Assembly (NCBI RefSeq): GCF_000152705.1 | Contig: NZ_CH672413.1 | Location: 124,001 to 188,000, forward strand | Direction of reading: 5' to 3' | Length of the DNA: 64,000 bases | From: Janibacter sp. HTCC2649 | GTDB lineage: Bacteria; Actinomycetota; Actinomycetes; Actinomycetales; Dermatophilaceae | Program-made: the position numbers and the translations under genes | In this document: in pieces, positions 1 through 64,000 of the stretch | Layout: each line of letters opens with the position of its first letter | Position numbering within the stretch: position 1 is the first letter of the stretch | The notes under the pieces: generated by a model | The model's database searches: none | Told to the model about the DNA's origin: nothing | The model's input: the letters and a program-made list of their open reading frames with translations, nothing else

Positions 1-155
1 CTTCGGGTGGATCGTCCCTTGTGACAACGATGTTTGCTCTCGGGATCCTCCTGTCGTTCGCTCGGGCCGAGCCCGGCTGCGCGAAGGCACTCGCCGCACG
101 TCCGTCGCTGCTGAAGCGCTCCTTCGCCGTTCTGCCCAAGCGGTCGCGGTCATGA
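1..155 (+). CDS. ftsW: FtsW, C-terminal end (5' truncated by window)
   Basis: This is the last ~50 residues of the septal peptidoglycan polymerase FtsW. The frame opens with SGGSSLVTTMFALGILL, which matches the conserved last transmembrane segment of the SEDS family (usually …GGSSL…), followed by a short basic cytoplasmic tail ending KRSRS. Its stop codon overlaps the murG start in an ATGA, so the two are translationally coupled. Only the 3' end is visible. The assignment rests on this motif and on the murG-murC-ftsQ-ftsZ order that follows. Confidence 0.85.
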   Translation, partial: SGGSSLVTTMFALGILLSFARAEPGCAKALAARPSLLKRSFAVLPKRSRS

Positions 156-1261
156 CCGGCACGACCGGACTCCTGAAGTCGGTCGTGCTGGCCGGTGGAG
201 GCACAGCCGGGCACGTCTCGCCGCTGCTCGCCCTGGCCGACTGCCTGCGCCGTCGTGAACCCGACGTCCTCATCACCGCCCTCGGGACGGCAGAGGGCCT
301 CGAGGCCCGGCTGGTTCCGGCCCGCGGCTACGACCTCGAGGTCGTTCCCAAGGTCCCCATGCCCCGCCGGCCCACGTCGGATCTGCTCCGCCTCCCTGGA
401 TCCATGCGCCGAGCTGTGCAGGCCGCGGACGACGCGATGAGCGCGGCCGACGCGAGAGTCGTCGTCGGCTTCGGCGGTTACGTCTCGACGCCCGCCTACC
501 TCGCAGCCCGGCGCCGCGGCATACCCATCGTCGTCCACGAGCAGAATGCTCGCCCCGGCCTCGCCAACAAGGTCGGAGCGCGCTTCGCGAAGCACGTCGC
601 GGTGACCTTCCCGGACACGCCGCTGCGCGGCGCGACGGTGACGGGTATGCCGTTGCGGCGCGAGATCGCGTTGTTGGACCGCAAGGCGCGCCGTGCGGAG
701 GCGCTGGCGCACTTCGGCCTCGACCCGCAGTGGCCCACGGTCCTCGTCACCGGCGGTTCGCTCGGGGCACAACGCATCAACGAGGCGTTCCACGGGGCCG
801 TCAGCTCGCTGAGCGCCGCGGGTGTCCAGGTGCTCCACGTGACCGGTGTCGGCAAGGAGTTCGACGTGCCCTCTGCGGGGGCCGGCGCTCCCTACGTCGT
901 CGTGCCCTACGCGGACCGGATGGAGCTGGCGTATGCCGCGGCCGACATCGTCGTGGCTCGCTCCGGCGCCAACACGGTCTGTGAACTCACCGCCGTCGGG
1001 CTCCCGGCGGCCTACGTCCCACTGCCCATCGGCAACGGCGAGCAGAGCCTCAACGCGCGCACCGTCGTGGCCGCGGGTGGTGGCCTCCTCGTCGATGACG
1101 CCGATCTCACGACCGAGTGGGTCGAGCGGACTCTTGTCCCACTCCTGCGTGACGCTTCCGGCCTCGCCGAGATGGCGGCCGCGGCGGCGTCCGTGGGGGA
1201 GCGCGACGGTGACGAGCTGCTGGCTGACCTCGTCATCGATGCCGCAACGAGGAAGGTCTGA
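152..1261 (+). CDS. murG: MurG, UDP-GlcNAc:lipid I GlcNAc transferase
   Basis: MurG transfers GlcNAc from UDP-GlcNAc to lipid I to make lipid II on the inner membrane face. The 369-aa protein is a normal family length with a GT-B fold. Visible signatures are the N-terminal glycine loop GGGTAGHVSP, the acceptor-side stretch VVGFGGYVSTPAYLAA, HEQNARPGLANK, the mid-protein TGGSLGAQRIN loop and the C-terminal nucleotide-sugar region ARSGANTVCEL…GEQSLNA. It starts at an ATG inside the ftsW stop and ends 2 nt before murC, so it sits within the dcw operon. Confidence 0.95.
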   Translation: MTGTTGLLKSVVLAGGGTAGHVSPLLALADCLRRREPDVLITALGTAEGLEARLVPARGYDLEVVPKVPMPRRPTSDLLRLPGSMRRAVQAADDAMSAADARVVVGFGGYVSTPAYLAARRRGIPIVVHEQNARPGLANKVGARFAKHVAVTFPDTPLRGATVTGMPLRREIALLDRKARRAEALAHFGLDPQWPTVLVTGGSLGAQRINEAFHGAVSSLSAAGVQVLHVTGVGKEFDVPSAGAGAPYVVVPYADRMELAYAAADIVVARSGANTVCELTAVGLPAAYVPLPIGNGEQSLNARTVVAAGGGLLVDDADLTTEWVERTLVPLLRDASGLAEMAAAAASVGERDGDELLADLVIDAATRKV

Positions 1262-1263
1262 TC

Positions 1264-2730
1264 GTGCAGGCACGCAACACCCGGTTCGACTTCACCACGG
1301 AGGTCCCCGGGCTCGACTCCCTGGGTCGCGTCCACTTCATCGCCATCGGTGGATCGGGCATGTCCGCGGTCGCCCGCATCATGCTCGCCCGCGGGGTCGC
1401 CGTGAGCGGCTCCGACGCCAAGGACAGTCCCGTGCTCGAGACGCTGCGCGGGCTCGGCGCCACGGTCTTTGTCGGACATGACGCCAGCCACGTGAGCGAC
1501 GTCGACACGGTGGTGATCTCGTCGGCGATCCCCGAGAGCAATGTCGAGCTTGCTGCGGCGCGTGACGCCGGATGCGTTGTCCTCCACCGCTCCCAGGGCC
1601 TCGCGGCGACGATGCACGACTCCCGACCCGTGGCCGTGGCCGGCGCCAACGGCAAGACGACGACGACGTCGATGCTCACCGTTGCCCTGCAGGCTGCCGA
1701 CCTCGACCCGTCGTTCGCCTCCGGTGGAGAGCTGACCGGTCAAGGAACCAACGCGGCCTGGACCGGCGGTGACGTCTTCGTCGTCGAGGCGGACGAGAGC
1801 GATGGCTCCTTCCTCGTCTATGGCCCCGAGGTCGCGATCGTCACCAACGTCCAGCCCGACCACCTCGACTTCTACGGCACCTTCGACAACGTCCAGCGGG
1901 CCTATGCCAGCTTCGCCGACTCGATCCGGAGCGACGGTCTGCTCGTTGCCTGCGCCGACGACTCCGGATCCCTGTTCCTCGCGTCGAATGCTGCCATCGG
2001 CGGCACTCGCGTCCTCACGTATGGCTTCGACGACACTGCGGACCTCACCCTTGCTGATCACCGGGCCGACGACGAGGGCATCGGCACGACGACGACCCTG
2101 CGCCTGCCCGACGGAAGCACTGCGACGATGCGGCTCGCAACGCCGGGGGCGCACAACGCCCTCAACGCGGCGGCGGCCTACCTGGCAGCGACCGAAGGTT
2201 TCGGCGCCGACGCCGCCCTCGTCCTCGAGGGCCTCGCCGGGTTCGACGGTGCCCGACGCAGGTTCGAGGTTCGCGGCGACGTCGCCGGAGTCACCGTCGT
2301 CGATGACTACGCCCACAACGCGGGCAAGGTTGCTGCAGTCGTGCGGACCGCCGCCGAGATCGCCGCCCGTCGTGGTGGTCGACTGCACGTCGCGTTCCAG
2401 CCGCACCTCTACTCACGCACTCGAGACTTCGCGCAGGGGTTCGCCACGGGTCTGGCTCCGGCGCACACGGTTGTCCTGCTCGACGTCTACGGCGCCCGCG
2501 AGCAGCCGATGGAAGGCATCACGAGCGAGCTCATCGCAGCGCCCCTGCGTGACCTGCCGGGGGAGCGGTCGGTGAGCGTCGGCGGCACGTTCGCGTCGGT
2601 GGCTGCGCACCTGGCGGAGATCGCCTCGGAAGGAGACATCGTCCTCACGGTAGGTGCCGGGGACGTCACCGAGCTCGCCGGGCACGTGCTTCGGGTGCTG
2701 CGCGACAGTGACCAGGAGGACCAGAAGTGA
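1264..2730 (+). CDS. murC: MurC, UDP-N-acetylmuramate-L-alanine ligase
   Basis: MurC adds L-Ala to UDP-MurNAc using ATP, the first step of stem peptide assembly in the cytoplasm. The 488-aa protein has the three Mur ligase domains: an N-terminal Rossmann domain starting HFIAIGGSGMSAVARI, a central ATPase domain with P-loop GANGKTTTTSM and the VVEADESDGSF and NVQPDHLDFY stretches, and a C-terminal domain with VDDYAHNAGKV and FQPHLYSRT. The start is a GTG 2 nt after the murG stop; the stop overlaps the ftsQ GTG. Confidence 0.95.
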   Translation: MQARNTRFDFTTEVPGLDSLGRVHFIAIGGSGMSAVARIMLARGVAVSGSDAKDSPVLETLRGLGATVFVGHDASHVSDVDTVVISSAIPESNVELAAARDAGCVVLHRSQGLAATMHDSRPVAVAGANGKTTTTSMLTVALQAADLDPSFASGGELTGQGTNAAWTGGDVFVVEADESDGSFLVYGPEVAIVTNVQPDHLDFYGTFDNVQRAYASFADSIRSDGLLVACADDSGSLFLASNAAIGGTRVLTYGFDDTADLTLADHRADDEGIGTTTTLRLPDGSTATMRLATPGAHNALNAAAAYLAATEGFGADAALVLEGLAGFDGARRRFEVRGDVAGVTVVDDYAHNAGKVAAVVRTAAEIAARRGGRLHVAFQPHLYSRTRDFAQGFATGLAPAHTVVLLDVYGAREQPMEGITSELIAAPLRDLPGERSVSVGGTFASVAAHLAEIASEGDIVLTVGAGDVTELAGHVLRVLRDSDQEDQK

Positions 2731-3503
2731 GTGGCGTGGGTGTGTCATCGCGAGGTCTGGCTTCGGCCGATCCGCGCTTTCGCGAACGCGCCCTCAAGCG
2801 CCGGCGTCAACCCTGGCGCCGGGTCCTGTGGTCCGTCGTCGCCCTGGCCGTCGTCGCTGCCCTTGTCTGGCTCGCGTTCTGGAGCCCCCTGCTCGCGGTC
2901 CGCAAGGTCGAGGTCACGGGAGCGAGCGGTGCCGACAAGACGGCCGTCGCCGGGCTGGTCGGCGTGGACACGGGCACGCCGTTGGCCCGCGTCGACCTGG
3001 GCGGTGTGGAGGAGCGGGTGCGTTCCCGCACGTCCATCGCCGAGGTGTCGGTGGAGCGCGGTTGGCCGAGCACCCTGAGGGTGCGGGTGGTCCCACGTCA
3101 GCCCGCCCTCGTGCTCAAGAACCCTGACGGTCAACTTGAGGTTGTGGATGCAACGGGCGTGTCGTACGCCGTGGTGAAGGCACCACCGGCGGGCGTCCCC
3201 GTGGTGACTGCCGCCTCGACCAAGGGCACGACGAAGGAGGCCCTCGAGGCCGCTCTGTCAGTGATCCACACCCTGCCCGTCGACCTGGCAAAGCAGGTGA
3301 GTGCCATGCAGGTGAGCACCGCCAACCTCGTCTCGTTCACGCTGGGTGCCGTCAAGGTCGTCTGGGGTGGCGCCGACGCCGCCGACCGCAAGCTCGAGAT
3401 CCTGCGAGCCTTGCTGCCGACCGCACCGGAGGTCATCGACGTCAGTGCACCCGCCACCCCGGTCACCCGTGGTGGGCCGTCCCCGTCCCCCTCGGGCGAC
3501 TGA
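2727..3503 (+). CDS. ftsQ: FtsQ, divisome protein with POTRA domain
   Basis: FtsQ is a bitopic divisome protein linking early and late division proteins. The 258-aa protein has a basic cytoplasmic N-terminus, one transmembrane helix (about residues 34-54) and then a POTRA domain beginning LLAVRKVEVTGA, followed by the FtsQ beta domain (SVERGWPSTLRVRVVPRQPAL). The tail is Pro/Ser-rich. The GTG start overlaps the murC stop (GTGA), preceded by an AGGAGG-like ribosome binding site. The 400-nt gap after it separates it from ftsZ, which suggests ftsZ has its own promoter. Confidence 0.9.
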   Translation: MSGVGVSSRGLASADPRFRERALKRRRQPWRRVLWSVVALAVVAALVWLAFWSPLLAVRKVEVTGASGADKTAVAGLVGVDTGTPLARVDLGGVEERVRSRTSIAEVSVERGWPSTLRVRVVPRQPALVLKNPDGQLEVVDATGVSYAVVKAPPAGVPVVTAASTKGTTKEALEAALSVIHTLPVDLAKQVSAMQVSTANLVSFTLGAVKVVWGGADAADRKLEILRALLPTAPEVIDVSAPATPVTRGGPSPSPSGD

Positions 3504-3912
3504 CCGACCTCCCCGCACGCACGGCATTCTCCGTGCGTCTGCGGAAGTGGTAGCCAGAACCACCACATGCGCAGACGCAACGCAGGCCCTTCCCGCAACG
3601 TCTGCGGAAGTGGTCGCCAGAACCACCACGTGCGCAGACGCAAGGGGAGGGTGGCCAGATAGGTGCGGCAGATGGGGGTGATGTGACGGATGTGACGTGG
3701 GTGAGGAAGAATCATCGGACTGGGCCACGACACGCCCACCCGCTCGTTGCATGACGCCGCGCCGACGCCTAGCGTCAGGTCAACGGTTCGTGATCAAACT
3801 GTGACCCTTGACTTGAGGTCGAGACTCTTCGAAGAACTCACAGCTCACGGCCCGCAGCGCAACGTCGAATCACCAGCTCGAGCACTCAGAAATCTCAGGA
3901 GAGGCCCCCACC
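3504..3912. promoter_or_regulatory. ftsQ-ftsZ intergenic region
   Basis: This 409-nt gap has no credible coding frame. Its first part holds two tandem palindromic elements (3534-3640, separate entry). The part from about 3750 to 3912 has lower GC, a TTGACT hexamer near 3808 and an AGGAGAG ribosome binding site just before the ftsZ GTG. In other actinobacteria ftsZ is transcribed from promoters between ftsQ and ftsZ, so I infer that the ftsZ promoter(s) lie here. I cannot assign a -10 with confidence. Confidence 0.5.
3534..3640. repeat. Tandem pair of REP-like imperfect palindromes
   Basis: Two near-identical ~44-nt units lie at 3534-3579 and 3599-3640. Each starts with (G)CGTCTGCGGAAGTGGT and ends with ACCACCAC(A/G)TGCGCAGACG(C), so each folds into a hairpin with CGTCTGCG/CGCAGACG and GTGGT/ACCAC arms around a short loop. 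The copies differ at only a few positions. Placement straight after ftsQ suggests a REP/BIME-like element or a transcript-end structure. Confidence 0.75.
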
Positions 3913-5181
3913 GTGGCAACACCCCAGAACTACTTGGCCGTCATCAAGGTCGTCGGCATCGGTGGAGGTGGTGTGAACGCCATCAACCGGATGATCGAGG
4001 TCGGCCTCAAGGGCGTCGAGTTCATCGCGATCAACACCGATGCGCAGGCACTCCTCATGAGCGACGCCGACGTCAAGCTCGACGTCGGCCGTGAGCTGAC
4101 CCGCGGGCTCGGCGCCGGCGCCGACCCCGAGGTCGGCAAGAAGGCCGCCGAGGACCACGCCGAAGAGATCGAGGAGGTCCTCAAGGGGGCCGACATGGTC
4201 TTCGTCACCGCTGGTGAAGGTGGTGGCACCGGCACCGGCGGCGCGCCCGTCGTCGCTCGCATCGCCCGGGGCCTCGGCGCGCTGACGATCGGTGTCGTGA
4301 CCCGCCCGTTCACCTTCGAGGGGCGCCGCCGCGCCAACCAGGCCGAGTCGGGCATCGCCGGCCTGCGCGAAGAGGTCGACACCCTCATCGTCATCCCCAA
4401 TGACCGGCTGCTCTCCATCAGCGACCGCGCCGTGTCGATGCTCGACGCGTTCCGCAGCGCGGACCAGGTGCTGCTGTCCGGTGTCCAGGGCATCACCGAT
4501 CTCATCACGACCCCGGGCCTGATCAACCTCGACTTCGCCGACGTCAAGTCCGTCATGCAGGGTGCCGGTTCGGCCCTCATGGGTATCGGCTCGGCTCGCG
4601 GTGAGGACCGTGCGGTCCAGGCCGCCGAGCTCGCCATCTCCAGCCCGTTGCTCGAGGCGAGCATCGACGGCGCTCACGGTGTGCTGCTCTCGATCCAGGG
4701 TGGAAGCGACCTCGGTCTGTTCGAGATCAACGAGGCCGCCCGCCTCGTCCAGGAGGCCGCCCACCCCGAGGCCAACATCATCTTCGGTGCGGTCATCGAC
4801 GACGCCCTCGGCGACGAGGTGCGGGTCACCGTCATCGCGGCCGGCTTCGACGGCGGCACGCCGGTCAAGCGGCCCGATGAGCGCCACATCGGCAGCATCC
4901 AGGGCCCGAGCAAGACGCAGCAGGCGGCCAGCCAGCAGGCTCCCTCGACTCCGGCTGGTCAGTCGGTCCCGCAGGCTCAGCCCGCGCAGCGTCCGGCCCA
5001 GCAGGGTGAGCCCGCTCAGGCCCCGGCCGTTCCGCAGGTGTCCCCGACGGGTGAGCCGGTCCGACCGGCAGAGTCCGCTCCGGCGCAGCGCAGCCAGGAG
5101 TCAGAACAGCGCCCGACGCCGCCGCGCACCGTCACCTTCGACGACGGCGACGACCTGGACGTGCCTGACTTCTTGAAGTAG
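3913..5181 (+). CDS. ftsZ: FtsZ, tubulin-like division GTPase
   Basis: FtsZ polymerises with GTP into the Z ring at midcell. The 422-aa protein has the N-terminal nucleotide-binding loop [13 protein letters not shown], the tubulin signature [10 protein letters not shown] (about residues 100-109), the T7 loop region [15 protein letters not shown], a long Q/P/A-rich disordered linker (about 325-400) and the conserved acidic-hydrophobic tail [10 protein letters not shown] that binds SepF and other partners. The GTG start follows AGGAGAG at good spacing. A strong hairpin terminator follows the stop at 5206-5242. Confidence 0.97.
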
Positions 5182-5205
5182 GCGACAACCGCACAGCAAC
5201 ACTCT

Positions 5206-5242
5206 CGATGAGGGCGACCGGTCACACCGGTCGCCCTCATCG
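5206..5242. terminator. Perfect 17-bp hairpin after ftsZ
   Basis: The arms 5206-5222 and 5226-5242 are exact reverse complements (17 bp) around a 3-nt CAC loop. There is no U-tract, as is usual for actinobacterial terminators. It lies 24 nt after the ftsZ stop and 16 nt before the chosen pgeF start, and would end or attenuate the ftsZ transcript. An in-frame ATG at 5208 lies inside this stem, which argues against it as the pgeF start. Confidence 0.85.
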
Positions 5243-5258
5243 CGTCTACGGTGGTCCC

Positions 5259-5981
5259 GTGTTCTTCTGGCGTGACGACGTGGCCGGCATCCGCCGTGCG
5301 TTCACCGACCGCTCGGGCGGGGTGAGCAGCGGCGAGTATGCCGGTCTCAACCTGGGTGGTCACGTCGGCGATGCGTCAGATGCGGTGCGGGAGAACAGAT
5401 TTCGTGTCGCTGGTGAGGTGGGCGTTCCGACAGACCGCCTCGTGTTCATGGACCAGTGTCACGGTGCCGACGTCGCGGTCATCACCGAGAAGCCCGACGG
5501 CCCCCTCGTCGTCGATGGCGTCGTCACGGCCGAGCCCGGGCTGGCGCTGGCCGTGCTCGTGGCGGACTGCACTCCCGTTCTGTTGTCGGATGCGCGGGCT
5601 GGCGTCGTTGGTGCTGTCCATGCAGGGCGTCCGGGGATGACCAAAGGCGTTGTCCCACAGGCGATCTCGGCGATGCGCGATCTCGGCGCCACGCAGATCT
5701 CCGCCGCAGTTGGGCCCAGCGTGTGTGGCCGTTGCTATGAGGTTCCCCTCGAGATGCGCGAGGAGGCCGCTGCGGTCAGCCCGGAGTCGCGAGCCGTGAC
5801 CTGGACCGGAACCCCTGCCATCGATGTCGCCGCCGGAGTCGTCGCCCAGCTGCGCGGCGTCGGCGTGGACGACATCACCTGGGTCCCGGGCTGTGCCCGT
5901 GAGGACGAGTCACTCTTCTCCTATCGGCGTGACGGCACGACCGGTCGTTTTGCTGGCGTCATCGTGCGGAGCGCCCCATGA
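5259..5981 (+). CDS. pgeF: PgeF (YfiH/LACC1 family) peptidoglycan editing factor
   Basis: This is a YfiH/DUF152 laccase-domain protein; family members act as multicopper-like purine nucleoside enzymes or as editors that prevent misincorporation in peptidoglycan precursors. The 240-aa product begins VFFWRDDVAGIRRAFTDR. Conserved metal-site motifs are DQCHGADV, VADCTPVLL and AVHAGRPG (the usual form is VHAGWRG), with GPSVCGRCYEV further on. I chose GTG 5259 because the upstream ATG at 5208 lies in the ftsZ terminator stem. The stop overlaps yggS by ATGA. Confidence 0.88.
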   Translation: MFFWRDDVAGIRRAFTDRSGGVSSGEYAGLNLGGHVGDASDAVRENRFRVAGEVGVPTDRLVFMDQCHGADVAVITEKPDGPLVVDGVVTAEPGLALAVLVADCTPVLLSDARAGVVGAVHAGRPGMTKGVVPQAISAMRDLGATQISAAVGPSVCGRCYEVPLEMREEAAAVSPESRAVTWTGTPAIDVAAGVVAQLRGVGVDDITWVPGCAREDESLFSYRRDGTTGRFAGVIVRSAP

Positions 5982-6676
5982 CGGCGCGTCGCGAGGACCT
6001 GGCGGCCAACCTCGCCAGGGTCCACGAACGCATCGATGGCGCCGCAATGGCCGCCGGGCGCGATGCCGGCGACATCGACCTCGTCGTGGTGACGAAGTAC
6101 TTCCCGGCGAGTGACGTCGACCTGCTCGCCGATCTCGGTGTCCGGCACATCGGTGAGAACAAGGACCAGGAGGCCAGCGCCAAGGTCGCTGACCTGACTC
6201 GCCGTGACGAACTCACCGTTCACTTCATCGGGCAGCTCCAGTCCAACAAGGTCGCGCATGTCGCGGCCTACGCCGACGTCGTCCAGTCCGTCGACCGAGC
6301 CAAGATCGTCACCGGGTTGGACCGGGCCGCCGAACGCCACGGTCGCCACCTCGATGTCCTCCTCCAAGTGGCCCTCGACGGCAGCGGCAGTCGCGGGGGA
6401 GTCGCACCCGAGGAAGCCCGGGCGCTGGCCGACCTCGTGGCCGAATCCGCTTGTCTCTCCTTGCGAGGCGTCATGGCGGTGGCCCCTCTCGAAGGTGACC
6501 CACGACGGGCCTTCGCCCGACTGCGCGAGCTGGCGGACGGCATACGCGCAGGTCATTCGGATGCGACGTGGATCTCGGCCGGCATGAGTGGAGATCTCGA
6601 GGAAGCCGTCCTCGAGGGTGCGACACACCTGCGTGTCGGGAGCGCAATACTCGGTTCTCGCCCGTCACTTGGGTAA
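5978..6676 (+). CDS. yggS: YggS/PROSC family PLP homeostasis protein
   Basis: This cytoplasmic pyridoxal-phosphate-binding protein has an alanine-racemase-type TIM barrel and is involved in vitamin B6 and amino-acid homeostasis; it has no firmly known enzymatic reaction. The 232-aa protein has the PLP lysine in VVVTKYF (K40), the family signatures HIGENKDQEASAK and HFIGQLQSNK, and the phosphate-binding end SAGMSGDLEEAVLEGATHLRVGSAILG. It is coupled to pgeF by a 4-nt overlap and precedes sepF, the usual actinobacterial order. Confidence 0.93.
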   Translation: MTARREDLAANLARVHERIDGAAMAAGRDAGDIDLVVVTKYFPASDVDLLADLGVRHIGENKDQEASAKVADLTRRDELTVHFIGQLQSNKVAHVAAYADVVQSVDRAKIVTGLDRAAERHGRHLDVLLQVALDGSGSRGGVAPEEARALADLVAESACLSLRGVMAVAPLEGDPRRAFARLRELADGIRAGHSDATWISAGMSGDLEEAVLEGATHLRVGSAILGSRPSLG

Positions 6677-6730
6677 CTTCAATACCGAAGGATCGACCAC
6701 TCGGGTCGCCGATTCGTACTAGGAGTTCTC

Positions 6731-7222
6731 ATGGCTGGCGCGCTGCGCAAGACGATGGTCTACCTCGGCCTGGCCGAGGACGAAGGCCGTTACTACGACG
6801 AGGCCTACGACGAGTACGACACCGACGAGGCGACCTACGACGAGCAGGAGACCCGCGAGCCGCGCGAACGTGCCGCCGAGGTCACCCCGCTGGCCAACCG
6901 ACGCAGCGTCGCCCAGGTGGTGCGCACCCCGGAGGCGTCTGGCATGTCCCGCATCACGACGATTCACCCGCGCACCTACAACGAGGCCAAGACCATTGGT
7001 GAGAACTTCCGTGACGGCACTCCCGTCATCATGAACCTCACCGACATGGACGACGCCGACGCCAAGCGTCTCGTCGACTTCGCAGCTGGCCTCGTCTTCG
7101 GTCTGCACGGCGCCATCGAGCGCGTCACGGCCAAGGTCTTCCTGCTCTCGCCGTCGACCGTCGAGGTCCACGCGGAGGAGTCGGCTGCCGTCCCCGGCCG
7201 CACGCTCTTCAACCAGAGCTGA
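6731..7222 (+). CDS. sepF: SepF, FtsZ membrane anchor and bundling protein
   Basis: SepF tethers FtsZ to the membrane in Gram-positive bacteria, replacing FtsA in actinobacteria. The 163-aa protein has an N-terminal amphipathic segment ([15 protein letters not shown]), an acidic Tyr/Asp/Glu-rich linker (about 20-50) and the C-terminal DUF552 core ([52 protein letters not shown]). An AGGAG ribosome binding site precedes the ATG. The acidic linker looks expanded. Confidence 0.95.
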
Positions 7223-7267
7223 CCCCGGCCCCCTGTTGCCACAGCCTGTTCCCGCACACTGGTCGAC

Positions 7268-7543
7268 ATGAACACTGTGCGTGACCTGCTCGGACTCATC
7301 GTCTGGCTGTATCTGATGGTGGTTTTCGGGCGGCTCATCCTGGACTGGATCCGTGTTTTCGCCCGTGACTGGCGACCGCGCGGAGTGATGCTTGTCATCG
7401 CCGAAGCCGTCTACACCCTCACCGATCCGCCACTCAATGCCCTGCGCAAGGTGATTCCGCCCCTGCGTCTTGGTGGCGCCTCGATCGATCTCGGCTTCCT
7501 CGTTCTGGTCCTCGCGCTCTATCTCCTCATCGCCATCCTCTAG
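7268..7543 (+). CDS. yggT: YggT family membrane protein
   Basis: This 91-aa integral membrane protein of the YggT/CCB3 family has two hydrophobic segments (about residues 5-25 and 65-90) separated by a loop with the conserved TDPPLNALRKVIPPLRLGGASIDLGF stretch, given here in part. Its role is unknown; it is nearly always found between sepF and divIVA in actinobacteria and is thought to act in division or osmotic adaptation. No obvious ribosome binding site precedes the ATG at 7268. Confidence 0.88.
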   Translation: MNTVRDLLGLIVWLYLMVVFGRLILDWIRVFARDWRPRGVMLVIAEAVYTLTDPPLNALRKVIPPLRLGGASIDLGFLVLVLALYLLIAIL

Positions 7544-7613
7544 GCTGGATGGCTGAACCGTGTTGTCCTCGTGACGCAAGGTGCCCCTGACCGATCGATA
7601 CAGAGGAGTTGAC

Positions 7614-9131
7614 ATGGCGTTGTCGCCCGAGGACGTCCTCAACAAGACGTTCACGACCACCCAGTTCCGTCGCGGTTATGACGAGCGCGAGGTGGATGAC
7701 TTCCTCGATGACATCGTCGCCGAGATGCGTCGCATGACGAAGACGGACGACGAGGTGCGCAAGCAGCTCAACGACTGCCGCCAGGGTCGCGGCCTCGAGC
7801 CGGTGACCGCAGCTCTTCCCGTTGCGGCAGCCGTGTCGCCCGACCGTTCCGCCGAGATCAGCAAGCTCGAGGGTCGCAACTCCGAGCTCGAGGCCCGCGT
7901 CCGCGAGCTCGAGGAGCTCGAGGGCAAGAGCCAGCTCGGCCAGGACCAGGGCGAGGTCGACGGTCTCTCCCAGCGCAACAACGAGCTCGAGAAGCGCGTC
8001 AAGGACCTCGAGCGCCAGCTCGCCGAGTCCGAGCAGCAGATCGCGAAGCTGAGCAGCGACCACCAGGCCGCCGCGGGCGAGCGTGACTCCCTTCGTGGCG
8101 AGCGCGACAGCCTCGTCGGCGAGCGCGATGGCCTCGTCGGTGAGCGCGACAGCCTCGTGGGTGAGCGTGACTCACTGCGCGGCGAGCGCGACTCCATCGC
8201 CTCCGAGCGTGACCGTGAGCGCTCCGAGCGCGAGGCGGCCTCGGCCAAGAACGAGCAGGAGCGCCAGGCGGTCTACGCCAAGGCCAACAGCAACGCCGAC
8301 GACCAGCTCTCCATCCTGCGCACCCGCGTCGAAGAGGCCGAGGCTGACTCCCAGCGTCGCATCCAGAAGGCCAAGGCTGCGGCAGAGCAGGCCGAGTCCG
8401 AGGCGCAGGAGCGTCTCGCCGCGTCTCAGGCCCAGGGCCAGGCTCCCGCCGCCCAGGACGCCGAAGGTTCCGACGTGGCTGCACTTGCCGGTGCAGGCGC
8501 ACTGGGTGCTGGTTCAGCAGCCGGTGTCCTTGCTCTCGCGCAGCGTCTCCACGACGAGCACGTCTCCGCAGGCGAGAGCCGTCGCGACGAGCTGCTGCGT
8601 GAGGCGCAGGCCAAGCACGACGAGCTGCTGAGCGCCGGTGAGAGCAAGCACCACGACCTGCTCAACCGCGGTCAGTCCAAGCACGACGAGCTCATCAGCA
8701 CGGCCCAGGCCAAGCACGACGAGCTGCTGTCGAGTGCGCAGTCGCAGCACGACGAACTCGTGACGACGGCCCAGTCGCAGCACGACGAGCTCGTGACGTC
8801 GGCTCAGTCGCAGCACGACGAACTCGTCTCGACGGCGAAGTCGCAGCACGACACGATGCTCGCCGAGGCCAACAGCAAGCGTGAAGAGCTCATCACCGAG
8901 GCGCGTGAGCGTTCCACGGGCATGGTCCACGAGGCGCAGCAGCGCAAGGCGGCCATCCTCGAGGAGCTCAACGAGCAGCGGACGGTGCTCGAGCGCAAGA
9001 TCGAGCAGCTGCGCGGCTTCGAGCGTGACTACCGTGGTCGCCTCAAGACCTACATCCAGGGTCAGCTCCAGGAGCTCGACCACACTGCGGTGGACGTCGA
9101 GGTCGAGGAAGCAGCCAAGCAGGACAAGTGA
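7614..9131 (+). CDS. divIVA: DivIVA/Wag31-like polar growth scaffold, greatly expanded coiled coil
   Basis: DivIVA marks curved membranes and poles and directs wall growth in actinobacteria. The N-terminal lipid-binding domain is clear (ALSPEDVLNKTFTTTQFRRG…DEREVDDFLDDI). The start is ATG 7614 with AGGAG upstream; an in-frame earlier ATG lacks a ribosome site. The 505-aa protein is well above the usual ~260-300 aa. Extra length comes from six heptads GERDSL(R/V) (residues 155-196), an Ala/Gly-rich hydrophobic insert (about 290-305) and ten 11-residue repeats of xxAQSxHDELx type (318-427). The C-terminus keeps an ordinary coiled coil ending in an acidic tail. Confidence 0.93.
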   Translation: MALSPEDVLNKTFTTTQFRRGYDEREVDDFLDDIVAEMRRMTKTDDEVRKQLNDCRQGRGLEPVTAALPVAAAVSPDRSAEISKLEGRNSELEARVRELEELEGKSQLGQDQGEVDGLSQRNNELEKRVKDLERQLAESEQQIAKLSSDHQAAAGERDSLRGERDSLVGERDGLVGERDSLVGERDSLRGERDSIASERDRERSEREAASAKNEQERQAVYAKANSNADDQLSILRTRVEEAEADSQRRIQKAKAAAEQAESEAQERLAASQAQGQAPAAQDAEGSDVAALAGAGALGAGSAAGVLALAQRLHDEHVSAGESRRDELLREAQAKHDELLSAGESKHHDLLNRGQSKHDELISTAQAKHDELLSSAQSQHDELVTTAQSQHDELVTSAQSQHDELVSTAKSQHDTMLAEANSKREELITEARERSTGMVHEAQQRKAAILEELNEQRTVLERKIEQLRGFERDYRGRLKTYIQGQLQELDHTAVDVEVEEAAKQDK

Positions 9132-9154
9132 TCCGTCGCTGACATCAGCGCAAT

Positions 9155-9187
9155 CCACAGGGCACCCGGTCTCCGGGTGCCCTGTGG
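9155..9187. terminator. Perfect 15-bp hairpin after divIVA
   Basis: The arms 9155-9169 and 9173-9187 are exact reverse complements with a TCT loop. It lies 24 nt after the divIVA stop. It has no U-tract. It marks the end of the yggT/divIVA transcript before the DksA-like gene. Confidence 0.85.
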
Positions 9188-9330
9188 CATGTCACGAGCA
9201 GGTATGCCGTGAGCGAACTTCGCAGGTCGTGTGGCGTTTTGCGTTGTGATGCGGATCATGAGGGCTTATCCTCGCGGCACGTGGTCGAGCCCCTTTGGGC
9301 CCGACCTTTGTTGACGAGTGAGGACAGGCA

Positions 9331-10131
9331 ATGGCTGCCAAGCGCGCTCCCTCGGGAGCCACCAAGGCTGGATCCGGCAAGACGTCAACCGCGAAGGCGG
9401 TGGCGAAGAAGGTGGGGGCCAAGGCTTCTGCCGCAGTGAAGTCGGCGACGTCGAGGGCGTCAGCAACGGCCAAGGCGCCCGCAAAGAAGGTTTCCACGGC
9501 GAAGGCTCCCGCGACGAAGACACCAGCCAAGACCGCGAAGAAGGCTCCGGCCAAGAGCGTGGCGAAGGGGGCGCCCGCAGCAAAGAAGGCTCCCGCCACG
9601 AAGGCGCCCGCTGCGAAGGCGCCCGCGAAGAAGGCCCCAGCAGCCAAGGCTCCTGCCAAGGCTCCTGCCAAGGCTGCGCCGGTCGTCGCCAAGAAGGCTG
9701 CGGCCAGGAAGGCACCTGCCGCGAAGGGGTCCAAGAACGTGTCGCTCGTCGTGCGCGAGGACGAGTCGCCCTGGACCGCCAAGGAGCTCAAGGCCGTCCG
9801 GGCCGAGATCGAGGCCGACATCGCGCAGCTCTCCGCCGAGCTCAAGGTGGCCGAGGCCGAGCTGTCCGATCTGCTGCGTGACTCCGGCGACGGTGCGGGC
9901 GACGACCAGGCCGATGCCGGCGCCAAGACCTACGACCGCGAGCAGGAGATCGCGCTGGCCGACAATGCCCGCGAGATGCTTCGGCAGAACGAGCACGCGG
10001 TCGAGCGACTGGACGACGGCACCTACGGAGTGTGTGAGTCCTGTGGCCAGCCGATCGGCAAACTTCGTCTCCAGGCCGCACCTCGTGCGACCCTATGCAT
10101 GCCATGCAAGACGAAACAGGAACGCCGCTGA
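9331..10131 (+). CDS. TraR/DksA-type zinc-finger protein with Lys/Ala-rich N-terminus
   Basis: The 266-aa protein has two parts. Residues about 1-135 are a Lys/Ala/Pro low-complexity tract of repeated APAKKAP-type units, like histone H1 or Ku C-terminal tails and likely to bind nucleic acid. Residues about 140-266 are a DksA/TraR module: an acidic coiled coil, then a C4 zinc finger CESCGQPI…LCMPCKT. DksA-family proteins bind RNA polymerase through the secondary channel. An AGGACAG ribosome site precedes the ATG. Similar two-part proteins sit before lspA in other actinobacteria (recalled, not checked). Confidence 0.85.
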   Translation: MAAKRAPSGATKAGSGKTSTAKAVAKKVGAKASAAVKSATSRASATAKAPAKKVSTAKAPATKTPAKTAKKAPAKSVAKGAPAAKKAPATKAPAAKAPAKKAPAAKAPAKAPAKAAPVVAKKAAARKAPAAKGSKNVSLVVREDESPWTAKELKAVRAEIEADIAQLSAELKVAEAELSDLLRDSGDGAGDDQADAGAKTYDREQEIALADNAREMLRQNEHAVERLDDGTYGVCESCGQPIGKLRLQAAPRATLCMPCKTKQERR

Positions 10132-10748
10132 CGCCCAGCCACCCGTCCACCTCTGCGCCGGCCCCGGATGACGTCCAGGGCCGGTCGCGGCTGTTGGCCC
10201 TCCTCGTGGGGGTCGGGCTGCTCACCCTGGCCCTCGACCAAGGGTCCAAGATCTGGGCGCTGGCCGCCCTGACCCCCGGTGAGCCGCGCGACCTGCTCGG
10301 GCCGATCCTGCGCCTCAACCTCATCCGCAACCCCGGAGCGGCGTTCTCGCTCGGGGACAGCGCGACCTGGTTGCTGACACTCGTCGCGCTCGGCATCGTC
10401 GTGTGGGTCGGGAGGGCGGCGCGCCAGGTCGGCGACCGCCGGTGGGCCATCACCCTCGGCCTGCTCCTCGGCGGTGCGATCGGCAACCTGGTCGACCGCA
10501 TCCTGCGTGAGCCGGGCTTCGGCCGCGGTCACGTCGTCGACTTCATCGACTACTTCGGCCTCTTCATCGGCAACATCGCCGACATCGCCATCGTCGGCGC
10601 GGCCCTGTTCGGCGCGACCCTGGCGCTGCGCGGCATACCTCTCGACGGGGTGACGCATGGTCGGCACGAAGTCGACGCAGCTCATCCGGACGAGAGCCAC
10701 CCCACTCCTGAGAACCGCACCGACACGACGGATGGCGAACATGTCTGA
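10095..10748 (+). CDS. lspA: LspA, lipoprotein signal peptidase (signal peptidase II)
   Basis: LspA cleaves the signal peptide of prolipoproteins after Lgt modification. This aspartic membrane protease has four transmembrane segments and conserved blocks [31 protein letters not shown] and HVVDFIDYF…NIAD, whose Asp residues form the active pair. The first possible ATG (10095) overlaps the DksA-like gene by 37 nt; ATG 10104 is equally possible and neither has a clear ribosome site. The C-terminus has an unusual polar tail rich in Thr/Asp/His. The stop overlaps the rluD ATG. Confidence 0.93.
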
Positions 10749-11697
10749 CAGCCGCACCATGCTCGTCCCCGAGGGGCTGCAGGGCGAGCGCGTCGACGCC
10801 GCCATCTCGCGCCTCTTCGGCCTCTCCCGCACCCGGGCCGCCGACCTTGCCGCCGATGGTGGCGTGGCGGTCAACGGCGCCAGCGTCGGCAAGTCCCACC
10901 GCGTCCATGGTGGTGACCTGCTCGAGCTCACCCTGCCCAGCAACGATGCGAGCCCCACGCTCGAGGTCATCGCCGAGCCGGTCCCGGGCATGAGCATCAT
11001 TCACGACGACGACGACATCGTCGTGGTGGACAAGCCCGTCGGGGTCGCTGCTCACCCCAGCGTCGGCTGGACCGGGCCGACCGTCCTCGGCGGCCTGGCC
11101 GCTGCGGGCTACCGCATCTCCACCAGTGGCGCCAGCGAGCGGCAGGGCATCGTCTCGCGACTCGACGTCGGCACGTCCGGCCTCATGGTCGTCTGCAAGA
11201 GCGAGCGTGGCTACTCCGTGCTCAAGCGCGCCTTCAAGGAGCGCACGGTCGAGAAGACCTATCACACGCTCGTCCAGGGGCTTCCGGATCCGCTCGTGGG
11301 CACGATCGACGCGCCCATCGCCCGCCACCCGGGCCATGACTACAAGTTCGCGGTCATGGAGTCGGGCAAGCACGCGGTGACGCACTACGAGCTGATCGAG
11401 GCGTTCCGCTACGCGAGCCTGCTCGACATCCGCCTCGAGACGGGTCGAACGCACCAGATCCGCGTGCACTTCTCGGCGCTGCGCCACCCCTGTGTCGGTG
11501 ACCTGACCTACGGCGCGGACCCGACGCTGGCCAAGAAGCTGGGGCTCGAGCGCCAGTGGCTGCACGCCGTGGGACTCGGCTTCGAGCACCCCGGATCCGG
11601 TGAGTGGGTCACTTTCGAGAGCCAGTACCCCGCGGACCTGCAGGCGGCTCTCGACCGCCTCGCTGCCATGAGCGAAGGGCCGTCCAACCGCGGCTGA
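10741..11697 (+). CDS. rluD: RluD-like rRNA pseudouridine synthase
   Basis: This enzyme isomerises uridines in 23S rRNA. The 318-aa protein has an N-terminal S4 RNA-binding domain ([22 protein letters not shown]) and a catalytic domain with the RluA-family motif [13 protein letters not shown] holding the catalytic Asp, followed by [20 protein letters not shown] chose ATG 10741 rather than an in-frame ATG 84 nt earlier because it begins the S4 domain correctly and overlaps the lspA stop by 8 nt, keeping lspA-rluD coupled. Confidence 0.93.
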
Positions 11698-11787
11698 CGG
11701 CGCCACACTGTAGTCCCAGGCGCCACATCTTTCACACACTGGCGCGGCGCTCATGGGTGTCAGCGCAGCGACTTAGGATGGTCCACG

Positions 11788-14700
11788 ATGTCGTCGACCA
11801 CCGCCTCCCCAGTCCCGGACCGCAAGGACAATTTCGTCCACCTGCACGTCCACACCGAGTACTCCATGCTCGACGGGGCGGCCCGCATCGGGGACCTGTT
11901 CAATCGCGCCGGCGAGCTGGGTATGCCGGCCCTCGCCATGACGGACCACGGTTACCTCTACGGCGCGCACGAGTTCTGGCGCAAGGCGCAGGGGACCGGC
12001 GTGAAGCCGATCATCGGGCTCGAGGCCTACATCACGCCCGGCACGCACCGCACCGACAAGACCCGCGTCAAGTGGGGCGACGAGCGCACCCGTCAGGGTG
12101 ACGACGTCTCGGGTTCGGGTGCTTACACCCACATGACGCTGCTGGCCAAGAACAACGACGGCCTGCGCAACCTCTTCCGGATGGACAGCCAGGCCTCGCT
12201 CGATCAGGTCTACGCCAAGTGGCCGCGCATCGACCGAGAGCTGCTCGACGCGCACGGCAAGGGGCTCATCGCCACCACCGGGTGCCCGTCGAGTGAGATC
12301 CAGACGAGGCTGCGGCTCGGTCAGTACGACCTGGCCAAGCAGGCCGCCAGCGACTACCGCGACCTCTTCGGCGCCGAGAACTACTTCTGCGAGGTCATGG
12401 ACCACCAGAACGAGATCGAGCGCCGCACGATCAAGGACCTGTTGCGGCTGGCCAAGGAGCTCAACCTCCCGCTCCTCGCCACCAACGACAGCCACTACAC
12501 CTACCCCGAGGACGCAACCGCCCACGGCGCCCTGCTGTGCGTCCAGTCCGGCTCGACGCTCATGGACCCCAACCGGTTCAAGTTCGATGGAGACGGCTAC
12601 TACCTCAAGTCCGCCGCAGAGATGCGCCACACCTGGCGTGAGTTCCCGCAGGCGTGCGACAACACCCTCCTCGTCGCCGACATGTGCGAGGTCTCGTTCA
12701 CCGAGGGTGAGGGCCGCTACATGCCGCGGTTCGACTGCCCCCCGGGCGAGAGTGAGGAGTCGTGGTTCGTCAAGGAAGTGCAGCGCGGACTGAGCGCACG
12801 CTTCGAAGGCGAGATTCCGGCATACGCGCAGAAGCAGGCCGACTACGAGGTCGACATCATCTCGTCCAAGGGCTACGCGTCCTACTTCCTCGTCGTCGCC
12901 GACTTCATCAACTGGGCCAAGGAGAACGGCATCCGCGTCGGACCCGGTCGTGGCTCGGGTGCCGGTTCCATGTGCGCCTACGCGATGCGGATCACCGACC
13001 TCGACCCGATCCCACACGGGCTGATCTTCGAGCGCTTCCTCAACCCTGAGCGCATGTCGATGCCTGACTTCGACATCGACTTCGACGAGCGCCGACGCGG
13101 CGAGGTCATCCGCTACGTCACCGAGAAGTACGGCTCGGACCGCGTGGCCCAGATCGTCACCTACGGCACGATCAAGGCCAAGCAGGCGGTCAAGGACTCG
13201 GCCCGCGTCATGGGCCACCCGTTCAACGTCGGCGACCAGCTCACCAAGGCGATGCCGGCCGACGTCATGGGCAAGGGCGTGCCGCTGTCGGGCATCTATG
13301 ACCCCGAGCACCCGCGCTACGCCGAGGGCAACGAGTTCCGCGCCCTCGTCGAGACCGAGCCGCACTTCAAGGAGGTCGTCGAGACCGCCAAGGGGCTCGA
13401 GGGCCTGAAGCGCCAGTGGGGCGTGCACGCGGCCGGCGTCATCATGAGCAGCGAGCCGCTCATCGACGTCATCCCGATCATGAAGCGCCTGCAGGACGGG
13501 CAGATCCTCACGCAGTTCGACTACCCGACGTGCGAGACGCTCGGGCTGGTCAAGATGGACTTCCTCGGCCTGCGCAACCTCACGATCCTCGACGACGCCA
13601 TCGAGAACGTGAAGACCAACCGCAACGAGGACCTCGACCTCGACGCCCTGTCCAAGGACATGACCGACAAGGCGACCTACCGCCTCCTCGCCAGCGGTGA
13701 CACGCTCGGCGTCTTCCAGCTCGACGGCGGCGGCATGCGCACGCTGCTCAAGCTGATGCAGCCCGACAACTTCGAGGACATCTCGGCGGCCCTCGCGCTC
13801 TACCGACCCGGGCCGATGGGTGTCAACGCGCACACCAACTTCGCCCTGCGCAAGAACGGCAAGCAGGAGCTCACGCCGCTCGACCCTCAGCTCAAGGGCA
13901 AGCTCCAGCAGGAGATGATCGACGCCCTCGGGCCGATCCTCGGCACGACCTACGGCCTGGTGATCTACCAGGAGCAGGTCATGGAGATCGCCCAGCAGCT
14001 CGCCGGCTACACGCTCGGCAACGCTGACCTCCTCCGTCGCGCCATGGGCAAGAAGAAGAAGGAAGTCCTCGACAAGGAGTACGTCCCCTTCTCCACCGGC
14101 ATGAAGGCCAAGGGCTTCAACGAGGCCTCGATCGCGGCTCTGTGGGGCGTCCTCGTCCCCTTCTCGGACTACGCGTTCAACAAGGCCCACACCGCGGCAT
14201 ACGGACTTGTCTCGTACTGGACGGCCTATCTCAAGGCCAACTACCCGGCCGAGTACATGGCCGGTCTGCTCACGAGCGTCGGTGACGACAAGGACAAGTC
14301 GGCGCTCTACCTCGGTGAGTGCCGACGCATGGGCATCAAGGTGCTCCCGCCCGACGTCAACGACTCCGTCGCGCGGTTCGCCGCTGTCGGCACCGACATC
14401 CGCTTCGGCATGGCTGCGATCCGCAACGTCGGGCACAACGTCGTCGAGGCGATCATCGGGGCCCGCGAGGAGAAGGGCGCGTTCACCTCGTTCCGTGACT
14501 TCCTCTCCAAGTGCCCTGCCGTGGTCTGCAACAAGCGCACGATCGAGTCGCTCATCAAGGGTGGCGCCTTCGACGGGCTGGGGGAGTCGCGCGCCGGACT
14601 GCTCCGCATCCATGAGGAGTACGTCGACGCGTTCGTGTCGATCAAGCGCCAGGAGGCCATCGGCCAGGACTCGCTCTTCGGCGCCTTCGGTGACGAGGGC

Positions 14701-15402
14701 GGCGACGGCGCCGGTGGGGACGCCACGATGATGGGCCTCACCTCCGTGCCGACGGTCGAGTGGGACAAGTCGACGCTGCTGACCTTCGAGCGCGAGATGC
14801 TCGGCCTCTACGTCTCCGACCACCCCCTGTTCGGCGTCGAGCACATCCTCCAGCAGCACGCCGACACCGCGATCGCGACGTTGAGCGCGGAGGACGGCAA
14901 GCCCGAGGGCACCATGGTCACCGTCGCCGGTCTCATCACTGGCCTGCAGATCAAACGCACCAAGAAGGGTGACCTCTGGGCGATCGCGACCGTGGAGGAC
15001 CTCGAAGGTGCCGTTGAGTGCCTGTTCTTCCCCAGCTCCTATCTCACCGTGTCGACGATGCTCCAGCAGGACGTCGTCGCCGTGGTGCGTGGCAAGGTCA
15101 ACCGGCGCGACGACTCGGTGTCGATCTACGCTCAGGAACTGACGCTTCCCGAGATCACCGAGGGCCCGCGCGGTCCGGTGGTCGTCACCCTCGACACGAT
15201 GCGGGCCACGACCGGCCGTATGGAGGAGCTCAAGGGCGTGCTCGCCAACCACCCCGGCACGACCGAGGTGCACCTCAAGCTGACCAAGCCCGGACGCGCG
15301 ACCCTCATCAGGCTCGATGACGGTCTGCGGGTCAACGCGAGCGAGTCGCTCTTCGGCGACCTCAAGGTCCTCCTCGGACCGAGGTGTCTGACGGGTGGCT
15401 GA
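11788..15402 (+). CDS. dnaE: DnaE, DNA polymerase III alpha subunit
   Basis: DnaE is the replicative polymerase. The 1,204-aa protein has an N-terminal PHP domain (FVHLHVHTEYSMLDG; later NDSHYTYPEDA), palm catalytic stretch VGPGRGSGAGSMCAYAM and PDFDIDFDERRRGEVIRYV carrying the catalytic aspartates, the thumb/fingers, a helix-hairpin-helix region and a C-terminal OB fold (MVTVAGLITGLQIKRTKKG). There is no intein. A TAGGAT hexamer at 11774-11779 lies 8 nt before the ATG with no ribosome site, so the mRNA may be leaderless. The stop overlaps the next gene by 8 nt. Confidence 0.97.
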   Translation: MSSTTASPVPDRKDNFVHLHVHTEYSMLDGAARIGDLFNRAGELGMPALAMTDHGYLYGAHEFWRKAQGTGVKPIIGLEAYITPGTHRTDKTRVKWGDERTRQGDDVSGSGAYTHMTLLAKNNDGLRNLFRMDSQASLDQVYAKWPRIDRELLDAHGKGLIATTGCPSSEIQTRLRLGQYDLAKQAASDYRDLFGAENYFCEVMDHQNEIERRTIKDLLRLAKELNLPLLATNDSHYTYPEDATAHGALLCVQSGSTLMDPNRFKFDGDGYYLKSAAEMRHTWREFPQACDNTLLVADMCEVSFTEGEGRYMPRFDCPPGESEESWFVKEVQRGLSARFEGEIPAYAQKQADYEVDIISSKGYASYFLVVADFINWAKENGIRVGPGRGSGAGSMCAYAMRITDLDPIPHGLIFERFLNPERMSMPDFDIDFDERRRGEVIRYVTEKYGSDRVAQIVTYGTIKAKQAVKDSARVMGHPFNVGDQLTKAMPADVMGKGVPLSGIYDPEHPRYAEGNEFRALVETEPHFKEVVETAKGLEGLKRQWGVHAAGVIMSSEPLIDVIPIMKRLQDGQILTQFDYPTCETLGLVKMDFLGLRNLTILDDAIENVKTNRNEDLDLDALSKDMTDKATYRLLASGDTLGVFQLDGGGMRTLLKLMQPDNFEDISAALALYRPGPMGVNAHTNFALRKNGKQELTPLDPQLKGKLQQEMIDALGPILGTTYGLVIYQEQVMEIAQQLAGYTLGNADLLRRAMGKKKKEVLDKEYVPFSTGMKAKGFNEASIAALWGVLVPFSDYAFNKAHTAAYGLVSYWTAYLKANYPAEYMAGLLTSVGDDKDKSALYLGECRRMGIKVLPPDVNDSVARFAAVGTDIRFGMAAIRNVGHNVVEAIIGAREEKGAFTSFRDFLSKCPAVVCNKRTIESLIKGGAFDGLGESRAGLLRIHEEYVDAFVSIKRQEAIGQDSLFGAFGDEGGDGAGGDATMMGLTSVPTVEWDKSTLLTFEREMLGLYVSDHPLFGVEHILQQHADTAIATLSAEDGKPEGTMVTVAGLITGLQIKRTKKGDLWAIATVEDLEGAVECLFFPSSYLTVSTMLQQDVVAVVRGKVNRRDDSVSIYAQELTLPEITEGPRGPVVVTLDTMRATTGRMEELKGVLANHPGTTEVHLKLTKPGRATLIRLDDGLRVNASESLFGDLKVLLGPRCLTGG

Positions 15403-17611
15403 GTCGACCATGCCCATCGCGGCGACCCCGCCGGCCCCTCTGCCGATCCCGCCCCTGGCGGCCATCCGCGAGCACGTCCGTGAGCACCACGGCGACCGTG
15501 TCGTCGACCCCTACGAGTGGTTGCGCGACGGTGAGGACCCCGAGGTCCGCGCCTACCTCGACGCCGAGAACGCGTATTCCGACGCCCGCACTTCAGGGCT
15601 GCAACCGTTGCGGGACAGCATCTTTGGCGAGATCAAGTCGCGTGTCCTCGAGACCGACCTCTCCGTCCCGGTGCGCTCCGGCCCGTGGTGGTACTACTCG
15701 CGCACGGTCGAGGGGCAGCAGTACTCCATCCAGGCCCGCGTGCCGGTGACCGACCCCGCGGTGCGCCCCGTCGTCGCCTCGGACCGGACGCCTGACGGTG
15801 AGCAGATCCTGCTCGACGGCAACGTCGAGGCCGGCGATTCGGAGTTCTTCTCGATCGGAGCGCTCTCGGTGAGCGTCGACCACACGCGGCTCGCCTTCGC
15901 GACGGACACGAGCGGCGACGAGCGCTTCGACCTCGTCGTCCGCGACCTCACGACGGGGGAGACGCTTGACGATGCCCTCACCGGCATCGGCTACGGCGTC
16001 GAGTTCTCCCACGACGGCGGCACGCTCTTCTACACCCGCGTCGACGAGGCGTGGCGACCTCACGAGCTGTGGCGCCACGTCGTGGGTGCCGACCCGGCCA
16101 CCGACGTCCTTGTCCACGAGGAGTCGGACGAGCGGTTCTGGATGGGCATCGGCTCGAGCCGTGACGACCGCTGGATCATCCTCGCGCTGGGGTCCAAGAC
16201 CACGTCCGAGGTGCGACTCCTCGACTCGAGGACGCCCGAGGCCGACTTCCGGATCGTCGCCGCCCGGCGCGACGGCATCGAGTACGACGTCGAGCCCGCC
16301 GCCGACCGACTCCTCATCGTCCACAACACCGACAACCCCGACTCAGACCTCGCCTGGGCGCCCCTCGACGCGACGAGCCACGAGCAGTGGCGGCCACTCC
16401 TCGCGGCCGGTGAGGGCGAGCGGTTCCTCGGAGTCGACACCTTCGACGAGGTCGCCGTCCTGTCGTTGCGGCGCGAGGGGCTGGCGTCCCTGTCCTTGCT
16501 TCCGGTCGACCCGACAAGCGAATCCGGTTATGCCGCACCGGTTCCGGTCGCGTTCGACGAACCGATCTACTCGGCTGGGTTGGGTGACAATCCCGAGCCG
16601 AGCCAGTCCGTGCTGCAGGTCGTCCTCGAGTCGTTCGTGACGCCGCGCACCGTTCTCGACCTCGATCTGGCGACGGGGGAGCGCACGGTACTCAAGCAGC
16701 AGCCCGTCCTCGGCGACGTCGACCTCTCGGACTACGTCCAGCGTCGCGAGTGGGCGACCGCGACCGACGGCACGCTGGTCCCGATCTCCGTCGTCCACCG
16801 GGTCGACCTCGAACCCGACGGAACGCACCCGGGTCTCCTCACGGCATACGGGGCCTATGAGCATTCGAGCGATCCCTATTTCTCGGTGGCCCGGCTCTCG
16901 CTCCTCGACCGGGGTGTGGTCCATGCCACGGCGCACGTGCGCGGGGGTGGCGAGATGGGTCGCCACTGGTACGACCAGGGCAAGCTGCTCGCCAAGCCCA
17001 ACACCTTCAGCGACACCGTCGCCTGTGCCGACCGACTCATCGAGCTCGGGTGGGTCGCGCCCGATCGTCTCGGTCTCGAGGGTGGTTCAGCGGGCGGTCT
17101 GCTGGTCGGCGCTGTGCTCAACCTCGCACCTGACCGCTTCCGCGTGGCGCACGGTGCAGTGCCGTTCGTCGACGCCTTGACGACCATCCTGCGACCGGAC
17201 CTGCCGCTGACGGTGGGGGAGTGGGAGGAGTGGGGGAACCCGCTCGAGGACCCCGAGGTCTATGCAGTCATGAAGGCCTACACGCCGTACGAAAACGTTG
17301 CGGCACAGGGCTATCCCGCGATCCTTGCGACGACGAGCCTCAATGACACCCGCGTCTTCTTCACCGAGGCGGCCAAGTGGGTGGCGCGCCTTCGCGCGAC
17401 CGTGACCAACGATCAGGCCACCCGACCGATCCTGCTGCGAACCGAGATGGCGGCCGGGCACGGTGGTCGCAGCGGACGGTACGCCGCGTGGGAGCAGGTC
17501 GCGTGGGAGTGGGCCTTCGTGCTCGATCAGCTCGGTGCGACCTCACGCCTCCCGCGAGTGGACCACGACGAGCGGGCAGGCCGTGCGGCCCAGGAGCCGG
17601 TTCGAGACTGA
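15395..17611 (+). CDS. ptrB: S9A family serine peptidase, oligopeptidase B-like
   Basis: This 738-aa cytoplasmic peptidase has the prolyl-oligopeptidase architecture: a seven-bladed propeller (about 80-430) after a short N-terminal segment containing HVREHHGDRVVDPYEWLRD, then an alpha/beta-hydrolase domain. The catalytic triad is visible: S565 in GGSAGGLL, D651 in LNDTRV and H689 in AGHGGRSGRY. Family members cut short basic peptides (oligopeptidase B). The GTG start lies within the dnaE end (8-nt overlap), so it is probably translated after dnaE. Its 3' end overlaps the opposite-strand universal stress gene by 69 nt. Confidence 0.9.
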   Translation: MAESTMPIAATPPAPLPIPPLAAIREHVREHHGDRVVDPYEWLRDGEDPEVRAYLDAENAYSDARTSGLQPLRDSIFGEIKSRVLETDLSVPVRSGPWWYYSRTVEGQQYSIQARVPVTDPAVRPVVASDRTPDGEQILLDGNVEAGDSEFFSIGALSVSVDHTRLAFATDTSGDERFDLVVRDLTTGETLDDALTGIGYGVEFSHDGGTLFYTRVDEAWRPHELWRHVVGADPATDVLVHEESDERFWMGIGSSRDDRWIILALGSKTTSEVRLLDSRTPEADFRIVAARRDGIEYDVEPAADRLLIVHNTDNPDSDLAWAPLDATSHEQWRPLLAAGEGERFLGVDTFDEVAVLSLRREGLASLSLLPVDPTSESGYAAPVPVAFDEPIYSAGLGDNPEPSQSVLQVVLESFVTPRTVLDLDLATGERTVLKQQPVLGDVDLSDYVQRREWATATDGTLVPISVVHRVDLEPDGTHPGLLTAYGAYEHSSDPYFSVARLSLLDRGVVHATAHVRGGGEMGRHWYDQGKLLAKPNTFSDTVACADRLIELGWVAPDRLGLEGGSAGGLLVGAVLNLAPDRFRVAHGAVPFVDALTTILRPDLPLTVGEWEEWGNPLEDPEVYAVMKAYTPYENVAAQGYPAILATTSLNDTRVFFTEAAKWVARLRATVTNDQATRPILLRTEMAAGHGGRSGRYAAWEQVAWEWAFVLDQLGATSRLPRVDHDERAGRAAQEPVRD

Positions 17612-18430
17612 TCCGAGATGGAGGCCGGGGAAGCCTCCGACGCCACGCGCACCGACCACGACGAGGTCGGCCGTGTCGGCTGCCTGGATGAGTGCCGCGA
17701 CGGGAGCGCTGCGGACGACCGAGTGACGCACCTTGACCGCCGGGTGTTCCGCGCTCTGCGTGGCGATCGCGCGGGTGACGGCCTGCTCGAGGTGACTCTC
17801 GTATGCCGGCCAGCTCGAGTCCGACTGAAGGGTCGGGTCCTCGGGGCCCTTGGCTTCCCAGGAGTGCACGACGACGAGCTCGGCCTCACGGGTTGCGGCA
17901 TGACCAAAAGCGGTGTGCAGGGCGGCCATGGACGAGGGTGAGCCATCGACACCGACGACGACCCGATGATGGTTGGCCTCGCTGTGGTCCTCGTGTCCGA
18001 CGATGACGACAGGACAGTGGGCATGTGCGGCGACCTGTTGCGCGACGGCTCCGATGGTTGCCCGGCTGAGCAGTCCATGACCGACCGCGCCAAGGACGAT
18101 CATGGTCGCGTCGTGGGAGACGCCCACCAGTGCGCGCGAGGCGAATCCCGGTGGCAGCGAGGTGGTGACCACCAGCGTCGAGTCGACAGCGTGGGCCCGA
18201 GCGGTGGCAGTGGCAAGGAGGCGCTTGCCCTCCGCCTGGATCGAGGTCTGGTCGGTGCTGCCGAAGCCGAGCATCGGGATGTCTGGAGCGAAGGCATGGA
18301 TGAGGTGCAGGGAGATTCCGAGGGCGCTGGCCTGCTCCGCCGCCCAGGTGAGCGCGGCCCAGCCGTGGGCGGACCCGTCGATGCCCGCGACGATCCGTGC
18401 GGTGGGGGTGGGTGAGGTGATGCCGCTCAT
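17543..18430 (-). CDS. Tandem-domain universal stress protein (UspA family)
   Basis: The 295-aa protein has two UspA domains (about 10-145 and 155-290). Each ends with the ATP-binding pattern G-x2-G-x9-G-(S/T): GAVGHGLLSRATIG in the first and GARGVGGFPGLHLGS in the second, so it is probably the ATP-binding type of Usp, a cytoplasmic stress and dormancy protein. A GGAGG ribosome site precedes the ATG. The gene is convergent with the S9 peptidase and its last 23 codons are antisense to it. Confidence 0.9.
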   Translation of the reverse strand: MSGITSPTPTARIVAGIDGSAHGWAALTWAAEQASALGISLHLIHAFAPDIPMLGFGSTDQTSIQAEGKRLLATATARAHAVDSTLVVTTSLPPGFASRALVGVSHDATMIVLGAVGHGLLSRATIGAVAQQVAAHAHCPVVIVGHEDHSEANHHRVVVGVDGSPSSMAALHTAFGHAATREAELVVVHSWEAKGPEDPTLQSDSSWPAYESHLEQAVTRAIATQSAEHPAVKVRHSVVRSAPVAALIQAADTADLVVVGARGVGGFPGLHLGSVSNRLLGRTACPLVVVHSREA

Positions 18431-18629
18431 GATGCCTCCAGTGGAAGGTGATCAGGCGGCGGGAACCTCGCGGGCCCGGGACCTGGGGGCCCCGTCGTCA
18501 CGAACCGGTGTGGGCTCGTTCCTCCATCATGAACCTGTTGTGGCGGGTTGCATGCGAAGACGCGCAAGCAGAACTGCGATGTGGACAGTTCAGTGCACTG
18601 CTTCACCATCCGGAAATAAAGTAATGACC

Positions 18630-18662
18630 TTGATCTGTTGGAGATGAAGGTATGATCTGGAT
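18630..18662 (+). promoter_or_regulatory. Putative leaderless promoter of the SatD-like gene
   Basis: A TATGAT hexamer at 18651-18656 lies 6 nt before the ATG at 18663, with TTGATC at 18630-18635 (15-nt spacing, short). There is no good ribosome site at normal distance, so transcription starting at the A of the ATG is plausible. The upstream 18431-18620 stretch between the divergent genes shows nothing else I can name. Confidence 0.4.
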
Positions 18663-19316
18663 ATGTCCCAGATTCAGCCCTCGCCTGTCGTCCTCATCGG
18701 CGACATCGTGGCGTCGCGACAGAGCAAGGACCGTCGAGCCCTCCATCGCGCGGTCGAGCGGGCACTCGCCGACACCAACGAGCGGGTCGAACACGTCGAG
18801 CCACTCGAGATCACCGTCGGTGACGAGTTCCAGGGCGTCTACCCCCACCTCGGTGCCGCCCTGGACGCTGCCCTGCGAACCCGGGTCGCGCTGCGACCCG
18901 CCGCCGAGAGCCGCTACGGCCTGGGGCGGGGAGCGACGACCACGCTCGACAAGGCGCGAGGAATCAAGGACGGGCCCGCGTGGTGGGCCGCTCGCGAGGC
19001 CATCGTTGACGTGGAGAAGCTCGCAACGCGAGCCGCGCTGGAACACGTGCACACGGCATACCGGCTGGCCGAAGGGGAATCCGATGATCCCGGAACGGCA
19101 CTCGCCGTCGACGCAGCGCTGCTGTGTCAGGACCACATGGTTGGCTCGTTGTCAGAGCGGTCAGGGCGACTGCTGAAGGGACTTCTGGACGGCATGACAC
19201 AACGCGACCTGGCCACGGCCGAGGGCATCACGCCCTCGGCGGTCTCGCAACGCGTGCGAGCCGACGGGCTTGCCGTCATCGTGCGCTGCCACGACCTGCT
19301 CAAGGACCTGCGATGA
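18663..19316 (+). CDS. SatD-family protein
   Basis: The 217-aa protein resembles the SatD family: N-terminal VVLIGDIVASRQSKDR and EPLEITVGDEFQGVY blocks, a middle with RYGLGRGATTT, and a C-terminal helix-turn-helix (QRDLATAEGITPSAVSQRVRAD). SatD proteins were named from a streptococcal acid-tolerance/ffh region; their biochemical role is unknown. The C-terminal helix-turn-helix suggests DNA binding. The stop overlaps the downstream membrane gene (ATGA), so the two probably work together. Confidence 0.75.
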   Translation: MSQIQPSPVVLIGDIVASRQSKDRRALHRAVERALADTNERVEHVEPLEITVGDEFQGVYPHLGAALDAALRTRVALRPAAESRYGLGRGATTTLDKARGIKDGPAWWAAREAIVDVEKLATRAALEHVHTAYRLAEGESDDPGTALAVDAALLCQDHMVGSLSERSGRLLKGLLDGMTQRDLATAEGITPSAVSQRVRADGLAVIVRCHDLLKDLR

Positions 19317-20080
19317 CGTGGCTGGCCGTCTGGCTGTTCGGGGTGGGGTTGACTGACCTCCTCCGTGCAGGCAGTCACCCCCTCGTGCGGCGACTGGCCG
19401 TGCCGGCAGGCGGCGTCGCGCTCGTCGCCGTTGGCCTGTTGGCGGGTCTCACGGGAGTCGCCGACGTCGTCGCCCTCGTCGCGTCACTCGTGCCGCTGGC
19501 CGGATGGGTGGCCCTGTCCGAGCGATCGCTCAGCCGCGGCGGCGGTCACGTCGAGGCACTGCTGCTGCTCGGGGGAACGGCGCTCTCGTTGGTGGCGCTG
19601 TCGGGCCTGGCGTCCACTCCCGGCGGTCTCCTCGGTGACTGGCTCGCCTGGGCCGACCTGCCCTTCTCCGACCATCTGACCGTCGAGCGGCTGCTGCTCG
19701 TGGCTGGCTTCTTCGTCGCCAACCTTGCGACCGGCAACGTCATCGTGCGACTGGTTCTGGTCAGCGTCGGCGCCCTGCGGCCTTCCGCGAACGCCGGACG
19801 GGCGAACCAGACCCAGCCGTCAGAGAAGCTCAAGGGCGGCCGTCTGCTCGGACCCATGGAGCGTGTGTTCATCCTCGGCCTCGGACTCGCCGGACAGATC
19901 ACCGCGGCCAGCATCGTCATTGCGGCCAAGGGGCTCATCCGCTTCCCCGAGCTGCAGTCGGCCAAGGACGACACGACCAGCGTCAAGGGCGATGGGATCG
20001 ACGAGGTCACTGAGTACTTCCTCGTGGGCAGCTTCGTCAGCTGGCTCGTCGCACTGGGGTCGTTGGCCCTGACCCGCTGA
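19313..20080 (+). CDS. Polytopic membrane partner of the SatD-like protein
   Basis: This 255-aa protein has about seven hydrophobic segments. The C-terminal third carries a pattern (GPMERVFILGLGLAGQ, then AAKGLIRFPEL, then EYFLVGSFVSW) that resembles the end of DUF3307 membrane proteins, which are often encoded next to satD (recalled, not searched). The ATG at 19313 overlaps the SatD stop; an earlier in-frame start would read through most of satD out of frame. No function is known. A membrane sensor or target controlled by the SatD partner is possible, but that is speculation. Confidence 0.65.
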   Translation: MTWLAVWLFGVGLTDLLRAGSHPLVRRLAVPAGGVALVAVGLLAGLTGVADVVALVASLVPLAGWVALSERSLSRGGGHVEALLLLGGTALSLVALSGLASTPGGLLGDWLAWADLPFSDHLTVERLLLVAGFFVANLATGNVIVRLVLVSVGALRPSANAGRANQTQPSEKLKGGRLLGPMERVFILGLGLAGQITAASIVIAAKGLIRFPELQSAKDDTTSVKGDGIDEVTEYFLVGSFVSWLVALGSLALTR

Positions 20081-20144
20081 GGCCCGCGTGAGGCATGCTG
20101 GGAACAGGTCGCGGCAACGGCCCGACCCGATCTGAGGAGGACCC

Positions 20145-20906
20145 GTGGGATTTCTCGACAAACTGCTCGGTCGTGCGCCGCAGCAACAGGCGCCCGCTCC
20201 CGGTGCCGGTGGCGGATCGTGGTCCACGCCGACTCCGCAGCCCGGACAGGGGAGTGCGCAGCCGTTCGGCCAGTCCGGGGCAGGAAGCGTGGGTAGCGAG
20301 GAGGATCGGGCCGTCGCCCGCTATCGCTACCTCCTTCGGACCGCGCCGCCCGAGACCCTCGAGCAGGTGCACGCCGAGGCCTTCGCGAAGCTCACACCCG
20401 AGCAGCGGCAGGAGGTTCTGACCGGGTTGTCGGAGTCGGCGCCCCGGGGTGAGGCGCCTCGCAGCGCCGACCCCCAGGACCTGGCGCGCGCGGCGACTCG
20501 CGCCGAGGTGCGCCAGCCGGGCACTCTCGAACGGACCTTCGGCCGTGGGTCGGTCGGTGGCGGTATGGGTATGGGCGGCTCGGTCATGGGCTCGATGATG
20601 GGCACCGTCGCCGGTGTCGTCATCGGTTCGGCGATCGCCAACACGCTCTTCGACGGTTACGGCTCGTCACCCGAAGCAGCCGAGGCCGGCGACTCCGGCG
20701 CAGACGCCGGGTCGGACTCAGGCTCCGATGCAGGCGGCACTGACACGGGAGACTCTGGCGACGCAGGAGCAGCCGACACCAGCGGTGGCGACTCCGGCGG
20801 TGACTTTGGAGGAGGCAGCGACTTGGGCGGGGGCGGTGACTTCGGTGGTGGCGACTTCGGCGGAGGCGGCGACTTCGGTGGTGGCGACTTCGGCGGCGGC
20901 TTCTGA
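20145..20906 (+). CDS. Hypothetical protein with glycine zipper and Gly/Asp-rich tail
   Basis: The 253-aa product starts at GTG 20145 after a GAGGAGG ribosome site. It has an N-terminal MGFLDKLLGR amphipathic start, a Gln/Pro/Gly stretch, a helical middle (RAVARYRYLLRTAPPETLEQ), a hydrophobic Gly/Met zipper (about 142-168, MGSMMGTVAGVVIGSAIANT) and a Ser/Asp/Gly-rich tail ending in repeated GGGDFGGGDF units. Proteins of this type are common in actinobacteria and of unknown role; some databases mislabel them as cation ATPases. I cannot assign a function. Confidence 0.7.
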   Translation: MGFLDKLLGRAPQQQAPAPGAGGGSWSTPTPQPGQGSAQPFGQSGAGSVGSEEDRAVARYRYLLRTAPPETLEQVHAEAFAKLTPEQRQEVLTGLSESAPRGEAPRSADPQDLARAATRAEVRQPGTLERTFGRGSVGGGMGMGGSVMGSMMGTVAGVVIGSAIANTLFDGYGSSPEAAEAGDSGADAGSDSGSDAGGTDTGDSGDAGAADTSGGDSGGDFGGGSDLGGGGDFGGGDFGGGGDFGGGDFGGGF

Positions 20907-20981
20907 CCGCTCGACCCCACGAGGGGGTCTGTTGCAGGTGTGGAGTCGGAGACTGACCGCCTCATGGTCTAGATTCCGTGC

Positions 20982-22007
20982 GTGAGTGCACAGGCCCCTT
21001 CCGCTGTCATCCTGATCCGTGCCGAACGGTTCATGCCCAATCCCGCCACGGCGGCCGACAACGCGTTCCAGCGTGACGTGCCCTCAGGGCAGGCTGGCGA
21101 GTCCGTCTCGATCACCGCCCTGGCGGAGATGGACGCCCTCGCCGATGCCCTGCGCGCGGCCGGTGTGACCGTCCACGTCTTCGCCGATGAGGACCACACC
21201 CGACCCGACAGCGTCTTCCCCAACAACTGGCTCTCCACCCATGCCGGCGGCTACGTCGCGGTCTATCCGATGTACGCCTCCAACCGCCGCCACGAGCGCC
21301 GCGCGGACGTCCTCGAGATGCTCAAGTCCGACTACCGGGTCCAGGCGATCGTCGACTACTCCGGCCTCGAGCCCGACGGAATCTTCCTCGAGGGCACTGG
21401 CGCGATGGTCCTCGACCACGTGTCGCGAGTGGCCTACACGGCACGCAGTCACCGGGCCGACATCGCTGTCCTGGAACGGTTCTGCACCGACTTCGGCTAC
21501 GAGCCCATGGCCTTCGACGCCATCGACTCAGGAGGCGTGCCGGTCTATCACACCAACGTCATCGCCTGCATCGGCACCGACGTCGCCATGATCGCCCTCG
21601 AGATGATCCCTGACCCGCAGCGTCGCGAGCAGGTTCGCGAACGCCTGTCCGTCACCGGCCGCACCATTGTCGAGCTCACCGAGGAGCAGATCCGCGAGTT
21701 CGCCGGCAACGCCGTCGAGCTGTGCGGCCGCACGCCCGAGGGCAAGCGTCGCTACATCATGGCCATGTCGGCCCGGGCTCGTCGCAGCCTGCGCCCCGAC
21801 CAGATCGCCGTCATCGAGGAGTCCTGCGAGATTGTCGCGGTCGAGATCCCCACGATCGAGCTCGCCGGCGGATCGGTGCGCTGCATGATTGCTGGAGTGC
21901 ACCTCGACCACCGCCCCGTCGCGGACGTCGAACCCACCGCCGCAGTCGAAGCCATCGACGAGAACCCTGCCACCGCCGACGGCCAGGACCTGTTCGTCGA
22001 GGGCTGA
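20982..22007 (+). CDS. ctlX: CtlX-like amidinotransferase-fold hydrolase (arginine deiminase-related)
   Basis: This guanidino-modifying superfamily protein (341 aa) resembles CtlX, a citrulline-utilisation hydrolase family, and dimethylargininase relatives. It has the Asn/Asp block FPNNWLSTHAGG, the GTGAMVLDHVSRVAY stretch, the His motif YHTNVIACIGTDVA and the C-terminal catalytic Cys C301 in GGSVRCMIAGVHL. The exact substrate is not determined. The GTG start has TAGATT 6 nt upstream and no ribosome site, suggesting a leaderless mRNA. A degraded copy of its last coding part lies at 23746-23840. Confidence 0.82.
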   Translation: MSAQAPSAVILIRAERFMPNPATAADNAFQRDVPSGQAGESVSITALAEMDALADALRAAGVTVHVFADEDHTRPDSVFPNNWLSTHAGGYVAVYPMYASNRRHERRADVLEMLKSDYRVQAIVDYSGLEPDGIFLEGTGAMVLDHVSRVAYTARSHRADIAVLERFCTDFGYEPMAFDAIDSGGVPVYHTNVIACIGTDVAMIALEMIPDPQRREQVRERLSVTGRTIVELTEEQIREFAGNAVELCGRTPEGKRRYIMAMSARARRSLRPDQIAVIEESCEIVAVEIPTIELAGGSVRCMIAGVHLDHRPVADVEPTAAVEAIDENPATADGQDLFVEG

Positions 22008-22033
22008 GACCGGGGCGTGCTTAGGGTGGGGGC

Positions 22034-23098
22034 ATGACCCTTCGCGCCATCGAGTGGGACCACACTGCCGGCCGTGACCGGACCGGTGCCGTGCGTCTGC
22101 TCGACCAGACCCTGCTCCCGCTGCGCACCGAGTTCCGCACAGTGGAGCGCACCGACGACCTCGTGACCGCGATCCGCGAGCTGGCCGTGCGCGGGGCCCC
22201 GGCGCTGGGTGTCGCCGGTGCGCTGGGCGTGGTGGTCGCCATGGACGAGGCGGCCCGAGAGGGCTGGGACGACCAGGCCCTTCGGGCGGCCGTTGACCGG
22301 GTGCGGCACGCTCGCCCGACGGCGGTCAACCTGGCCTGGGGTGTCGACGAAGTGCTGCCCCTGATGGCCGCCGGGCGTGGGGCCGTTCTGGAGGCGGCAC
22401 TGAGGTTGGCGCATGAGGACGAGGCCGCCAACAGGCAACTCTCCAGGCTCGCCGCGGACTGGCTGCTCGAGCGGATCGATCGACCCCGGCTGCGGGTGCT
22501 GACCCACTGCAATGCCGGCATCCTTGCGACCTCGGGCTGGGGCACCGCGGTCGGGGTGATCAAGGAGTTGCATGCGCGCGACCGTGTCGAACTCGTCTAC
22601 GCCGACGAGACCAGGCCGCTGCTCCAGGGCGCGAGGCTGACTGCGTACGAGCTGGCGAACGAGGGCATCCCGCACGTCGTGCAGACCGACTCCGCAGCCG
22701 CTTCGACCATTCTGCGAGGGCTGGTCGACTTCGCGGTCGTCGGCGCCGACCGGATCGCCGCGAATGGAGACACCGCCAACAAGATCGGCACCCTGGGTGT
22801 GGCCCTCGCGTGCCGGGACGCCGGCATCCCGTTCATGGTGGCGGCGCCGTGGTCGACCGTAGACCTCTCGATGAGCGACGGCTCGAAGATCGAGATCGAG
22901 GAGAGGGACGGCGACGAGGTGACCCGCTGGGCGGGCATACCGGTGGTCCCAGAGGGGACACACGGCTTCAACCCCGCCTTCGACGTGACCCCGGCCCGGC
23001 TTGTCGATGCGGTGAGCACGGAGCGAGGGGTCGCCGAGCCTCGCTCAGGGAGTGACCTCGCCATGTTGGCACGAGCCACTTCGGGGCTCAAGCAGTGA
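22034..23098 (+). CDS. mtnA: MtnA, methylthioribose-1-phosphate isomerase
   Basis: MtnA converts 5-methylthioribose-1-phosphate to methylthioribulose-1-phosphate in methionine salvage. The 354-aa protein has the family blocks RGAPALGVAGALG, THCNAGILATSGWGTA with catalytic C159, YADETRPLLQGARLTAYEL, and GADRIAANGDTANKIGT with catalytic D239, plus the end block VPEGTHGFNPAFDVTP. It starts 26 nt after ctlX, after GGGTGGGGG. Its 3' end overlaps the convergent mtnB-like gene by 11 nt, so both salvage genes face each other. Confidence 0.95.
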   Translation: MTLRAIEWDHTAGRDRTGAVRLLDQTLLPLRTEFRTVERTDDLVTAIRELAVRGAPALGVAGALGVVVAMDEAAREGWDDQALRAAVDRVRHARPTAVNLAWGVDEVLPLMAAGRGAVLEAALRLAHEDEAANRQLSRLAADWLLERIDRPRLRVLTHCNAGILATSGWGTAVGVIKELHARDRVELVYADETRPLLQGARLTAYELANEGIPHVVQTDSAAASTILRGLVDFAVVGADRIAANGDTANKIGTLGVALACRDAGIPFMVAAPWSTVDLSMSDGSKIEIEERDGDEVTRWAGIPVVPEGTHGFNPAFDVTPARLVDAVSTERGVAEPRSGSDLAMLARATSGLKQ

Positions 23099-23720
23099 GG
23101 ATGTTGTCCTTCCACTCGGGGGGAAAGGTGGTCGTGGTGTCACCGGCCAGGAGCAGTCGGTACGTCATGGCGGCCGCTTCCTCGAGATTGAGGGCGCGGC
23201 GCAGGGCCATGGCCACTGAGTCGCCCAGGGTGGAGCACCCATGATGTGCAAGCACGACAGCGTCGTGTTCAAGTGCGGCCTGCGCAGCGGCGTCGGCTAT
23301 GGCGTCCGACCCTGAGGGCAGGAACGGCACCCGACCCGCGCTGCCGAGGTAGTACTGGTGGTCCAACGTGGTGAAGCGGATGGGTGCGCCGAGCATGTCG
23401 ACCAGCAGGACGTGCTGAGGGTGAAGGTGCACGATCGCGGCGACGTCAGGGCGGGCGGCATACGTTCGCTGGTGCAGTTTCCACTCCACCGAGGCCTGCT
23501 CGGCACCGTCGACCCACTCTCCGGCCAGGGTCATCACTGCGAAGTCCTCCGGCACGAGCCGGTCCAGCCAGGTGCCGGTGCCGGTGACGATGAACCTGTC
23601 CGTTCCGGGCAGTCTGGCCGAGAGGTTGCCACCGCTGGCCTGGACCAGTCCGCGTGAGACCACGTGTGCCCCCGCCGCGGAGAGCTCGTCGATGAGGGTG
23701 TCGCGCTGCGTCGTCGCCAT
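23088..23720 (-). CDS. mtnB: Class II aldolase, probable MtnB methylthioribulose-1-P dehydratase
   Basis: The 210-aa protein is a class II aldolase/adducin-fold enzyme. It has GGNLSARLPGTDRFIVTGTG near the N-terminus, the acidic EQASVEWKLHQ block, zinc ligands in VHLHPQHVL and the third His in LAHHGCSTLG. Next to mtnA the most likely reaction is dehydration of methylthioribulose-1-phosphate, but other class II aldolases share these motifs. It starts at ATG 23720 on the minus strand and is convergent with mtnA. Confidence 0.82.
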   Translation of the reverse strand: MATTQRDTLIDELSAAGAHVVSRGLVQASGGNLSARLPGTDRFIVTGTGTWLDRLVPEDFAVMTLAGEWVDGAEQASVEWKLHQRTYAARPDVAAIVHLHPQHVLLVDMLGAPIRFTTLDHQYYLGSAGRVPFLPSGSDAIADAAAQAALEHDAVVLAHHGCSTLGDSVAMALRRALNLEEAAAMTYRLLLAGDTTTTFPPEWKDNILTA

Positions 23721-23745
23721 GCCGCCATTGTGGTCGATGTTGATG

Positions 23746-23840
23746 CTGCGAGATCGTCGCCCTCGAGATCCCCACGATTGGGCTCGCGAGCGCGTCGGTG
23801 CGCTGCATGATGGATGGAGTGCACCTCGACCACCGCCCCG
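23746..23840 (+). pseudogene. Degenerate copy of the ctlX 3' end
   Basis: These 95 nt match 21824-21918, the region around the ctlX catalytic cysteine, at about 88% identity with no gaps. The translation still reads through the SVRCM…DGVHLDHRP motif but no ctlX N-terminus is present. It lies just before the thioredoxin-fold gene. It is a relic of a ctlX duplication. Confidence 0.85.
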
Positions 23841-23869
23841 CCAGCCGGAACCCGAAACGAGGGATCCCG

Positions 23870-24142
23870 ATGAAGCTGTACATCTGCTGGAGCACCAACG
23901 GCAGCGACCACCACGACTGCCACAAAGCGCATCAGGCGTTGACCGACGCCGGGCACAGCCCTGACGTCGTCAGGGCCAGAGGGCAGGAGCACCTGCCGAG
24001 GTTCCTGCAGTTCAAGGTGCGCCGCGAGGTGCAGGCCCTGACCGGTTCGTTCTTCGTCCCTGTGCTGGTGCTCGACGACGGCACCGCGATCAACAAACCC
24101 GACGACATCGTCGCCTGGGCGCAGTCCCACCCCGCCACGTAG
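23870..24142 (+). CDS. Small thioredoxin/GST-N-like fold protein
   Basis: This 90-aa protein resembles glutaredoxin or the N-terminal domain of glutathione S-transferases: MKLYICWSTNG start, then HDCHKAHQALTDAGHSPDV, and a GSFFVPVLVLDDGTAINKPDDIVAWA end, which fits the cis-Pro loop and final helix (VPVLV). The usual CxxC is replaced by a lone Cys in IC and HDC. ATG 23870 follows GAGGGAT. The ORF opens earlier inside the ctlX relic, but that part matches ctlX and not this fold. Confidence 0.7.
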   Translation: MKLYICWSTNGSDHHDCHKAHQALTDAGHSPDVVRARGQEHLPRFLQFKVRREVQALTGSFFVPVLVLDDGTAINKPDDIVAWAQSHPAT

Positions 24143-24172
24143 CGGAGGTCTGTTGCTGAGAACAGTTTGCCG

Positions 24173-24234
24173 GTCGAGAGTAGAGAACACGCCGTTCGCG
24201 AATCATCGCGGACGGCGTGTTCTCTACTCTCGAC
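24173..24234. terminator. Large 23-bp-stem bidirectional terminator
   Basis: Arms 24173-24195 and 24212-24234 are exact reverse complements; the 16-nt interval contains a further CGCG/CGCG pair. It lies between two convergent genes and includes the stop codon of the DUF805 gene, so it probably ends both transcripts. Confidence 0.85.
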
Positions 24235-24643
24235 CCGCGGGTACGGGCACGGGGGTTGACAGCGGTGGGCCGTAGGCGTTCCCGACGCGTTGCCCCTGCT
24301 GCGCGCACATCACCACAGCCGCGATCCAGCCCACAAGCGGGATCAGCCACATCAGGGTCCACCATCCCGACCGACCCGTGTCATGGAATCGGCGCGCACT
24401 GACGGCGAGCGACGGCACGATGGTGATGAGCGAAAAGATCACGGTCAGGGGGCCGCCCGAGACGGCAAACCCTGTGTCCGGGTTCGACATCAGGGTCGGG
24501 AACAGGGTCGAGTCGAGCGCGTCCGCGGCCACCGACACCACGGCGGAGAACAGGACGAACCACCAGAACTCGGGACGGCCAGACCGACCGGAGAACACGG
24601 CATACCGGCGAAAGACCGTGGCAACGGCGGTGGGAAAGTTCAC
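24224..24643 (-). CDS. DUF805 family small membrane protein
   Basis: The 139-aa protein has the DUF805 pattern: NFPTAVATVFRRYAVFSGRSGR, the WWFV start of helix 1, a middle pair of helices with SARRFHDTGRSGWW, and LIPLVGWIAAVVMCAQQG before a polar tail. DUF805 proteins are membrane proteins of unknown role. I chose the GTG at 24643 since the family starts at this NF; another GTG lies 9 nt upstream. The stop lies inside the terminator stem. Confidence 0.8.
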   Translation of the reverse strand: MNFPTAVATVFRRYAVFSGRSGRPEFWWFVLFSAVVSVAADALDSTLFPTLMSNPDTGFAVSGGPLTVIFSLITIVPSLAVSARRFHDTGRSGWWTLMWLIPLVGWIAAVVMCAQQGQRVGNAYGPPLSTPVPVPAGRE

Positions 24644-24669
24644 GGCAGTCACTCTCACACACGGACAGC

Positions 24670-24717
24670 GAACAGGGGGCCAGACGCGCAACATGTTGCG
24701 CGTCTGGCCCCCTGTTC
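24670..24717. terminator. 48-bp perfect palindrome, inferred terminator of a displaced glnA-like gene
   Basis: 24670-24693 and 24694-24717 are exact reverse complements with no spacer. On the minus strand it follows the 3' coding fragment at 24784-24813 by about 66 nt, as a terminator would. It is bidirectional and also lies upstream of the DUF805 gene. No other gene nearby needs it. Confidence 0.75.
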
Positions 24718-24719
24718 TT

Positions 24720-24792
24720 CGCTTCGATCAGATGTCACTGTGTCTTCGTTCGACATCTGATCTGCGCTCGTTCCTCGCTTCGATCAGATGTC
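24720..24792. repeat. 17-bp direct repeats with an inverted copy
   Basis: CGCTTCGATCAGATGTC occurs at 24720-24736 and again at 24776-24792. The segment between carries the inverse GACATCTGATC (24752-24762), so hairpins can form with either copy. The right copy includes the stop of the glnA-like fragment (minus strand reading GACATCTGA). Such repeats by an integration junction could be recombinase arm sites or a duplicated 3' end. Confidence 0.65.
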
Positions 24793-24813
24793 GAAGTACA
24801 TCTCGAAGTCGTG
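24784..24813 (-). pseudogene. Last codons of a glnA-like gene at the element boundary (inferred attL)
   Basis: Read on the minus strand this is HDFEMYFDI plus TGA. It has the pattern H-x-(D/E)-F-x-(M/L)-Y-(F/Y)-D-(I/V) seen at the C-terminus of type I glutamine synthetases (for example …EFALYYDV in mycobacteria). The reading frame continues only as unrelated residues beyond 24814. This fits site-specific integration into the 3' end of the gene with the rest displaced to the far end, which is not in this window. Confidence 0.6.
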
Positions 24814-24817
24814 CCCC

Positions 24818-25213
24818 TTAGATGGACGTTGATGGCAGTGGATGGCAAACATGCTCTGACCTGCGGATACGTGTTGAGCAACGTGCGCGCCGGTGTGCGC
24901 TCGCTGAATCTGCCAAGGACTCCCCAAGGACTGCGCGAGGGCGGTGCAGCCGCTTCGGAAGCCGTCAGAAGCCGGCCCTAAGGGCCGTCTGAGCACTAGC
25001 AGGCTCGCCGCGTGTCACCGTGGCTGCCCGACTTATCCACAAGTGGCCAAACCTCTGGCGGATGCGTTCTGTCCGTGTGATCGTAGAAACCATGCTCGTG
25101 CGGTCACCGATTGTGATCGGCACGAACGTTGCGCCCGGGATCTGGGACAACTTCTGGGGAAGGTGTCCACAACGAGTGGTCGACAGGCTTTCGGTATAGA
25201 CCGAAGGGGAGAG
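24818..25213. other. Left-end non-coding region of the element
   Basis: About 400 nt without a credible gene lie between the junction and the first element gene. It contains one consensus DnaA-type box TTATCCACA (25033-25041) and a similar GTGTCCACA (25163-25171) in the same orientation. The lipoprotein promoter is likely near the right side. I see no integrase and no tRNA. Confidence 0.5.
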
Positions 25214-25795
25214 ATGCGACAGAGGATCTTCGCAACCATTGCCCTGTTCGCATGCGTCGTGACCGTCGCGGGGTGTAACTCTGCCGAGATCCCACCCACC
25301 GCCACCCCGACCAGTTCCAGCCCGCGATCATCGCCCGAGACTGCGGTGAACGGCTCGACGCCCACGCCGTCCAAGTCACTGACTCCCGATGAGCAGGACC
25401 TGCGTTCGGCGGAGGAGGCGATCACCGAGTACTGGAAGGTCATCGATGACGCCGCATCGAACCCTAACCAGAACCTGAATGTCTTAGCCACCGTCGCGCG
25501 CTCTCAAGCCTTGGCCCAATGGCAAACCACACTGGCCGACTACCGCAGCAAGTCGTGGGTGCAGCACGGCTCATCGACCTTGGAAAGCGCAGTGGCGACC
25601 ACCGAGGACGGCAGGGACTTCACGGTCGTCGCCTGCCGGGACGTCACTTCCGTAGACGTGACTGACAGTTCGGGCAAGTCTGTGGTGCAGCGAGATCGGC
25701 CCGTCCGGCAGCAGTTCACCTACTCCATCACCAAGGCGCCCGAGGGATTCTTCGTGACTCAAGACCTACTCAAGGGTGCGCCATGCGCCGAGTAG
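25214..25795 (+). CDS. Lipoprotein at the start of the Tad operon
   Basis: The 193-aa product has a signal peptide MRQRIFATIALFACVVTVAGC with a lipobox VAGC (Cys21), a Pro/Ser/Thr-rich spacer, then a soluble domain (EQDLRSAEEAITEYWKVIDDAA…AQWQTTLADY) ending APCAE. It is anchored to the outer face of the membrane. The ATG at 25214 follows GGGAGAG. Similar lipoproteins precede actinobacterial Tad-like operons (recalled); its role is unknown. Confidence 0.75.
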   Translation: MRQRIFATIALFACVVTVAGCNSAEIPPTATPTSSSPRSSPETAVNGSTPTPSKSLTPDEQDLRSAEEAITEYWKVIDDAASNPNQNLNVLATVARSQALAQWQTTLADYRSKSWVQHGSSTLESAVATTEDGRDFTVVACRDVTSVDVTDSSGKSVVQRDRPVRQQFTYSITKAPEGFFVTQDLLKGAPCAE

Positions 25796-26727
25796 TCCGA
25801 GTCATGGCGCTCTTGATTGGTCTTGCCCTCGCGTGCGCGCATGTTGCCGCGGCCGCGGCACCACCTGTTACATGCCCTCCCGGACAGGTGCCCGACCCGA
25901 ACACGGGCTCGTGCATCATCGTGGTCATTCCAACGCCGGACCCCGAACTACCTGGCCACCCTGGCGGTCCTGCCAATCCGGGCGGCGGTACTGCAGTTCC
26001 TGTTGTTAAGCCGGTGTGCCGTTTCGAGCTTGGGACCCCACCGAGGGAGGTTCCTTGCTCAAGCGATTCGGGGTGGTGGGTACCGTCGCGGCAGTGTTAC
26101 GCGAGGGCGGTCTCGCCGCAGCCGCCCCCGTCGGATCCGGCGTGGCAGGGCCAAGCTGAGGGTGCGATCTACGAGTGCCGGCGCCCGATCCTTGGGCTTG
26201 GCGGTTTCATCGTCGTCTGGTTCTGGTCGGCCTCGCCCCCTGGGGTGGGGGCGCCACCGGACCCCCGGGATCTGGCGCAGCAGGCGGTCGCAGTGATGAA
26301 CCTGAGGGCGGTGCGGATCGGCATCGTTCCCGAGCCCCGGCCCGGAATGGTAGGGCTTGTCGGGATGCCGGTGTGGATGTGGGCGCAGCAGCCGGATCCG
26401 ACGACGTGGGGGCCGGTGACGCGCACGGCCAGCGCCGCTGGTTTCAGCGTCACGGCGACGGCGAAGGTCACCAAGGTCGTGTGGGCGATGGGGGACGGGG
26501 AGACGGTCGTGTGCCGCACCCCCGGCACCCCGTATCAGGACCGGTACGGGAAGAAGTCCAGCCCCGACTGCGGCCACACCTACGTCCGCCAGGGAAAGCG
26601 CCAGGTGCGGGCGACGTCGTACTGGCGGGTCGACTGGTCCGGTATGGGGCAGAGCGGGTCAATCCCGTTGTCGTTCTCGGACAGCGCGTTGGTCACCATC
26701 GGCGAGGCGCAGGTCCTCACCCAGTAA
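25783..26727 (+). CDS. Secreted protein with PKD-like C-terminus
   Basis: The 314-aa protein overlaps the lipoprotein by 13 nt. It has a signal peptide (RRVVRVMALLIGLALACAHVA, cut near AAAA-AP), a Pro/Gly-rich stretch with Cys pairs (CPPGQVPDPNTGSC), and a C-terminal half with VTATAKVTKVVWAMGDGETV followed by CGHTYVRQGKRQVRATSYW, which resembles a PKD domain (W..GDG…H.Y). It is likely exported and may bind the pilus or wall. No enzymatic motif was seen. Confidence 0.7.
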   Translation: MRRVVRVMALLIGLALACAHVAAAAAPPVTCPPGQVPDPNTGSCIIVVIPTPDPELPGHPGGPANPGGGTAVPVVKPVCRFELGTPPREVPCSSDSGWWVPSRQCYARAVSPQPPPSDPAWQGQAEGAIYECRRPILGLGGFIVVWFWSASPPGVGAPPDPRDLAQQAVAVMNLRAVRIGIVPEPRPGMVGLVGMPVWMWAQQPDPTTWGPVTRTASAAGFSVTATAKVTKVVWAMGDGETVVCRTPGTPYQDRYGKKSSPDCGHTYVRQGKRQVRATSYWRVDWSGMGQSGSIPLSFSDSALVTIGEAQVLTQ

Positions 26728-26759
26728 CTCACCCGGCAACAGAGCAGAGGGGCTTTGGC

Positions 26760-27446
26760 ATGAGCGTCGACACCGATCGGCCCGTGGACCGACCGAAGGG
26801 CCATAGCCACCTGCCAGCGGGGTCGAAGGATCGCCGGGTCGCGCCACCGCCGAAGCTCCGGCGCCGTCCGGTCCTGGTGGCCGCGTCCATCGCGGCGGTG
26901 TGCGTGGGTGGGCTGCTGGGGGCGTTCGCGTGGACGGCTTCGAGTGACACCCGGAGCGTGGTCGCGGTGCGTTCGGCGGTCGAGCGCGGCGCGGTTATCG
27001 GGCGCGAGGACCTCATGGCCGTGCAGGTTGGGGTCGACCCGGCCCTGACCCCGGTTCCCGCCGGACAAGTCGAGACGCTGGTGGGGCAGCGGGCGGCTGT
27101 GGACATGGCCGCCGGCACCCTGGTCACCCGGGACCAGGTCTCGGCGACGGTGCTGCCGCCTCGGGGATTCTCGGTTGTCGGGGTGGCGTTGCCGGCGTCG
27201 CTGCTTCCGGGGGAGCCGCTGGTCACGGGCGACCAGGTCAGGGTGGTCGCCACCCCCGGCGCCGGGGGCGAGGTCGTCGACGGACCGCCGGTGACGATTC
27301 CGGCGACCGTCGTCGGTCAGCACCCCGACCCCGACACGGGCGCGACCGTGGTCAGCGTCCAGGTGCCCGAGTCGCGGGCGGCGGAGCTGGCGGCACGGGC
27401 CGCCACCGGCAACGTCGCGATCGTGCTGGACTCCCGGGAGCGGTGA
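26760..27446 (+). CDS. cpaB: CpaB/RcpC-like SAF-domain pilus protein
   Basis: The 228-aa protein has a cytoplasmic basic N-terminus, one transmembrane helix (about 38-60, VLVAASIAAVCVGGLL) and a SAF domain (RSAVERGAVIGREDLMAVQV…GQRAAVDMAAGTLVTRDQVS), the pattern of the Tad pilus component CpaB/RcpC. In Tad systems CpaB is periplasmic and helps pilus passage. I chose ATG 26760, after GAGGGG, because the upstream frame is antisense-like to the secreted gene. Confidence 0.82.
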   Translation: MSVDTDRPVDRPKGHSHLPAGSKDRRVAPPPKLRRRPVLVAASIAAVCVGGLLGAFAWTASSDTRSVVAVRSAVERGAVIGREDLMAVQVGVDPALTPVPAGQVETLVGQRAAVDMAAGTLVTRDQVSATVLPPRGFSVVGVALPASLLPGEPLVTGDQVRVVATPGAGGEVVDGPPVTIPATVVGQHPDPDTGATVVSVQVPESRAAELAARAATGNVAIVLDSRER

Positions 27447-27450
27447 CCTG

Positions 27451-28242
27451 ATGGCGCTGATCACGTTGACGTCCGCATCGGGTTCGCCGGGGGTGACCAC
27501 CACCGCGATCGGATTGGCGTTGTGCTGGCCGCGGCCGGTGCTGCTGGTCGAGGCCGACCCCACCGGCGGCTCCGGGATCGCCGCCGGGTACCTGCGCGGC
27601 GGCGCGGCCCCGAGCGACTCGCTAATCGACCTGGCGTTCGCGCACCGCGACAGGGAACTAGTTGAGGCGATCCCCACGGTGACCACGACCATCCCCGACA
27701 CGACCGTCACCCTGATCCTAGGAACCCGCGCCCACGGGCAAGCCCGGTCCCTGACCGGGTTGTGGGAGCCGCTGGCCAGCGCCTTGCGTGGCCTAGATGC
27801 CTTGGGGCAGGACGTCATCGTCGACGCCGGCCGGCTCGGGCTGGTCGGGTCCTCGGAGCCGCTGATCCACGGCGCGGACCTGACACTGCTGGTCACCCGC
27901 TCCGACCTGGTCGCCCTGTCCGGGGCCAGGTCCTGGGCGCAGACCTTGCGATCCCAGTTCGAGGAGCAGGGCGCACCGGACGCCATCGAGCTGCTGATGG
28001 TGGGGGAGGGCAGGCCGTACAGCACCCGGGAGGTGTCCGCGGTGCTGTCCCTGCCGGTGACCGCAGCACTGGCGTGGGACGAGGCCGCCGCGGCTGTCTT
28101 CTCCCACGGAGAAAGCGCACCCCGCAGGTTCCAGGCGTCGGCGCTGCTGCGCAGCATGCGCTCCGCGACCACTGCCATCCAAAGCCGGCTCGCCGCGAAC
28201 CGCGCCCAGCTCACCGCAGCCACACCGGGGGGCGGCTCATGA
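27451..28242 (+). CDS. CpaE/TadZ-like ParA-type ATPase with deviant P-loop
   Basis: The 263-aa protein is a ParA/MinD-fold protein. The P-loop region reads SASGSPGVTTTAIGLAL where canonical ParA has KGGxGKT; the invariant lysine is missing. The second switch has VEADPTGG, like the DxDxQ motif. In Tad loci the TadZ/CpaE homologue positions the secretion machine at the pole. Four nt follow the cpaB stop. The missing P-loop lysine suggests weak or no ATP hydrolysis. Confidence 0.78.
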   Translation: MALITLTSASGSPGVTTTAIGLALCWPRPVLLVEADPTGGSGIAAGYLRGGAAPSDSLIDLAFAHRDRELVEAIPTVTTTIPDTTVTLILGTRAHGQARSLTGLWEPLASALRGLDALGQDVIVDAGRLGLVGSSEPLIHGADLTLLVTRSDLVALSGARSWAQTLRSQFEEQGAPDAIELLMVGEGRPYSTREVSAVLSLPVTAALAWDEAAAAVFSHGESAPRRFQASALLRSMRSATTAIQSRLAANRAQLTAATPGGGS

Positions 28243-29753
28243 ACGGCGATCACACACCTGGCCGCTCCGACCCGACGGCGCTGCCACTGTTCGCGTCACC
28301 ACCGGCCGAACGACCCGGGAGGGTACGCGGCGGTTTCACGATGACCCCCACCACGCTCGACCGGAACGAGCCGGTCGTTGCGCCTCGGGTGTTGCCCCGT
28401 CCCTATGCGGGCGACCTGGACTGGGGTTTGGTCGCCGCGTTCCGGCAGCAGGCCTCGGACCGGCTCAGCGCCGCCCTGGGCGAGGACCGTGGGCACCTCA
28501 CCGTTGCAGCGCAACGCGAACGAGGCCGCTCAATCATCGTCGAGCTGCTCGAAGGCGAGGCGGCCGAACGGATCGACGTGGGTGCCCCCTCCTGGTCGGC
28601 GGCGGAGGAGGCCGCGATGGCCGCCGCGGTCGACAACGCCCTGTTCGGGCTGGGCCGTCTCCAGCCGTTGGTCGACGACGACACGGTGGAGAACATCATC
28701 ATCACCGGCCACGACCAGGTCATGCTCGAGCTTGTTAACGGGAGCATGGTCCCCGGCCCGGCGGTGGCCGACTCCGACGCCGAGCTCATCGACTTCCTCG
28801 TCTTCCTCGCCTCCCGCAGCGAGGTCAACGCCCGCCCGTTCTCCCAGGCGCAACCTCGGCTGCACCTACGCCTGGACGGCGGCGCCCGCCTCGCCGCTGC
28901 CGCGTGGGTGACCCCGCGCCCATCGGTGGTGATCCGCCGGCACCGGCTCCGCCGAGTCACCCTGGGCGACCTCGTGCAGCGCGGGGCGATGTCCGAGCTG
29001 GCAGCCTCGTTTCTGGCCGCCGCCGTCCGAGCCCGGCGCAGCATCGTCGTGGCTGGCGCGCAGGGCGCCGGCAAGACCACCCTGGTACGGGCCTTGTGTG
29101 CAGAGATCCCCAAGCATGAGGCGATCGGCACCTTCGAGACCGAGTACGAGCTGCACCTGCACGAGCTGAAGGACCAGCACCCGATCGTGTTTGCGTGGGA
29201 GGCCCGCCCCGGCTCCGGCGAACGAGGCCCGGACGGCAGGCAGGCGGGCGAGTTCACCTTGTCCGAGGCCTTGTTCGACTCGTTCCGGTTCAACCTGTCC
29301 CGGCAGATCGTCGGGGAGGTCCGCGGCCACGAGATCCTGGCGATGCTCAAGGCAATGGAGTCCGGGGCGGGGTCGATCTCCACCACGCACGCACCGTCCG
29401 CGGAAGGTGCGATCGGAAAGCTCGTCACCTGCGCGATGGAAGCCGGCCCGCACGTCACCCACGACTACGCGGTGCGCGCCATCGCGTCCGCGATCGACGT
29501 CGTGGTCCACGTCCACCTTGAGACCACCCCCATGGCGGATGGGACCCCGCAGAGGCACCGGTGGGTCGCCGAGATCATCACCGTCACCGGCGGGGAGCGG
29601 GAGAAGGGGTACGCCGTCCAACACGTGTTCCGCACCGCCCCGGGCGAGCGTGAAGCCACCCCGCACGTCCTGGATGACGCGTACCGGGACTTGGCCCGGT
29701 GGGGATTTGACCTGGACGGGTTCTACGCCACCGCTCGGGGGGCCGCGTCATGA
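28239..29753 (+). CDS. tadA: TadA/CpaF pilus secretion ATPase
   Basis: The 504-aa hexameric ATPase drives type IVc pilus assembly. It has an N-terminal domain (LPRPYAGDLDWGLVAAFR), PT-like ENIIITGHDQVMLEL, the Walker A GAQGAGKTTL with K279, Asp/His boxes (FETEYELHLHELKDQHPIV) and Walker B SRQIVGEVRGHEILAML. The ATG at 28239 overlaps the upstream stop by ATGA, and the stop overlaps tadB by ATGA. Confidence 0.92.
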   Translation: MNGDHTPGRSDPTALPLFASPPAERPGRVRGGFTMTPTTLDRNEPVVAPRVLPRPYAGDLDWGLVAAFRQQASDRLSAALGEDRGHLTVAAQRERGRSIIVELLEGEAAERIDVGAPSWSAAEEAAMAAAVDNALFGLGRLQPLVDDDTVENIIITGHDQVMLELVNGSMVPGPAVADSDAELIDFLVFLASRSEVNARPFSQAQPRLHLRLDGGARLAAAAWVTPRPSVVIRRHRLRRVTLGDLVQRGAMSELAASFLAAAVRARRSIVVAGAQGAGKTTLVRALCAEIPKHEAIGTFETEYELHLHELKDQHPIVFAWEARPGSGERGPDGRQAGEFTLSEALFDSFRFNLSRQIVGEVRGHEILAMLKAMESGAGSISTTHAPSAEGAIGKLVTCAMEAGPHVTHDYAVRAIASAIDVVVHVHLETTPMADGTPQRHRWVAEIITVTGGEREKGYAVQHVFRTAPGEREATPHVLDDAYRDLARWGFDLDGFYATARGAAS

Positions 29754-30616
29754 CCGCCCTCCTGCCGGCGCTGGCCGGGGCGCTGATCGTCGCCGGCGTC
29801 ATCGGCGTGGCCGTCGGGCTGCGCCCGGTCCCGCCGCGGGCGACCGCGCCCTCCACACCCAGGCCGGGCGTCAGGCGAGTGACGTCGATGTCGCGGCGGA
29901 CCCGGATGCTGCTCCTCGCCGGCACCGCCACGGGGCTTCTGGTCGCTGTGGCGACCGGATGGCTGGTGGCGGTCCTGGTCGTCCCGGCCGCGGCCGCCGG
30001 GCTTCCGGTGCTGCTGTCTGCGCCGCCCGCTTCGGCGAGGATCGACCGGCTCGAGGCGATGGAGGAGTGGACCCGCTCCCTGTCCGGGGTCCTGACCGCC
30101 GGCGTCGGCCTCGAGCAGGCCCTCATCGCAACCCTGCGTTCCACACCGGACCCGATCCGCCCCGAGGTGACCAGGCTGGCGTCCCGGTTGCGGGCCCGCT
30201 GGACTACCGAGGACGCGCTGCGGGCGTTCGCCGACGACCTGGACGACGCCACCGGCGACGTCGTCGCCGCCAACCTCATCCTCGGCGCCCGGCGCCGCGG
30301 CGCCGGCCTGGCCAGCGTCCTGGACGCGCTGGCCGAGTCCGTCGCGGCCGATGTGCGCGCCCGCCGTGAGATCGAGGCCGACCGGGCCAAACCGCGCGCC
30401 ACCGCCCGCTGGGTCACCCTCATCACCATCAGCGTCCTGGCCTTTCTCGCCCTGACCGGCCAGTACGTCGCCCCGTTCGGCACCCCGCTCGGGCAGGTCC
30501 TGCTCGTGCTGCTGCTGTCGCTGTACGTGGCGACCCTGGTGTGGATGCGGCGCATGACCACCGGCACACCGCTGCCGCGATTCGTCGGCGCGGCTGCACG
30601 AGCGGCGGCGAGCTGA
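29750..30616 (+). CDS. tadB: TadB-like pilus platform protein (T2SSF family)
   Basis: The 288-aa inner-membrane protein has two N-terminal hydrophobic segments, a cytoplasmic GspF/T2SSF domain (SARIDRLEAMEEWTRSLSG, then LEQALIATLRSTPDPIRPEV) and two C-terminal helices (WVTLITISVLAFLALT; VLLVLLLSLYVATLV). It pairs with TadC to form the platform for the TadA motor. It overlaps tadA by 4 nt and tadC by a single-base TGATG. Confidence 0.88.
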   Translation: MTALLPALAGALIVAGVIGVAVGLRPVPPRATAPSTPRPGVRRVTSMSRRTRMLLLAGTATGLLVAVATGWLVAVLVVPAAAAGLPVLLSAPPASARIDRLEAMEEWTRSLSGVLTAGVGLEQALIATLRSTPDPIRPEVTRLASRLRARWTTEDALRAFADDLDDATGDVVAANLILGARRRGAGLASVLDALAESVAADVRARREIEADRAKPRATARWVTLITISVLAFLALTGQYVAPFGTPLGQVLLVLLLSLYVATLVWMRRMTTGTPLPRFVGAAARAAAS

Positions 30617-31524
30617 TGGCAACCGGGCTGCAGGTCGCCACCATCGCCGGGGCACTGCTCGGCCTCGGCGTCGTCCTGCTCGTTTGGCATCTGGTCCCCG
30701 CGCACCCCGACCTTCGCGACGCCCTGGAGCGGCTCTCCCCAAACCACGCCCGCCGCCGCACCCAAACCGTCGGTGCCGCGACCGACTCCACCCAACGGCT
30801 CGGTCTGTGGGGCATGAAGGTCCTGCCCGCGTCGGTGTGGGGCCGCACCCCGACCAGAGAGCTGGCGATCCTGCGCAAACCGGTGTCCCGGTTCTACGGG
30901 GAGAAGATCCTGTTCGCCATGGTCGGGCTGGCCATCCCCCCACTGCTGACCGCGGTCTTCACCCTAGGCGGGGCCAACCTGCCGTTCGTCATCCCGGTCG
31001 TGGCCACGATCGGGTTCGCGGCGGCGATGTTCTTCCTGCCCGACTACAACGTCCGCGACGACGCCAAACGCGCCCGCGCCGAGTTCTCCCGCTCCCTGGG
31101 CGCCTACATCGACCTCGTCGCCCTCGAACGCAACAACGGCGCCGGCCCCCGCCAGGCGATGGAGGCCGCCGCCGCGGGCGGCGACTCATGGGTGTTCCGC
31201 CGCCTGAGCGAGGAGCTGGCCCGCACCCGTTGGTCCGGCCTGACCCCGTGGGAGGCGCTGCGTGCCCTCGGCGACGAGCTCGGCCTGCCCGAACTGGACG
31301 ACCTGGCCGACATCATGCGCCTGTCCGGAGAGGAAGGCGCCCAGGTGTACGCCCAGCTGCGGGCCCGCTCCGCCGGGATGCGCACCGCCATGCTCAACAC
31401 CGAGAAGGCCAAGGCCAACGAGATCGGCGAACGGATGTCCATCCCGATGAGCCTGCTCGGCGTCATCTTCCTGGCCATCCTCGTCGCCCCCGCCCTGCTG
31501 CGCGTCATGGGCGGCGCCCCGTGA
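30616..31524 (+). CDS. tadC: TadC-like pilus platform protein (T2SSF family)
   Basis: The 302-aa protein has an N-terminal helix, two central helices (ILFAMVGLAIPPLLTAV; PVVATIGFAAAMFFLPDY) and a T2SSF domain with EFSRSLGAYIDLVALERNNG and the conserved LARTRWSGLTPWEAL…LADIMRLSGEEGAQVYAQL pattern, ending in one helix. ATG 30616 is the A of the tadB stop. It ends 112 nt before the pilin gene. Confidence 0.88.
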   Translation: MATGLQVATIAGALLGLGVVLLVWHLVPAHPDLRDALERLSPNHARRRTQTVGAATDSTQRLGLWGMKVLPASVWGRTPTRELAILRKPVSRFYGEKILFAMVGLAIPPLLTAVFTLGGANLPFVIPVVATIGFAAAMFFLPDYNVRDDAKRARAEFSRSLGAYIDLVALERNNGAGPRQAMEAAAAGGDSWVFRRLSEELARTRWSGLTPWEALRALGDELGLPELDDLADIMRLSGEEGAQVYAQLRARSAGMRTAMLNTEKAKANEIGERMSIPMSLLGVIFLAILVAPALLRVMGGAP

Positions 31525-31636
31525 TGCCCCCGCCCGCTCCAGACCCGCCAGCGCTCGCCCCAGTCACCACCTCGCCAGTCAGCACCTCGCGTCCGCGCCA
31601 CCCGGCCGGGAGCAGCACACCGAAAGGAACACCGTC

Positions 31637-31825
31637 ATGCACCACCTCGCCGCAGCCCTGCACACCCTCGGCATCCGCCTGCGCCACCGAGCCTCGACTC
31701 GCCCCGAACGGGGGTCGGTGACCATGGAGCAGGTCCTGTGGGCCGTGGCCGTCATCGCCATCGTCGGGATCGTCGTGCTCGCGATCACGAGCTACGTCAC
31801 CCGCGAAGCCGCCAAGATCACCTGA
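31637..31825 (+). CDS. flp: Flp-like type IVc pilin subunit
   Basis: The 62-aa protein is a prepilin. A basic leader of about 26 residues (…STRPERG) is followed by SVTMEQVLWAVAVIAIVGIV, with Glu at position +5 of the mature protein after a Gly, as required for prepilin peptidase cleavage and pilin docking. The rest is one hydrophobic helix plus a short tail ITSYVTREAAKIT. An AAAGGA site precedes the ATG. The prepilin peptidase gene is not in the window. Confidence 0.8.
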   Translation: MHHLAAALHTLGIRLRHRASTRPERGSVTMEQVLWAVAVIAIVGIVVLAITSYVTREAAKIT

Positions 31826-31836
31826 GCCTGATCCCC

Positions 31837-32259
31837 GTGACCCGTCCGCACCCCTACCACCTGCCCCCGCGCCAATGTGCGCGCCGGCCATGGTGGCGTG
31901 AGCGGGGGTCGGCGTCGATCCAGATGGTGCTGCTCATGCCAGCCCTGTTCTCGGTGATGTTCCTGGGGATGCAGGCCGCCCTGCACTACCACGCCCGCAC
32001 CATCGCCATCGCCGCCGCGCAAGAAGGCGCCCGCACCGCCGGCGCGCAGGACGGCACCACCGGCGCCGGGGTCGCCGCCGCGGCTGGCTACGTCACCGAC
32101 ACCGGCGGCGACTCCCTCACCCACCCCACCGTCACCGGCACCCGCAGTGCCACGACGGCGTCTGTGACCGTGCGCGGGGTCGCGCTCAGCGTCATCCCCG
32201 GGTGGCAGCCGACGATCACCCAGTCCGCCACCGTGCCGGTGGAGAGGATCACCGGATGA
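31837..32259 (+). CDS. tadE: TadE-like pseudopilin 1
   Basis: The 140-aa product from GTG 31837 has a short basic leader, then RGSASIQMVLLMPALFSVMF, the TadE N-terminal helix with a cleavage-type Gly-Ser junction, followed by a soluble domain (AQEGARTAGAQDGTTG…). TadE proteins are minor pilins of Tad systems. Compared with the canonical TadE, Gln replaces Glu at position +5. The stop overlaps the next TadE-like ATG. Confidence 0.75.
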   Translation: MTRPHPYHLPPRQCARRPWWRERGSASIQMVLLMPALFSVMFLGMQAALHYHARTIAIAAAQEGARTAGAQDGTTGAGVAAAAGYVTDTGGDSLTHPTVTGTRSATTASVTVRGVALSVIPGWQPTITQSATVPVERITG

Positions 32260-32678
32260 GGCGCCGCCCCGAGACCGGGTCCGCCGCGATCGAGGCCGCG
32301 GTGGGTCTGCCCGCGTTCATGCTGCTCGTCGCCCTCGTCCTGCTCGGCGGGCGCCTGGCCATCGCCACGCAGGCCGTTCAGGCGTCCGCGTCCGAGGCCG
32401 CCCGGGTCGCCTCCATCGCCCGCACGCAGATCTCCGCCAACGGGGACGCCACCACGGCCGCCACCGCCAGCTTGGCCAACCAGAACGTGCGCTGCGTGCA
32501 GTCCACCGTCACCCTGAACACCACCGGCTTCAACGCCCCCGTCGGCGCCCCCGCGCAGGCCACCGCCACCGTGCGGTGCGTCGTGAACCTCGCCGACCTG
32601 TCCCTGCCCGGCGTGCCCGGCACCAGGACCGTGACCGCCACCGCCAGCTCACCGATCGACACCTACCGGGAGCGCTGA
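32256..32678 (+). CDS. TadE-like pseudopilin 2
   Basis: The 140-aa protein starts MRRRPETGSAAIEAAVGLPAFMLL, a TadE-type processing site (Gly before SAAIE, with Glu at +5) and hydrophobic helix, then a small soluble domain with one Cys pair (NVRCVQST … ATVRCVVN), perhaps a disulfide. The ATG lies within the first TadE stop. A pair of TadE-like proteins is usual in actinobacterial Tad loci. Confidence 0.75.
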   Translation: MRRRPETGSAAIEAAVGLPAFMLLVALVLLGGRLAIATQAVQASASEAARVASIARTQISANGDATTAATASLANQNVRCVQSTVTLNTTGFNAPVGAPAQATATVRCVVNLADLSLPGVPGTRTVTATASSPIDTYRER

Positions 32679-32679
32679 C

Positions 32680-33120
32680 ATGACCCACCACCCCCACCCC
32701 ACGACACCAAAGCGGGAACGCGGCTCGGTGACCATCTGGCTGGCCACGTCCGGGTTCGCCATGATTGTGCTCGTCGGGCTGGCGGTCGACCTCGGCGGGC
32801 AGGTCCACGCCCAACAACGTGCCCGCACCCTTGCCGCGCAGGCCGCCCGCACCGGCGGGCAGCAGCTGCAGCCCGGGCCCGCGATCCGCGGCGAAGCGGC
32901 CAGTGCGGACCGGGCGCGCGCAGTCCAGGCGGCTCGCGCCTACCTGGCCGCTGCCGACGTGACTGGCAGCGTCGTTGTCTCCGGCGGCGACACCGTCACG
33001 GTGACCACCACCGACACCTACGCCACCACGTTCCTCGGGATCATCGGCATCAGCACCCTGACCGTCACCGGCAACGCCCAAGCCCGCATCACCCGGTCCG
33101 TGGAAGGAGCCGAACAGTGA
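32680..33120 (+). CDS. TadG-like pilus assembly protein
   Basis: The 146-aa protein has a basic leader, RERGSVTIWLATSGFAMIVLV (cleavage-type junction and membrane helix) and LAVDLGGQVHAQQRARTLAAQAARTGGQQL, the TadG N-terminal pattern, then an extracytoplasmic region. It lacks the long von Willebrand-type C-terminus of proteobacterial TadG. It begins 2 nt after the second TadE-like stop and its stop overlaps the next GTG. Confidence 0.72.
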   Translation: MTHHPHPTTPKRERGSVTIWLATSGFAMIVLVGLAVDLGGQVHAQQRARTLAAQAARTGGQQLQPGPAIRGEAASADRARAVQAARAYLAAADVTGSVVVSGGDTVTVTTTDTYATTFLGIIGISTLTVTGNAQARITRSVEGAEQ

Positions 33121-36100
33121 CCGCCCGCCGCCGCCTCACAGGACTTGTCGCCACCGCGACCATGCTCGCGATCGTGGCCGGGATCCCCGCCCTCCTGGTC
33201 GCCATCGGCGCCACCCCGGCCCCCACCACGGTCCCCACCTGGGACGCGGTCGTCGACGCCCTCACCCGACCCGACGACGGCACCCTCGCGGTGAAGGCTC
33301 TGAGCGTGCTCGCGTGGGGGGCATGGCTGTTCCTGACCGGCACCATCCTCCTGGAGATCAGCGCCCGCCTACGCGGGCTGAGCGCGCCCCCCCTTCCGGG
33401 TCTGGCGCTCCCACAGGCCGCCGCCCGCGGTCTGGTCGGTGCCGCTGTCCTGCTGTTCGTCGCCGGACCCACCATCACCAGCGCACCGACCGCGGCCGAC
33501 GGCACCGCGCCCGTGTCGGCCACCGTGACGCACGGCAACCACGTCACTGCCGCAACTTTTCCGCTCGTCGCTCAGTCGGCGGCCGCAGCGGGAGCAGTAC
33601 CGGCAACGGTGGAGCACACCGTCAGCCGAGGGGAGTCCCTGTGGTCCATCGCACAGGACCACCTCGGCGACGGGGCCCGCTACCCCGAGATCGCCGCCCT
33701 CAACACCGGCGCCCTGGCCGGTCGGCCCCCGTTCCTCCTGCCCGGCACAGTCCTCACCCTGCCCACCCCCCACGGGGCGAATGCAGCCGAAGGGGAAGAG
33801 GGGACGTACACGGTGAGAAAGGGGGACACCCTCTCCGGTATCGCCCACGAGCAGCTCGGCGAAGCCGGCCGCTACCCCGAGATCTTCGACGCCTCCCGGC
33901 ACATCACCCAGCCCGGCGGGCAACACCTAAGCGACCCGGACGTCATCGACATTGGGTGGACTCTGGCCATCCCCGGGCAGCCCAGCGGTGCGGCGACCGC
34001 GCCGACCGCGAAGGCCCCCAAGCCGCCCGGGACGGGGGCGGACCCCCTCCCCCCGCCGTCTCGGGCCCCCGCAACTGGACCCACGGCACAACCCGACCCT
34101 GGCGCCGCCCGCGCCGACGTACCCCCGGCAGCATCCGTGCCACGGTCGTCGGCCGCACCCGAGTCCACGCCGAGGTCGGACCAGCGGAGCGTCCCTGCGT
34201 TGGAGACGAGCGAAACGCCTCCGCCGTGGCTGCTCGCCGGCCTTGCGGGCGGACCAGTCCTCGCCGGGTCCCTGTGGGTCCTGTTGCGGCAACGCCGCGT
34301 TGCGCAGGTGCGGCACCGCCGCCCGGGTCGCACCATCGCCACACCACCCCCGTCCCTCGCACCCGTGGAGAAGTCCGTGGCCACCGTGGGCACCGAGACC
34401 GCCCCGACCGTCGAGTTCATGGACGACGCGGTGCGCCGCCTCGCATCCGCTAGGGCCCGCGACGGTCAGCCCATGCCCCAGCTTGCCGCTGTCGAGCTCA
34501 CGGCCACCGACATCACCCTCCACCTCAGCTCTGCCGCGTCGCTGCCTTCTCCGTGGAAGGACTTGGGCGACGGGCGCCGCTGGGCCCTGCCGGCGAGCAC
34601 CGACCCGCAGACCCTCGGTGAGCTCGACCCGGACCAGCCCGCCCCGTACCCGCTGCTGGCCACCATCGGCACCACCGACATTGGCGACCCGTGGCTGCTC
34701 AACTGCGAGGAGCACACCCTCACCCTCACCGGCGATCCCACCTACGCCGCCGACCTCGCCCGGTACATCGCCGCCGAGGTCGCCTGCAACCCCTGGTCGG
34801 CTGGAGCCACGATCGACTGCGTCGGGATCGCCGGCGAGGTCGCCCCGCTGAACCCCGACCGGGTCCGCACCCACACCCCCAGGACCGACCCCGCCGCGGA
34901 AGTCCTCGCCGACGCCGTCAACACCATCGACCGCGCCGCAGACCACGACCACGACGCCACCACCGCCCGTGCCAACATCGCCGGCCCCGACTCTTGGTCC
35001 GCCCGAATGCTCATCATCGACCAGGCACACACCCACACCCCGTCCGTCCAGCAGCTCCTGGAACTGCTGGAATCCCATCCCGGCGCTACCGGCACCAGTG
35101 TCGTCATCAACGGAGCCCGGGCCCACACCCCAGGCCTTGTCGTCGAACTCACGGCCAGTGGTCGGGTCCGGCTGCCACACGTCAGCCTCGACCTCGTGGC
35201 CGTCGGCCTCACCACCGACGAAGCACAAGGATGCGCCGCCCTGCTCGCCGCCACCCACCATCTGGCGGACGTGCCCGTCCCTGTCGACGAGGACGCCACC
35301 GACGGATGGCGCGCCTTCACCGACCAGGCCGGGGCGCTGCGCGACGAGCACACCCTCCCGCGAGCCACCCCCGCCACCGATCTGGGTGAATCCTCCGAGT
35401 CGCTACTCGACGCAGCCGATGAGGAGTACCTGCAAGCCGCGGCCACCACCAGAGCAGATCTGGCCACGCTCGCCCCTAAGGTCACCCACGCAGTCCGCGA
35501 CGCCGTGCGCGGCGCCGACCCCACCCTCGACAACGACGTCGCAGCCTGGTTCGCCGACGACTGCCCCCTGCCACGGCTCACCCTCCTCGGCCCGGTGAGA
35601 GCCCGCACCCGCGGCAAGGCCCTGGCCGAACGCAAGCCCTATATGACCGAGGTCCTGACCTACATCGCCACACGGCCCTATGGCGCCACCCCCGAGGAGG
35701 TCGCCGAGGCCATGGGCATCACCGTCAACAAGGCCCGAGAGTACGTACGCATTGTGCGTGACTGGCTCGGCACCAACCCCCGCACCGGCGCAGCTCACCT
35801 CCCCGACGCCCGGCAGTCCCCAGCTGCGAAGACCAGGGGCTTGGGCGTGTACCAGGTGCTCGATCTTCTCATCGACGCAGACCTGTTCCGACGCCTGCGC
35901 GCCCGAGGCCAGACGCGCGGCCCCGACGGCATCCACGACCTCACCACCGCCCTGCGCCTGGTCCAAGGACGACCCTTCGACCAGCTCAGGAACCCCGGCT
36001 GGGCCTGGCTGCATGAAGGCGACCGTCTCGATCACCACCTCACCACCGCCATCGTCGACGTCGCCCACACCGTCACCACCCACGCCCTGCACGCGGGCGA

Positions 36101-36344
36101 CCTCCCGCAGGCCCGACTCGCAACCAAAACCGCCCTTCTCGCAGCACCCGAAGAAGAGATCCCCCGCCTCGACCTCGCCCGCATCAGCAAAGCCGAGGGA
36201 CTGCACGCGGCAGCCGAGCACATTCTGCTCAAAAAGGTCAGCAACCGCAGCCACGACGACGGGCCACCCCCGGACCTCTCCGACCGGACCAAAGAGGTTC
36301 TCGAGTCACACGATTGGGCGCACAACAAGCGCTCCGCATCATGA
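33117..36344 (+). CDS. 1,075-aa membrane protein with two LysM domains and a C-terminal BTAD-like domain
   Basis: Residues 1-120 hold about three hydrophobic helices. Two LysM peptidoglycan-binding domains follow (from 166, HTVSRGESLWSIAQDHLG; from 229, TYTVRKGDTLSGIAHEQLG). Then a Pro-rich stretch, one transmembrane helix near 370-385, a large Thr/His/Asp-rich cytoplasmic middle, and from about 820 a wHTH-BTAD-like C-terminus (KPYMTEVLTYIATRPYGATPEEVAEAMGITVNKA, then LRARGQTR…). LysM outside and a BTAD inside suggest transmembrane signalling or wall sensing (inference). GTG start overlaps tadG by GTGA. Confidence 0.82.
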   Translation: MTARRRLTGLVATATMLAIVAGIPALLVAIGATPAPTTVPTWDAVVDALTRPDDGTLAVKALSVLAWGAWLFLTGTILLEISARLRGLSAPPLPGLALPQAAARGLVGAAVLLFVAGPTITSAPTAADGTAPVSATVTHGNHVTAATFPLVAQSAAAAGAVPATVEHTVSRGESLWSIAQDHLGDGARYPEIAALNTGALAGRPPFLLPGTVLTLPTPHGANAAEGEEGTYTVRKGDTLSGIAHEQLGEAGRYPEIFDASRHITQPGGQHLSDPDVIDIGWTLAIPGQPSGAATAPTAKAPKPPGTGADPLPPPSRAPATGPTAQPDPGAARADVPPAASVPRSSAAPESTPRSDQRSVPALETSETPPPWLLAGLAGGPVLAGSLWVLLRQRRVAQVRHRRPGRTIATPPPSLAPVEKSVATVGTETAPTVEFMDDAVRRLASARARDGQPMPQLAAVELTATDITLHLSSAASLPSPWKDLGDGRRWALPASTDPQTLGELDPDQPAPYPLLATIGTTDIGDPWLLNCEEHTLTLTGDPTYAADLARYIAAEVACNPWSAGATIDCVGIAGEVAPLNPDRVRTHTPRTDPAAEVLADAVNTIDRAADHDHDATTARANIAGPDSWSARMLIIDQAHTHTPSVQQLLELLESHPGATGTSVVINGARAHTPGLVVELTASGRVRLPHVSLDLVAVGLTTDEAQGCAALLAATHHLADVPVPVDEDATDGWRAFTDQAGALRDEHTLPRATPATDLGESSESLLDAADEEYLQAAATTRADLATLAPKVTHAVRDAVRGADPTLDNDVAAWFADDCPLPRLTLLGPVRARTRGKALAERKPYMTEVLTYIATRPYGATPEEVAEAMGITVNKAREYVRIVRDWLGTNPRTGAAHLPDARQSPAAKTRGLGVYQVLDLLIDADLFRRLRARGQTRGPDGIHDLTTALRLVQGRPFDQLRNPGWAWLHEGDRLDHHLTTAIVDVAHTVTTHALHAGDLPQARLATKTALLAAPEEEIPRLDLARISKAEGLHAAAEHILLKKVSNRSHDDGPPPDLSDRTKEVLESHDWAHNKRSAS

Positions 36345-36622
36345 CCTCGCGCACCGCCGCCTGAGGCCGCGATGGCTGGCAGTGTCGCCCCAAGGTGCCT
36401 CCTTTGGCCCACTGTGGGCACCCAAATCCGCCCAGATAGGGCGCGCCCGCGACCCGCCGCCAACCGCCCACAGTGCCCTGCGCTGGCCGCGCCGCGGCCC
36501 GGCGACCACGGCGTCTGGTGGCCAGAATGGGAAGGGTCATCCGGCTTACCGATGCTCCGGTGGGCGGCTCAAGGGACTGGCGAGAAGTCGGCCCTTGGGG
36601 AATGTAATCGGGGCAGGTCCAG

Positions 36623-37216
36623 TCACGGCGTAGACGGTGAGGTGGCGGCATCAATCTCTAGGATGAGATCCCGGCAAGCCTTGGCCGCTGCCAATAGGTC
36701 GCGCTCCTCAAGGACAATCTGGTCGTTTGTCACGGCAATTCCAGTGCGATTGATTTTTGTCATGGTGGACGATCGGCCCTTCTGCTGCCGTCGAGTAAGA
36801 GTCCCCAGACCATGTGCGACTGCATTCCTGGCTTCAGCTAAGCCCTCTAGCTGCAGCCAATTGGGCGAGATCGTGTGCCACTTTTTGAAGGCGTCCTTCT
36901 GCGCCTCCCAAGTCCTGGTCACGTCGATCGCTACTTGTTCCCAAACTTTGCCCCGCACGGGGTCAGCCATAGGGTCGACGGCACGTTCGGTGTGGTCAAT
37001 CAAGCGATCCGCGCAGTATGCCTCCGTGATAGAAAGCAGTCGCAGTAGCGTTGCCTGACGCTGGACCTGCCGGGGATCCGGCCCCCCAACAGCGAGACGG
37101 CGGCTGACCCGAATTGCAGGTCGGTAGCTGGCTAGCGCCTTTTGATGCATCCCGAGGGTCTGAAACAAGAGGCGTGTCGCGTCCTCAGCCCGCGCGCTTA
37201 GGACTGCTGGAACCAC
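36623..37216 (-). CDS. HEPN-domain protein, partner of the reverse transcriptase
   Basis: The 197-aa helical protein has the HEPN signature R-x4-H: R130-N-A-V-A-H135 in GLAEARNAVAHGLG, the catalytic motif of HEPN ribonucleases. It starts at a GTG within the end of the RT gene (19-nt overlap), so the two are co-translated. Bases here are less GC-rich than in neighbours. In lactococcal AbiA the RT and HEPN parts are fused in one protein; here they are separate. The gene ends 278 nt from the convergent LysM-BTAD gene; I saw no strong terminator between them. Confidence 0.75.
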   Translation of the reverse strand: MVPAVLSARAEDATRLLFQTLGMHQKALASYRPAIRVSRRLAVGGPDPRQVQRQATLLRLLSITEAYCADRLIDHTERAVDPMADPVRGKVWEQVAIDVTRTWEAQKDAFKKWHTISPNWLQLEGLAEARNAVAHGLGTLTRRQQKGRSSTMTKINRTGIAVTNDQIVLEERDLLAAAKACRDLILEIDAATSPSTP

Positions 37217-38808
37217 GATCGTGCCACCTCAATCACCATCTGGTCCAAGCGATCTTCCCTATTGGCCTCGGCCTGTGACTCGTCCATCAGTGCGAGGCCC
37301 CACAACATGAGTGGCCGCCACGATGGACCAACTCGATCTAGCGCGCCGACGACCACGAGCTCCTCGGACAGCCCCAGCCTGCCAAGGGCAGCAGCCGCTG
37401 TGGCTGCGAGCGCGGGAGCGCCTTCCCGAACGCTCTCGACGAGCCAGGCATAGTGCTCATGCTGGGTTGTAGATCGTCGGATGCTGCCTGCCGCGTCGAC
37501 GAGCCACATCTTCTGCCAAGTGCTGAAGTTCTCTTCGCGCGAGAGGGCGTCCAGTTGTACGCGGATGGCTGTACGTGCCGCCTTCCCCGTGGCCCCCAGG
37601 GCCACGAGGTACTTGGCCGCCTGGGGCGTTAATGCAGGCTCAAATCGCAGAACCGCCGACATGTACTCAAGAGGCTGGGTATTTCCAGCCGTGCCCAAGA
37701 TTGGCAGAGATCGGCTGAGGAGCGATTCCGTTATTGCCGCGTCTTGGCTGGATTGAACTTCGTCGGATTCATCCTCTTCGAGCCACAACTCCCAAGCGCG
37801 AGTTGCAGCACGCACTTGCGCCTCGTCGACGGCATCATCTGTCCGATCCTTGGTATGCGACTCTTGGATCGCGTCGGTGTCTGCTACTCCCTCGATCTCG
37901 GAGCCGGACAAACCCAGTGGAGGTTCGACGCTCTCGTCCTCGTCGCTGTAGTCGCTTTCAAAAAAGAGGCGCAAGCCATCGAGTTCCGTGTCCTCGTCAA
38001 ACAGTCGCCCTTCGGCATCCGAGAATGCCGTGAGCGAGGCTCGGTAGTTGCGCTTCCCATAGGTGTACGTCTTGCTCTCGTTGAGAACCAGGCCCAAGGT
38101 CCGCACTTCCGCGGCGCAAGCTTCGAGTGCGTTGCGGGCTGCTCCGAGCGAAGCCGTAGCAATTCGGAAGTCGTCCGAAAACGTGTAGACGTCATAGCCT
38201 GCCCGTCGCAGTCGGCGAGTGGCTGGGGCTATATAGGTGTCACCAAGAATATCGCTTGCTTTGTGTACCTGCGGAAGTCCAACTCGTCGCCCCATTATAC
38301 GCTCAAGAAGGACCATTAAAGCCTCTATTGCTAGAGCCTCTCCTGTCTGCGCGAGTAGTTCATCGTGGAGCAACTCGTGGTCGAGGAATTCGTAATATGC
38401 CGAGACGTCGGTTTTGCTTATATAGCGCGCATTTGGAGAAGCTAGGGGGGACTCACGGAAGGTGGCAATGGGTGGCCTGTTGACAAGCTCCTGGGGAAGG
38501 GATTCTGCAATGAGTGTGACCAAGGCGCGATAGAGCACTCGATCCTCGAGCGATATCTCGCTAATGGGGCGCATGCCCTTTCGGTTCTTGTCGACGAAGA
38601 CAATTGAGGCGGGGGGTCCCGGCCTTTCGCGCCGGTAGCGACCCTTCAGCCAGCCGGCGATTGCCGGGCCGCGGTCGACCAGGGCCAAGCGATCCCATCG
38701 TCTCGGCATCAACCGGTTCGTTGTAGAGAGCTCAGCAGCCGCCGCCGCATCGAGATCCAAGCGTTGCAGCAGAGCGTTCGCGAGCACCATGCCACGGGAT
38801 CTTGCCAT
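37198..38808 (-). CDS. Reverse transcriptase of unknown-group/Abi type with helical C-terminus
   Basis: The 536-aa protein has RT motifs in order: motif A SKTDVSAYYEFL (D134), motif B GLPQ (177-180), motif C FSDD (D212 and D213) and motif D LGLVLNESKTY (238-248). An acidic segment (about 270-355) separates it from a Leu/Ala-rich helical repeat region (about 360-530), like the helical repeat part of AbiA/AbiK. There is no maturase, endonuclease or intron structure. Start ATG 38808; ATG 38790 is a second choice. Function by family: abortive-infection defence, possibly by untemplated DNA synthesis. Confidence 0.82.
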   Translation of the reverse strand: MARSRGMVLANALLQRLDLDAAAAAELSTTNRLMPRRWDRLALVDRGPAIAGWLKGRYRRERPGPPASIVFVDKNRKGMRPISEISLEDRVLYRALVTLIAESLPQELVNRPPIATFRESPLASPNARYISKTDVSAYYEFLDHELLHDELLAQTGEALAIEALMVLLERIMGRRVGLPQVHKASDILGDTYIAPATRRLRRAGYDVYTFSDDFRIATASLGAARNALEACAAEVRTLGLVLNESKTYTYGKRNYRASLTAFSDAEGRLFDEDTELDGLRLFFESDYSDEDESVEPPLGLSGSEIEGVADTDAIQESHTKDRTDDAVDEAQVRAATRAWELWLEEDESDEVQSSQDAAITESLLSRSLPILGTAGNTQPLEYMSAVLRFEPALTPQAAKYLVALGATGKAARTAIRVQLDALSREENFSTWQKMWLVDAAGSIRRSTTQHEHYAWLVESVREGAPALAATAAAALGRLGLSEELVVVGALDRVGPSWRPLMLWGLALMDESQAEANREDRLDQMVIEVARSWFQQS

Positions 38809-39363
38809 TCAAAAGGCCCAAATTGCCTCGGCTCAAGAATCTTGGCTGCGATTTGGCCGCCGAGCTGCGGCGCGGGACCGGGTCTTGCCGAAGAGCTGGC
38901 CCATTCGCAAGCGGGCTCAGGCGCCGCGCGGCTGGTCGCGTCCATGCCCAGACATCCCATCCAGCTCCGACGCCGATCGACAGCTGGCCGCCAGCCTCGA
39001 GGGATACAAGGCTTCGCGTCTGCGGCGCCGGCTGATGGGCCGCTCACGCGTCATACAACCGGGGGTGTGGCCGTAGCTGCGTCACACCGCCGCCTTAGCA
39101 CCTCCGAAACCGGCCAAGTGAGGGTCGGAGTCGACCGGGGATCGCCACGTCGTTACGAGGCAAGCAGGGGACCGGCCGTGGACAGCAGCGGGTGCGCCGA
39201 CCCAACGCAGTGCCTTGGCGCTAGCCGACGACCGAGACAGAAAGTGAGTGCGTTGGGGCGTCTTGCACAGCCCCTGCGGACGGTCCTACTCCTGGGCCAA
39301 CGCGCGCGTTGGCCCACCGCTAGGCCCTCGGTAGTACAGCCATTCGACGGCTACGGTTGCGTG
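38809..39363. other. 555-nt gap with a 24-bp perfect palindrome
   Basis: This gap separates the divergent RT and HTH genes. It holds no convincing coding sequence. A perfect palindrome TGGGCCAACGCG/CGCGTTGGCCCA lies at 39293-39316, 47 nt before the HTH ATG, so it could be an operator or terminator. The remainder may hold the RT promoter and possibly an RT-linked RNA, but I see no clear structure to support an RNA. Confidence 0.6.
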
Positions 39364-39630
39364 ATGGCCTACCCCGGGCGCCCCGTTCTCGAGCCCTTGG
39401 CTCAGTTCCAGGGCACGAACACGGTCCGGCAGACCCCGGTGCAGCGACGCGTTCTGGTCGAGTTCGTGAGCCGGGAGTACGCGGCCGGCCGCTCGTTGAG
39501 GCAGATCGCCGAGCTGACCGATCGGACGCAGTCGGCGGTCCGGCGCGCCTTGGACCAGGCCGGTGTGCCGCGTCGTGGGGCTGGCGCCCCTCCCCTGTCC
39601 GCGCGCCCTGCGGGTGCACCAGGGGACTGA
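39364..39630 (+). CDS. Small helix-turn-helix regulator
   Basis: The 88-aa protein has a flexible N-terminus (YPGRPVLEPLAQFQGTN), then a helix-turn-helix (SLRQIAELTDRTQSAVRRALDQAGVPRR) and a Pro/Gly-rich tail. Small HTH proteins of this layout are common in actinobacterial elements. It lies just after the 39293-39316 palindrome and upstream of the conjugation operon, so it may regulate one of these (inference). The frame is open upstream but only this part has coding character. Confidence 0.65.
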   Translation: MAYPGRPVLEPLAQFQGTNTVRQTPVQRRVLVEFVSREYAAGRSLRQIAELTDRTQSAVRRALDQAGVPRRGAGAPPLSARPAGAPGD

Positions 39631-39877
39631 CCAACGCAAAGGCGTCGCCCAGCGTCAAGCACCGTGCGCCTCGTTCGGAGCACTGCAGGCGCCCACAACC
39701 GCGGCGGAGAGCACAACTGCGAGCATTCGATTTCACTTTCCCAGGGACGTGCGCTGACCTGCGCGAATGCAAAAGTCCCTAGCCCAGAGTCCGTCATTAT
39801 CGCGACGTCCCGGGATGAATCCGGGGACGTTGTAGCGCCACCTTCGCGTCGTGACCCCACGACGGAAGGACTTGGAG

Positions 39878-40672
39878 ATGAGCGTCGCGACACAGCTTGA
39901 ACTGGATGACCCCGGCAGTGGTCTGCTCGCAGCGGCCCACGACTCGTGGCCCAGCTGGGTCGACCGGCAGGAGGCGCTCGGTGTGGTCGCTCAGCTGGGT
40001 GACCTGCCGACCTGGTTGGGCACGCACCCGCAGGAATGCAACGCCGTCCTTGGGGCTTTGTCGGGCCTGGCGGCACAACACGACGGCGACGACGTCCCGG
40101 CGGCGGCCGCGCTAGCGTGGCTGCTTGTCCCGGGCGCGAGCCTGCTCGCGAACCGGCTGACCACACTCTCCCCGGCCATCGACCAGCTGGTCGCCGCGCA
40201 ACTGTGGATCGAGGTTCGCACCTTCGGACCCGGCGGGGGGCGGCGCGTCGCCGCGAGCATCCTTCGCAACACCCGGAAAGGGGTGCTGCGCGACCTCGGC
40301 GTGGGGGAGCACGCCGAGCTGGCCTGGAGGCGACGTCTGATCCTGGAACCGGACAACCTGCTGTGGCAACGGACGTTGCCTCTGACCATGTCGGAGGATG
40401 GCGGTGCAGGGGAGTTGTCTGAGCTGCTCGAGGCAGCCTGCGCGCAAAGCGTGATCAGTGACGAAGACCTTCACCTGCTCTTGGGTCTGGCGCAGGCCGC
40501 CGACGCCGCAGCCCAGAGCCACTTTGGCCGGGGGTGCGCGGGACTGATGACCCCGGTGGCCTCCATGGAGGTGGCGCAACGGTGGGGGGTCTCCGCGCGC
40601 ACGGTGCGTCGCCGGGCCAGGCGCAGCCTCGACGCGCTGAGCCGGTACGCCGTCACGCAGATGTCGGCCTGA
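39878..40672 (+). CDS. Helical HTH-containing protein before the conjugation operon
   Basis: The 264-aa protein is Ala/Leu-rich and helical, and ends in a helix-turn-helix (MEVAQRWGVSARTVRRRARRSLDAL), a pattern like sigma-70 region 4 or a DNA-binding regulator. Start ATG 39878 was chosen because GAAGGA lies 8 nt upstream; an ATG at 39851 has no site. It lies 49 nt before the 45-aa ORF. It may control the conjugation operon. No family was recognised. Confidence 0.6.
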   Translation: MSVATQLELDDPGSGLLAAAHDSWPSWVDRQEALGVVAQLGDLPTWLGTHPQECNAVLGALSGLAAQHDGDDVPAAAALAWLLVPGASLLANRLTTLSPAIDQLVAAQLWIEVRTFGPGGGRRVAASILRNTRKGVLRDLGVGEHAELAWRRRLILEPDNLLWQRTLPLTMSEDGGAGELSELLEAACAQSVISDEDLHLLLGLAQAADAAAQSHFGRGCAGLMTPVASMEVAQRWGVSARTVRRRARRSLDALSRYAVTQMSA

Positions 40673-40721
40673 GGTGACCACAACAGCGACCGCGTCGGCC
40701 TTCGGGCATGGAGGTGAGGTC

Positions 40722-40859
40722 ATGAAGAGCATCAGGAACGTCCTGCTGCCACGCACCGTGGCCGTGCTAGCGACCGCCAGGTTCGGGGACGATCGCGCGG
40801 TGGGCAGAGCAACGCCGGCCTGCCTCCGACGCGCCCGGCCCGGACGGGGGCTGCCGTGA
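40722..40859 (+). CDS. 45-aa ORF coupled to the ParA-like gene
   Basis: This short frame begins MKSIRNVLLPRTVAVLA after a strong GGAGGTGAGG ribosome site, and its TGA stop overlaps the GTG of the next gene (GTGA). The site and overlap support translation, perhaps as a coupling leader. The product has a short hydrophobic segment and a basic C-terminus. I do not know its function. Confidence 0.5.
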   Translation: MKSIRNVLLPRTVAVLATARFGDDRAVGRATPACLRRARPGRGLP

Positions 40860-41653
40860 CCACGGTGACGCGGCCGGTCGGTGTCGACGAGCTGCTACGC
40901 GCTCACCGGTCCCTGATGGTCGGCGACTTCCGCCGTCACCCACCCCGACCTCGCAGCCCAGCTGGGTGGGCCCCGGTCGAGCCGGTCCTGCCGGTGGTGG
41001 GCGCCGCCGGCGGAACCGGTGCGTCGACTTTCGCTCTGGCGTTGGCCACGGCGGCCGGCGGCCGGGTCGTCGAGTGCGCCACCCTGACCGACTCCGGGCT
41101 GGTGGCCGCGCCGACCGCCGAGCTCGGCCGGCACGACAGCGGCTGGCTGCGCGGCACCCGCGGAACGGTGATGATCGAACGGCCGGCAACTACCCTGACC
41201 GCCCTGGGAGATCTGCAGGCACCCACGACGCCGGAAGCCATTCCGCCAATGACCGTCGTCGATGTGGCGTGGGAACTCGGGCAGGTCCTGACCACCGAGT
41301 CCTGGGTCGCGGACCTGCTTCGCCAGTCACCGCTGGTGGTGGTGACCGCGACCGCAACGATTCCCGGTCTGCGGCGGCTGGAGGCGGCGTTGGGCATGCT
41401 CGCGAGTACCCCGTGCGTGGCTGCGGTGCTGGGGCCGCGACGCAAGAAGTGGGCCCGTGCCGTGGCGCACAGCGCCGGGCCGCTGACCACCGCACTGATC
41501 CGCGCGGAGCGACTGGTCGTGGTCCCCACCGATGCACGGCTCTCAGCCCGCGGGTTGGACTCCGCGCCACTTCCGGATGCGTTGCTGCACGCCGCCACCC
41601 ACCTGCTCCACCTCACCCAAGACGTTCCCGCCCGGAAGGAACCCCTGACATGA
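40856..41653 (+). CDS. ParA/MinD-like ATPase with deviant P-loop (conjugation operon)
   Basis: The 265-aa protein has the fold pattern of a ParA-type ATPase. The P-loop reads PVVGAAGGTGASTFALAL, without the lysine. Later LGPRRKKWARAV and VPTDARLS fit the final strands of the fold. It starts the conjugation gene train and is coupled by GTGA to the 45-aa ORF and ATGA to the next gene. A role in positioning the transfer machine is inferred. Confidence 0.6.
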   Translation: MTTVTRPVGVDELLRAHRSLMVGDFRRHPPRPRSPAGWAPVEPVLPVVGAAGGTGASTFALALATAAGGRVVECATLTDSGLVAAPTAELGRHDSGWLRGTRGTVMIERPATTLTALGDLQAPTTPEAIPPMTVVDVAWELGQVLTTESWVADLLRQSPLVVVTATATIPGLRRLEAALGMLASTPCVAAVLGPRRKKWARAVAHSAGPLTTALIRAERLVVVPTDARLSARGLDSAPLPDALLHAATHLLHLTQDVPARKEPLT

Positions 41654-41958
41654 CCACCGCTCTCGAATCCAACGCCGGCGTGGTTGCCGCGGTGACTACC
41701 CGGGTCTGCCCGGTCGCCCCACCGGGAGCGCAGCAGTACGCCGACCAGCTCATGGGCTACCTGCTGTGGGGGGTGGGGCTGCTGTTCATCCTCGGCGTGA
41801 TCGTCGGCATCGCCGCCATTGTCGGCGGACGAGTCTTCGCCATGCCTCACGCCTCCAAGGCAGGCGTCGTCGGCGTGGTGCTGGTGTTCGTCGCGATCAT
41901 CGCCTACCTCGTCCTTCCGGGGATCGTGCGAGCGATGACCGGGTCCGGGTGCGTCTGA
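41650..41958 (+). CDS. Two-helix membrane protein, VirB2/TrbC-like
   Basis: The 102-aa protein has an N-terminal polar segment and two hydrophobic helices (YLLWGVGLLFILGVIVGIAA and KAGVVGVVLVFVAIIAYLVL) separated by a short basic loop. This size and topology match VirB2/TrbC pilin-like proteins of type IV secretion. It is coupled on both sides (ATGA and TGATG). No sequence motif proves the assignment. Confidence 0.6.
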   Translation: MTTALESNAGVVAAVTTRVCPVAPPGAQQYADQLMGYLLWGVGLLFILGVIVGIAAIVGGRVFAMPHASKAGVVGVVLVFVAIIAYLVLPGIVRAMTGSGCV

Positions 41959-42785
41959 TGGCCACCACGACGATTGAGGACGCCAGCGGGGTGTGGGACC
42001 GGCGACGCCTTCTGCTCACTCTCGCGGGGGTCCTGTCCGCGGCGGTGCTGCTGGTGATGGGGCTGGTCTACGCGGTGGTCTGGGGGATCGGCTCTGCAAC
42101 TGCGGGCCACGACCGTCCCGCCACCGGACCGGTGCGGGTGGGCGGTGACACCGCAGTGCAGCGGCGGGACGCGATCGCGGCCGTCCCGATGGCCGCTGTC
42201 GCCGCGTCAGCGGCGATGTCGGGCACCCCTGCCGCGGGGGCCAGTGCGAGCATCACCGTTCCGGCTGCCACCACGGTAGGCCTTGTGGAGGTGCCGACCG
42301 GTTTCCCCCGGACCCCGCTGGGTGCGGTCGGGCAGCTCGCCGCCATCGACACGACCGTCCTGACAGGGATGTCGATCCCGCACACCCGGGCCGTTCACGA
42401 GGCGTGGGCGCTGCCCGGTGCCCCACCTGTGGCGCAGTGGGTGATGACCGGCAACGTGCAGGCGTACCTTGCCGCCAGCGGATCCCAAAGCCTGGACGCG
42501 GCCAGTGTGGTGACTGCCACCCCCGCCGCTGGACAGGTCAAAGGCACCGACGGCGGCGACTGGACCTTGGCGTGCGTGCTGCTGGACGTGCGCGCGACGA
42601 TCACCGCCTCTGCCCGGATCGGGTACGGCCATTGCGAACGGATGCAGTGGAGCGGCGGCGAGCAGGGAGGGCGGTGGATGATCGGGCCCGGGGCGCAGCC
42701 GGCCCGGGCCCCGTCGACCTGGCCGGGCTCCCAGGCCGCGATGGACGCCGGGTGGGCGACGTGGGTGGAAGCGGGTCAACCGTGA
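41958..42785 (+). CDS. Single-pass conjugation protein with extracytoplasmic domain
   Basis: The 275-aa protein has one helix near the N-terminus (LLLTLAGVLSAAVLLVMGLVYAVVW) and a soluble extracytoplasmic domain (MSIPHTRAVHEAWALPGAPPVAQWV…). VirB8/TcpC-like proteins have this layout, but I see no specific motif. It starts on the previous stop (TGATG) and overlaps the VirB6-like GTG. Confidence 0.65.
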   Translation: MATTTIEDASGVWDRRRLLLTLAGVLSAAVLLVMGLVYAVVWGIGSATAGHDRPATGPVRVGGDTAVQRRDAIAAVPMAAVAASAAMSGTPAAGASASITVPAATTVGLVEVPTGFPRTPLGAVGQLAAIDTTVLTGMSIPHTRAVHEAWALPGAPPVAQWVMTGNVQAYLAASGSQSLDAASVVTATPAAGQVKGTDGGDWTLACVLLDVRATITASARIGYGHCERMQWSGGEQGGRWMIGPGAQPARAPSTWPGSQAAMDAGWATWVEAGQP

Positions 42786-44230
42786 CCATCCTGCCGGTGG
42801 AGGGGTGGTCGGACTACGTCAACCCGTTCAGTTACTTGGCCGGCGCCGCGGGGAAGGTCGCCGGTGACGCGTGGACGGTGGCGATGCTGTCCTTCTGGTC
42901 CGCGGGGTTGTGGCTGCTGCGGTTCGTCCTTGAGCTGGTGGACGCGTTCCTGACTCCGGACTTGTCCGAGAGCGGACCCGGCGCGAGCGTGTACCGGTTC
43001 ACGTTCTGGGTCGCGGCCACTTTGGTGCTGTTCATGGCGATGGTCCAGTTCGGGGTCGCCGCGTTCCGCCGCGACGGGCAGTCCTTGGCGCGGGTCGCGG
43101 TCGGCACCGCCCAGTTCCTGATGGTCTGGGTGGCGTGGCTGACGTATGCGGTGGTGCTGCTGGCGGCGTGCGGGGGGCTGACCCGGGTGGTGATGAAGGC
43201 CACCATGGGGGTGGATGCCTGGTCGCAGTGGCAGCCGTGGGAGGCGTTCAGCACCCAGGACGTCACCGACGCCGCGGTCGCGACCGTGCTGGGAATCATG
43301 GGTCTGTTCCTGGTGCTGGCGGCGATCGGGCACCTGCTCGTCATGCTCGCCCGTGCCGGCGCGCTGCTGGTGTTGGCGGCGACCACCCCGATCGCCGCCG
43401 CCGGGCTGGTGTCCGACGCGGGCCGGTCGTGGTTCTGGAAGTCGCTGCGCTGGTTCCACGCCGCCGCGTTCACCCCCGTGCTGATGGCGTTGGTGATGGG
43501 GGTGGGGATCCAGCTGACCACTGGTGTCGTCACCAGCCAAGGCGACTCCGTCGCCGCCGCGGTCGGTACCGCGGTGCCCGGAGTGATGCTCATCCTGATC
43601 GGCTGCTTCGCCCCGCTGGCCCTGTTCAAGATGCTCGCGTTCGTCGACCCCGGCACCAGCTCCGGGGCTGCCATGCGCACCGGGATGGCCGCGCAGGGCG
43701 GCCTGCAAGGACTCCTGCCCGGCGGCAGCGCATCGGCGTCCTCGGGCACGTCGGGGGCGGCGTCGAGCACCGACGCGAACGGCCGCTCCGCCGGGGAGGA
43801 CGCCAGCGCGGACGCCACCACCTCCCGCTTCGCCACCTCCGCCGGCGGGCTCCTGGGTGCGCTGGGCCCGGTCGGGCAGGCCGCCGCTACTGGTGTCGGC
43901 GTGGCCGGGTCGTTCGGGGCCCGCGCGGCCGCGGTCGGCGCGGACCTGTCCAACCAGATGGGCGTGGGCCACGGCGACTACGTCCCCGACTTCTCCGCCG
44001 ACCGCCGCAGTAGTGGGCGGGACGCGGCCAGTCGCGGCGAGCTCGACCCCCCCGACACCACCCCAGACGCGTCGCCAGGCTCTGGTGCGGGTTCGGCTGG
44101 CAGCGCTGCGGCCCCCGGTGGGCCGTCGCCTGTCCCGCCCGCCCCCGCCGGAGCCAGCGGTGCCGGTGCTGGGGGTGGCGCCGCCGCGGCCGGTGGCGCG
44201 GCCGCTGTTGTCCCGATCGTCCCCGTCTGA
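42782..44230 (+). CDS. VirB6/TrbL-like polytopic conjugation channel protein
   Basis: The 482-aa protein has about seven transmembrane helices in the first 310 residues (LSFWSAGLWLLRFVLEL, FWVAATLVLFMAMVQFGV, LLVMLARAGALLVLAATTPIAAAG, MLILIGCFAPLALFKML) followed by a long Ser/Ala/Gly/Pro-rich cytoplasmic tail. The layout is that of VirB6/TrbL. The GTG overlaps the previous stop by GTGA. The SCO6880-type gene starts 29 nt later. Confidence 0.75.
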   Translation: MTILPVEGWSDYVNPFSYLAGAAGKVAGDAWTVAMLSFWSAGLWLLRFVLELVDAFLTPDLSESGPGASVYRFTFWVAATLVLFMAMVQFGVAAFRRDGQSLARVAVGTAQFLMVWVAWLTYAVVLLAACGGLTRVVMKATMGVDAWSQWQPWEAFSTQDVTDAAVATVLGIMGLFLVLAAIGHLLVMLARAGALLVLAATTPIAAAGLVSDAGRSWFWKSLRWFHAAAFTPVLMALVMGVGIQLTTGVVTSQGDSVAAAVGTAVPGVMLILIGCFAPLALFKMLAFVDPGTSSGAAMRTGMAAQGGLQGLLPGGSASASSGTSGAASSTDANGRSAGEDASADATTSRFATSAGGLLGALGPVGQAAATGVGVAGSFGARAAAVGADLSNQMGVGHGDYVPDFSADRRSSGRDAASRGELDPPDTTPDASPGSGAGSAGSAAAPGGPSPVPPAPAGASGAGAGGGAAAAGGAAAVVPIVPV

Positions 44231-44259
44231 ACGTCGCGTCTGAAACCTAGGAGCCCGCC

Positions 44260-45768
44260 ATGGTCCTCGTCTACTCCGACTACTCCCGCGCCCGGATCGG
44301 GCACTTCTTTGGCCTGTCCGGGTGGCAGCTGGCCGTGGTGGCCCTGTCCCTGATGCCGGTGTTCGTCTCCGTCAACGCCGCCGCCTGGGTGCCCGCCGCC
44401 GGGTTCGCCCTCGCCTGGGCCGTGGTCGTGGTTGTCACGGTGACCCCGGTGCGGGGACGTTCCGCGACGAACTGGGCCGCCACCAGCGTGTCGTTCGCGG
44501 TCGGCGCCCTGGCCGGGTGGACACGGTTCCGCTCCCGCGCGGCCGTCGGCGCCGCCGCCGAGCTGCACATGCCGGACCTGCCCGGGGTGCTGGCCGGGGT
44601 GGAGATCCACGACGGACCCCCGCAGGGCCCGGCCGGGACCCGGGTCGCGGTCGTGCAGAACCACACCACCCGCACGTGGGCCGTCACGGCGTCCGTGGTG
44701 CACCCGGGGATCGGGATGAGCGAGGCCGACGAACGAGCCCGGTTCGGCACCGGGCTGTCCGAGCTGCTCGACCTCGCCTCCCGCACCGAACTGGTCGACG
44801 AGATCCTGCTACTGGTGCGCACCGTGCCCGAGGACGGCGCCGAACGCGACCAGTGGCTCACCCGGCACCGCAGCCCTGTCGGCCCGACCGTGGCCCGGGT
44901 CGTCAACGACGAGCTGCAGGCCGCGTTGACCGGCGGCTCTGTGCGCACCGAGGCGTTCCTCACCCTGGTCGTGCCCGAGTCCCGTCTCGGCAAGGCGGCG
45001 AAGGAGGCCGGTGGCGGGGTCGAGGGACGCGCCCGGGTCCTGTACTCCCTGATGGGGGAGTGTGACGCCCAGCTGCGCGGGGCGGTCGGGATGACCGGAG
45101 TGGAGTGGCTGACCTCCCCCCAGTTGGCGGCCGCGTGCCGCACCGGGTTCGCCCCCGGCGACCGGGCCGGGATCATCGACGCGCTGACCGCCCACACCAC
45201 CGACCCCGCGGTGAACGCGGACGTGCCGTGGGCCATGGCCGGCCCTTCGGGCGCGGACCCCGCCGCCAGGCACTACAGCCACGACGCGTGGAACTCGATC
45301 TCGGCCACCATCAAGCTCCCGGTCAAGGGCGCGGCCATGGGTGCCCTGGCGCCGATTCTTACCCCGACCGAGCCGGGGGAGCGGCGCTCCGTGCTCGTCG
45401 CGTTCCCGATCATCAGCGCCTCCGCGGCGGACCGGCAGTCCGCGAGCAGCGAGTGGGCCGCCGACATGGGCGAAGGGCTGCGCACCAAGGCCAAGGTCAA
45501 ACCGCGCACCCGGGCGGTCGACGAGGCCGCGAAGGTCCGCGGCCTGGACCGCAAGCTCGCCCGCGGCTCCTCCCTGACCCGCCCCTACGCCGTGGCCACC
45601 GTCACCGTCCCCAAGACCGTGCGGGCCGCGGAGTTCGGGCGGCGCCTGGACGCCTCGGTTCGCCGGGCCGGGTTTGCACCCCTACGCCTGGACCTCAGCC
45701 AAGACGTCGCGTTCGCCGCGTCCACGATCCCGCTCGGGGTAAGCCTCACCCGCACCGGGGACGCCTGA
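44260..45768 (+). CDS. SCO6880-family conjugation protein
   Basis: The 502-aa protein has two N-terminal membrane helices (FFGLSGWQLAVVALSLMPVF; VPAAGFALAWAVVVVVTV) and a long soluble part with the SCO6880 type features (VVQNHTTRTWAVTASVVHPGI, DAWNSISATIKLPVKGAAMG). It resembles the N-terminal half of VirB4 plus VirB3, and in these loci it precedes the VirB4-like ATPase. A ribosome site precedes the ATG and the stop overlaps the ATPase ATG. Confidence 0.75.
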   Translation: MVLVYSDYSRARIGHFFGLSGWQLAVVALSLMPVFVSVNAAAWVPAAGFALAWAVVVVVTVTPVRGRSATNWAATSVSFAVGALAGWTRFRSRAAVGAAAELHMPDLPGVLAGVEIHDGPPQGPAGTRVAVVQNHTTRTWAVTASVVHPGIGMSEADERARFGTGLSELLDLASRTELVDEILLLVRTVPEDGAERDQWLTRHRSPVGPTVARVVNDELQAALTGGSVRTEAFLTLVVPESRLGKAAKEAGGGVEGRARVLYSLMGECDAQLRGAVGMTGVEWLTSPQLAAACRTGFAPGDRAGIIDALTAHTTDPAVNADVPWAMAGPSGADPAARHYSHDAWNSISATIKLPVKGAAMGALAPILTPTEPGERRSVLVAFPIISASAADRQSASSEWAADMGEGLRTKAKVKPRTRAVDEAAKVRGLDRKLARGSSLTRPYAVATVTVPKTVRAAEFGRRLDASVRRAGFAPLRLDLSQDVAFAASTIPLGVSLTRTGDA

Positions 45769-47279
45769 TGCGGCGCGCCGGCACCGGGCGTGACGTCACC
45801 CGCCTACTCGCCGACTTCGGTCATGACCTCCCCGCAGCCCCGAGCCTGTCACCGTCTGTCCGGGAGCCGCGGCTGTACCGCAACGCCCCCCGCCGCGGCC
45901 CCCGCTACCGCGGCAGCGGCTGGGCGGCCTCGACACGGGCACCGGTCTCCGTGTGGCGGATGACCTCGGACCAGGCGCCGGTGCTGTGGCCGTTCATCGC
46001 CGCCCCCGGCCTGCCACCCACCGGCGCCCAGATGGGCATCGACGTGCTGTCCGGGGGGTCGTTCTACCTCGACCCGTTCGGGTGGGTCCTGCGCGACGAC
46101 GTCCCGGTCACCAACCCCAACGTCATCTGCTTCGGCAAACCCGGCCGCGGCAAGTCCGCCACCACCAAGGCGTTCATCCTGCGAATGATGGACTTCGGGT
46201 ACCGCACCCTCATCCTCGGAGACCCCAAGGACGAGTACGAACCCCTTTGCACCGCGCTGGGGGTGGAGCCGTTCCGGATCGGGCCCGGCCTGCCCGCCCG
46301 GATCAACCCGCTGGCCTTCGGCCCCCTCGCCCAGGGTTGGGCGGACCTGGACGCCGCGCAGGCGCAGGTCCGCGCCGCAATCGTGTTCGGGCGGTGGCTC
46401 ACCCTGCTGCGTGGGCTGGTCGGCTCCCAGCGCGTCGGGGAGGTCCCGGTCCCGTTCGGGCCCGTGGAGGAGAACGTCGTCAAGGCCGGCCTGCGGCTGC
46501 TCACCGGGTACACCCACGGCACCACCCACCTGGCCGAGACCACCATCCCCGCCCTGTGGCACCTGCTCAACACCCCCACCCCCGAGCTGGTCGAGCAGTG
46601 CCGGTACGCCTCCACCCGGCACTTCCTCGACGAGACCCGACTCCTGCGCGACGCCTTGGGCCAGCTCACCTCCGGCGCCCTGGCCGGAATCTTCGACGAC
46701 CACACCAGCATCACCGTGGACTGGGCCGCGCCGATCCAGTCGCTGAGCCTGTCCCGGCTGGAACCGCTCGGGGATGAGGCCGTCGGCATCGCCCTGACCT
46801 GCCTGTCCTCCTGGGGGCGCGGGATGCGCGAGCTCGCCGACCCCGGCGACCTGCGGATCATGGTCCGCGACGAGGTGTGGAAGCAGATGCGCCTGGGCGT
46901 GGAAGCGGTCAAGTCCTTCGACGGGGACCTGCGCCTGTCCCGCTCCCACGGCGACGTGCAGTGGGCCAACGCGCACAAACCCTCCGACCTGCTCTCCGTC
47001 GGCAACGCCGGCTCCCAAGCCGTGGCCATCGCCAAGGACCTGCTCCACCTGGCCGACATCAAAATCCTGCACGGACAGGACCTCGGCGTCGCCCGGGACC
47101 TCGAACAGCTCATGGGATTGGGCCCGATCGCCCGCGACGTCGTCACCACCTGGGCCATGCATGGCAAGGGACGCGCCCTGTGGTGCGTCGGCGAACAGCA
47201 GTACAAGGTCCAGACCGTGCTGCATCCCGCCGAGGCCGCCCTGACGTTCACCAACGACGCCATCGCCGGCGCCGCCTGA
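45768..47279 (+). CDS. VirB4/TraC-like conjugation ATPase
   Basis: The 503-aa protein is the ATPase that powers the transfer machine. It has Walker A GKPGRGKSATTK (K129), a downstream GDPKDEYEPLC stretch, and Walker B-like RIMVRDEVWKQM, with GNAGSQAVAIAKDLL, all typical of VirB4. It lacks a long N-terminal domain, which is supplied by the SCO6880 protein before it. ATG 45768 overlaps the previous stop (TGATG). Confidence 0.83.
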   Translation: MRRAGTGRDVTRLLADFGHDLPAAPSLSPSVREPRLYRNAPRRGPRYRGSGWAASTRAPVSVWRMTSDQAPVLWPFIAAPGLPPTGAQMGIDVLSGGSFYLDPFGWVLRDDVPVTNPNVICFGKPGRGKSATTKAFILRMMDFGYRTLILGDPKDEYEPLCTALGVEPFRIGPGLPARINPLAFGPLAQGWADLDAAQAQVRAAIVFGRWLTLLRGLVGSQRVGEVPVPFGPVEENVVKAGLRLLTGYTHGTTHLAETTIPALWHLLNTPTPELVEQCRYASTRHFLDETRLLRDALGQLTSGALAGIFDDHTSITVDWAAPIQSLSLSRLEPLGDEAVGIALTCLSSWGRGMRELADPGDLRIMVRDEVWKQMRLGVEAVKSFDGDLRLSRSHGDVQWANAHKPSDLLSVGNAGSQAVAIAKDLLHLADIKILHGQDLGVARDLEQLMGLGPIARDVVTTWAMHGKGRALWCVGEQQYKVQTVLHPAEAALTFTNDAIAGAA

Positions 47280-47299
47280 ACCCCAGGGGGAGACGCGCC

Positions 47300-48841
47300 G
47301 TGAAGAGGGCCCTGTGGGTGCTGACCCCGCTGCTCGCGGTCCTGTTTGTCATCCCGCTCGGGGCAGCGGTCACCCTGGCCGCGGTCATCACCCCCGTCGC
47401 CGCCGAACAGGCCCGCCTGAACGGGTGCGGGACCACCGTGGCAGCCAGCGGGTCCTGGCGGCCCCCGTTCCAGCAGGCCTACGTCAGAACCTCCCACTAC
47501 GGCAACCGGTTTCACCCCATCGAGCACGTGTGGAGGCTGCACAGCGGCACCGACTTGGTCTCCCAGCCCGGACCCGGACCCGTCGTCGCGGTGTCGACGG
47601 GCACCGTGGTCACGGCCGCCTACCGCGGCGGCTACGGCAACGCCGTCGACGTCGACCACGGCGGCGGCATCACCTCCCGATACGCCCACCTCGCCCGCAT
47701 CGACCCCACCATCACCGTCGGCGCAACCGTCACCGCCGGGCAGGTCCTGGGGGTCGAAGGCTCCACCGGCGCCTCCACCGGCAACCACCTCCACCTCGAG
47801 ATCCTCAACAACGGCGACCCGGTCGACCCGGTGCCGTTCATGGCGGATCGCGGCGCACCCCTGGACGGGCGCGCCGTCGCACCCACCCCCACCACCAACA
47901 CCCCCCGTGACGTGGAAGGGGGGATCGGGTTCGACCTCCCCCCCGCCGGCACCCCCCGCCTGGCCTCCCTGACCACCCCACCGGCCACCATCACCGCACC
48001 GGTCAAAGCCCTGTACGTCGCCGCCGCCCAGAAGTACCAGCTGCCGTGGACGCTGCTCGCCGCGATCGGCATGGAAGAGACCGCCCACGGACGCACCACC
48101 GCCACCTCCACCGCCGGGGCACAAGGGTTGATGCAGTTCATGCCCGCCACCTTCGCCGCGCACGGCGTCGACGGTGACAGCGACGGGGCCGCCAGCATCC
48201 GCAGCGACGCCGACTCGGTGTTCTCGGCGGCGAGCTACCTCACCCAGTCCGGGGTCACCAAGGGCCCCGACGGGGTCCGCAACGCCCTGTACGCGTACAA
48301 CCACGCCACCTGGTACGTCAACGACGTCCTGCATTACGCGCATGCCTACGGCGGTGGGCTGGTTCTGGGCGACCCGGGCAGCTGCGCTGGGGGAGAGGGC
48401 AACCCGAACCTCACCCCGCTCCCTGCCGACCAAGTGGCGGCCCTGCTGGCCTGGGCCGAGCAGCAGACCGGCGACCAGTACGTGTTCGGCGCCAACGGCC
48501 CCGACGCGTGGGACTGCTCCAGCTTCACCCAGGCCGCCTACCGCCACATCGGCCTGACCCTGCCGCGCACCGCCGGCGCTCAACGCGACTGGCTCGCCGC
48601 CGGAGGCGGCGCCCGCATCCCACCCGGGAAGGAACGCCCCGGCGACCTCATCTTCTGGGACAGCTACCTCGGACCCAACGCCATCGGGCACGTCGTCATC
48701 GTTCAGAACCCCACCACGAGGACGACGTTCGAGGCCAAGAACCCGCACGCCGGGGTCGGCACCTTCAGCTACGCAGGAGTCGCGAAGGGCAAACACATCT
48801 ACGAGATCTGGCGCCCCGGCGCCACGGAAGGCGCCCAATGA
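47300..48841 (+). CDS. Three-domain peptidoglycan hydrolase (M23, lytic transglycosylase, NlpC/P60)
   Basis: The 513-aa protein has an N-terminal membrane helix (residues 4-30), then three wall-degrading domains: a M23 metallopeptidase with H81/D85 (RLHSGTDL) and H163/H165 (NHLHLE); a lysozyme-like lytic transglycosylase domain with E259 in IGMEETAHG and GLMQFMPATF; and a NlpC/P60 cysteine peptidase with C406 in WDCSSFTQAA and His in IGHVVIV. It opens a path through the wall for conjugation. GTG start at 47300. Confidence 0.88.
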   Translation: MKRALWVLTPLLAVLFVIPLGAAVTLAAVITPVAAEQARLNGCGTTVAASGSWRPPFQQAYVRTSHYGNRFHPIEHVWRLHSGTDLVSQPGPGPVVAVSTGTVVTAAYRGGYGNAVDVDHGGGITSRYAHLARIDPTITVGATVTAGQVLGVEGSTGASTGNHLHLEILNNGDPVDPVPFMADRGAPLDGRAVAPTPTTNTPRDVEGGIGFDLPPAGTPRLASLTTPPATITAPVKALYVAAAQKYQLPWTLLAAIGMEETAHGRTTATSTAGAQGLMQFMPATFAAHGVDGDSDGAASIRSDADSVFSAASYLTQSGVTKGPDGVRNALYAYNHATWYVNDVLHYAHAYGGGLVLGDPGSCAGGEGNPNLTPLPADQVAALLAWAEQQTGDQYVFGANGPDAWDCSSFTQAAYRHIGLTLPRTAGAQRDWLAAGGGARIPPGKERPGDLIFWDSYLGPNAIGHVVIVQNPTTRTTFEAKNPHAGVGTFSYAGVAKGKHIYEIWRPGATEGAQ

Positions 48842-49140
48842 CACCAACCCCCGACCCTGCGCCGGCCCCGCAGCGTGGCCCCAGCGTCGTCGGCCTGGTC
48901 AAACGCGACGTCGGCCGGGCCGTGCGCGATGTCGCTGCCCAGACGAGCTCGCCGTTCTTCGGGCACGCCCGCCTCCACCGCGACCTGGGCCGGCTCCGGG
49001 AGCGACTGACCCTGCTCGAGCAGCGCCGCCCCGACCTCCTCGCCGAGGTCGCCGACCATTTCGAGGTCGCACCCACCGCCCGGGACGTCGCCGCCGCCCA
49101 GGACCTCGCGGACCGGCTCCTCGACCGACTCTACGAATGA
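48838..49140 (+). CDS. 100-aa helical conjugation operon protein
   Basis: This small product has a Pro/Ala N-terminus and a helical Arg/Glu-rich region (RDLGRLRERLTLLEQRRPDLLAEV) likely to form a coiled coil. It overlaps the hydrolase by ATGA and is followed by a 234-nt gap in which I see nothing clear. I do not recognise a family. It may be a structural or regulatory partner of the transfer apparatus. Confidence 0.55.
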   Translation: MTPTPDPAPAPQRGPSVVGLVKRDVGRAVRDVAAQTSSPFFGHARLHRDLGRLRERLTLLEQRRPDLLAEVADHFEVAPTARDVAAAQDLADRLLDRLYE

Positions 49141-49374
49141 GCAGACCCAGACGCAGACGCGATCGCACGGGTCTCCAGGGCCGCGGATGCGCCAGCCGTG
49201 CCCCTGAGAGTCGGCACCGCTCAGCAGGTCTGGGCACCAGGCGGCAGCCCGGCGTCGCCGGGCGTGCAGGTGCGCCGCTGAACTCTGCGATCGAGCAGAG
49301 GTTCCGCGGGCGCGGGTGACCACAACGAGCACCCCCAACGGCCTTGGGACATAGCGACCCTGGAGGAGACCCCG

Positions 49375-49824
49375 ATGCAGCAGTCACGACGCACCACCCC
49401 CTACCCGCACACTTGGGAGATCCCGCTGGGCGCGGCTCTCGCCGTGACACTGGTGCTCGTCGTGGCGGCCCACGCCGCCCGGAGTCTTGCCCTCGCTCTG
49501 GCCGGCGCAGGATGGGCGTGGACGTCGCAGGCGCAACTGTTCACCTCCCTGCCCGGCATCCTCGCGGGCGACAGCCGCGCCGGGCTCGGCCCCGGTCCCG
49601 CAGCCTCGCCCGCGCTGCTCTACACGTGCCTGGTCGTGGTCGAACTGGTTGCCGCCCTGCTCATCGGGTGGGCGGTCATGGCCGGGATGCGCCAGTGGGG
49701 CCCGGCACGGGTGCGAGGGATGGCCACCCGCGCCGAAGCCGACACCCTTCTCGGCGTGCGACGCCTGCGCAAGGTCGCGCCCCTGGTCCGCCCCGACCTG
49801 CACGGCAAGGAGCCCCGGCGATGA
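49375..49824 (+). CDS. Membrane protein before the VirD4-like gene
   Basis: The 149-aa protein has two helices (about 17-38, LGAALAVTLVLVVAAHAARSL; about 83-106, LYTCLVVVELVAALLIGWAV) and a cytoplasmic tail (ATRAEADTLLGVRRLRKVAPL). It overlaps the VirD4-like gene by ATGA. In other elements the VirD4 N-terminal membrane part is fused to the ATPase; here it appears split off (inference). Confidence 0.65.
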   Translation: MQQSRRTTPYPHTWEIPLGAALAVTLVLVVAAHAARSLALALAGAGWAWTSQAQLFTSLPGILAGDSRAGLGPGPAASPALLYTCLVVVELVAALLIGWAVMAGMRQWGPARVRGMATRAEADTLLGVRRLRKVAPLVRPDLHGKEPRR

Positions 49825-51269
49825 CCCGCTTCGACCCCCGACAGGTCGGGTGGCGCCTCGGCCGCGCGCACGAACCCCGCGGCGGCGACCTGTGGGTCCC
49901 GTGGGACCGCACCGCCGGAGTCATCGGCCCCCAAGGCTCCGGCAAAACGTTGGACCTGCTCATCCCCGCCCTGCTCGCCGCACCCGGCGCAGCCCTGGTC
50001 ACCCTCACCAAGGCCGACGACCTGCTCCTGTCCATCGGCCAACGCTCCACGAATGGTCGACCGTGCGTCGTGCTCGACCCATTCGGGCTCGCTCCCGGCC
50101 TGCCCGAGCTCGTCTGGGACCCCATCGCCGGATGCGTGGACCCCATGGTCGCCGAGAAGCGCGCCAAAGCCTTCACCGCCGGCACCGTCTCGGGCGCCGG
50201 TGCCCGCGGACAGGGCGACGACGCCGCCCGGTTCTACGCCGCCGAAGCTGCCAAAGTCATCCAGGGCTACCTCCACGCCGCCGCGCTGACCGGACGGAGC
50301 CTCGAGGACGTGCTGCGCTGGGTCGCCAACCCCGTCGCCGCCGTCGAACCCACCGAGATCCTGCGCGAGCACCCACATGCAGCCCCGTTCTGGCACGGAC
50401 TGCTCCACGGGGCGCTGCGGGGGGACGACCGCACCGCCGGCAACACCATCACCACCGTCCAGCAAGCCCTCGCACTGTTCTTCCAGGAAGCGATCCGCCG
50501 CCGCTGCGTCCCCGGGCCAGGACGCCCGGCCACGAACATCGCCGACATCATCCACGCCGGCGGCACCATTTACCTGCTTGGCCGGGAGAGTCCATACGAG
50601 TCCGCGTCACCGCTCATGACCGCTGTCGCCGAACACGTCCTCGACACCGCGCTGGTCCTCGCCACCCGGTCCCCGTGGGGGCGGCTGTGCCCACCGATGC
50701 TCACCTGCCTGGACGAGCTGCCCTCCACCGCACCACTGCCCACCCTTCAAACCCGGATGGCCAACGAACGCGCCCTCGGGATCTCGTTCATCTGGGCCGC
50801 CCAAACCCGCGCCCAGCTCACCCAGATCTTCGGCGAGCACCAGGCCCGGGCCGTGCTCGGACTGACCAACACCCTGGTCCTGTTCGGAGGGTCCAAGGAC
50901 GTCGCGTTCAACCAGGAAATCTCCGACCTCCTCGGACCCGTCCGGGTCGCCCGCACCACCTGGCAGTCCGGACGGTCCCACCGCTCCGTCACCGGGGAAG
51001 ACATCCCCATCCTCACCGGCGCCGAAGTCCGCCAGCTCACCGACCGCCACGCCCTCGTCGTCACCGAGAACGGCAAACCCCTCATCGCCAGACTCACCCG
51101 CTGCATCGACGGCAAGCCCGGACTCGCTCTCCTCCGCGCCCAGGAGGGCACCCGGGCGCGGCTCGTCGCGGGCCGTTCACAACAGATCCCACTCGAGACC
51201 CGGGCGACTGCTGCCCTCGTCGAGGCCCACCGCCGCGGACTGGGCACCGACCTCGGAGGAGTTTCATGA
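49821..51269 (+). CDS. VirD4/TraG-like coupling ATPase
   Basis: The 482-aa coupling protein links the relaxosome to the transfer channel. Walker A is GPQGSGKTLD (K42) and a Walker B-like LTCLDELPS follows; NIADIIHAGGTIYLLGRESP and ISFIWAAQTRAQLTQIFG are typical of the family. It has no membrane helices of its own; the upstream 149-aa protein may supply them. ATG 49821 overlaps the preceding stop; the stop overlaps the next ATG. Confidence 0.82.
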   Translation: MTRFDPRQVGWRLGRAHEPRGGDLWVPWDRTAGVIGPQGSGKTLDLLIPALLAAPGAALVTLTKADDLLLSIGQRSTNGRPCVVLDPFGLAPGLPELVWDPIAGCVDPMVAEKRAKAFTAGTVSGAGARGQGDDAARFYAAEAAKVIQGYLHAAALTGRSLEDVLRWVANPVAAVEPTEILREHPHAAPFWHGLLHGALRGDDRTAGNTITTVQQALALFFQEAIRRRCVPGPGRPATNIADIIHAGGTIYLLGRESPYESASPLMTAVAEHVLDTALVLATRSPWGRLCPPMLTCLDELPSTAPLPTLQTRMANERALGISFIWAAQTRAQLTQIFGEHQARAVLGLTNTLVLFGGSKDVAFNQEISDLLGPVRVARTTWQSGRSHRSVTGEDIPILTGAEVRQLTDRHALVVTENGKPLIARLTRCIDGKPGLALLRAQEGTRARLVAGRSQQIPLETRATAALVEAHRRGLGTDLGGVS

Positions 51270-51916
51270 GCGCCGACCAGGTCGCCGGCCCGTCGAGGTC
51301 GCCGCTCATCCTGCAGTTCCCCAGTCCCGGGCGCCTCGTCGAGCACGCCTACCGCGAGCTGTCCATCGCAGCGAACGGCACCCCCGAACAGCTCAGAACC
51401 CTTGGAGACACCCGATGCCTGCCCAGGCCCTGGGACCCGCCCAGCTGCACCCACCCCGACCTGCGGCTCGAGGTCTGGGCCTGGCTCGACGACGTCGTCA
51501 CCTGGCTCAACCACGAGTACGTCTGGGACACCGACGGCTACATTCCCTCTTGTTGGCCCGATCACCCCCACCTCGTCCACGACCTCGCCGTCCTCGCCGA
51601 TCAACGACGACGCGCTGGGCTGGCCCACACCAGCGACGCAATCGAAGACTGGCACCGCTACGCGCTCCCCGCATTCCTCGATCGGATGACCGCCCGCTTG
51701 AAGTCCCATTGTGAGAACGGCCATCAACCTTGGCCCTCCACGAGTCGCCACGCGCGCCACACAAGCGACCCCCATCGGAGGCGCCGGAATCGCGCATATG
51801 AGAAGGACAGCGACCTGCTCTCGCCTTCACCAGCGCCGCCGGAGCACCCCAGACGGTGCCTGACCATCGTCGACGGGGTAGTCGTCGATGGCGGCACCGG
51901 CGAGATTCTGCAGTAG
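51266..51916 (+). CDS. DUF4913-like conjugation-associated protein
   Basis: The 216-aa protein has an N-terminal region with EVWAWLDDVVTWLNHEYVWD, a central CWPDHPHLVHDLAVLADQRR block rich in His/Trp, and a basic tail. This Trp/His pattern resembles DUF4913, which is often found by conjugation genes in actinobacteria, but I could not search. The start overlaps the VirD4-like stop. It is followed by 199 nt of non-coding DNA. Confidence 0.55.
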   Translation: MSADQVAGPSRSPLILQFPSPGRLVEHAYRELSIAANGTPEQLRTLGDTRCLPRPWDPPSCTHPDLRLEVWAWLDDVVTWLNHEYVWDTDGYIPSCWPDHPHLVHDLAVLADQRRRAGLAHTSDAIEDWHRYALPAFLDRMTARLKSHCENGHQPWPSTSRHARHTSDPHRRRRNRAYEKDSDLLSPSPAPPEHPRRCLTIVDGVVVDGGTGEILQ

Positions 51917-52115
51917 GTCCCGGCAGCTCAGCAACAACCGGACAAGTTCCGCCCGTATCGCGGCGTAGAGACGCGGCTGGTGTACGACTTGTGTGCAAGT
52001 CCTTCTTCGGACGGTCGTTCGTCGGCGCGGACAGCGAGTTTGGGCGCCGGATCATTTGCGGTCACCGACCTAATGATCTACTGAAGCGCCGCACGACCGA
52101 ACGCGAGGTGACCTG

Positions 52116-53558
52116 ATGACGACACCGCAGGGCTGGTACCCCGACCCGAACGACTCCACGATCATCCGGTGGTGGGACGGCCAGCAGTGGACGAGCCACA
52201 CCCACCCTCGCTCTCACGAGCCGTCGTCGCCGGCGGTGCAGAGCCCACCTGACGCTACAACTGGCGAGACCAAGCGGTCGAAGCCGAAGCTATTCGGCAG
52301 GGGACAAGCCCTGGACGATGCGCATGCCGAGATCGACCAGCTGCGCGCCGAGCTGAACCGACTTGAAGTCATGGACGTCGTCGAGCTGCAGTCAGAGCGG
52401 GACCACCTCCAAGTTGAGGTGGAATCGCTCCGAGAGGCGGCGGCAGCAGCACGGGCCGATGGTGAACGACAGGCGCGGGATATCTACGCGCAGTTGGCGG
52501 TTCTGCGTCAGTCCGTCGTCGAGACTGAGGAGGCAGCGATCCTCCAGGAGGTCGGCGTCTACCGGTACCGCCACCCTCTCGACGACTCCGTCGCCTATCG
52601 TGCCGAGCTTGCCCGCATCCAGGACCAAATCAAAGCCATGGTCAAGCAGGACGGCGGAGCAATCACGGCCTCCACCACCTGGCAGGTGAACGGTTCGGTA
52701 GCGCAGGGCCGGAAGATGGTCAACGACATCTCGAAGCTAATGCTCCGGGCCTACAACGCCGAGGCCGACAACTTGGTGCGCGGGATGAAGCCCTACAAGC
52801 TCGACACTGCCAAGGAGCGTCTAGACAAAGTGGCGACCACGATCGCCAAGCTGGGCGCGTCGATGAGCATCGCGGTCTCTGTCCCGTATCACCGGGTCCG
52901 GCTCCGTGAACTCGAGCTCACAGCTGACTACCTCGAGAAGGTCGCCGAGGAAAAGGAGCACGAGCGCGAGGAGCGAGAACGTCTGCGCGAGGAGCGAAAG
53001 GTCGAGCAGGAGATTGAGCGAGAGCGGCAGCGACTGCGGAAGGAGGAGCAGCACTTCCGTCAGGCCATCGCGCAGCTTTTGGCCAAGGGAGACGCGGATG
53101 GGGTCGCACGACTCCAGGTCCAGCTCGAAGGCGTCATCGGGGAGATCGAAGCCGTTGACTTCCGTGCCCGCACCTTGACGGCCGGGCACGTCTACGTCAT
53201 CTCCAACATCGGATCGTTCGGCGAGGGCGTCCTCAAGATCGGCATGACTCGGCGGCTCGAGCCGATGGACCGCGTGCGCGAACTCGGCGACGCTTCTGTC
53301 CCGTTCATTTTCGACGTCCACGCGCTCTACTTCTCTGAGAACGCCGTCAAGATCGAACGCGAGATGCATCAGCGGTTCGCCGACCGACGGGTCAACCGCG
53401 TCAACAACCGCAAGGAGTTCTTCAAGGTCACCCCAGCGGAGGCGAGAGACTCACTCACCGAGCTCTCCGGCGAGCTCATGACGTTCGTCGAAGAACCCGA
53501 AGCCCTGGAGTATCGACAGGGGCTTGTCGGCGCAACCGATACCCCGTCATTCGTCTAG
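52116..53558 (+). CDS. DUF2510/DUF4041 coiled coil with T5orf172/GIY-YIG-like domain
   Basis: The 480-aa protein has three parts. Residues 1-30 are a DUF2510 repeat (GWYPDPND…RWWDGQQWTSH). Residues about 60-335 are a coiled coil with DUF4041-type stretches (EVGVYRYRHPLDDSVAYR; AYNAEADNLVRGMKPYKL). Residues about 350-450 match the Mug113/T5orf172 version of GIY-YIG (HVYVISNIGSFGEGVLKIGMTRRLEP, EREMHQRFADRRVN, EFF). Such proteins are common in phages and defence islands; activity is unproven. Confidence 0.75.
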   Translation: MTTPQGWYPDPNDSTIIRWWDGQQWTSHTHPRSHEPSSPAVQSPPDATTGETKRSKPKLFGRGQALDDAHAEIDQLRAELNRLEVMDVVELQSERDHLQVEVESLREAAAAARADGERQARDIYAQLAVLRQSVVETEEAAILQEVGVYRYRHPLDDSVAYRAELARIQDQIKAMVKQDGGAITASTTWQVNGSVAQGRKMVNDISKLMLRAYNAEADNLVRGMKPYKLDTAKERLDKVATTIAKLGASMSIAVSVPYHRVRLRELELTADYLEKVAEEKEHEREERERLREERKVEQEIERERQRLRKEEQHFRQAIAQLLAKGDADGVARLQVQLEGVIGEIEAVDFRARTLTAGHVYVISNIGSFGEGVLKIGMTRRLEPMDRVRELGDASVPFIFDVHALYFSENAVKIEREMHQRFADRRVNRVNNRKEFFKVTPAEARDSLTELSGELMTFVEEPEALEYRQGLVGATDTPSFV

Positions 53559-53918
53559 ACATCGCACAGCCACTGAAGGGTCTGGACTTCAGGCAACGGG
53601 CGCAAAGGGCGCGGAAAGACGCACATCCCCGACTACGGCAAACTGGATGGTCAGCCGGAGGTGTGGCGCCCAGTAAAGCTCCGGGCGCGTTTGCCTATGC
53701 AGGAGCAGCTAAACAATCGGGAGCGGCTAGCCTCCGCGCGACATAGGAGGGCATCCCTCGGGTTGCCCTCGAACTCCGGCGCGAGGGCGCTCGGTGCGGC
53801 TAGCCACGTCCGACCCTGCGACGAGGTGACCGTCCCATCAGGAGGTGTGTTTGGTCCGTTTCCGTCGGTGGTGCCCCCTAGACTGCACTCACGGGATGGA
53901 CGCGGCGGGAGGTGTGTG
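53559..53918. other. 360-nt gap before ietA
   Basis: The only structure seen is a short inverted repeat GCGCCC/GGGCGC (53666-53671 and 53683-53688), perhaps a weak terminator for the upstream gene. An open frame runs through the last 258 nt in phase with the ATPase gene, but its residues lack coding character and the ribosome site GGGAGG at 53908-53912 favours the later GTG. The promoter of the ATPase-protease pair should lie here. Confidence 0.55.
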
Positions 53919-54881
53919 GTGGCGGGGAGTGCTGAGCACCTCAAGGCGCTCGTGCGCAGTCACGCTGCTGGTGACGATGCCGCTTTCTACTCGGTCGCTA
54001 TGCAGGTCGCAGCACAAGAGGCGCGTAAGGGTCATCACAAGATCGCGGCCGACCTGAAGTCTGCGGTCGAGTCTTCCCGAACTCAGGGCCCGAAGGTGAC
54101 ATCGATCGCGCGGCCGCGCGGCGATCTCGCGGATCTGGTCATCGCCACGCATCCCGACGTCACGCTGAAGGAACTCGTGCTGCCGGCGGGCTTAGAGTCC
54201 CAAGTCCGACGGGTCCTGACCGAACAGCGCCAGCGCAAGAACCTCTTGAACCATGGCTTCGAGCCGGCGCACCGACTGCTATTCGAAGGCCCTCCAGGAA
54301 CGGGCAAGACGATGACCGCAGCCGTGCTCGCCCATGAGCTTTCGATGCCCCTCCTGACGATTCGCTTGGACAGCTTGATGAGCAAGTTCATGGGCGAAAC
54401 AGCCAGCAAACTACGGGTCATCTTCGAGGCGGCCGAGCAGCAGCGCGCGGTGTATCTGTTCGACGAGTTCGACGCGCTCGGCGGCGACCGGGCAGGCAAC
54501 GACGTCGGTGAAGCACGCCGGATCTTGAACTCGTTCTTGGTGTTCTTAGAGAACAACAGGAGTGAGAGCCTGATCATCGCTGCAACCAATCACCGCCAGA
54601 TCCTTGACAGGGCGCTGTTCCGGCGTTTCGACATGGTGTTGGACTACGCACTGCCAGACTCGAAGCAGGGGGCCGCGGTGATGCGCGGGCGCCTAGGGGC
54701 GCTGGCGAAGGGCGTGCGCTGGGCGAGCCTGGCGTCGGCGATGGAGGGGCTGTCGCACGCAGATCTCGTCCGTGCAGCCGAGTCAGCTGCAAAGAGCGTG
54801 ATTCTGAGCGGCAGCACTCAGATCTCCGCGGAGGACTTGCGCGATGCGCTGAGGGCCCGGACGGCAGGCACCCTTGGCTGA
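53919..54881 (+). CDS. ietA: IetA-like AAA ATPase of an IetAS defence system
   Basis: The 320-aa AAA+ ATPase has Walker A GPPGTGKTMTAA (K130), Walker B YLFDEFDALGGD, sensor 1 AATNHR and an arginine finger region RALFRRFDMV, with an AAA lid at the end. The N-terminus (about 1-60) is helical. AAA ATPase plus subtilisin pairs of this type were reported as the IetAS anti-phage system. Start chosen: GTG 53919 after GGGAGG; GTG 53916 is also possible. It overlaps the protease gene by 8 nt. Confidence 0.82.
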   Translation: MAGSAEHLKALVRSHAAGDDAAFYSVAMQVAAQEARKGHHKIAADLKSAVESSRTQGPKVTSIARPRGDLADLVIATHPDVTLKELVLPAGLESQVRRVLTEQRQRKNLLNHGFEPAHRLLFEGPPGTGKTMTAAVLAHELSMPLLTIRLDSLMSKFMGETASKLRVIFEAAEQQRAVYLFDEFDALGGDRAGNDVGEARRILNSFLVFLENNRSESLIIAATNHRQILDRALFRRFDMVLDYALPDSKQGAAVMRGRLGALAKGVRWASLASAMEGLSHADLVRAAESAAKSVILSGSTQISAEDLRDALRARTAGTLG

Positions 54882-57414
54882 ACCTCGTCAGCACCTGAGC
54901 CATCTTCTGGTTGAGAACAGGTCCACAGACGAGGAGTTCCGACGCCGCGGCGGAGGCGACCCCAAGATTCGACCGGTCGAGAGCCGATCGGGACACGGTC
55001 GAGGGCGCCTCGTTGAGACTCGAGCGGCACTGGATGCTGCCGAGCAGGCGCGAGCCGAGCTGCTGACAGATGAGGAGCTACGCGCGCTCGGAACCGTGAT
55101 CACCCTGGAAGGAACCAATGCCGAGTACCCGCTTGCGATCGAACGCCTGGAACGCATGTCCACGCACCGAAAGACGCCGAAGCGTCCGCAGTGGCTACTC
55201 CTCTCGGTACTACCAGCGCAGCCTGACCAAGAACTTCCGGAACGAGCGATGGTGTGGGTCAGTGACGAGTATCGAACACAGTTCCTGAAGCTCTTCGAGG
55301 ACTACCTCGAGCGTTCCAGTGAGGCTGGGAATCCCAGGAACAACGAGCTGGTGGCGAACATCGCCCGGATCCGTCAGAGCGTGCTCGCCGACTTATGGCA
55401 GTCCGACGGCCAGCCCCCGCAGACCGGGAAGCACTGGTGGGAGGTCTGGCTTCGACCCACGGCTGACGGCCCGGACCTCCTACGTCGCTATGCCCAGTTC
55501 GCGGAACTTGTCGTCTCACCGCGCGTCCTGCGCTTGACCGACCGCAACGTGACGTGGGTGCAGGCAACCTGGTCTGAGCTCGAAGCACTTCCGTTCACGG
55601 CGGTCCCTGTAGCGGAAATCCGTCGCCCCGAGTTCGTTGACACCATCGATGACCTGACAGTGGGGGAGCAGGAGGAGTACCTCAACGATCTCCTCGAGCG
55701 CCTTGAACCTGCCCCCGAGACAGCGCCGGCTGTCTGCCACCTCGATACCGGGGTGGCGCGCACCCATGTGCTGCTTTCCGAATCGCTCGCCGAGCAGGAT
55801 CTTCACTCCGTGCTCGGAGTGAGCGGCTTCGACCAGGACGGCCACGGCACCAAGATGGCCGGAATCGCCCTATTCGGCAACCTGGAAGCACAACTGATTG
55901 GATCCGCTCCGGTGTCACTCCGCCACTGCCTAGAGTCCGTGAGGATCATCCCGCAGAACGGTGAACCGCAGCACGACCCGATCACCTATGGCGACGTGAC
56001 CGCCCAAGCGGTCGCTATGCCCGAGGCCGTCGCAACTCGGGGACGCGTGTTCTGCATGCCTGTGAGCGTCAAGTCCGACACCGCCGACTTGCCGGGTCAG
56101 CCCACCCTCTGGTCGGCAACCGTGGACGCCCTCGCGGTCGGAGCTGAGGTCGTACGTAACGGCGACGAACTTGAACTGCTCTCCGCGCCGGATCCTGAAC
56201 GGGCACGGTTGCTGGTGGTCTCGGCCGGAAACACCGACCAGTACGTCGCCGACCACCTGGTCCAGTCTGATCTGTCAGCGGTCCTGGATCCTGGACAGGC
56301 GTGGAATGTACTGACTGTCGGCGCACATACGGAGCTCACCGATCCGCCGACGGATCCCGCGTACGGGGGGTGGGACGTAGTCGCCGAAGAAGGCGAGCTT
56401 TCCCCTTACAGCCGGACCTCGTTGCTGTTTGGGATCAAGCCATGGCCGATCAAGCCCGACATCGTGATGGAGGGTGGCAACATCCTCCACGACGGGGCTT
56501 CGTTGTTCGAACCCGGACTGCCGGTGCTGTCGACCAGAACCACGGGACATGCCAACGATCTCGCGCTGACGTCGGCGCACGCCACCAGTGCGGCAACCGC
56601 ACAAGGTGCGCGTCTCGCCGCGCTGGCGATGGCCACCTACCCCGAGTACTGGCCTGAGACCATCCGCGCGCTTGTGGTGCACGGAGCAGAGTGGACCCCC
56701 GTGATGAAGTCTGCCGTGAAGGACGCGGGTAAGTCCGGCAAAAAGGACCAGCAGGCCATGCTGCGTCGATACGGCTGGGGAGTTCCGACCGAAGACCGCG
56801 TGCTCTATTCGACGAACCAGGCAGTGACCTTAGTCGTTCAAGACGAGTTCATTCCGTTCGAGGGCGACGAGTTCAAGATCCCCGCGTTCCGTCTCCACGA
56901 CCTGCCCTGGCCGACACAAGTCCTCCAAGGCTTAGGCGATGCCCAGGTGGACCTTCGGGTCACACTCTCTTACTTCGTCGAGCCCACCGCGTCGCGCCGC
57001 GGATGGCGCCGCCGCTACAGTTACGCCTCCCACCACCTTCGCTTCGAGGTCCAGGATCCCTTGGAGACCGAAGCGCAGTTCGTGCAACGAGTTAACCATG
57101 ACGCTCGGACGGAAGAGGCCGGTGGACGCCCCGGGGGCGGACAAGTCAAGTGGCTGGTCGGGGCCAACCAGCGCAACCTTGGTTCGCTACACCAGGACAT
57201 CTGGCAGACCTCCGGTGTCGAGCTTGCGCAGTCAGGGAAGCTCGCAGTGTTCCCGGTCGGAGGCTGGTGGAAGAACAATGCCGCCAAAGCCCGCGTTGAC
57301 CAGACGGTTCGGTACGCACTATTGGTCTCCCTCAAGACCGCCGAACAGGACGTCGACCTGTACACCCCTGTTGCCAACACACTCCAGATCCCAACCCCGA
57401 TCGTGGTCAACTAA
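54874..57414 (+). CDS. ietS: IetS-like subtilisin-family protease of an IetAS defence system
   Basis: The 846-aa S8 peptidase has the catalytic triad: D291 in CHLDTGV, H324 in DGHGTKMAGIA and S572 in ATSAATAQG (here TSAA where classical subtilisins have TSMA). Residues 1-280 are an N-terminal region without a signal peptide, so the protein is probably cytoplasmic. The C-terminal 230 residues form another domain (YFVEPTASRRGW… LYTPVANTLQIP). Start is a rare TTG, eight nt inside the ATPase gene, so the two are coupled. Confidence 0.85.
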   Translation: MAEPRQHLSHLLVENRSTDEEFRRRGGGDPKIRPVESRSGHGRGRLVETRAALDAAEQARAELLTDEELRALGTVITLEGTNAEYPLAIERLERMSTHRKTPKRPQWLLLSVLPAQPDQELPERAMVWVSDEYRTQFLKLFEDYLERSSEAGNPRNNELVANIARIRQSVLADLWQSDGQPPQTGKHWWEVWLRPTADGPDLLRRYAQFAELVVSPRVLRLTDRNVTWVQATWSELEALPFTAVPVAEIRRPEFVDTIDDLTVGEQEEYLNDLLERLEPAPETAPAVCHLDTGVARTHVLLSESLAEQDLHSVLGVSGFDQDGHGTKMAGIALFGNLEAQLIGSAPVSLRHCLESVRIIPQNGEPQHDPITYGDVTAQAVAMPEAVATRGRVFCMPVSVKSDTADLPGQPTLWSATVDALAVGAEVVRNGDELELLSAPDPERARLLVVSAGNTDQYVADHLVQSDLSAVLDPGQAWNVLTVGAHTELTDPPTDPAYGGWDVVAEEGELSPYSRTSLLFGIKPWPIKPDIVMEGGNILHDGASLFEPGLPVLSTRTTGHANDLALTSAHATSAATAQGARLAALAMATYPEYWPETIRALVVHGAEWTPVMKSAVKDAGKSGKKDQQAMLRRYGWGVPTEDRVLYSTNQAVTLVVQDEFIPFEGDEFKIPAFRLHDLPWPTQVLQGLGDAQVDLRVTLSYFVEPTASRRGWRRRYSYASHHLRFEVQDPLETEAQFVQRVNHDARTEEAGGRPGGGQVKWLVGANQRNLGSLHQDIWQTSGVELAQSGKLAVFPVGGWWKNNAAKARVDQTVRYALLVSLKTAEQDVDLYTPVANTLQIPTPIVVN

Positions 57415-57589
57415 GACTGCGGCAGCGGGACATCCTTCTGAGGCATCGTTTTTTCGGGTGATCAACTGGTGTGTGCGACGGAACGGCCACCCATGGCGTG
57501 GCCGGGCTGAGTCATTGTGGAAGGGCTGATGCGGCGCTATGACGCAGGCAGAACGACGCGGATCTGGCCGAACTCCGCGCTGCTCGGCC

Positions 57590-58150
57590 TCACGGCAGGG
57601 CGGGGTCGCTCTGGTCCCGCAGGAACCCTTGGGCGGCGTCTTCGTCGATCAGCCCGTCGTCTGCCAGCCACTGCACGGCCCGAACCCGTGCCCTGGCATC
57701 CCGCAGCGTGTGCCAGGCCGAGATCAACTCAGGGTGTCCCTGGTACAGCGCATTCCTGAAGCGCCGGAAGGCGCCCTTGCCCTCCAGCGAGCGGCGCAGG
57801 CGCTCCCCTGCACCCCGGTCGCTGATGCCGTCGGAGAAGTCGACCATGTCCTGGTACCAGACGTAGGGCGGGAGGGGGTCGATCAGGATCAAGTCCAGCT
57901 CGTCGAGCTCGACCGGGTTCTCACCATCGATACCCAGGTCACTGGTCCAGAAAGCAACCTCGCCCGTTCTCGGGTCGATCAACCATCGATGCTCGTAGTC
58001 GGTCTGATGTGCGAGAGCGTTGGCGATCTCCTCAACGTCGATAGCGTCCAGGTCGAGCATCCAGCCAGCGTAGGACCGGAGTGCGTCACGTACACCAGTC
58101 AAAACGGCCAGCGGGTTGTGCGCGGTTCGCGGCGAAATGGGCGCACGCAT
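57590..58150 (-). CDS. UPF0158 family protein
   Basis: The 186-aa protein resembles UPF0158: LDAIDVEEIANALAHQTDYEHRWLIDPRTGEVAFW, an acidic middle (LDELDLILIDPLPPY), DMVDFSDGISDRGAGERLRRSLEGKGAFRRFRNALYQ and a tail. Function is unknown. The real start may be an internal ATG about 30 residues in, where the family pattern begins. It lies on the minus strand 4 nt from the oxidoreductase relic. Confidence 0.7.
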   Translation of the reverse strand: MRAPISPRTAHNPLAVLTGVRDALRSYAGWMLDLDAIDVEEIANALAHQTDYEHRWLIDPRTGEVAFWTSDLGIDGENPVELDELDLILIDPLPPYVWYQDMVDFSDGISDRGAGERLRRSLEGKGAFRRFRNALYQGHPELISAWHTLRDARARVRAVQWLADDGLIDEDAAQGFLRDQSDPALP

Positions 58151-58154
58151 GCGC

Positions 58155-58515
58155 TCAGAGCATCGAGCCGAGGTCTGATCCGACGGTCGGGTAGGCCGCA
58201 GTCATGGACTTGACCTGACGGGTGGTCAATCCGAGCTTCATCGCCAGGCCGAGGACGTTGATCAACTCGGCGTACTCGGGGCCGAGGAGGTGCGCGCCGA
58301 CGATCCGGTCGCTGGTCCGGTCGATGAGGATCTTGGCCGCGGCGGTGGTCTCCCCTGTGCGGTAGTTCGAGTACCAGTTACTGGTGTCGTGGTAGCGGAC
58401 CTCGAGGTCGAGGTCTTGGTCTCGGGCTTCTTGCTCGAGCATTCCCACTCTGGCGAGCTCGGGGATCGTGAACACTGCGGTTGGGATGGCGGCGTAGTCG
58501 GGCACGGTGACTCTG
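58155..58515 (-). pseudogene. C-terminal relic of a pyridine nucleotide-disulfide oxidoreductase
   Basis: The product reads (minus strand) DYAAIPTAVFTIPELARVGMLEQEA… and KILIDRTSDRIVGAHLLGPEYAELINVLGLAMKLGLTTRQV, the dimerisation domain of the disulfide reductase family (mercuric reductase, lipoamide and glutathione reductase). Everything N-terminal of it is replaced by IS21 left-end DNA. It is a truncated gene; the original may have been a metal or thiol reductase. Confidence 0.85.
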
Positions 58516-58522
58516 ACAGGTT

Positions 58523-58603
58523 GGTTTGGCCCCACCGTGACGGTCTGATCTGGCCCCACTGGCGACGCGCCGGGGTGGTTGTGACGGTTTGATCTGGCCC
58601 CAC
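58523..58603. repeat. IS21-family left-end repeats
   Basis: The unit GTGACGGT(T/C)TGATCTGG, followed by CCCCAC, occurs at 58537-58559 and 58581-58603, and a shortened form GGTTTGGCCCCAC occurs at 58523-58535. IS21 elements carry multiple such repeats at their ends that bind the transposase. The exact end base is unclear. Confidence 0.75.
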
Positions 58604-58647
58604 CTCAGCCTTGCTCTCATCAGAGCACTCGAGGGATCGGGGTTGGG

Positions 58648-60333
58648 ATGGGATCACGTGTGGAGTTGTTCGCTGCAATACGTCGGGACGCGCGGGTCGA
58701 GGAAGTCTCGATCCGCGAGCTCGCCCGTCGTCATGGGGTGCACCGGCGCACCGTCCGTCAAGCGCTGGCAGTAGCTGAGCCACCGCCTCGGAAAGCACCC
58801 ACGAGGTCGTCGCCGCGGTTGGACCCGTTCAAGGACGTCATCGACGGGATGCTGCGCGCTGACTTGGACGCACCGCGGAAGCAGCGACACACCGCGACCC
58901 GGATCCGGGCCCGTCTGGTCGACGAGCACGACGCGACCGGGCTGTCGTATTCGACGGTGCGGGACTACGTGCGGGTGCGGCGGGCGCAGGTTGACCTTGA
59001 GGGCGGCCGCCGGGTGGAGGCGTTCATCGCGCAACACCACGGCCCGGGTGAGGAGGCCGAGGTCGACTTCGGCGAGGTTTGGGTTGTCCTGGGCGGGGTG
59101 AGGACCAAGTGCTACATGTTCGTGCTGTGGCTCTCTCACTCCGGGAAGGCGATCCACCGCGTGTACCCGACCCAGGCACAGGAAGCGTTCCTCCAAGGGC
59201 ACATCGAGGCGTTCGACGCGATCGGTGGGATCCCCACGAAGCACATCAAGTACGACAACCTCACCTCCGCGGTTACTGCCGTCGTCCACGGCCCCGGCCG
59301 GGCCAGGGACGAGAACGACCGGTGGGTGCTGTTCCGGTCGCATTACGGCTTCGACGCGTTCTACTGCCAGTCCGGGATCGAGGGCGCCCACGAGAAGGGT
59401 GGCGTCGAAGGTGCGGTCGGGTGGTTCCGCCGCAACCACCTGGTCCCCATGCCCGAGGTCGACTCCCTCGACGAACTCAACGACCAGATCAAGGAATGGG
59501 AGGCTGCCGACGAGGGCCGCCGGATCAGCGGGCACGTCCACACGATCGGCCACGATCTCGCCGCCGAGCAACCCCTGCTGCGACCGCTGCCAGTGGAGGT
59601 GTTCGAACCCGGGCTGGTGCTCCATCCACGCGTCGACCGCTCCTCAATGATCACCGTGCGGATGGTGAAGTACTCCGTCCCGGCCCACCTGATCGGACGA
59701 CGCGTGCGCGTCAGCCTGCGGGCGACCGAGGTGATCGTCTTCGAAGGCCGGACCGTGGTGGCGGTGCATCCACGGGTCGTGGCCCGCGGCACCAGCAGGG
59801 TTGTCCTGGATCACTACCTCGAGGTGCTGCGGTTCAAACCCGGCGCGCTGCCCGGGTCAACCGCTCTGGCGCAGGCCCGCGCCGCCGGGGTGTTCACCAG
59901 TGCGCATGAGGCGTTCTGGGCGGCCTCACGCAAGGTCAACGGCGACACCGACGGCACCCGCGAACTCGTCGACGTCCTCCTGCTCCACCGCTCCCTGACC
60001 CACGACCAAGTCACCGCTGGGATCACCGCGGCCCTGACCGTCGGCGCGGTGTCCGCGGACGTCGTCGCGGTCGAAGCCCGACGTCACACATCTGCCACCA
60101 CCACGGCGACGGGTGGGGCCAGTCCTGACCGTCATCACGTTGCTCAAGGCGACGCGCGCGAGCAACGCGTTGTCAGCCTGACCCAGCGCCGCCTGACCGA
60201 CCCCGCCGCGGTCATCGCTGGCCTGCCGCCGGACACCCGACCCATCCCGTCCGTAGCTGCTTACGACGAACTGCTGCCACGACGACGCACCACCACGCCC
60301 ACCGCTGACGATGTGAAAGTGAGTACCAGCTGA
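58648..60333 (+). CDS. istA: IstA transposase (IS21 family)
   Basis: The 561-aa DDE transposase has an N-terminal helix-turn-helix (SIRELARRHGVHRRTVRQAL), then catalytic residues D140 (VDFGEVW), D203 (YDNLTSAV) and E254 (KGGVEG), followed by a C-terminal IstA domain. It starts at ATG 58648 and overlaps istB by one base (TGATG). Length and motifs match intact family members, so it may be active. Confidence 0.92.
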   Translation: MGSRVELFAAIRRDARVEEVSIRELARRHGVHRRTVRQALAVAEPPPRKAPTRSSPRLDPFKDVIDGMLRADLDAPRKQRHTATRIRARLVDEHDATGLSYSTVRDYVRVRRAQVDLEGGRRVEAFIAQHHGPGEEAEVDFGEVWVVLGGVRTKCYMFVLWLSHSGKAIHRVYPTQAQEAFLQGHIEAFDAIGGIPTKHIKYDNLTSAVTAVVHGPGRARDENDRWVLFRSHYGFDAFYCQSGIEGAHEKGGVEGAVGWFRRNHLVPMPEVDSLDELNDQIKEWEAADEGRRISGHVHTIGHDLAAEQPLLRPLPVEVFEPGLVLHPRVDRSSMITVRMVKYSVPAHLIGRRVRVSLRATEVIVFEGRTVVAVHPRVVARGTSRVVLDHYLEVLRFKPGALPGSTALAQARAAGVFTSAHEAFWAASRKVNGDTDGTRELVDVLLLHRSLTHDQVTAGITAALTVGAVSADVVAVEARRHTSATTTATGGASPDRHHVAQGDAREQRVVSLTQRRLTDPAAVIAGLPPDTRPIPSVAAYDELLPRRRTTTPTADDVKVSTS

Positions 60334-61148
60334 TGAGCCCGACACCCGTGGCCACCCCGGTCAGTCCCACACTGCGCCGCCGGCGCGGCATGACCGAAGA
60401 AGCCGCGGTCGCCGCGATCGACCAGGCCTGCCGGCGGCTCCGTCTGCCAACCATCCGGGCGTTGGTCGATGAAGCCCTGGCAGTGGCGAAGAAGGAGCAG
60501 CTGACCTACCAAGGGTTCCTGGCTGAGCTGTTGTTGGCCGAGGTCGACGACCGGGACCGCCGCTCGTCGGTGCGACGGGTCAAGGCTGCGGGGTTCCCGC
60601 GCGACAAGTGGCTCGGGGACTTCGACTTCGACGCCAACACCGCGATCAACCCCGCAACCGTGCACGACCTCGCCAAGAGTGACTGGATCCGGCGAGGTGA
60701 CCCGCTGTGTCTGATCGGGGACTCCGGCACCGGCAAATCCCACCTCCTCATCGCGCTCGGGACCGCAGCCGCCGAACAGGGGTACCGCGTCCGGTACACG
60801 TTGGCCACCAAGCTCGTGAACGAGCTCGTCGAGGCCGCCGATGACAAGCAGCTCGCCAAGACCATCGCCCGCTACGGCCGCGTCGACCTGCTCATGATCG
60901 ACGAGCTGGGCTACATGGAACTCGACCGCCGCGGCGCCGAACTCCTCTTCCAGGTCCTCACGGAACGCGAGGAGAAGAACTCGATCGCGATCGCGTCCAA
61001 CCAGTCGTTCTCCGGGTGGACCGACACCTTCACCGACCCACGACTGTGTGCCGCGATCGTGGACCGTCTCACCTACAACGGCACCATCATCGAAACCGGC
61101 ACCCACTCCTACCGGCTCGCCCATTCGCGTGCTGCTGCCCTCGCATGA
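60333..61148 (+). CDS. istB: IstB helper ATPase (IS21 family)
   Basis: The 271-aa DnaC-like AAA+ ATPase assists IstA in target choice. It has Walker A GDSGTGKSHLL, Walker B LLMIDELGYMELD and the sensor region AIASNQSFSGW, all typical of IstB. The protein is full length. Its start lies on the istA stop. Confidence 0.93.
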   Translation: MSPTPVATPVSPTLRRRRGMTEEAAVAAIDQACRRLRLPTIRALVDEALAVAKKEQLTYQGFLAELLLAEVDDRDRRSSVRRVKAAGFPRDKWLGDFDFDANTAINPATVHDLAKSDWIRRGDPLCLIGDSGTGKSHLLIALGTAAAEQGYRVRYTLATKLVNELVEAADDKQLAKTIARYGRVDLLMIDELGYMELDRRGAELLFQVLTEREEKNSIAIASNQSFSGWTDTFTDPRLCAAIVDRLTYNGTIIETGTHSYRLAHSRAAALA

Positions 61149-61357
61149 GCGTCGCTTGTGACGGCGCGACCCCCAGAGTGGGCCTGTGATCCTGGTTCGT
61201 CCGCGGCGGATTTTTGGTGTCCACCGCAGAAAACGAGTGACCGTATCGAACTGCTGAACCACAAATCACGCGCTGGCGGCTGACGGGCCCTCACCGTGCG
61301 CCGGTGCCGACCCCAGCAGTTGAAGGGACGGCCAGGGTCATTTGCGACAATCGCCGT

Positions 61358-61993
61358 ATGGACCCGGCTGCCTCTACCTCCCGATGGGCGCAGCTCTCCT
61401 TTGGAGCTGCGTCCCGTGCTGCCCTCACCCTCGTGCTGGCCGTGGTGGCGCTCGGTGCCTGCTCGTCGGACCCCAACTCGATCGCGCAGCAGGCCAAGCA
61501 GGGTGACCAGAAGGGCTACATCGCCGGCAACGGCGCCATCGAGCAGATCCCGGTCGCCCAGCGACTCAAGCCCATCACCCTCGAGGGCACCACGTTGGAT
61601 GGCAAGGACTGGTCCAGCACGACCGCCCGCGGCAAGGACGTCGTCGTCGTCAACCTGTGGGGTTCGTGGTGCCCACCGTGCATCACCGAGATCCCCGACC
61701 TTGAAAAGGTCTGGACCGAGGTCCAGGGGGCCAAGAAGCCGGTGCAGTTCATGGGGATCGACTTCCGCGAATCCCCCCAGCGTGGGGCGGCCTTCGTCGC
61801 GACTCAGAAGATGACCTACCCGAGCCTGTCCGATGAGTCAGGCGTGCTCATCCTGGCGTTCGGACGTCAAGCTCCGACGAGCCCTCCCTCCACGTTGATA
61901 CTCGACCGGGAGGGGCGGGTCGCCGCGCGCGTCAACGGTGTCGTGACGGCTTCCACGCTTCGGGGCCTCATCGACGACGTGTTGAAGTCCTGA
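61358..61993 (+). CDS. TlpA/ResA-like thioredoxin-fold lipoprotein
   Basis: The 211-aa product has a lipoprotein signal (LVLAVVALGAC, Cys35) and a thioredoxin fold with WGSWCPPC (C105 and C108), followed by IDFRESPQRGAAFV and the cis-Pro loop SPPSTLILD. It probably reduces disulfides on the outer side, fed by CcdA. Start ATG 61358 was chosen; an earlier GTG at 61304 would add 18 residues without a clear gain. It is 5 nt before the ccdA GTG. Confidence 0.85.
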   Translation: MDPAASTSRWAQLSFGAASRAALTLVLAVVALGACSSDPNSIAQQAKQGDQKGYIAGNGAIEQIPVAQRLKPITLEGTTLDGKDWSSTTARGKDVVVVNLWGSWCPPCITEIPDLEKVWTEVQGAKKPVQFMGIDFRESPQRGAAFVATQKMTYPSLSDESGVLILAFGRQAPTSPPSTLILDREGRVAARVNGVVTASTLRGLIDDVLKS

Positions 61994-61998
61994 TCGTC

Positions 61999-62748
61999 GT
62001 GACCGACACCATTGCCTCCGGCGCCCTACCCCTGGCCGTCCTCGTGGCGGCACTGGCCGGACTGGTGTCGTTCGCGTCACCGTGCGTGCTGCCCCTGGTG
62101 CCCGGGTTCCTGGGCTACGTCACCGGGCTGAGCGAGACCGCGCTGGAGCAGCGCTCACGCGGCCGGATGGTGCTCGGGGCGGTGTTGTTCGTGCTCGGTT
62201 TCGCTGCGGTGTTCGTCCTTGGATCGATCTTCATTGCCAGCCTGGGACGGGTCCTGATTGAGCAGCGGGTCCTGCTCATGCGGGTCGGTGGTGTGTTCAT
62301 CATCGTCATGGGTCTGGTCTTCCTCGGGGCGGGCGCGCGTGCCGGCTCCCAACGTCAGTTCGGTCCCACCTGGCGACCGCGCACTGGACTCCTCGGCGCA
62401 CCCTTGGTCGGGGCCATCTTCGGACTGGGCTGGGCGCCATGCACCGGCCCCACCCTGGCCGCAGTGTTGACCCTGTCAGCCTCGACCACGAACCCGAGCA
62501 CAGGACGGGCCGTCGCACTCGCTACGGCATACGCCCTCGGTCTGGGGCTGCCGTTCATCCTCGCGGCGGCCGGGATCGAACGCTTCGGACGGGTCACCGG
62601 CTGGGTGCGTGAGCACCACCGCCTCATTCAGTGCCTGGGCGGAGGGATGCTGATCGTGGTCGGGTTGCTGCTCCTGACCGGCGTCTGGGAAGACCTCACC
62701 CGTTGGCTGCAGGCCGAACTCGTGTCCGGCTTCACGACGCCGATCTGA
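61999..62748 (+). CDS. ccdA: CcdA-like thiol-disulfide transmembrane exchanger
   Basis: The 249-aa membrane protein has six hydrophobic segments and Cys motifs FASPCVLPLVPGF and GWAPCTGPT, which carry the redox-active pair in the CcdA/DsbD family. It carries electrons from cytoplasmic thioredoxin to the TlpA-like lipoprotein encoded just upstream (5-nt gap). ResB/CcsA genes that often follow in cytochrome c loci are absent here, so another job such as metal-linked thiol repair is possible. Confidence 0.88.
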   Translation: MTDTIASGALPLAVLVAALAGLVSFASPCVLPLVPGFLGYVTGLSETALEQRSRGRMVLGAVLFVLGFAAVFVLGSIFIASLGRVLIEQRVLLMRVGGVFIIVMGLVFLGAGARAGSQRQFGPTWRPRTGLLGAPLVGAIFGLGWAPCTGPTLAAVLTLSASTTNPSTGRAVALATAYALGLGLPFILAAAGIERFGRVTGWVREHHRLIQCLGGGMLIVVGLLLLTGVWEDLTRWLQAELVSGFTTPI

Positions 62749-62864
62749 AGGTCGTCGTTAGCGGTCATGGGTTCCTCCATGCCTGCGACTGGATGACTCA
62801 GTCGCCCCTGGAAGGGACCCCCACCATCGCGACCAACCGTCCATAAATGGCGCTGTCAGCGGAT

Positions 62865-62899
62865 TTGGACGATCAATCCGAGCCCGCTATCATCGGGCT
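62865..62899 (+). promoter_or_regulatory. Leaderless promoter with dyads for cmtR-ctpG
   Basis: TTGGAC at 62865-62870 and TATCAT at 62888-62893 are 17 nt apart; the ATG begins 6 nt after the -10, so the mRNA is probably leaderless. Dyad AGCCCG/CGGGCT (62881-62886 and 62894-62899) flanks the -10 and GGATT/AATCC flanks the -35, good candidates for the metal-sensor operator. Confidence 0.6.
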
Positions 62900-63277
62900 A
62901 TGGCAATGACAACGACCTCAGCAGACCCGGCCCTTCGGCGTGGGGCGGCCTTGTTCCACGGTCTCGCGGATCGCAACCGGTTGGCGATCGTGCGGCAACT
63001 CGCACACGGCGAGCGGCGGGTGGTGGACCTCACCAAGGCCCTCGATCTGGCCCAAGGCACGGTGTCTGGGCACCTGGCCTGCCTGCGTGACTGCGGCCTC
63101 GTCGTCGGCCGCCCCGAGGGCCGACAGATGTTCTACTCGATCGCCCACCCCGAGCTGATGGATCTGCTCGGCGCGGCAGAGAAGCTGCTTGCCCTCACCG
63201 GCGAGGCAGTCGACCTGTGCCCCACGTACGGCCCCGTCGAAACCTCCCCCGCCACGACGCAGGACGGAGCGCTGTGA
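62900..63277 (+). CDS. cmtR: CmtR-like ArsR-family metal sensor
   Basis: The 125-aa ArsR/SmtB repressor has a winged helix (RLAIVRQLAHGERRVVDLTKALDLAQGTVSGHLACLRDCGLV). Its Cys61 and Cys65 in ACLRDCG, plus Cys107 (VDLCPTYG), match the Cd/Pb-sensing cysteine set of mycobacterial CmtR (57, 61, 102). It represses its own operon until Cd(II) or Pb(II) binds. Its stop overlaps the P-type ATPase GTG. Confidence 0.85.
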   Translation: MAMTTTSADPALRRGAALFHGLADRNRLAIVRQLAHGERRVVDLTKALDLAQGTVSGHLACLRDCGLVVGRPEGRQMFYSIAHPELMDLLGAAEKLLALTGEAVDLCPTYGPVETSPATTQDGAL

Positions 63278-64000
63278 CGGACGCGTGCGGTTGCGGCCCC
63301 GACGAACCCCGCAACGAGCACGGCGAACCGGAGGAACACGAGCCCGAACGGTTGTGGGAAGTCAGCGAACTGCGGTTTGCCGCCCTTGCCGGACTCTTCC
63401 TGATCGCCGGATACGCAGCTCATCTCACCGAGGCCCCGGGGCCCGTGGTGACTGGGCTGAACGCGATCGCTCTGGCGTTGGGTGCCTGGACCTTCGTGCC
63501 CGGCACGTTGAGGCGGCTGGCCAAGGGCAAGATTGGGGTGGGCACTCTCATGACGATCGCCGCCGTGGGCGCGGTCATCCTCGGTGAGGTTGCGGAGGCC
63601 GCCATGTTGGCCTTCCTCTACTCCATCAGCGAGGGCCTAGAGGAGTACGCGGTGGCACGCACCCGCCGCGGTCTGCGCGCGCTGCTGTCCCTGGTTCCGG
63701 CCGAGGCCACCATTCTGCGCGACGGATCCCAGGTCACCGTGGCCCCTGCAGACCTCATCGTGGGTGACCTGCTCCTGGTCCGACCAGGCGAACGAGTCGC
63801 CACTGACGGTGTGATCCGCACCGGCCGCACAGCCCTTGACGTCTCTGCTCTCACCGGCGAGTCAGTGCCTGTCGAGGCCACCGTTGGAGACTCCGTGTAC
63901 GCGGGCTCCATCAACGGCAACGGTGTGCTCGAGGTCGAGGTCAGCACCACTGCTGAGGACAACTCCCTGGCCCGGATCGTCAACATTGTCGAGGCCGAGC
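63274..64000 (+). CDS. ctpG: P1B-type metal-transporting ATPase, CtpG/CadA-like (3' truncated by window)
   Basis: GTG 63274 overlaps the CmtR stop. The N-terminus has Cys residues in CGCGPDEP and an acidic His/Glu segment, then two or three membrane helices (ALAGLFLIAGYAAHL; ALGAWTFVPGTLRRL; GTLMTIAAVGAVILGEVAEAAMLAFL) and an actuator domain with DVSALTGESVPVEA. The frame stays open to the end of the window. Adjacent CmtR suggests export of Cd(II)/Pb(II) like M. tuberculosis CtpG. Confidence 0.85.
   Translation, partial: MTDACGCGPDEPRNEHGEPEEHEPERLWEVSELRFAALAGLFLIAGYAAHLTEAPGPVVTGLNAIALALGAWTFVPGTLRRLAKGKIGVGTLMTIAAVGAVILGEVAEAAMLAFLYSISEGLEEYAVARTRRGLRALLSLVPAEATILRDGSQVTVAPADLIVGDLLLVRPGERVATDGVIRTGRTALDVSALTGESVPVEATVGDSVYAGSINGNGVLEVEVSTTAEDNSLARIVNIVEAE

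What the first reader, a model, noticed from the sequence alone, without database searches (positions are those of the whole stretch)
36623..38808. Split RT + HEPN operon resembling the AbiA abortive-infection system
Seen: an RT with motif A D134, FSDD motif C and a C-terminal helical repeat region; overlapping it by 19 nt is a separate HEPN protein with R130-x4-H135. Known: AbiA has RT, helical repeats and a C-terminal HEPN in one polypeptide; AbiK and Abi-P2 RTs make untemplated DNA. Inference: this is a split, two-gene variant, carried as cargo in a conjugative element, where the separate HEPN ribonuclease may be held inactive by RT activity. The region is less GC-rich than the rest, which fits transfer.
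Basis: partly seen in the sequence, partly recalled or inferred. Interest (0 to 1): 0.85.

Follow-up and report, generated by a model that had tools for sequence, protein, structure and literature searches.

The report
Phage-defence reverse transcriptase with RNase partner
A mobile DNA element in an actinobacterium carries two overlapping genes, an unusual reverse transcriptase and a predicted RNA-cutting enzyme, that form a catalogued but little-studied candidate anti-phage system; the sequence suggests a way it may work that can now be tested.

Summary
In detail: 37198-38808 (-) encodes a 536-aa reverse transcriptase (RT), and 36623-37216 (-) a 197-aa HEPN-like protein overlapping it by 19 nt. 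It is not a split AbiA. The RT is PADLOC RT_UG22 (E 1e-150; AbiA model E 0.0011). The partner is PADLOC RTasHEPN (E 4.9e-45), profile-related to RiboL-PSP HEPNs, without detectable similarity to an AbiA HEPN. So it is a new member of a catalogued candidate family. I assembled 13 complete two-gene loci including this one; the genes overlap by 4-19 nt in each (in three I chose the start), and the RTs form one clade (99/98). Three sister RTs lack the HEPN. R130, N131 and H135 are invariant in 14 of 14 HEPNs. Y287 is the only invariant residue in the variable loop joining RT and helical domains (5 of 8 alignment settings), where AbiA has its priming tyrosine. I found no shared RNA element. The module fills a variable slot of a mobile element with conjugation-type genes; a relative has a Thoeris-type TIR gene there. 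Inferred mechanism: Y287-primed, untemplated DNA synthesis restrains a HEPN RNase until phage infection.

The parts
37198..38808 (-). UG22 reverse transcriptase, 536 aa, RT domain plus C-terminal HEAT/alphaRep-like helices
   Evidence: PADLOC RT_UG22 E 1e-150; Pfam RVT_1 E 2.8e-9 at 73-250; alphaRep matches of the family profile
38407..38409 (-). D134, motif A metal ligand
   Evidence: invariant in 13 of 13 RTs
38170..38175 (-). D212-D213, motif C (FSDD here; YADD, YSDD or FNDD in relatives)
   Evidence: invariant in 13 of 13 RTs
37948..37950 (-). Y287, candidate protein-priming tyrosine in the linker between RT and helical domains
   Evidence: only invariant residue between K246 and L371 in 13 RTs; holds in 5 of 8 MAFFT settings
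36623..37216 (-). HEPN-like partner, 197 aa, GTG start overlapping the RT stop by 19 nt
   Evidence: PADLOC RTasHEPN E 4.9e-45; profile match to RiboL-PSP HEPNs
36812..36829 (-). R130-N131-A-V-A-H135 (Rx4H) predicted RNase motif
   Evidence: R130, N131, H135, G136, G138, T141 invariant in 14 of 14 HEPNs
36355..39321 (.). variable cargo slot of the element holding the module (2967 bp; 6683 bp of other cargo in relative G003)
   Evidence: BLASTN alignment to G003 breaks at 36354 and resumes at 39322
24779..51916 (.). mobile element backbone with conjugation-type genes, colinear in G003 at 83-90% identity

Best explanation
A two-gene UG22 defence module. The RT is a Class 1-type UG/Abi polymerase (RT domain plus HEAT-like helices) that makes untemplated single-stranded DNA primed on its own tyrosine Y287, in the loop joining the two domains. 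The second gene, translated by coupling to the RT, encodes a HEPN ribonuclease. The RT with its attached DNA binds the HEPN and keeps it inactive; phage activity that attacks, binds or over-extends the DNA (nuclease, helicase, ssDNA-binding protein, changed dNTP pools) frees the HEPN, which cuts RNA and stops phage growth, probably at the cost of the cell. Shown by sequence: the two genes, their coupling, family membership, conserved catalytic residues, invariant Y287, mobile defence context, lack of a common RNA element. Inferred: protein priming, DNA product, RNase activity, RT-HEPN contact, DNA-gated control, phage trigger. The identity as a UG22 RT-HEPN module I hold at about 0.95; the confidence below is for the mechanism.
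For: UG22/RTasHEPN membership in 13 of 13 RTs and 14 of 14 HEPNs. In all 13 complete loci the HEPN frame overlaps the RT stop by 4-19 nt. RT and HEPN distance matrices correlate (r 0.92, 0 of 20000 permutations as high; 0.87 without L061, 0 of 20000). D134, D212, D213 invariant in 13 of 13; R130, N131, H135 invariant in 14 of 14 although HEPN identity to the window's falls to 15%. Y287 is the only invariant residue of the linker, L047 has no other linker tyrosine, and the three HEPN-less sister RTs have P, S, T there (4 of 4 settings). AbiA Tyr298, conserved and in the loop joining RT and helical domains, primes DNA synthesis (PMC11077055, passages). Precedents for DNA-restrained effectors: DRT1 (PMC13275509, passages and one section); Hailong HalB/HalA as described in that paper. 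RT first, RNase second, is the order of antitoxin-toxin pairs such as MNT-HEPN (PMC3710099, passages). Defence context: PD-Lambda-1 and IetAS at 52116-57414, and a ThsB-like TIR gene in the same slot of G003.
Against: No experiment, no structure. In AbiA the HEPN keeps its R-x6-H motif yet no RNase activity was seen in vitro and R/H mutants still defended (PMC11077055), so motif conservation does not prove RNase activity. Y287 invariance is lost in 3 of 8 alignment settings. Tyrosine is the only priming hint. No direct evidence that RT and HEPN touch. The HEPN profile finds no solved HEPN structure (best E 0.044, an unrelated protein).
Confidence: 0.45

Rival explanations
1. AbiA-like: the HEPN is a structural partner that dimerises the RT and is needed for polymerisation; the DNA itself (or the RT-DNA adduct) is the antiviral agent, as proposed for AbiA or for DRT4's random ssDNA.
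For: In AbiA, deletion of the HEPN made the polymerase monomeric and inactive, and the R/H motif was dispensable (PMC11077055, passages). DRT4 makes random ssDNA that becomes toxic when a phage protein protects it (as summarised in PMC13213688, passages).
Against: Here the HEPN is of another family than AbiA's as far as tested and its R-N-x3-H-G is invariant in 14 of 14 at low overall identity; a separate gene in second position fits a toxin at least as well.
Confidence: 0.3
2. Plain toxin-antitoxin or addiction module of the element: RT protein (not its DNA) neutralises the HEPN; stabilisation of the element, with phage defence secondary or absent.
For: Gene order and overlap; plasmid copies in two Rhodococcus records; mobile element here.
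Against: All polymerase residues are invariant in 13 of 13, which plain protein neutralisation would not need; slot and neighbouring cargo are defence genes.
Confidence: 0.12
3. RNA-templated (Class 2-like or retron-like) system with an unseen non-coding RNA next to the genes.
For: The window slot has 513 bp of unassigned sequence upstream of the RT. Single folds stand out in L057 upstream (z -3.27) and in L058, L034, L059 downstream (z -4.18, -3.71, -2.93; the L059 stretch holds most of a tRNA gene).
Against: Only 55 nt separate the L062 RT from mutM, while downstream of the HEPN there are 8 nt in L049 and an 8-nt overlap with the next CDS in L035. No flank similarity between loci outside the L034/L035/L061 group. 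Upstream z below -2 in 1 of 11 loci, downstream in 3 of 12. No relevant Rfam match.
Confidence: 0.08

Closest known systems
PADLOC RT_UG22 + RTasHEPN (DRT candidates)
   Same: RT E 1e-150, HEPN E 4.9e-45; this is the family
   Different: nothing known to differ; no mechanism found in print in my searches, but the UG/Abi survey (PMC9226505) was not held
AbiA (Lactococcus)
   Same: RT + helical domain + HEPN; tyrosine in the RT-helical linker
   Different: one polypeptide against two genes; RT of another family; HEPN not detectably similar (single sequence); motif spacing 6 against 4
DRT1 (Class 3 UG/Abi)
   Same: proposed logic: protein-linked DNA keeps an effector dormant (PMC13275509)
   Different: effector is a fused nitrilase; serine-primed; here a separate HEPN
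Hailong HalB/HalA
   Same: proposed logic: DNA polymer restrains a partner effector (as described in PMC13275509)
   Different: HalB is not an RT (recalled); the effector is an ion channel
MNT-HEPN toxin-antitoxin
   Same: nucleotide-adding enzyme gene followed by HEPN toxin gene (PMC3710099)
   Different: antitoxin is a nucleotidyltransferase; here an RT. No invariant tyrosine in the HEPN
RiboL-PSP HEPN family (PF18735)
   Same: profile match over 95 columns including both conserved motifs, 94.5%
   Different: individual members score weakly (6 of 14 at E <= 1, best 0.023)

Membership tests
RT_UG22 (UG/Abi RTs) | best and near full-length match to the UG22 model | tested here: met
   E 1e-150, residues 10-527, next best UG21 7.1e-32; 13 of 13 relatives match
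UG/Abi Class 1 | RT fused to HEAT-like repeats (definition as given in PMC12489045) | tested here: met
   family profile matches alphaRep/HEAT proteins; only RVT_1 in Pfam, no nitrilase or phosphohydrolase
[quoted passage not shown]
   only the invariant linker tyrosine Y287 points to it
RTasHEPN | match to the PADLOC model beside an RT | tested here: met
   E 4.9e-45; 14 of 14
HEPN superfamily RNase | Rx4-6H with polar residue after R, second conserved acidic residue (PMC3710099) | tested here: met
   R130-N131-x3-H135 and E65 invariant in 14 of 14
HEPN superfamily RNase | HEPN fold | tested here: inconclusive
   profile match to RiboL-PSP HEPNs 94.5%, reversed control 0.1%; smaller subsets 10.9-41.8%; no solved HEPN found; structure prediction not available
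HEPN superfamily RNase | RNA cleavage | not testable with these tools
   needs an assay
AbiA | HEPN fused at the RT C-terminus | tested here: not met
   separate ORFs in 13 of 13 loci
AbiA | HEPN of the AbiA_CTD family (PF18732) | tested here: not met
   not among the families matched by 14 HEPNs at E <= 1; no match in the window's genome; hhalign 0.2% against one AbiA HEPN
AbiA | RT matches the AbiA model best | tested here: not met
   E 0.0011 against UG22 1e-150; 8 of 13 relatives match AbiA at E <= 0.001, best 1.7e-6
Group II intron RT | maturase model and intron RNA | tested here: not met
   31.8 bits against cut-off 300; no intron in Rfam search of 36-40 kb
Retron or Class 2 DRT | conserved adjacent non-coding RNA | tested here: not met
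   no conserved flank, no consistent space or fold; a divergent RNA is not wholly excluded
Conjugative element | type IV secretion ATPases and coupling protein | tested here: met
   SCO6880 family E 7e-128; VirB4-like 4.1e-12, VirD4-like 1.1e-12 and TadA/VirB11-like 2e-38, these three below their curated cut-offs
Conjugative element | relaxase, integrase, attachment sites | not tested
   not searched for as such; no tRNA in the window or the 14-18 kb beside it

The most novel reading that the evidence does not exclude
A two-gene toxin-antitoxin-like immune system in which the antitoxin is random single-stranded DNA that the RT builds on its own Tyr287: the DNA-bearing RT cages a stand-alone HEPN ribonuclease, and phage attack on that DNA releases the RNase. 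It would be an RNA-free, retron-like guard assembled independently of AbiA.
Probability: 0.3. Interest if true: 0.8.

Novelty: new member of a known kind. Interest (0 to 1): 0.45.

Why it matters
What the untemplated DNA of Class 1 UG/Abi RTs does in defence is stated to be undetermined (PMC13275509, section 4). In AbiA the HEPN is fused and its motif dispensable, so RT and effector cannot easily be told apart. Here they are separate, conserved genes with one clear candidate priming residue, so polymerase, DNA adduct and putative RNase can be removed one at a time.

Tried and rejected
Split AbiA: rejected as descent, kept as a resemblance in plan. Non-coding RNA: flanks compared and folded, nothing shared. 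Structure prediction: not available. A profile of 7 RTs was too diverse for a collection scan; a profile of 3 gave 7 loci. Viral collections: no relative. HEPN against solved structures: nothing. The UG22 model also rings for many other RTs: 98 of 396 genomes at E <= 0.001; above 200 bits, 6 genomes together, HEPN beside 3 of the 6. A C-terminal fragment in G788 (L038/L052) has no HEPN hit; L060 is cut by the contig end and L051 is a HEPN on a 3.2-kb contig with no RT seen; none of these four non-pairs entered the 13. The tree used 23 of the 35 RT ORFs listed, plus 13 UG22-HEPN RTs and one AbiA; four of the 20 outgroup RTs were typed and came out as general RTs, so UG20/21/23 are not knowingly represented, and the AbiA branch is long and its place unsure. 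Searches read the small ORF at 39364 one base out of frame, so their 'no hit' for it means nothing.

Full report
What is there. Against PADLOC the RT is RT_UG22 at E 1e-150 over residues 10-527, with UG21 next at 7.1e-32 and AbiA at 0.0011; the second protein is RTasHEPN at 4.9e-45. Pfam finds only RVT_1 in the RT and no HEPN domain in the partner; NCBIfam gives weak RT matches below cut-offs and nothing for the partner. So the pairing is already catalogued as a DRT candidate. I found no paper that treats it: 0 papers hold UG22 with HEPN and reverse transcriptase or with DRT, and searches listed none by title that does; the survey that named these groups (PMC9226505) is not in the library, so I cannot say what it states.

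Relatives. None of the other 59 genomes of the same genus and family searched has a match. Beyond these I collected L046, L047, L049, L050, two Rhodococcus plasmids L034 and L035 and L057, L058, L059, L061, L062, L063. With the window that makes 13 complete RT genes with a HEPN frame overlapping the RT stop, by 4 nt in 9 and by 11-19 nt in 4. For L034, L049 and L061 the start giving the 4-nt overlap was my choice inside a longer open frame. RTs were not all found independently of HEPN: L049 and L050 came from the HEPN search. Seen without HEPN: three sister RTs (L048, L053, L054) that match UG22 best but at 252-312 bits, and a C-terminal fragment in G788; L060 is truncated; L051 is a HEPN with no RT seen on a 3.2-kb contig. 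In the sample of 394 genomes of the class, 5 have the HEPN model; 4 of these lie beside a UG22 RT and the fifth is L051. The 13 RTs form one clade with support 99/98, and with the three sisters one group 99/99 (outgroup limits are given under Tried and rejected). RT and HEPN distances correlate at r 0.92, 0.87 without L061, 0 of 20000 permutations as high in either, as expected of genes that travel together.

RT. Forty columns are invariant in the 13 RTs, among them D134, D212, D213, G177, P179, Q180 and K246. The profile of the family matches alphaRep/HEAT proteins at the C-terminal end, the hallmark given for Class 1 UG/Abi RTs (PMC12489045, passage). Between K246 and L371 lies a linker of 85-125 residues with 68 gap-free columns of which one is invariant: Y287. 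L047 has a single tyrosine in its linker, this one. The column is invariant under 5 of 8 MAFFT settings; it breaks with the fast mode, a high gap penalty and BLOSUM30. The three sisters have P, S and T there (4 of 4 settings). In AbiA the RT-helical loop carries Tyr298 and Tyr303; either can prime, the double mutant is dead, Tyr298 is the conserved one and matters for defence (PMC11077055, passages). DRT1 primes on a serine (PMC13275509, passage). I therefore propose Y287 as the priming residue; this is inference.

HEPN. In 14 sequences (13 plus L051) E65, W103, R130, N131, H135, G136, G138 and T141 are invariant, although identity to the window's protein goes down to 15%. R followed by a polar residue, four residues before H, and a second conserved acidic residue are the HEPN hallmarks (PMC3710099, passages). 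Six of 14 touch PF18735 RiboL-PSP-HEPN at E <= 1, best 0.023. To test this I took the nine best-scoring of 16 PF18735 matches found in 197 genomes and compared profiles: 94.5% probability, E 7.6e-8, 95 columns spanning both motifs; the reversed alignment gave 0.1%; sub-alignments of two or three gave 10.9, 29.0 and 41.8%. Against the HEPN part of the one AbiA-type protein found in 296 genomes (L074) the probability was 0.2%, but that is a single sequence. No solved HEPN is found by the profile. There is no invariant tyrosine in the HEPN, so the oligoAMPylation mode of MNT-HEPN systems (recalled, and cited in PMC11077055) has no obvious counterpart.

No shared RNA. Flanks of the 13 loci share nothing beyond the L034/L035/L061 group. 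L062 leaves 55 nt between mutM and the RT; L035 has 170 nt upstream and an 8-nt overlap with the convergent gene downstream; L049 has 8 nt downstream before an integrase gene. Fold z-scores are below -2 in 1 of 11 upstream and 3 of 12 downstream stretches (L061 left out of both, L062 of the first); the window's are +2.17 and +0.06. Rfam gives only chance-level matches in 36-40 kb and, in 12 relatives, one tRNA.

Setting. Window 24779-36354, 39322-49183 and 49249-51916 align with genome G003 of the same genus at 88, 90 and 83%; the stretch between, 36355-39321, is replaced there by 6683 bp with a ThsB-like TIR gene (PADLOC E 4.9e-81; TIR_2 9.3e-14) and two large ORFs without PADLOC match below 0.001 or Pfam match. 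A diverged copy in G001 has 8.9 kb in the same place, with an ABC-type transporter by eye. The element carries an SCO6880-family protein, VirB4-, VirD4- and TadA/VirB11-like ATPases, two T2SSF proteins and an M23/SLT/NlpC-P60 protein. DNA to its left (19124-24760) maps to 2.5 Mb in G003, whereas the element sits at 0.68-0.71 Mb there, so it has moved. PD-Lambda-1 and IetA/IetS lie at 52116-57414. On the Rhodococcus plasmids a downstream flank is 94% identical between L034 and L035/L061 while the HEPNs are 61% identical, which suggests that the module is exchanged at that site as well.

How it most likely works. Shown: two coupled genes of known candidate families, intact catalytic residues on both sides, a singular conserved linker tyrosine, mobile defence context. 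Inferred: protein-primed untemplated DNA, RNase activity, physical contact, DNA-gated restraint and phage release. The main rival is the AbiA precedent, where the HEPN is structural and its motif dispensable (PMC11077055, passages). I give 0.45 to restraint of an active HEPN, 0.30 to a structural HEPN, 0.12 to a plain toxin-antitoxin pair, 0.08 to a hidden RNA.

Novelty. A new member of a known kind, with a testable residue-level proposal. Interest is moderate: the pairing is catalogued, the mechanism is open.

Noticed in passing
L048:7382-7888 (-) and L054:4488-5003 (+): Two HEPN-less sister RTs are preceded by homologous small ORFs (43% over 121 aa, E 4.6e-22) that overlap the RT start by 8 and 11 nt; no Pfam or PADLOC match. 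Possibly another two-gene RT module.
   Followed up: partly
window 52116-57414: PD-Lambda-1 (E 1.6e-115) and IetA/IetS (5.8e-69, 8.4e-35) defence genes just beyond the colinear backbone.
   Followed up: no
L070:16423-18798 (+) and L071:2-1549 (+): Two large ORFs beside a ThsB-like TIR gene in the same cargo slot of G003, without Pfam match and with no PADLOC match below 0.001: possible unknown defence genes.
   Followed up: partly
window 58648-61148: IS21-type pair: integrase-core/Mu-transposase C and IstB ATPase.
   Followed up: no
window 39364-39630 (+): Small ORF at the right border of the slot, kept in G003; looks helix-turn-helix by eye. The family scans read it one base out of frame.
   Followed up: no
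L059:7246-7330: tRNA-Leu gene about 90 nt downstream of the HEPN; in L049 a tyrosine-type integrase gene lies 8 nt downstream: the module often sits by integration sites.
   Followed up: partly
L051:246-809 (-): RTasHEPN gene without a visible RT, next to a large ORF that looks like a transposase by eye (not scanned), on a 3.2-kb contig.
   Followed up: partly
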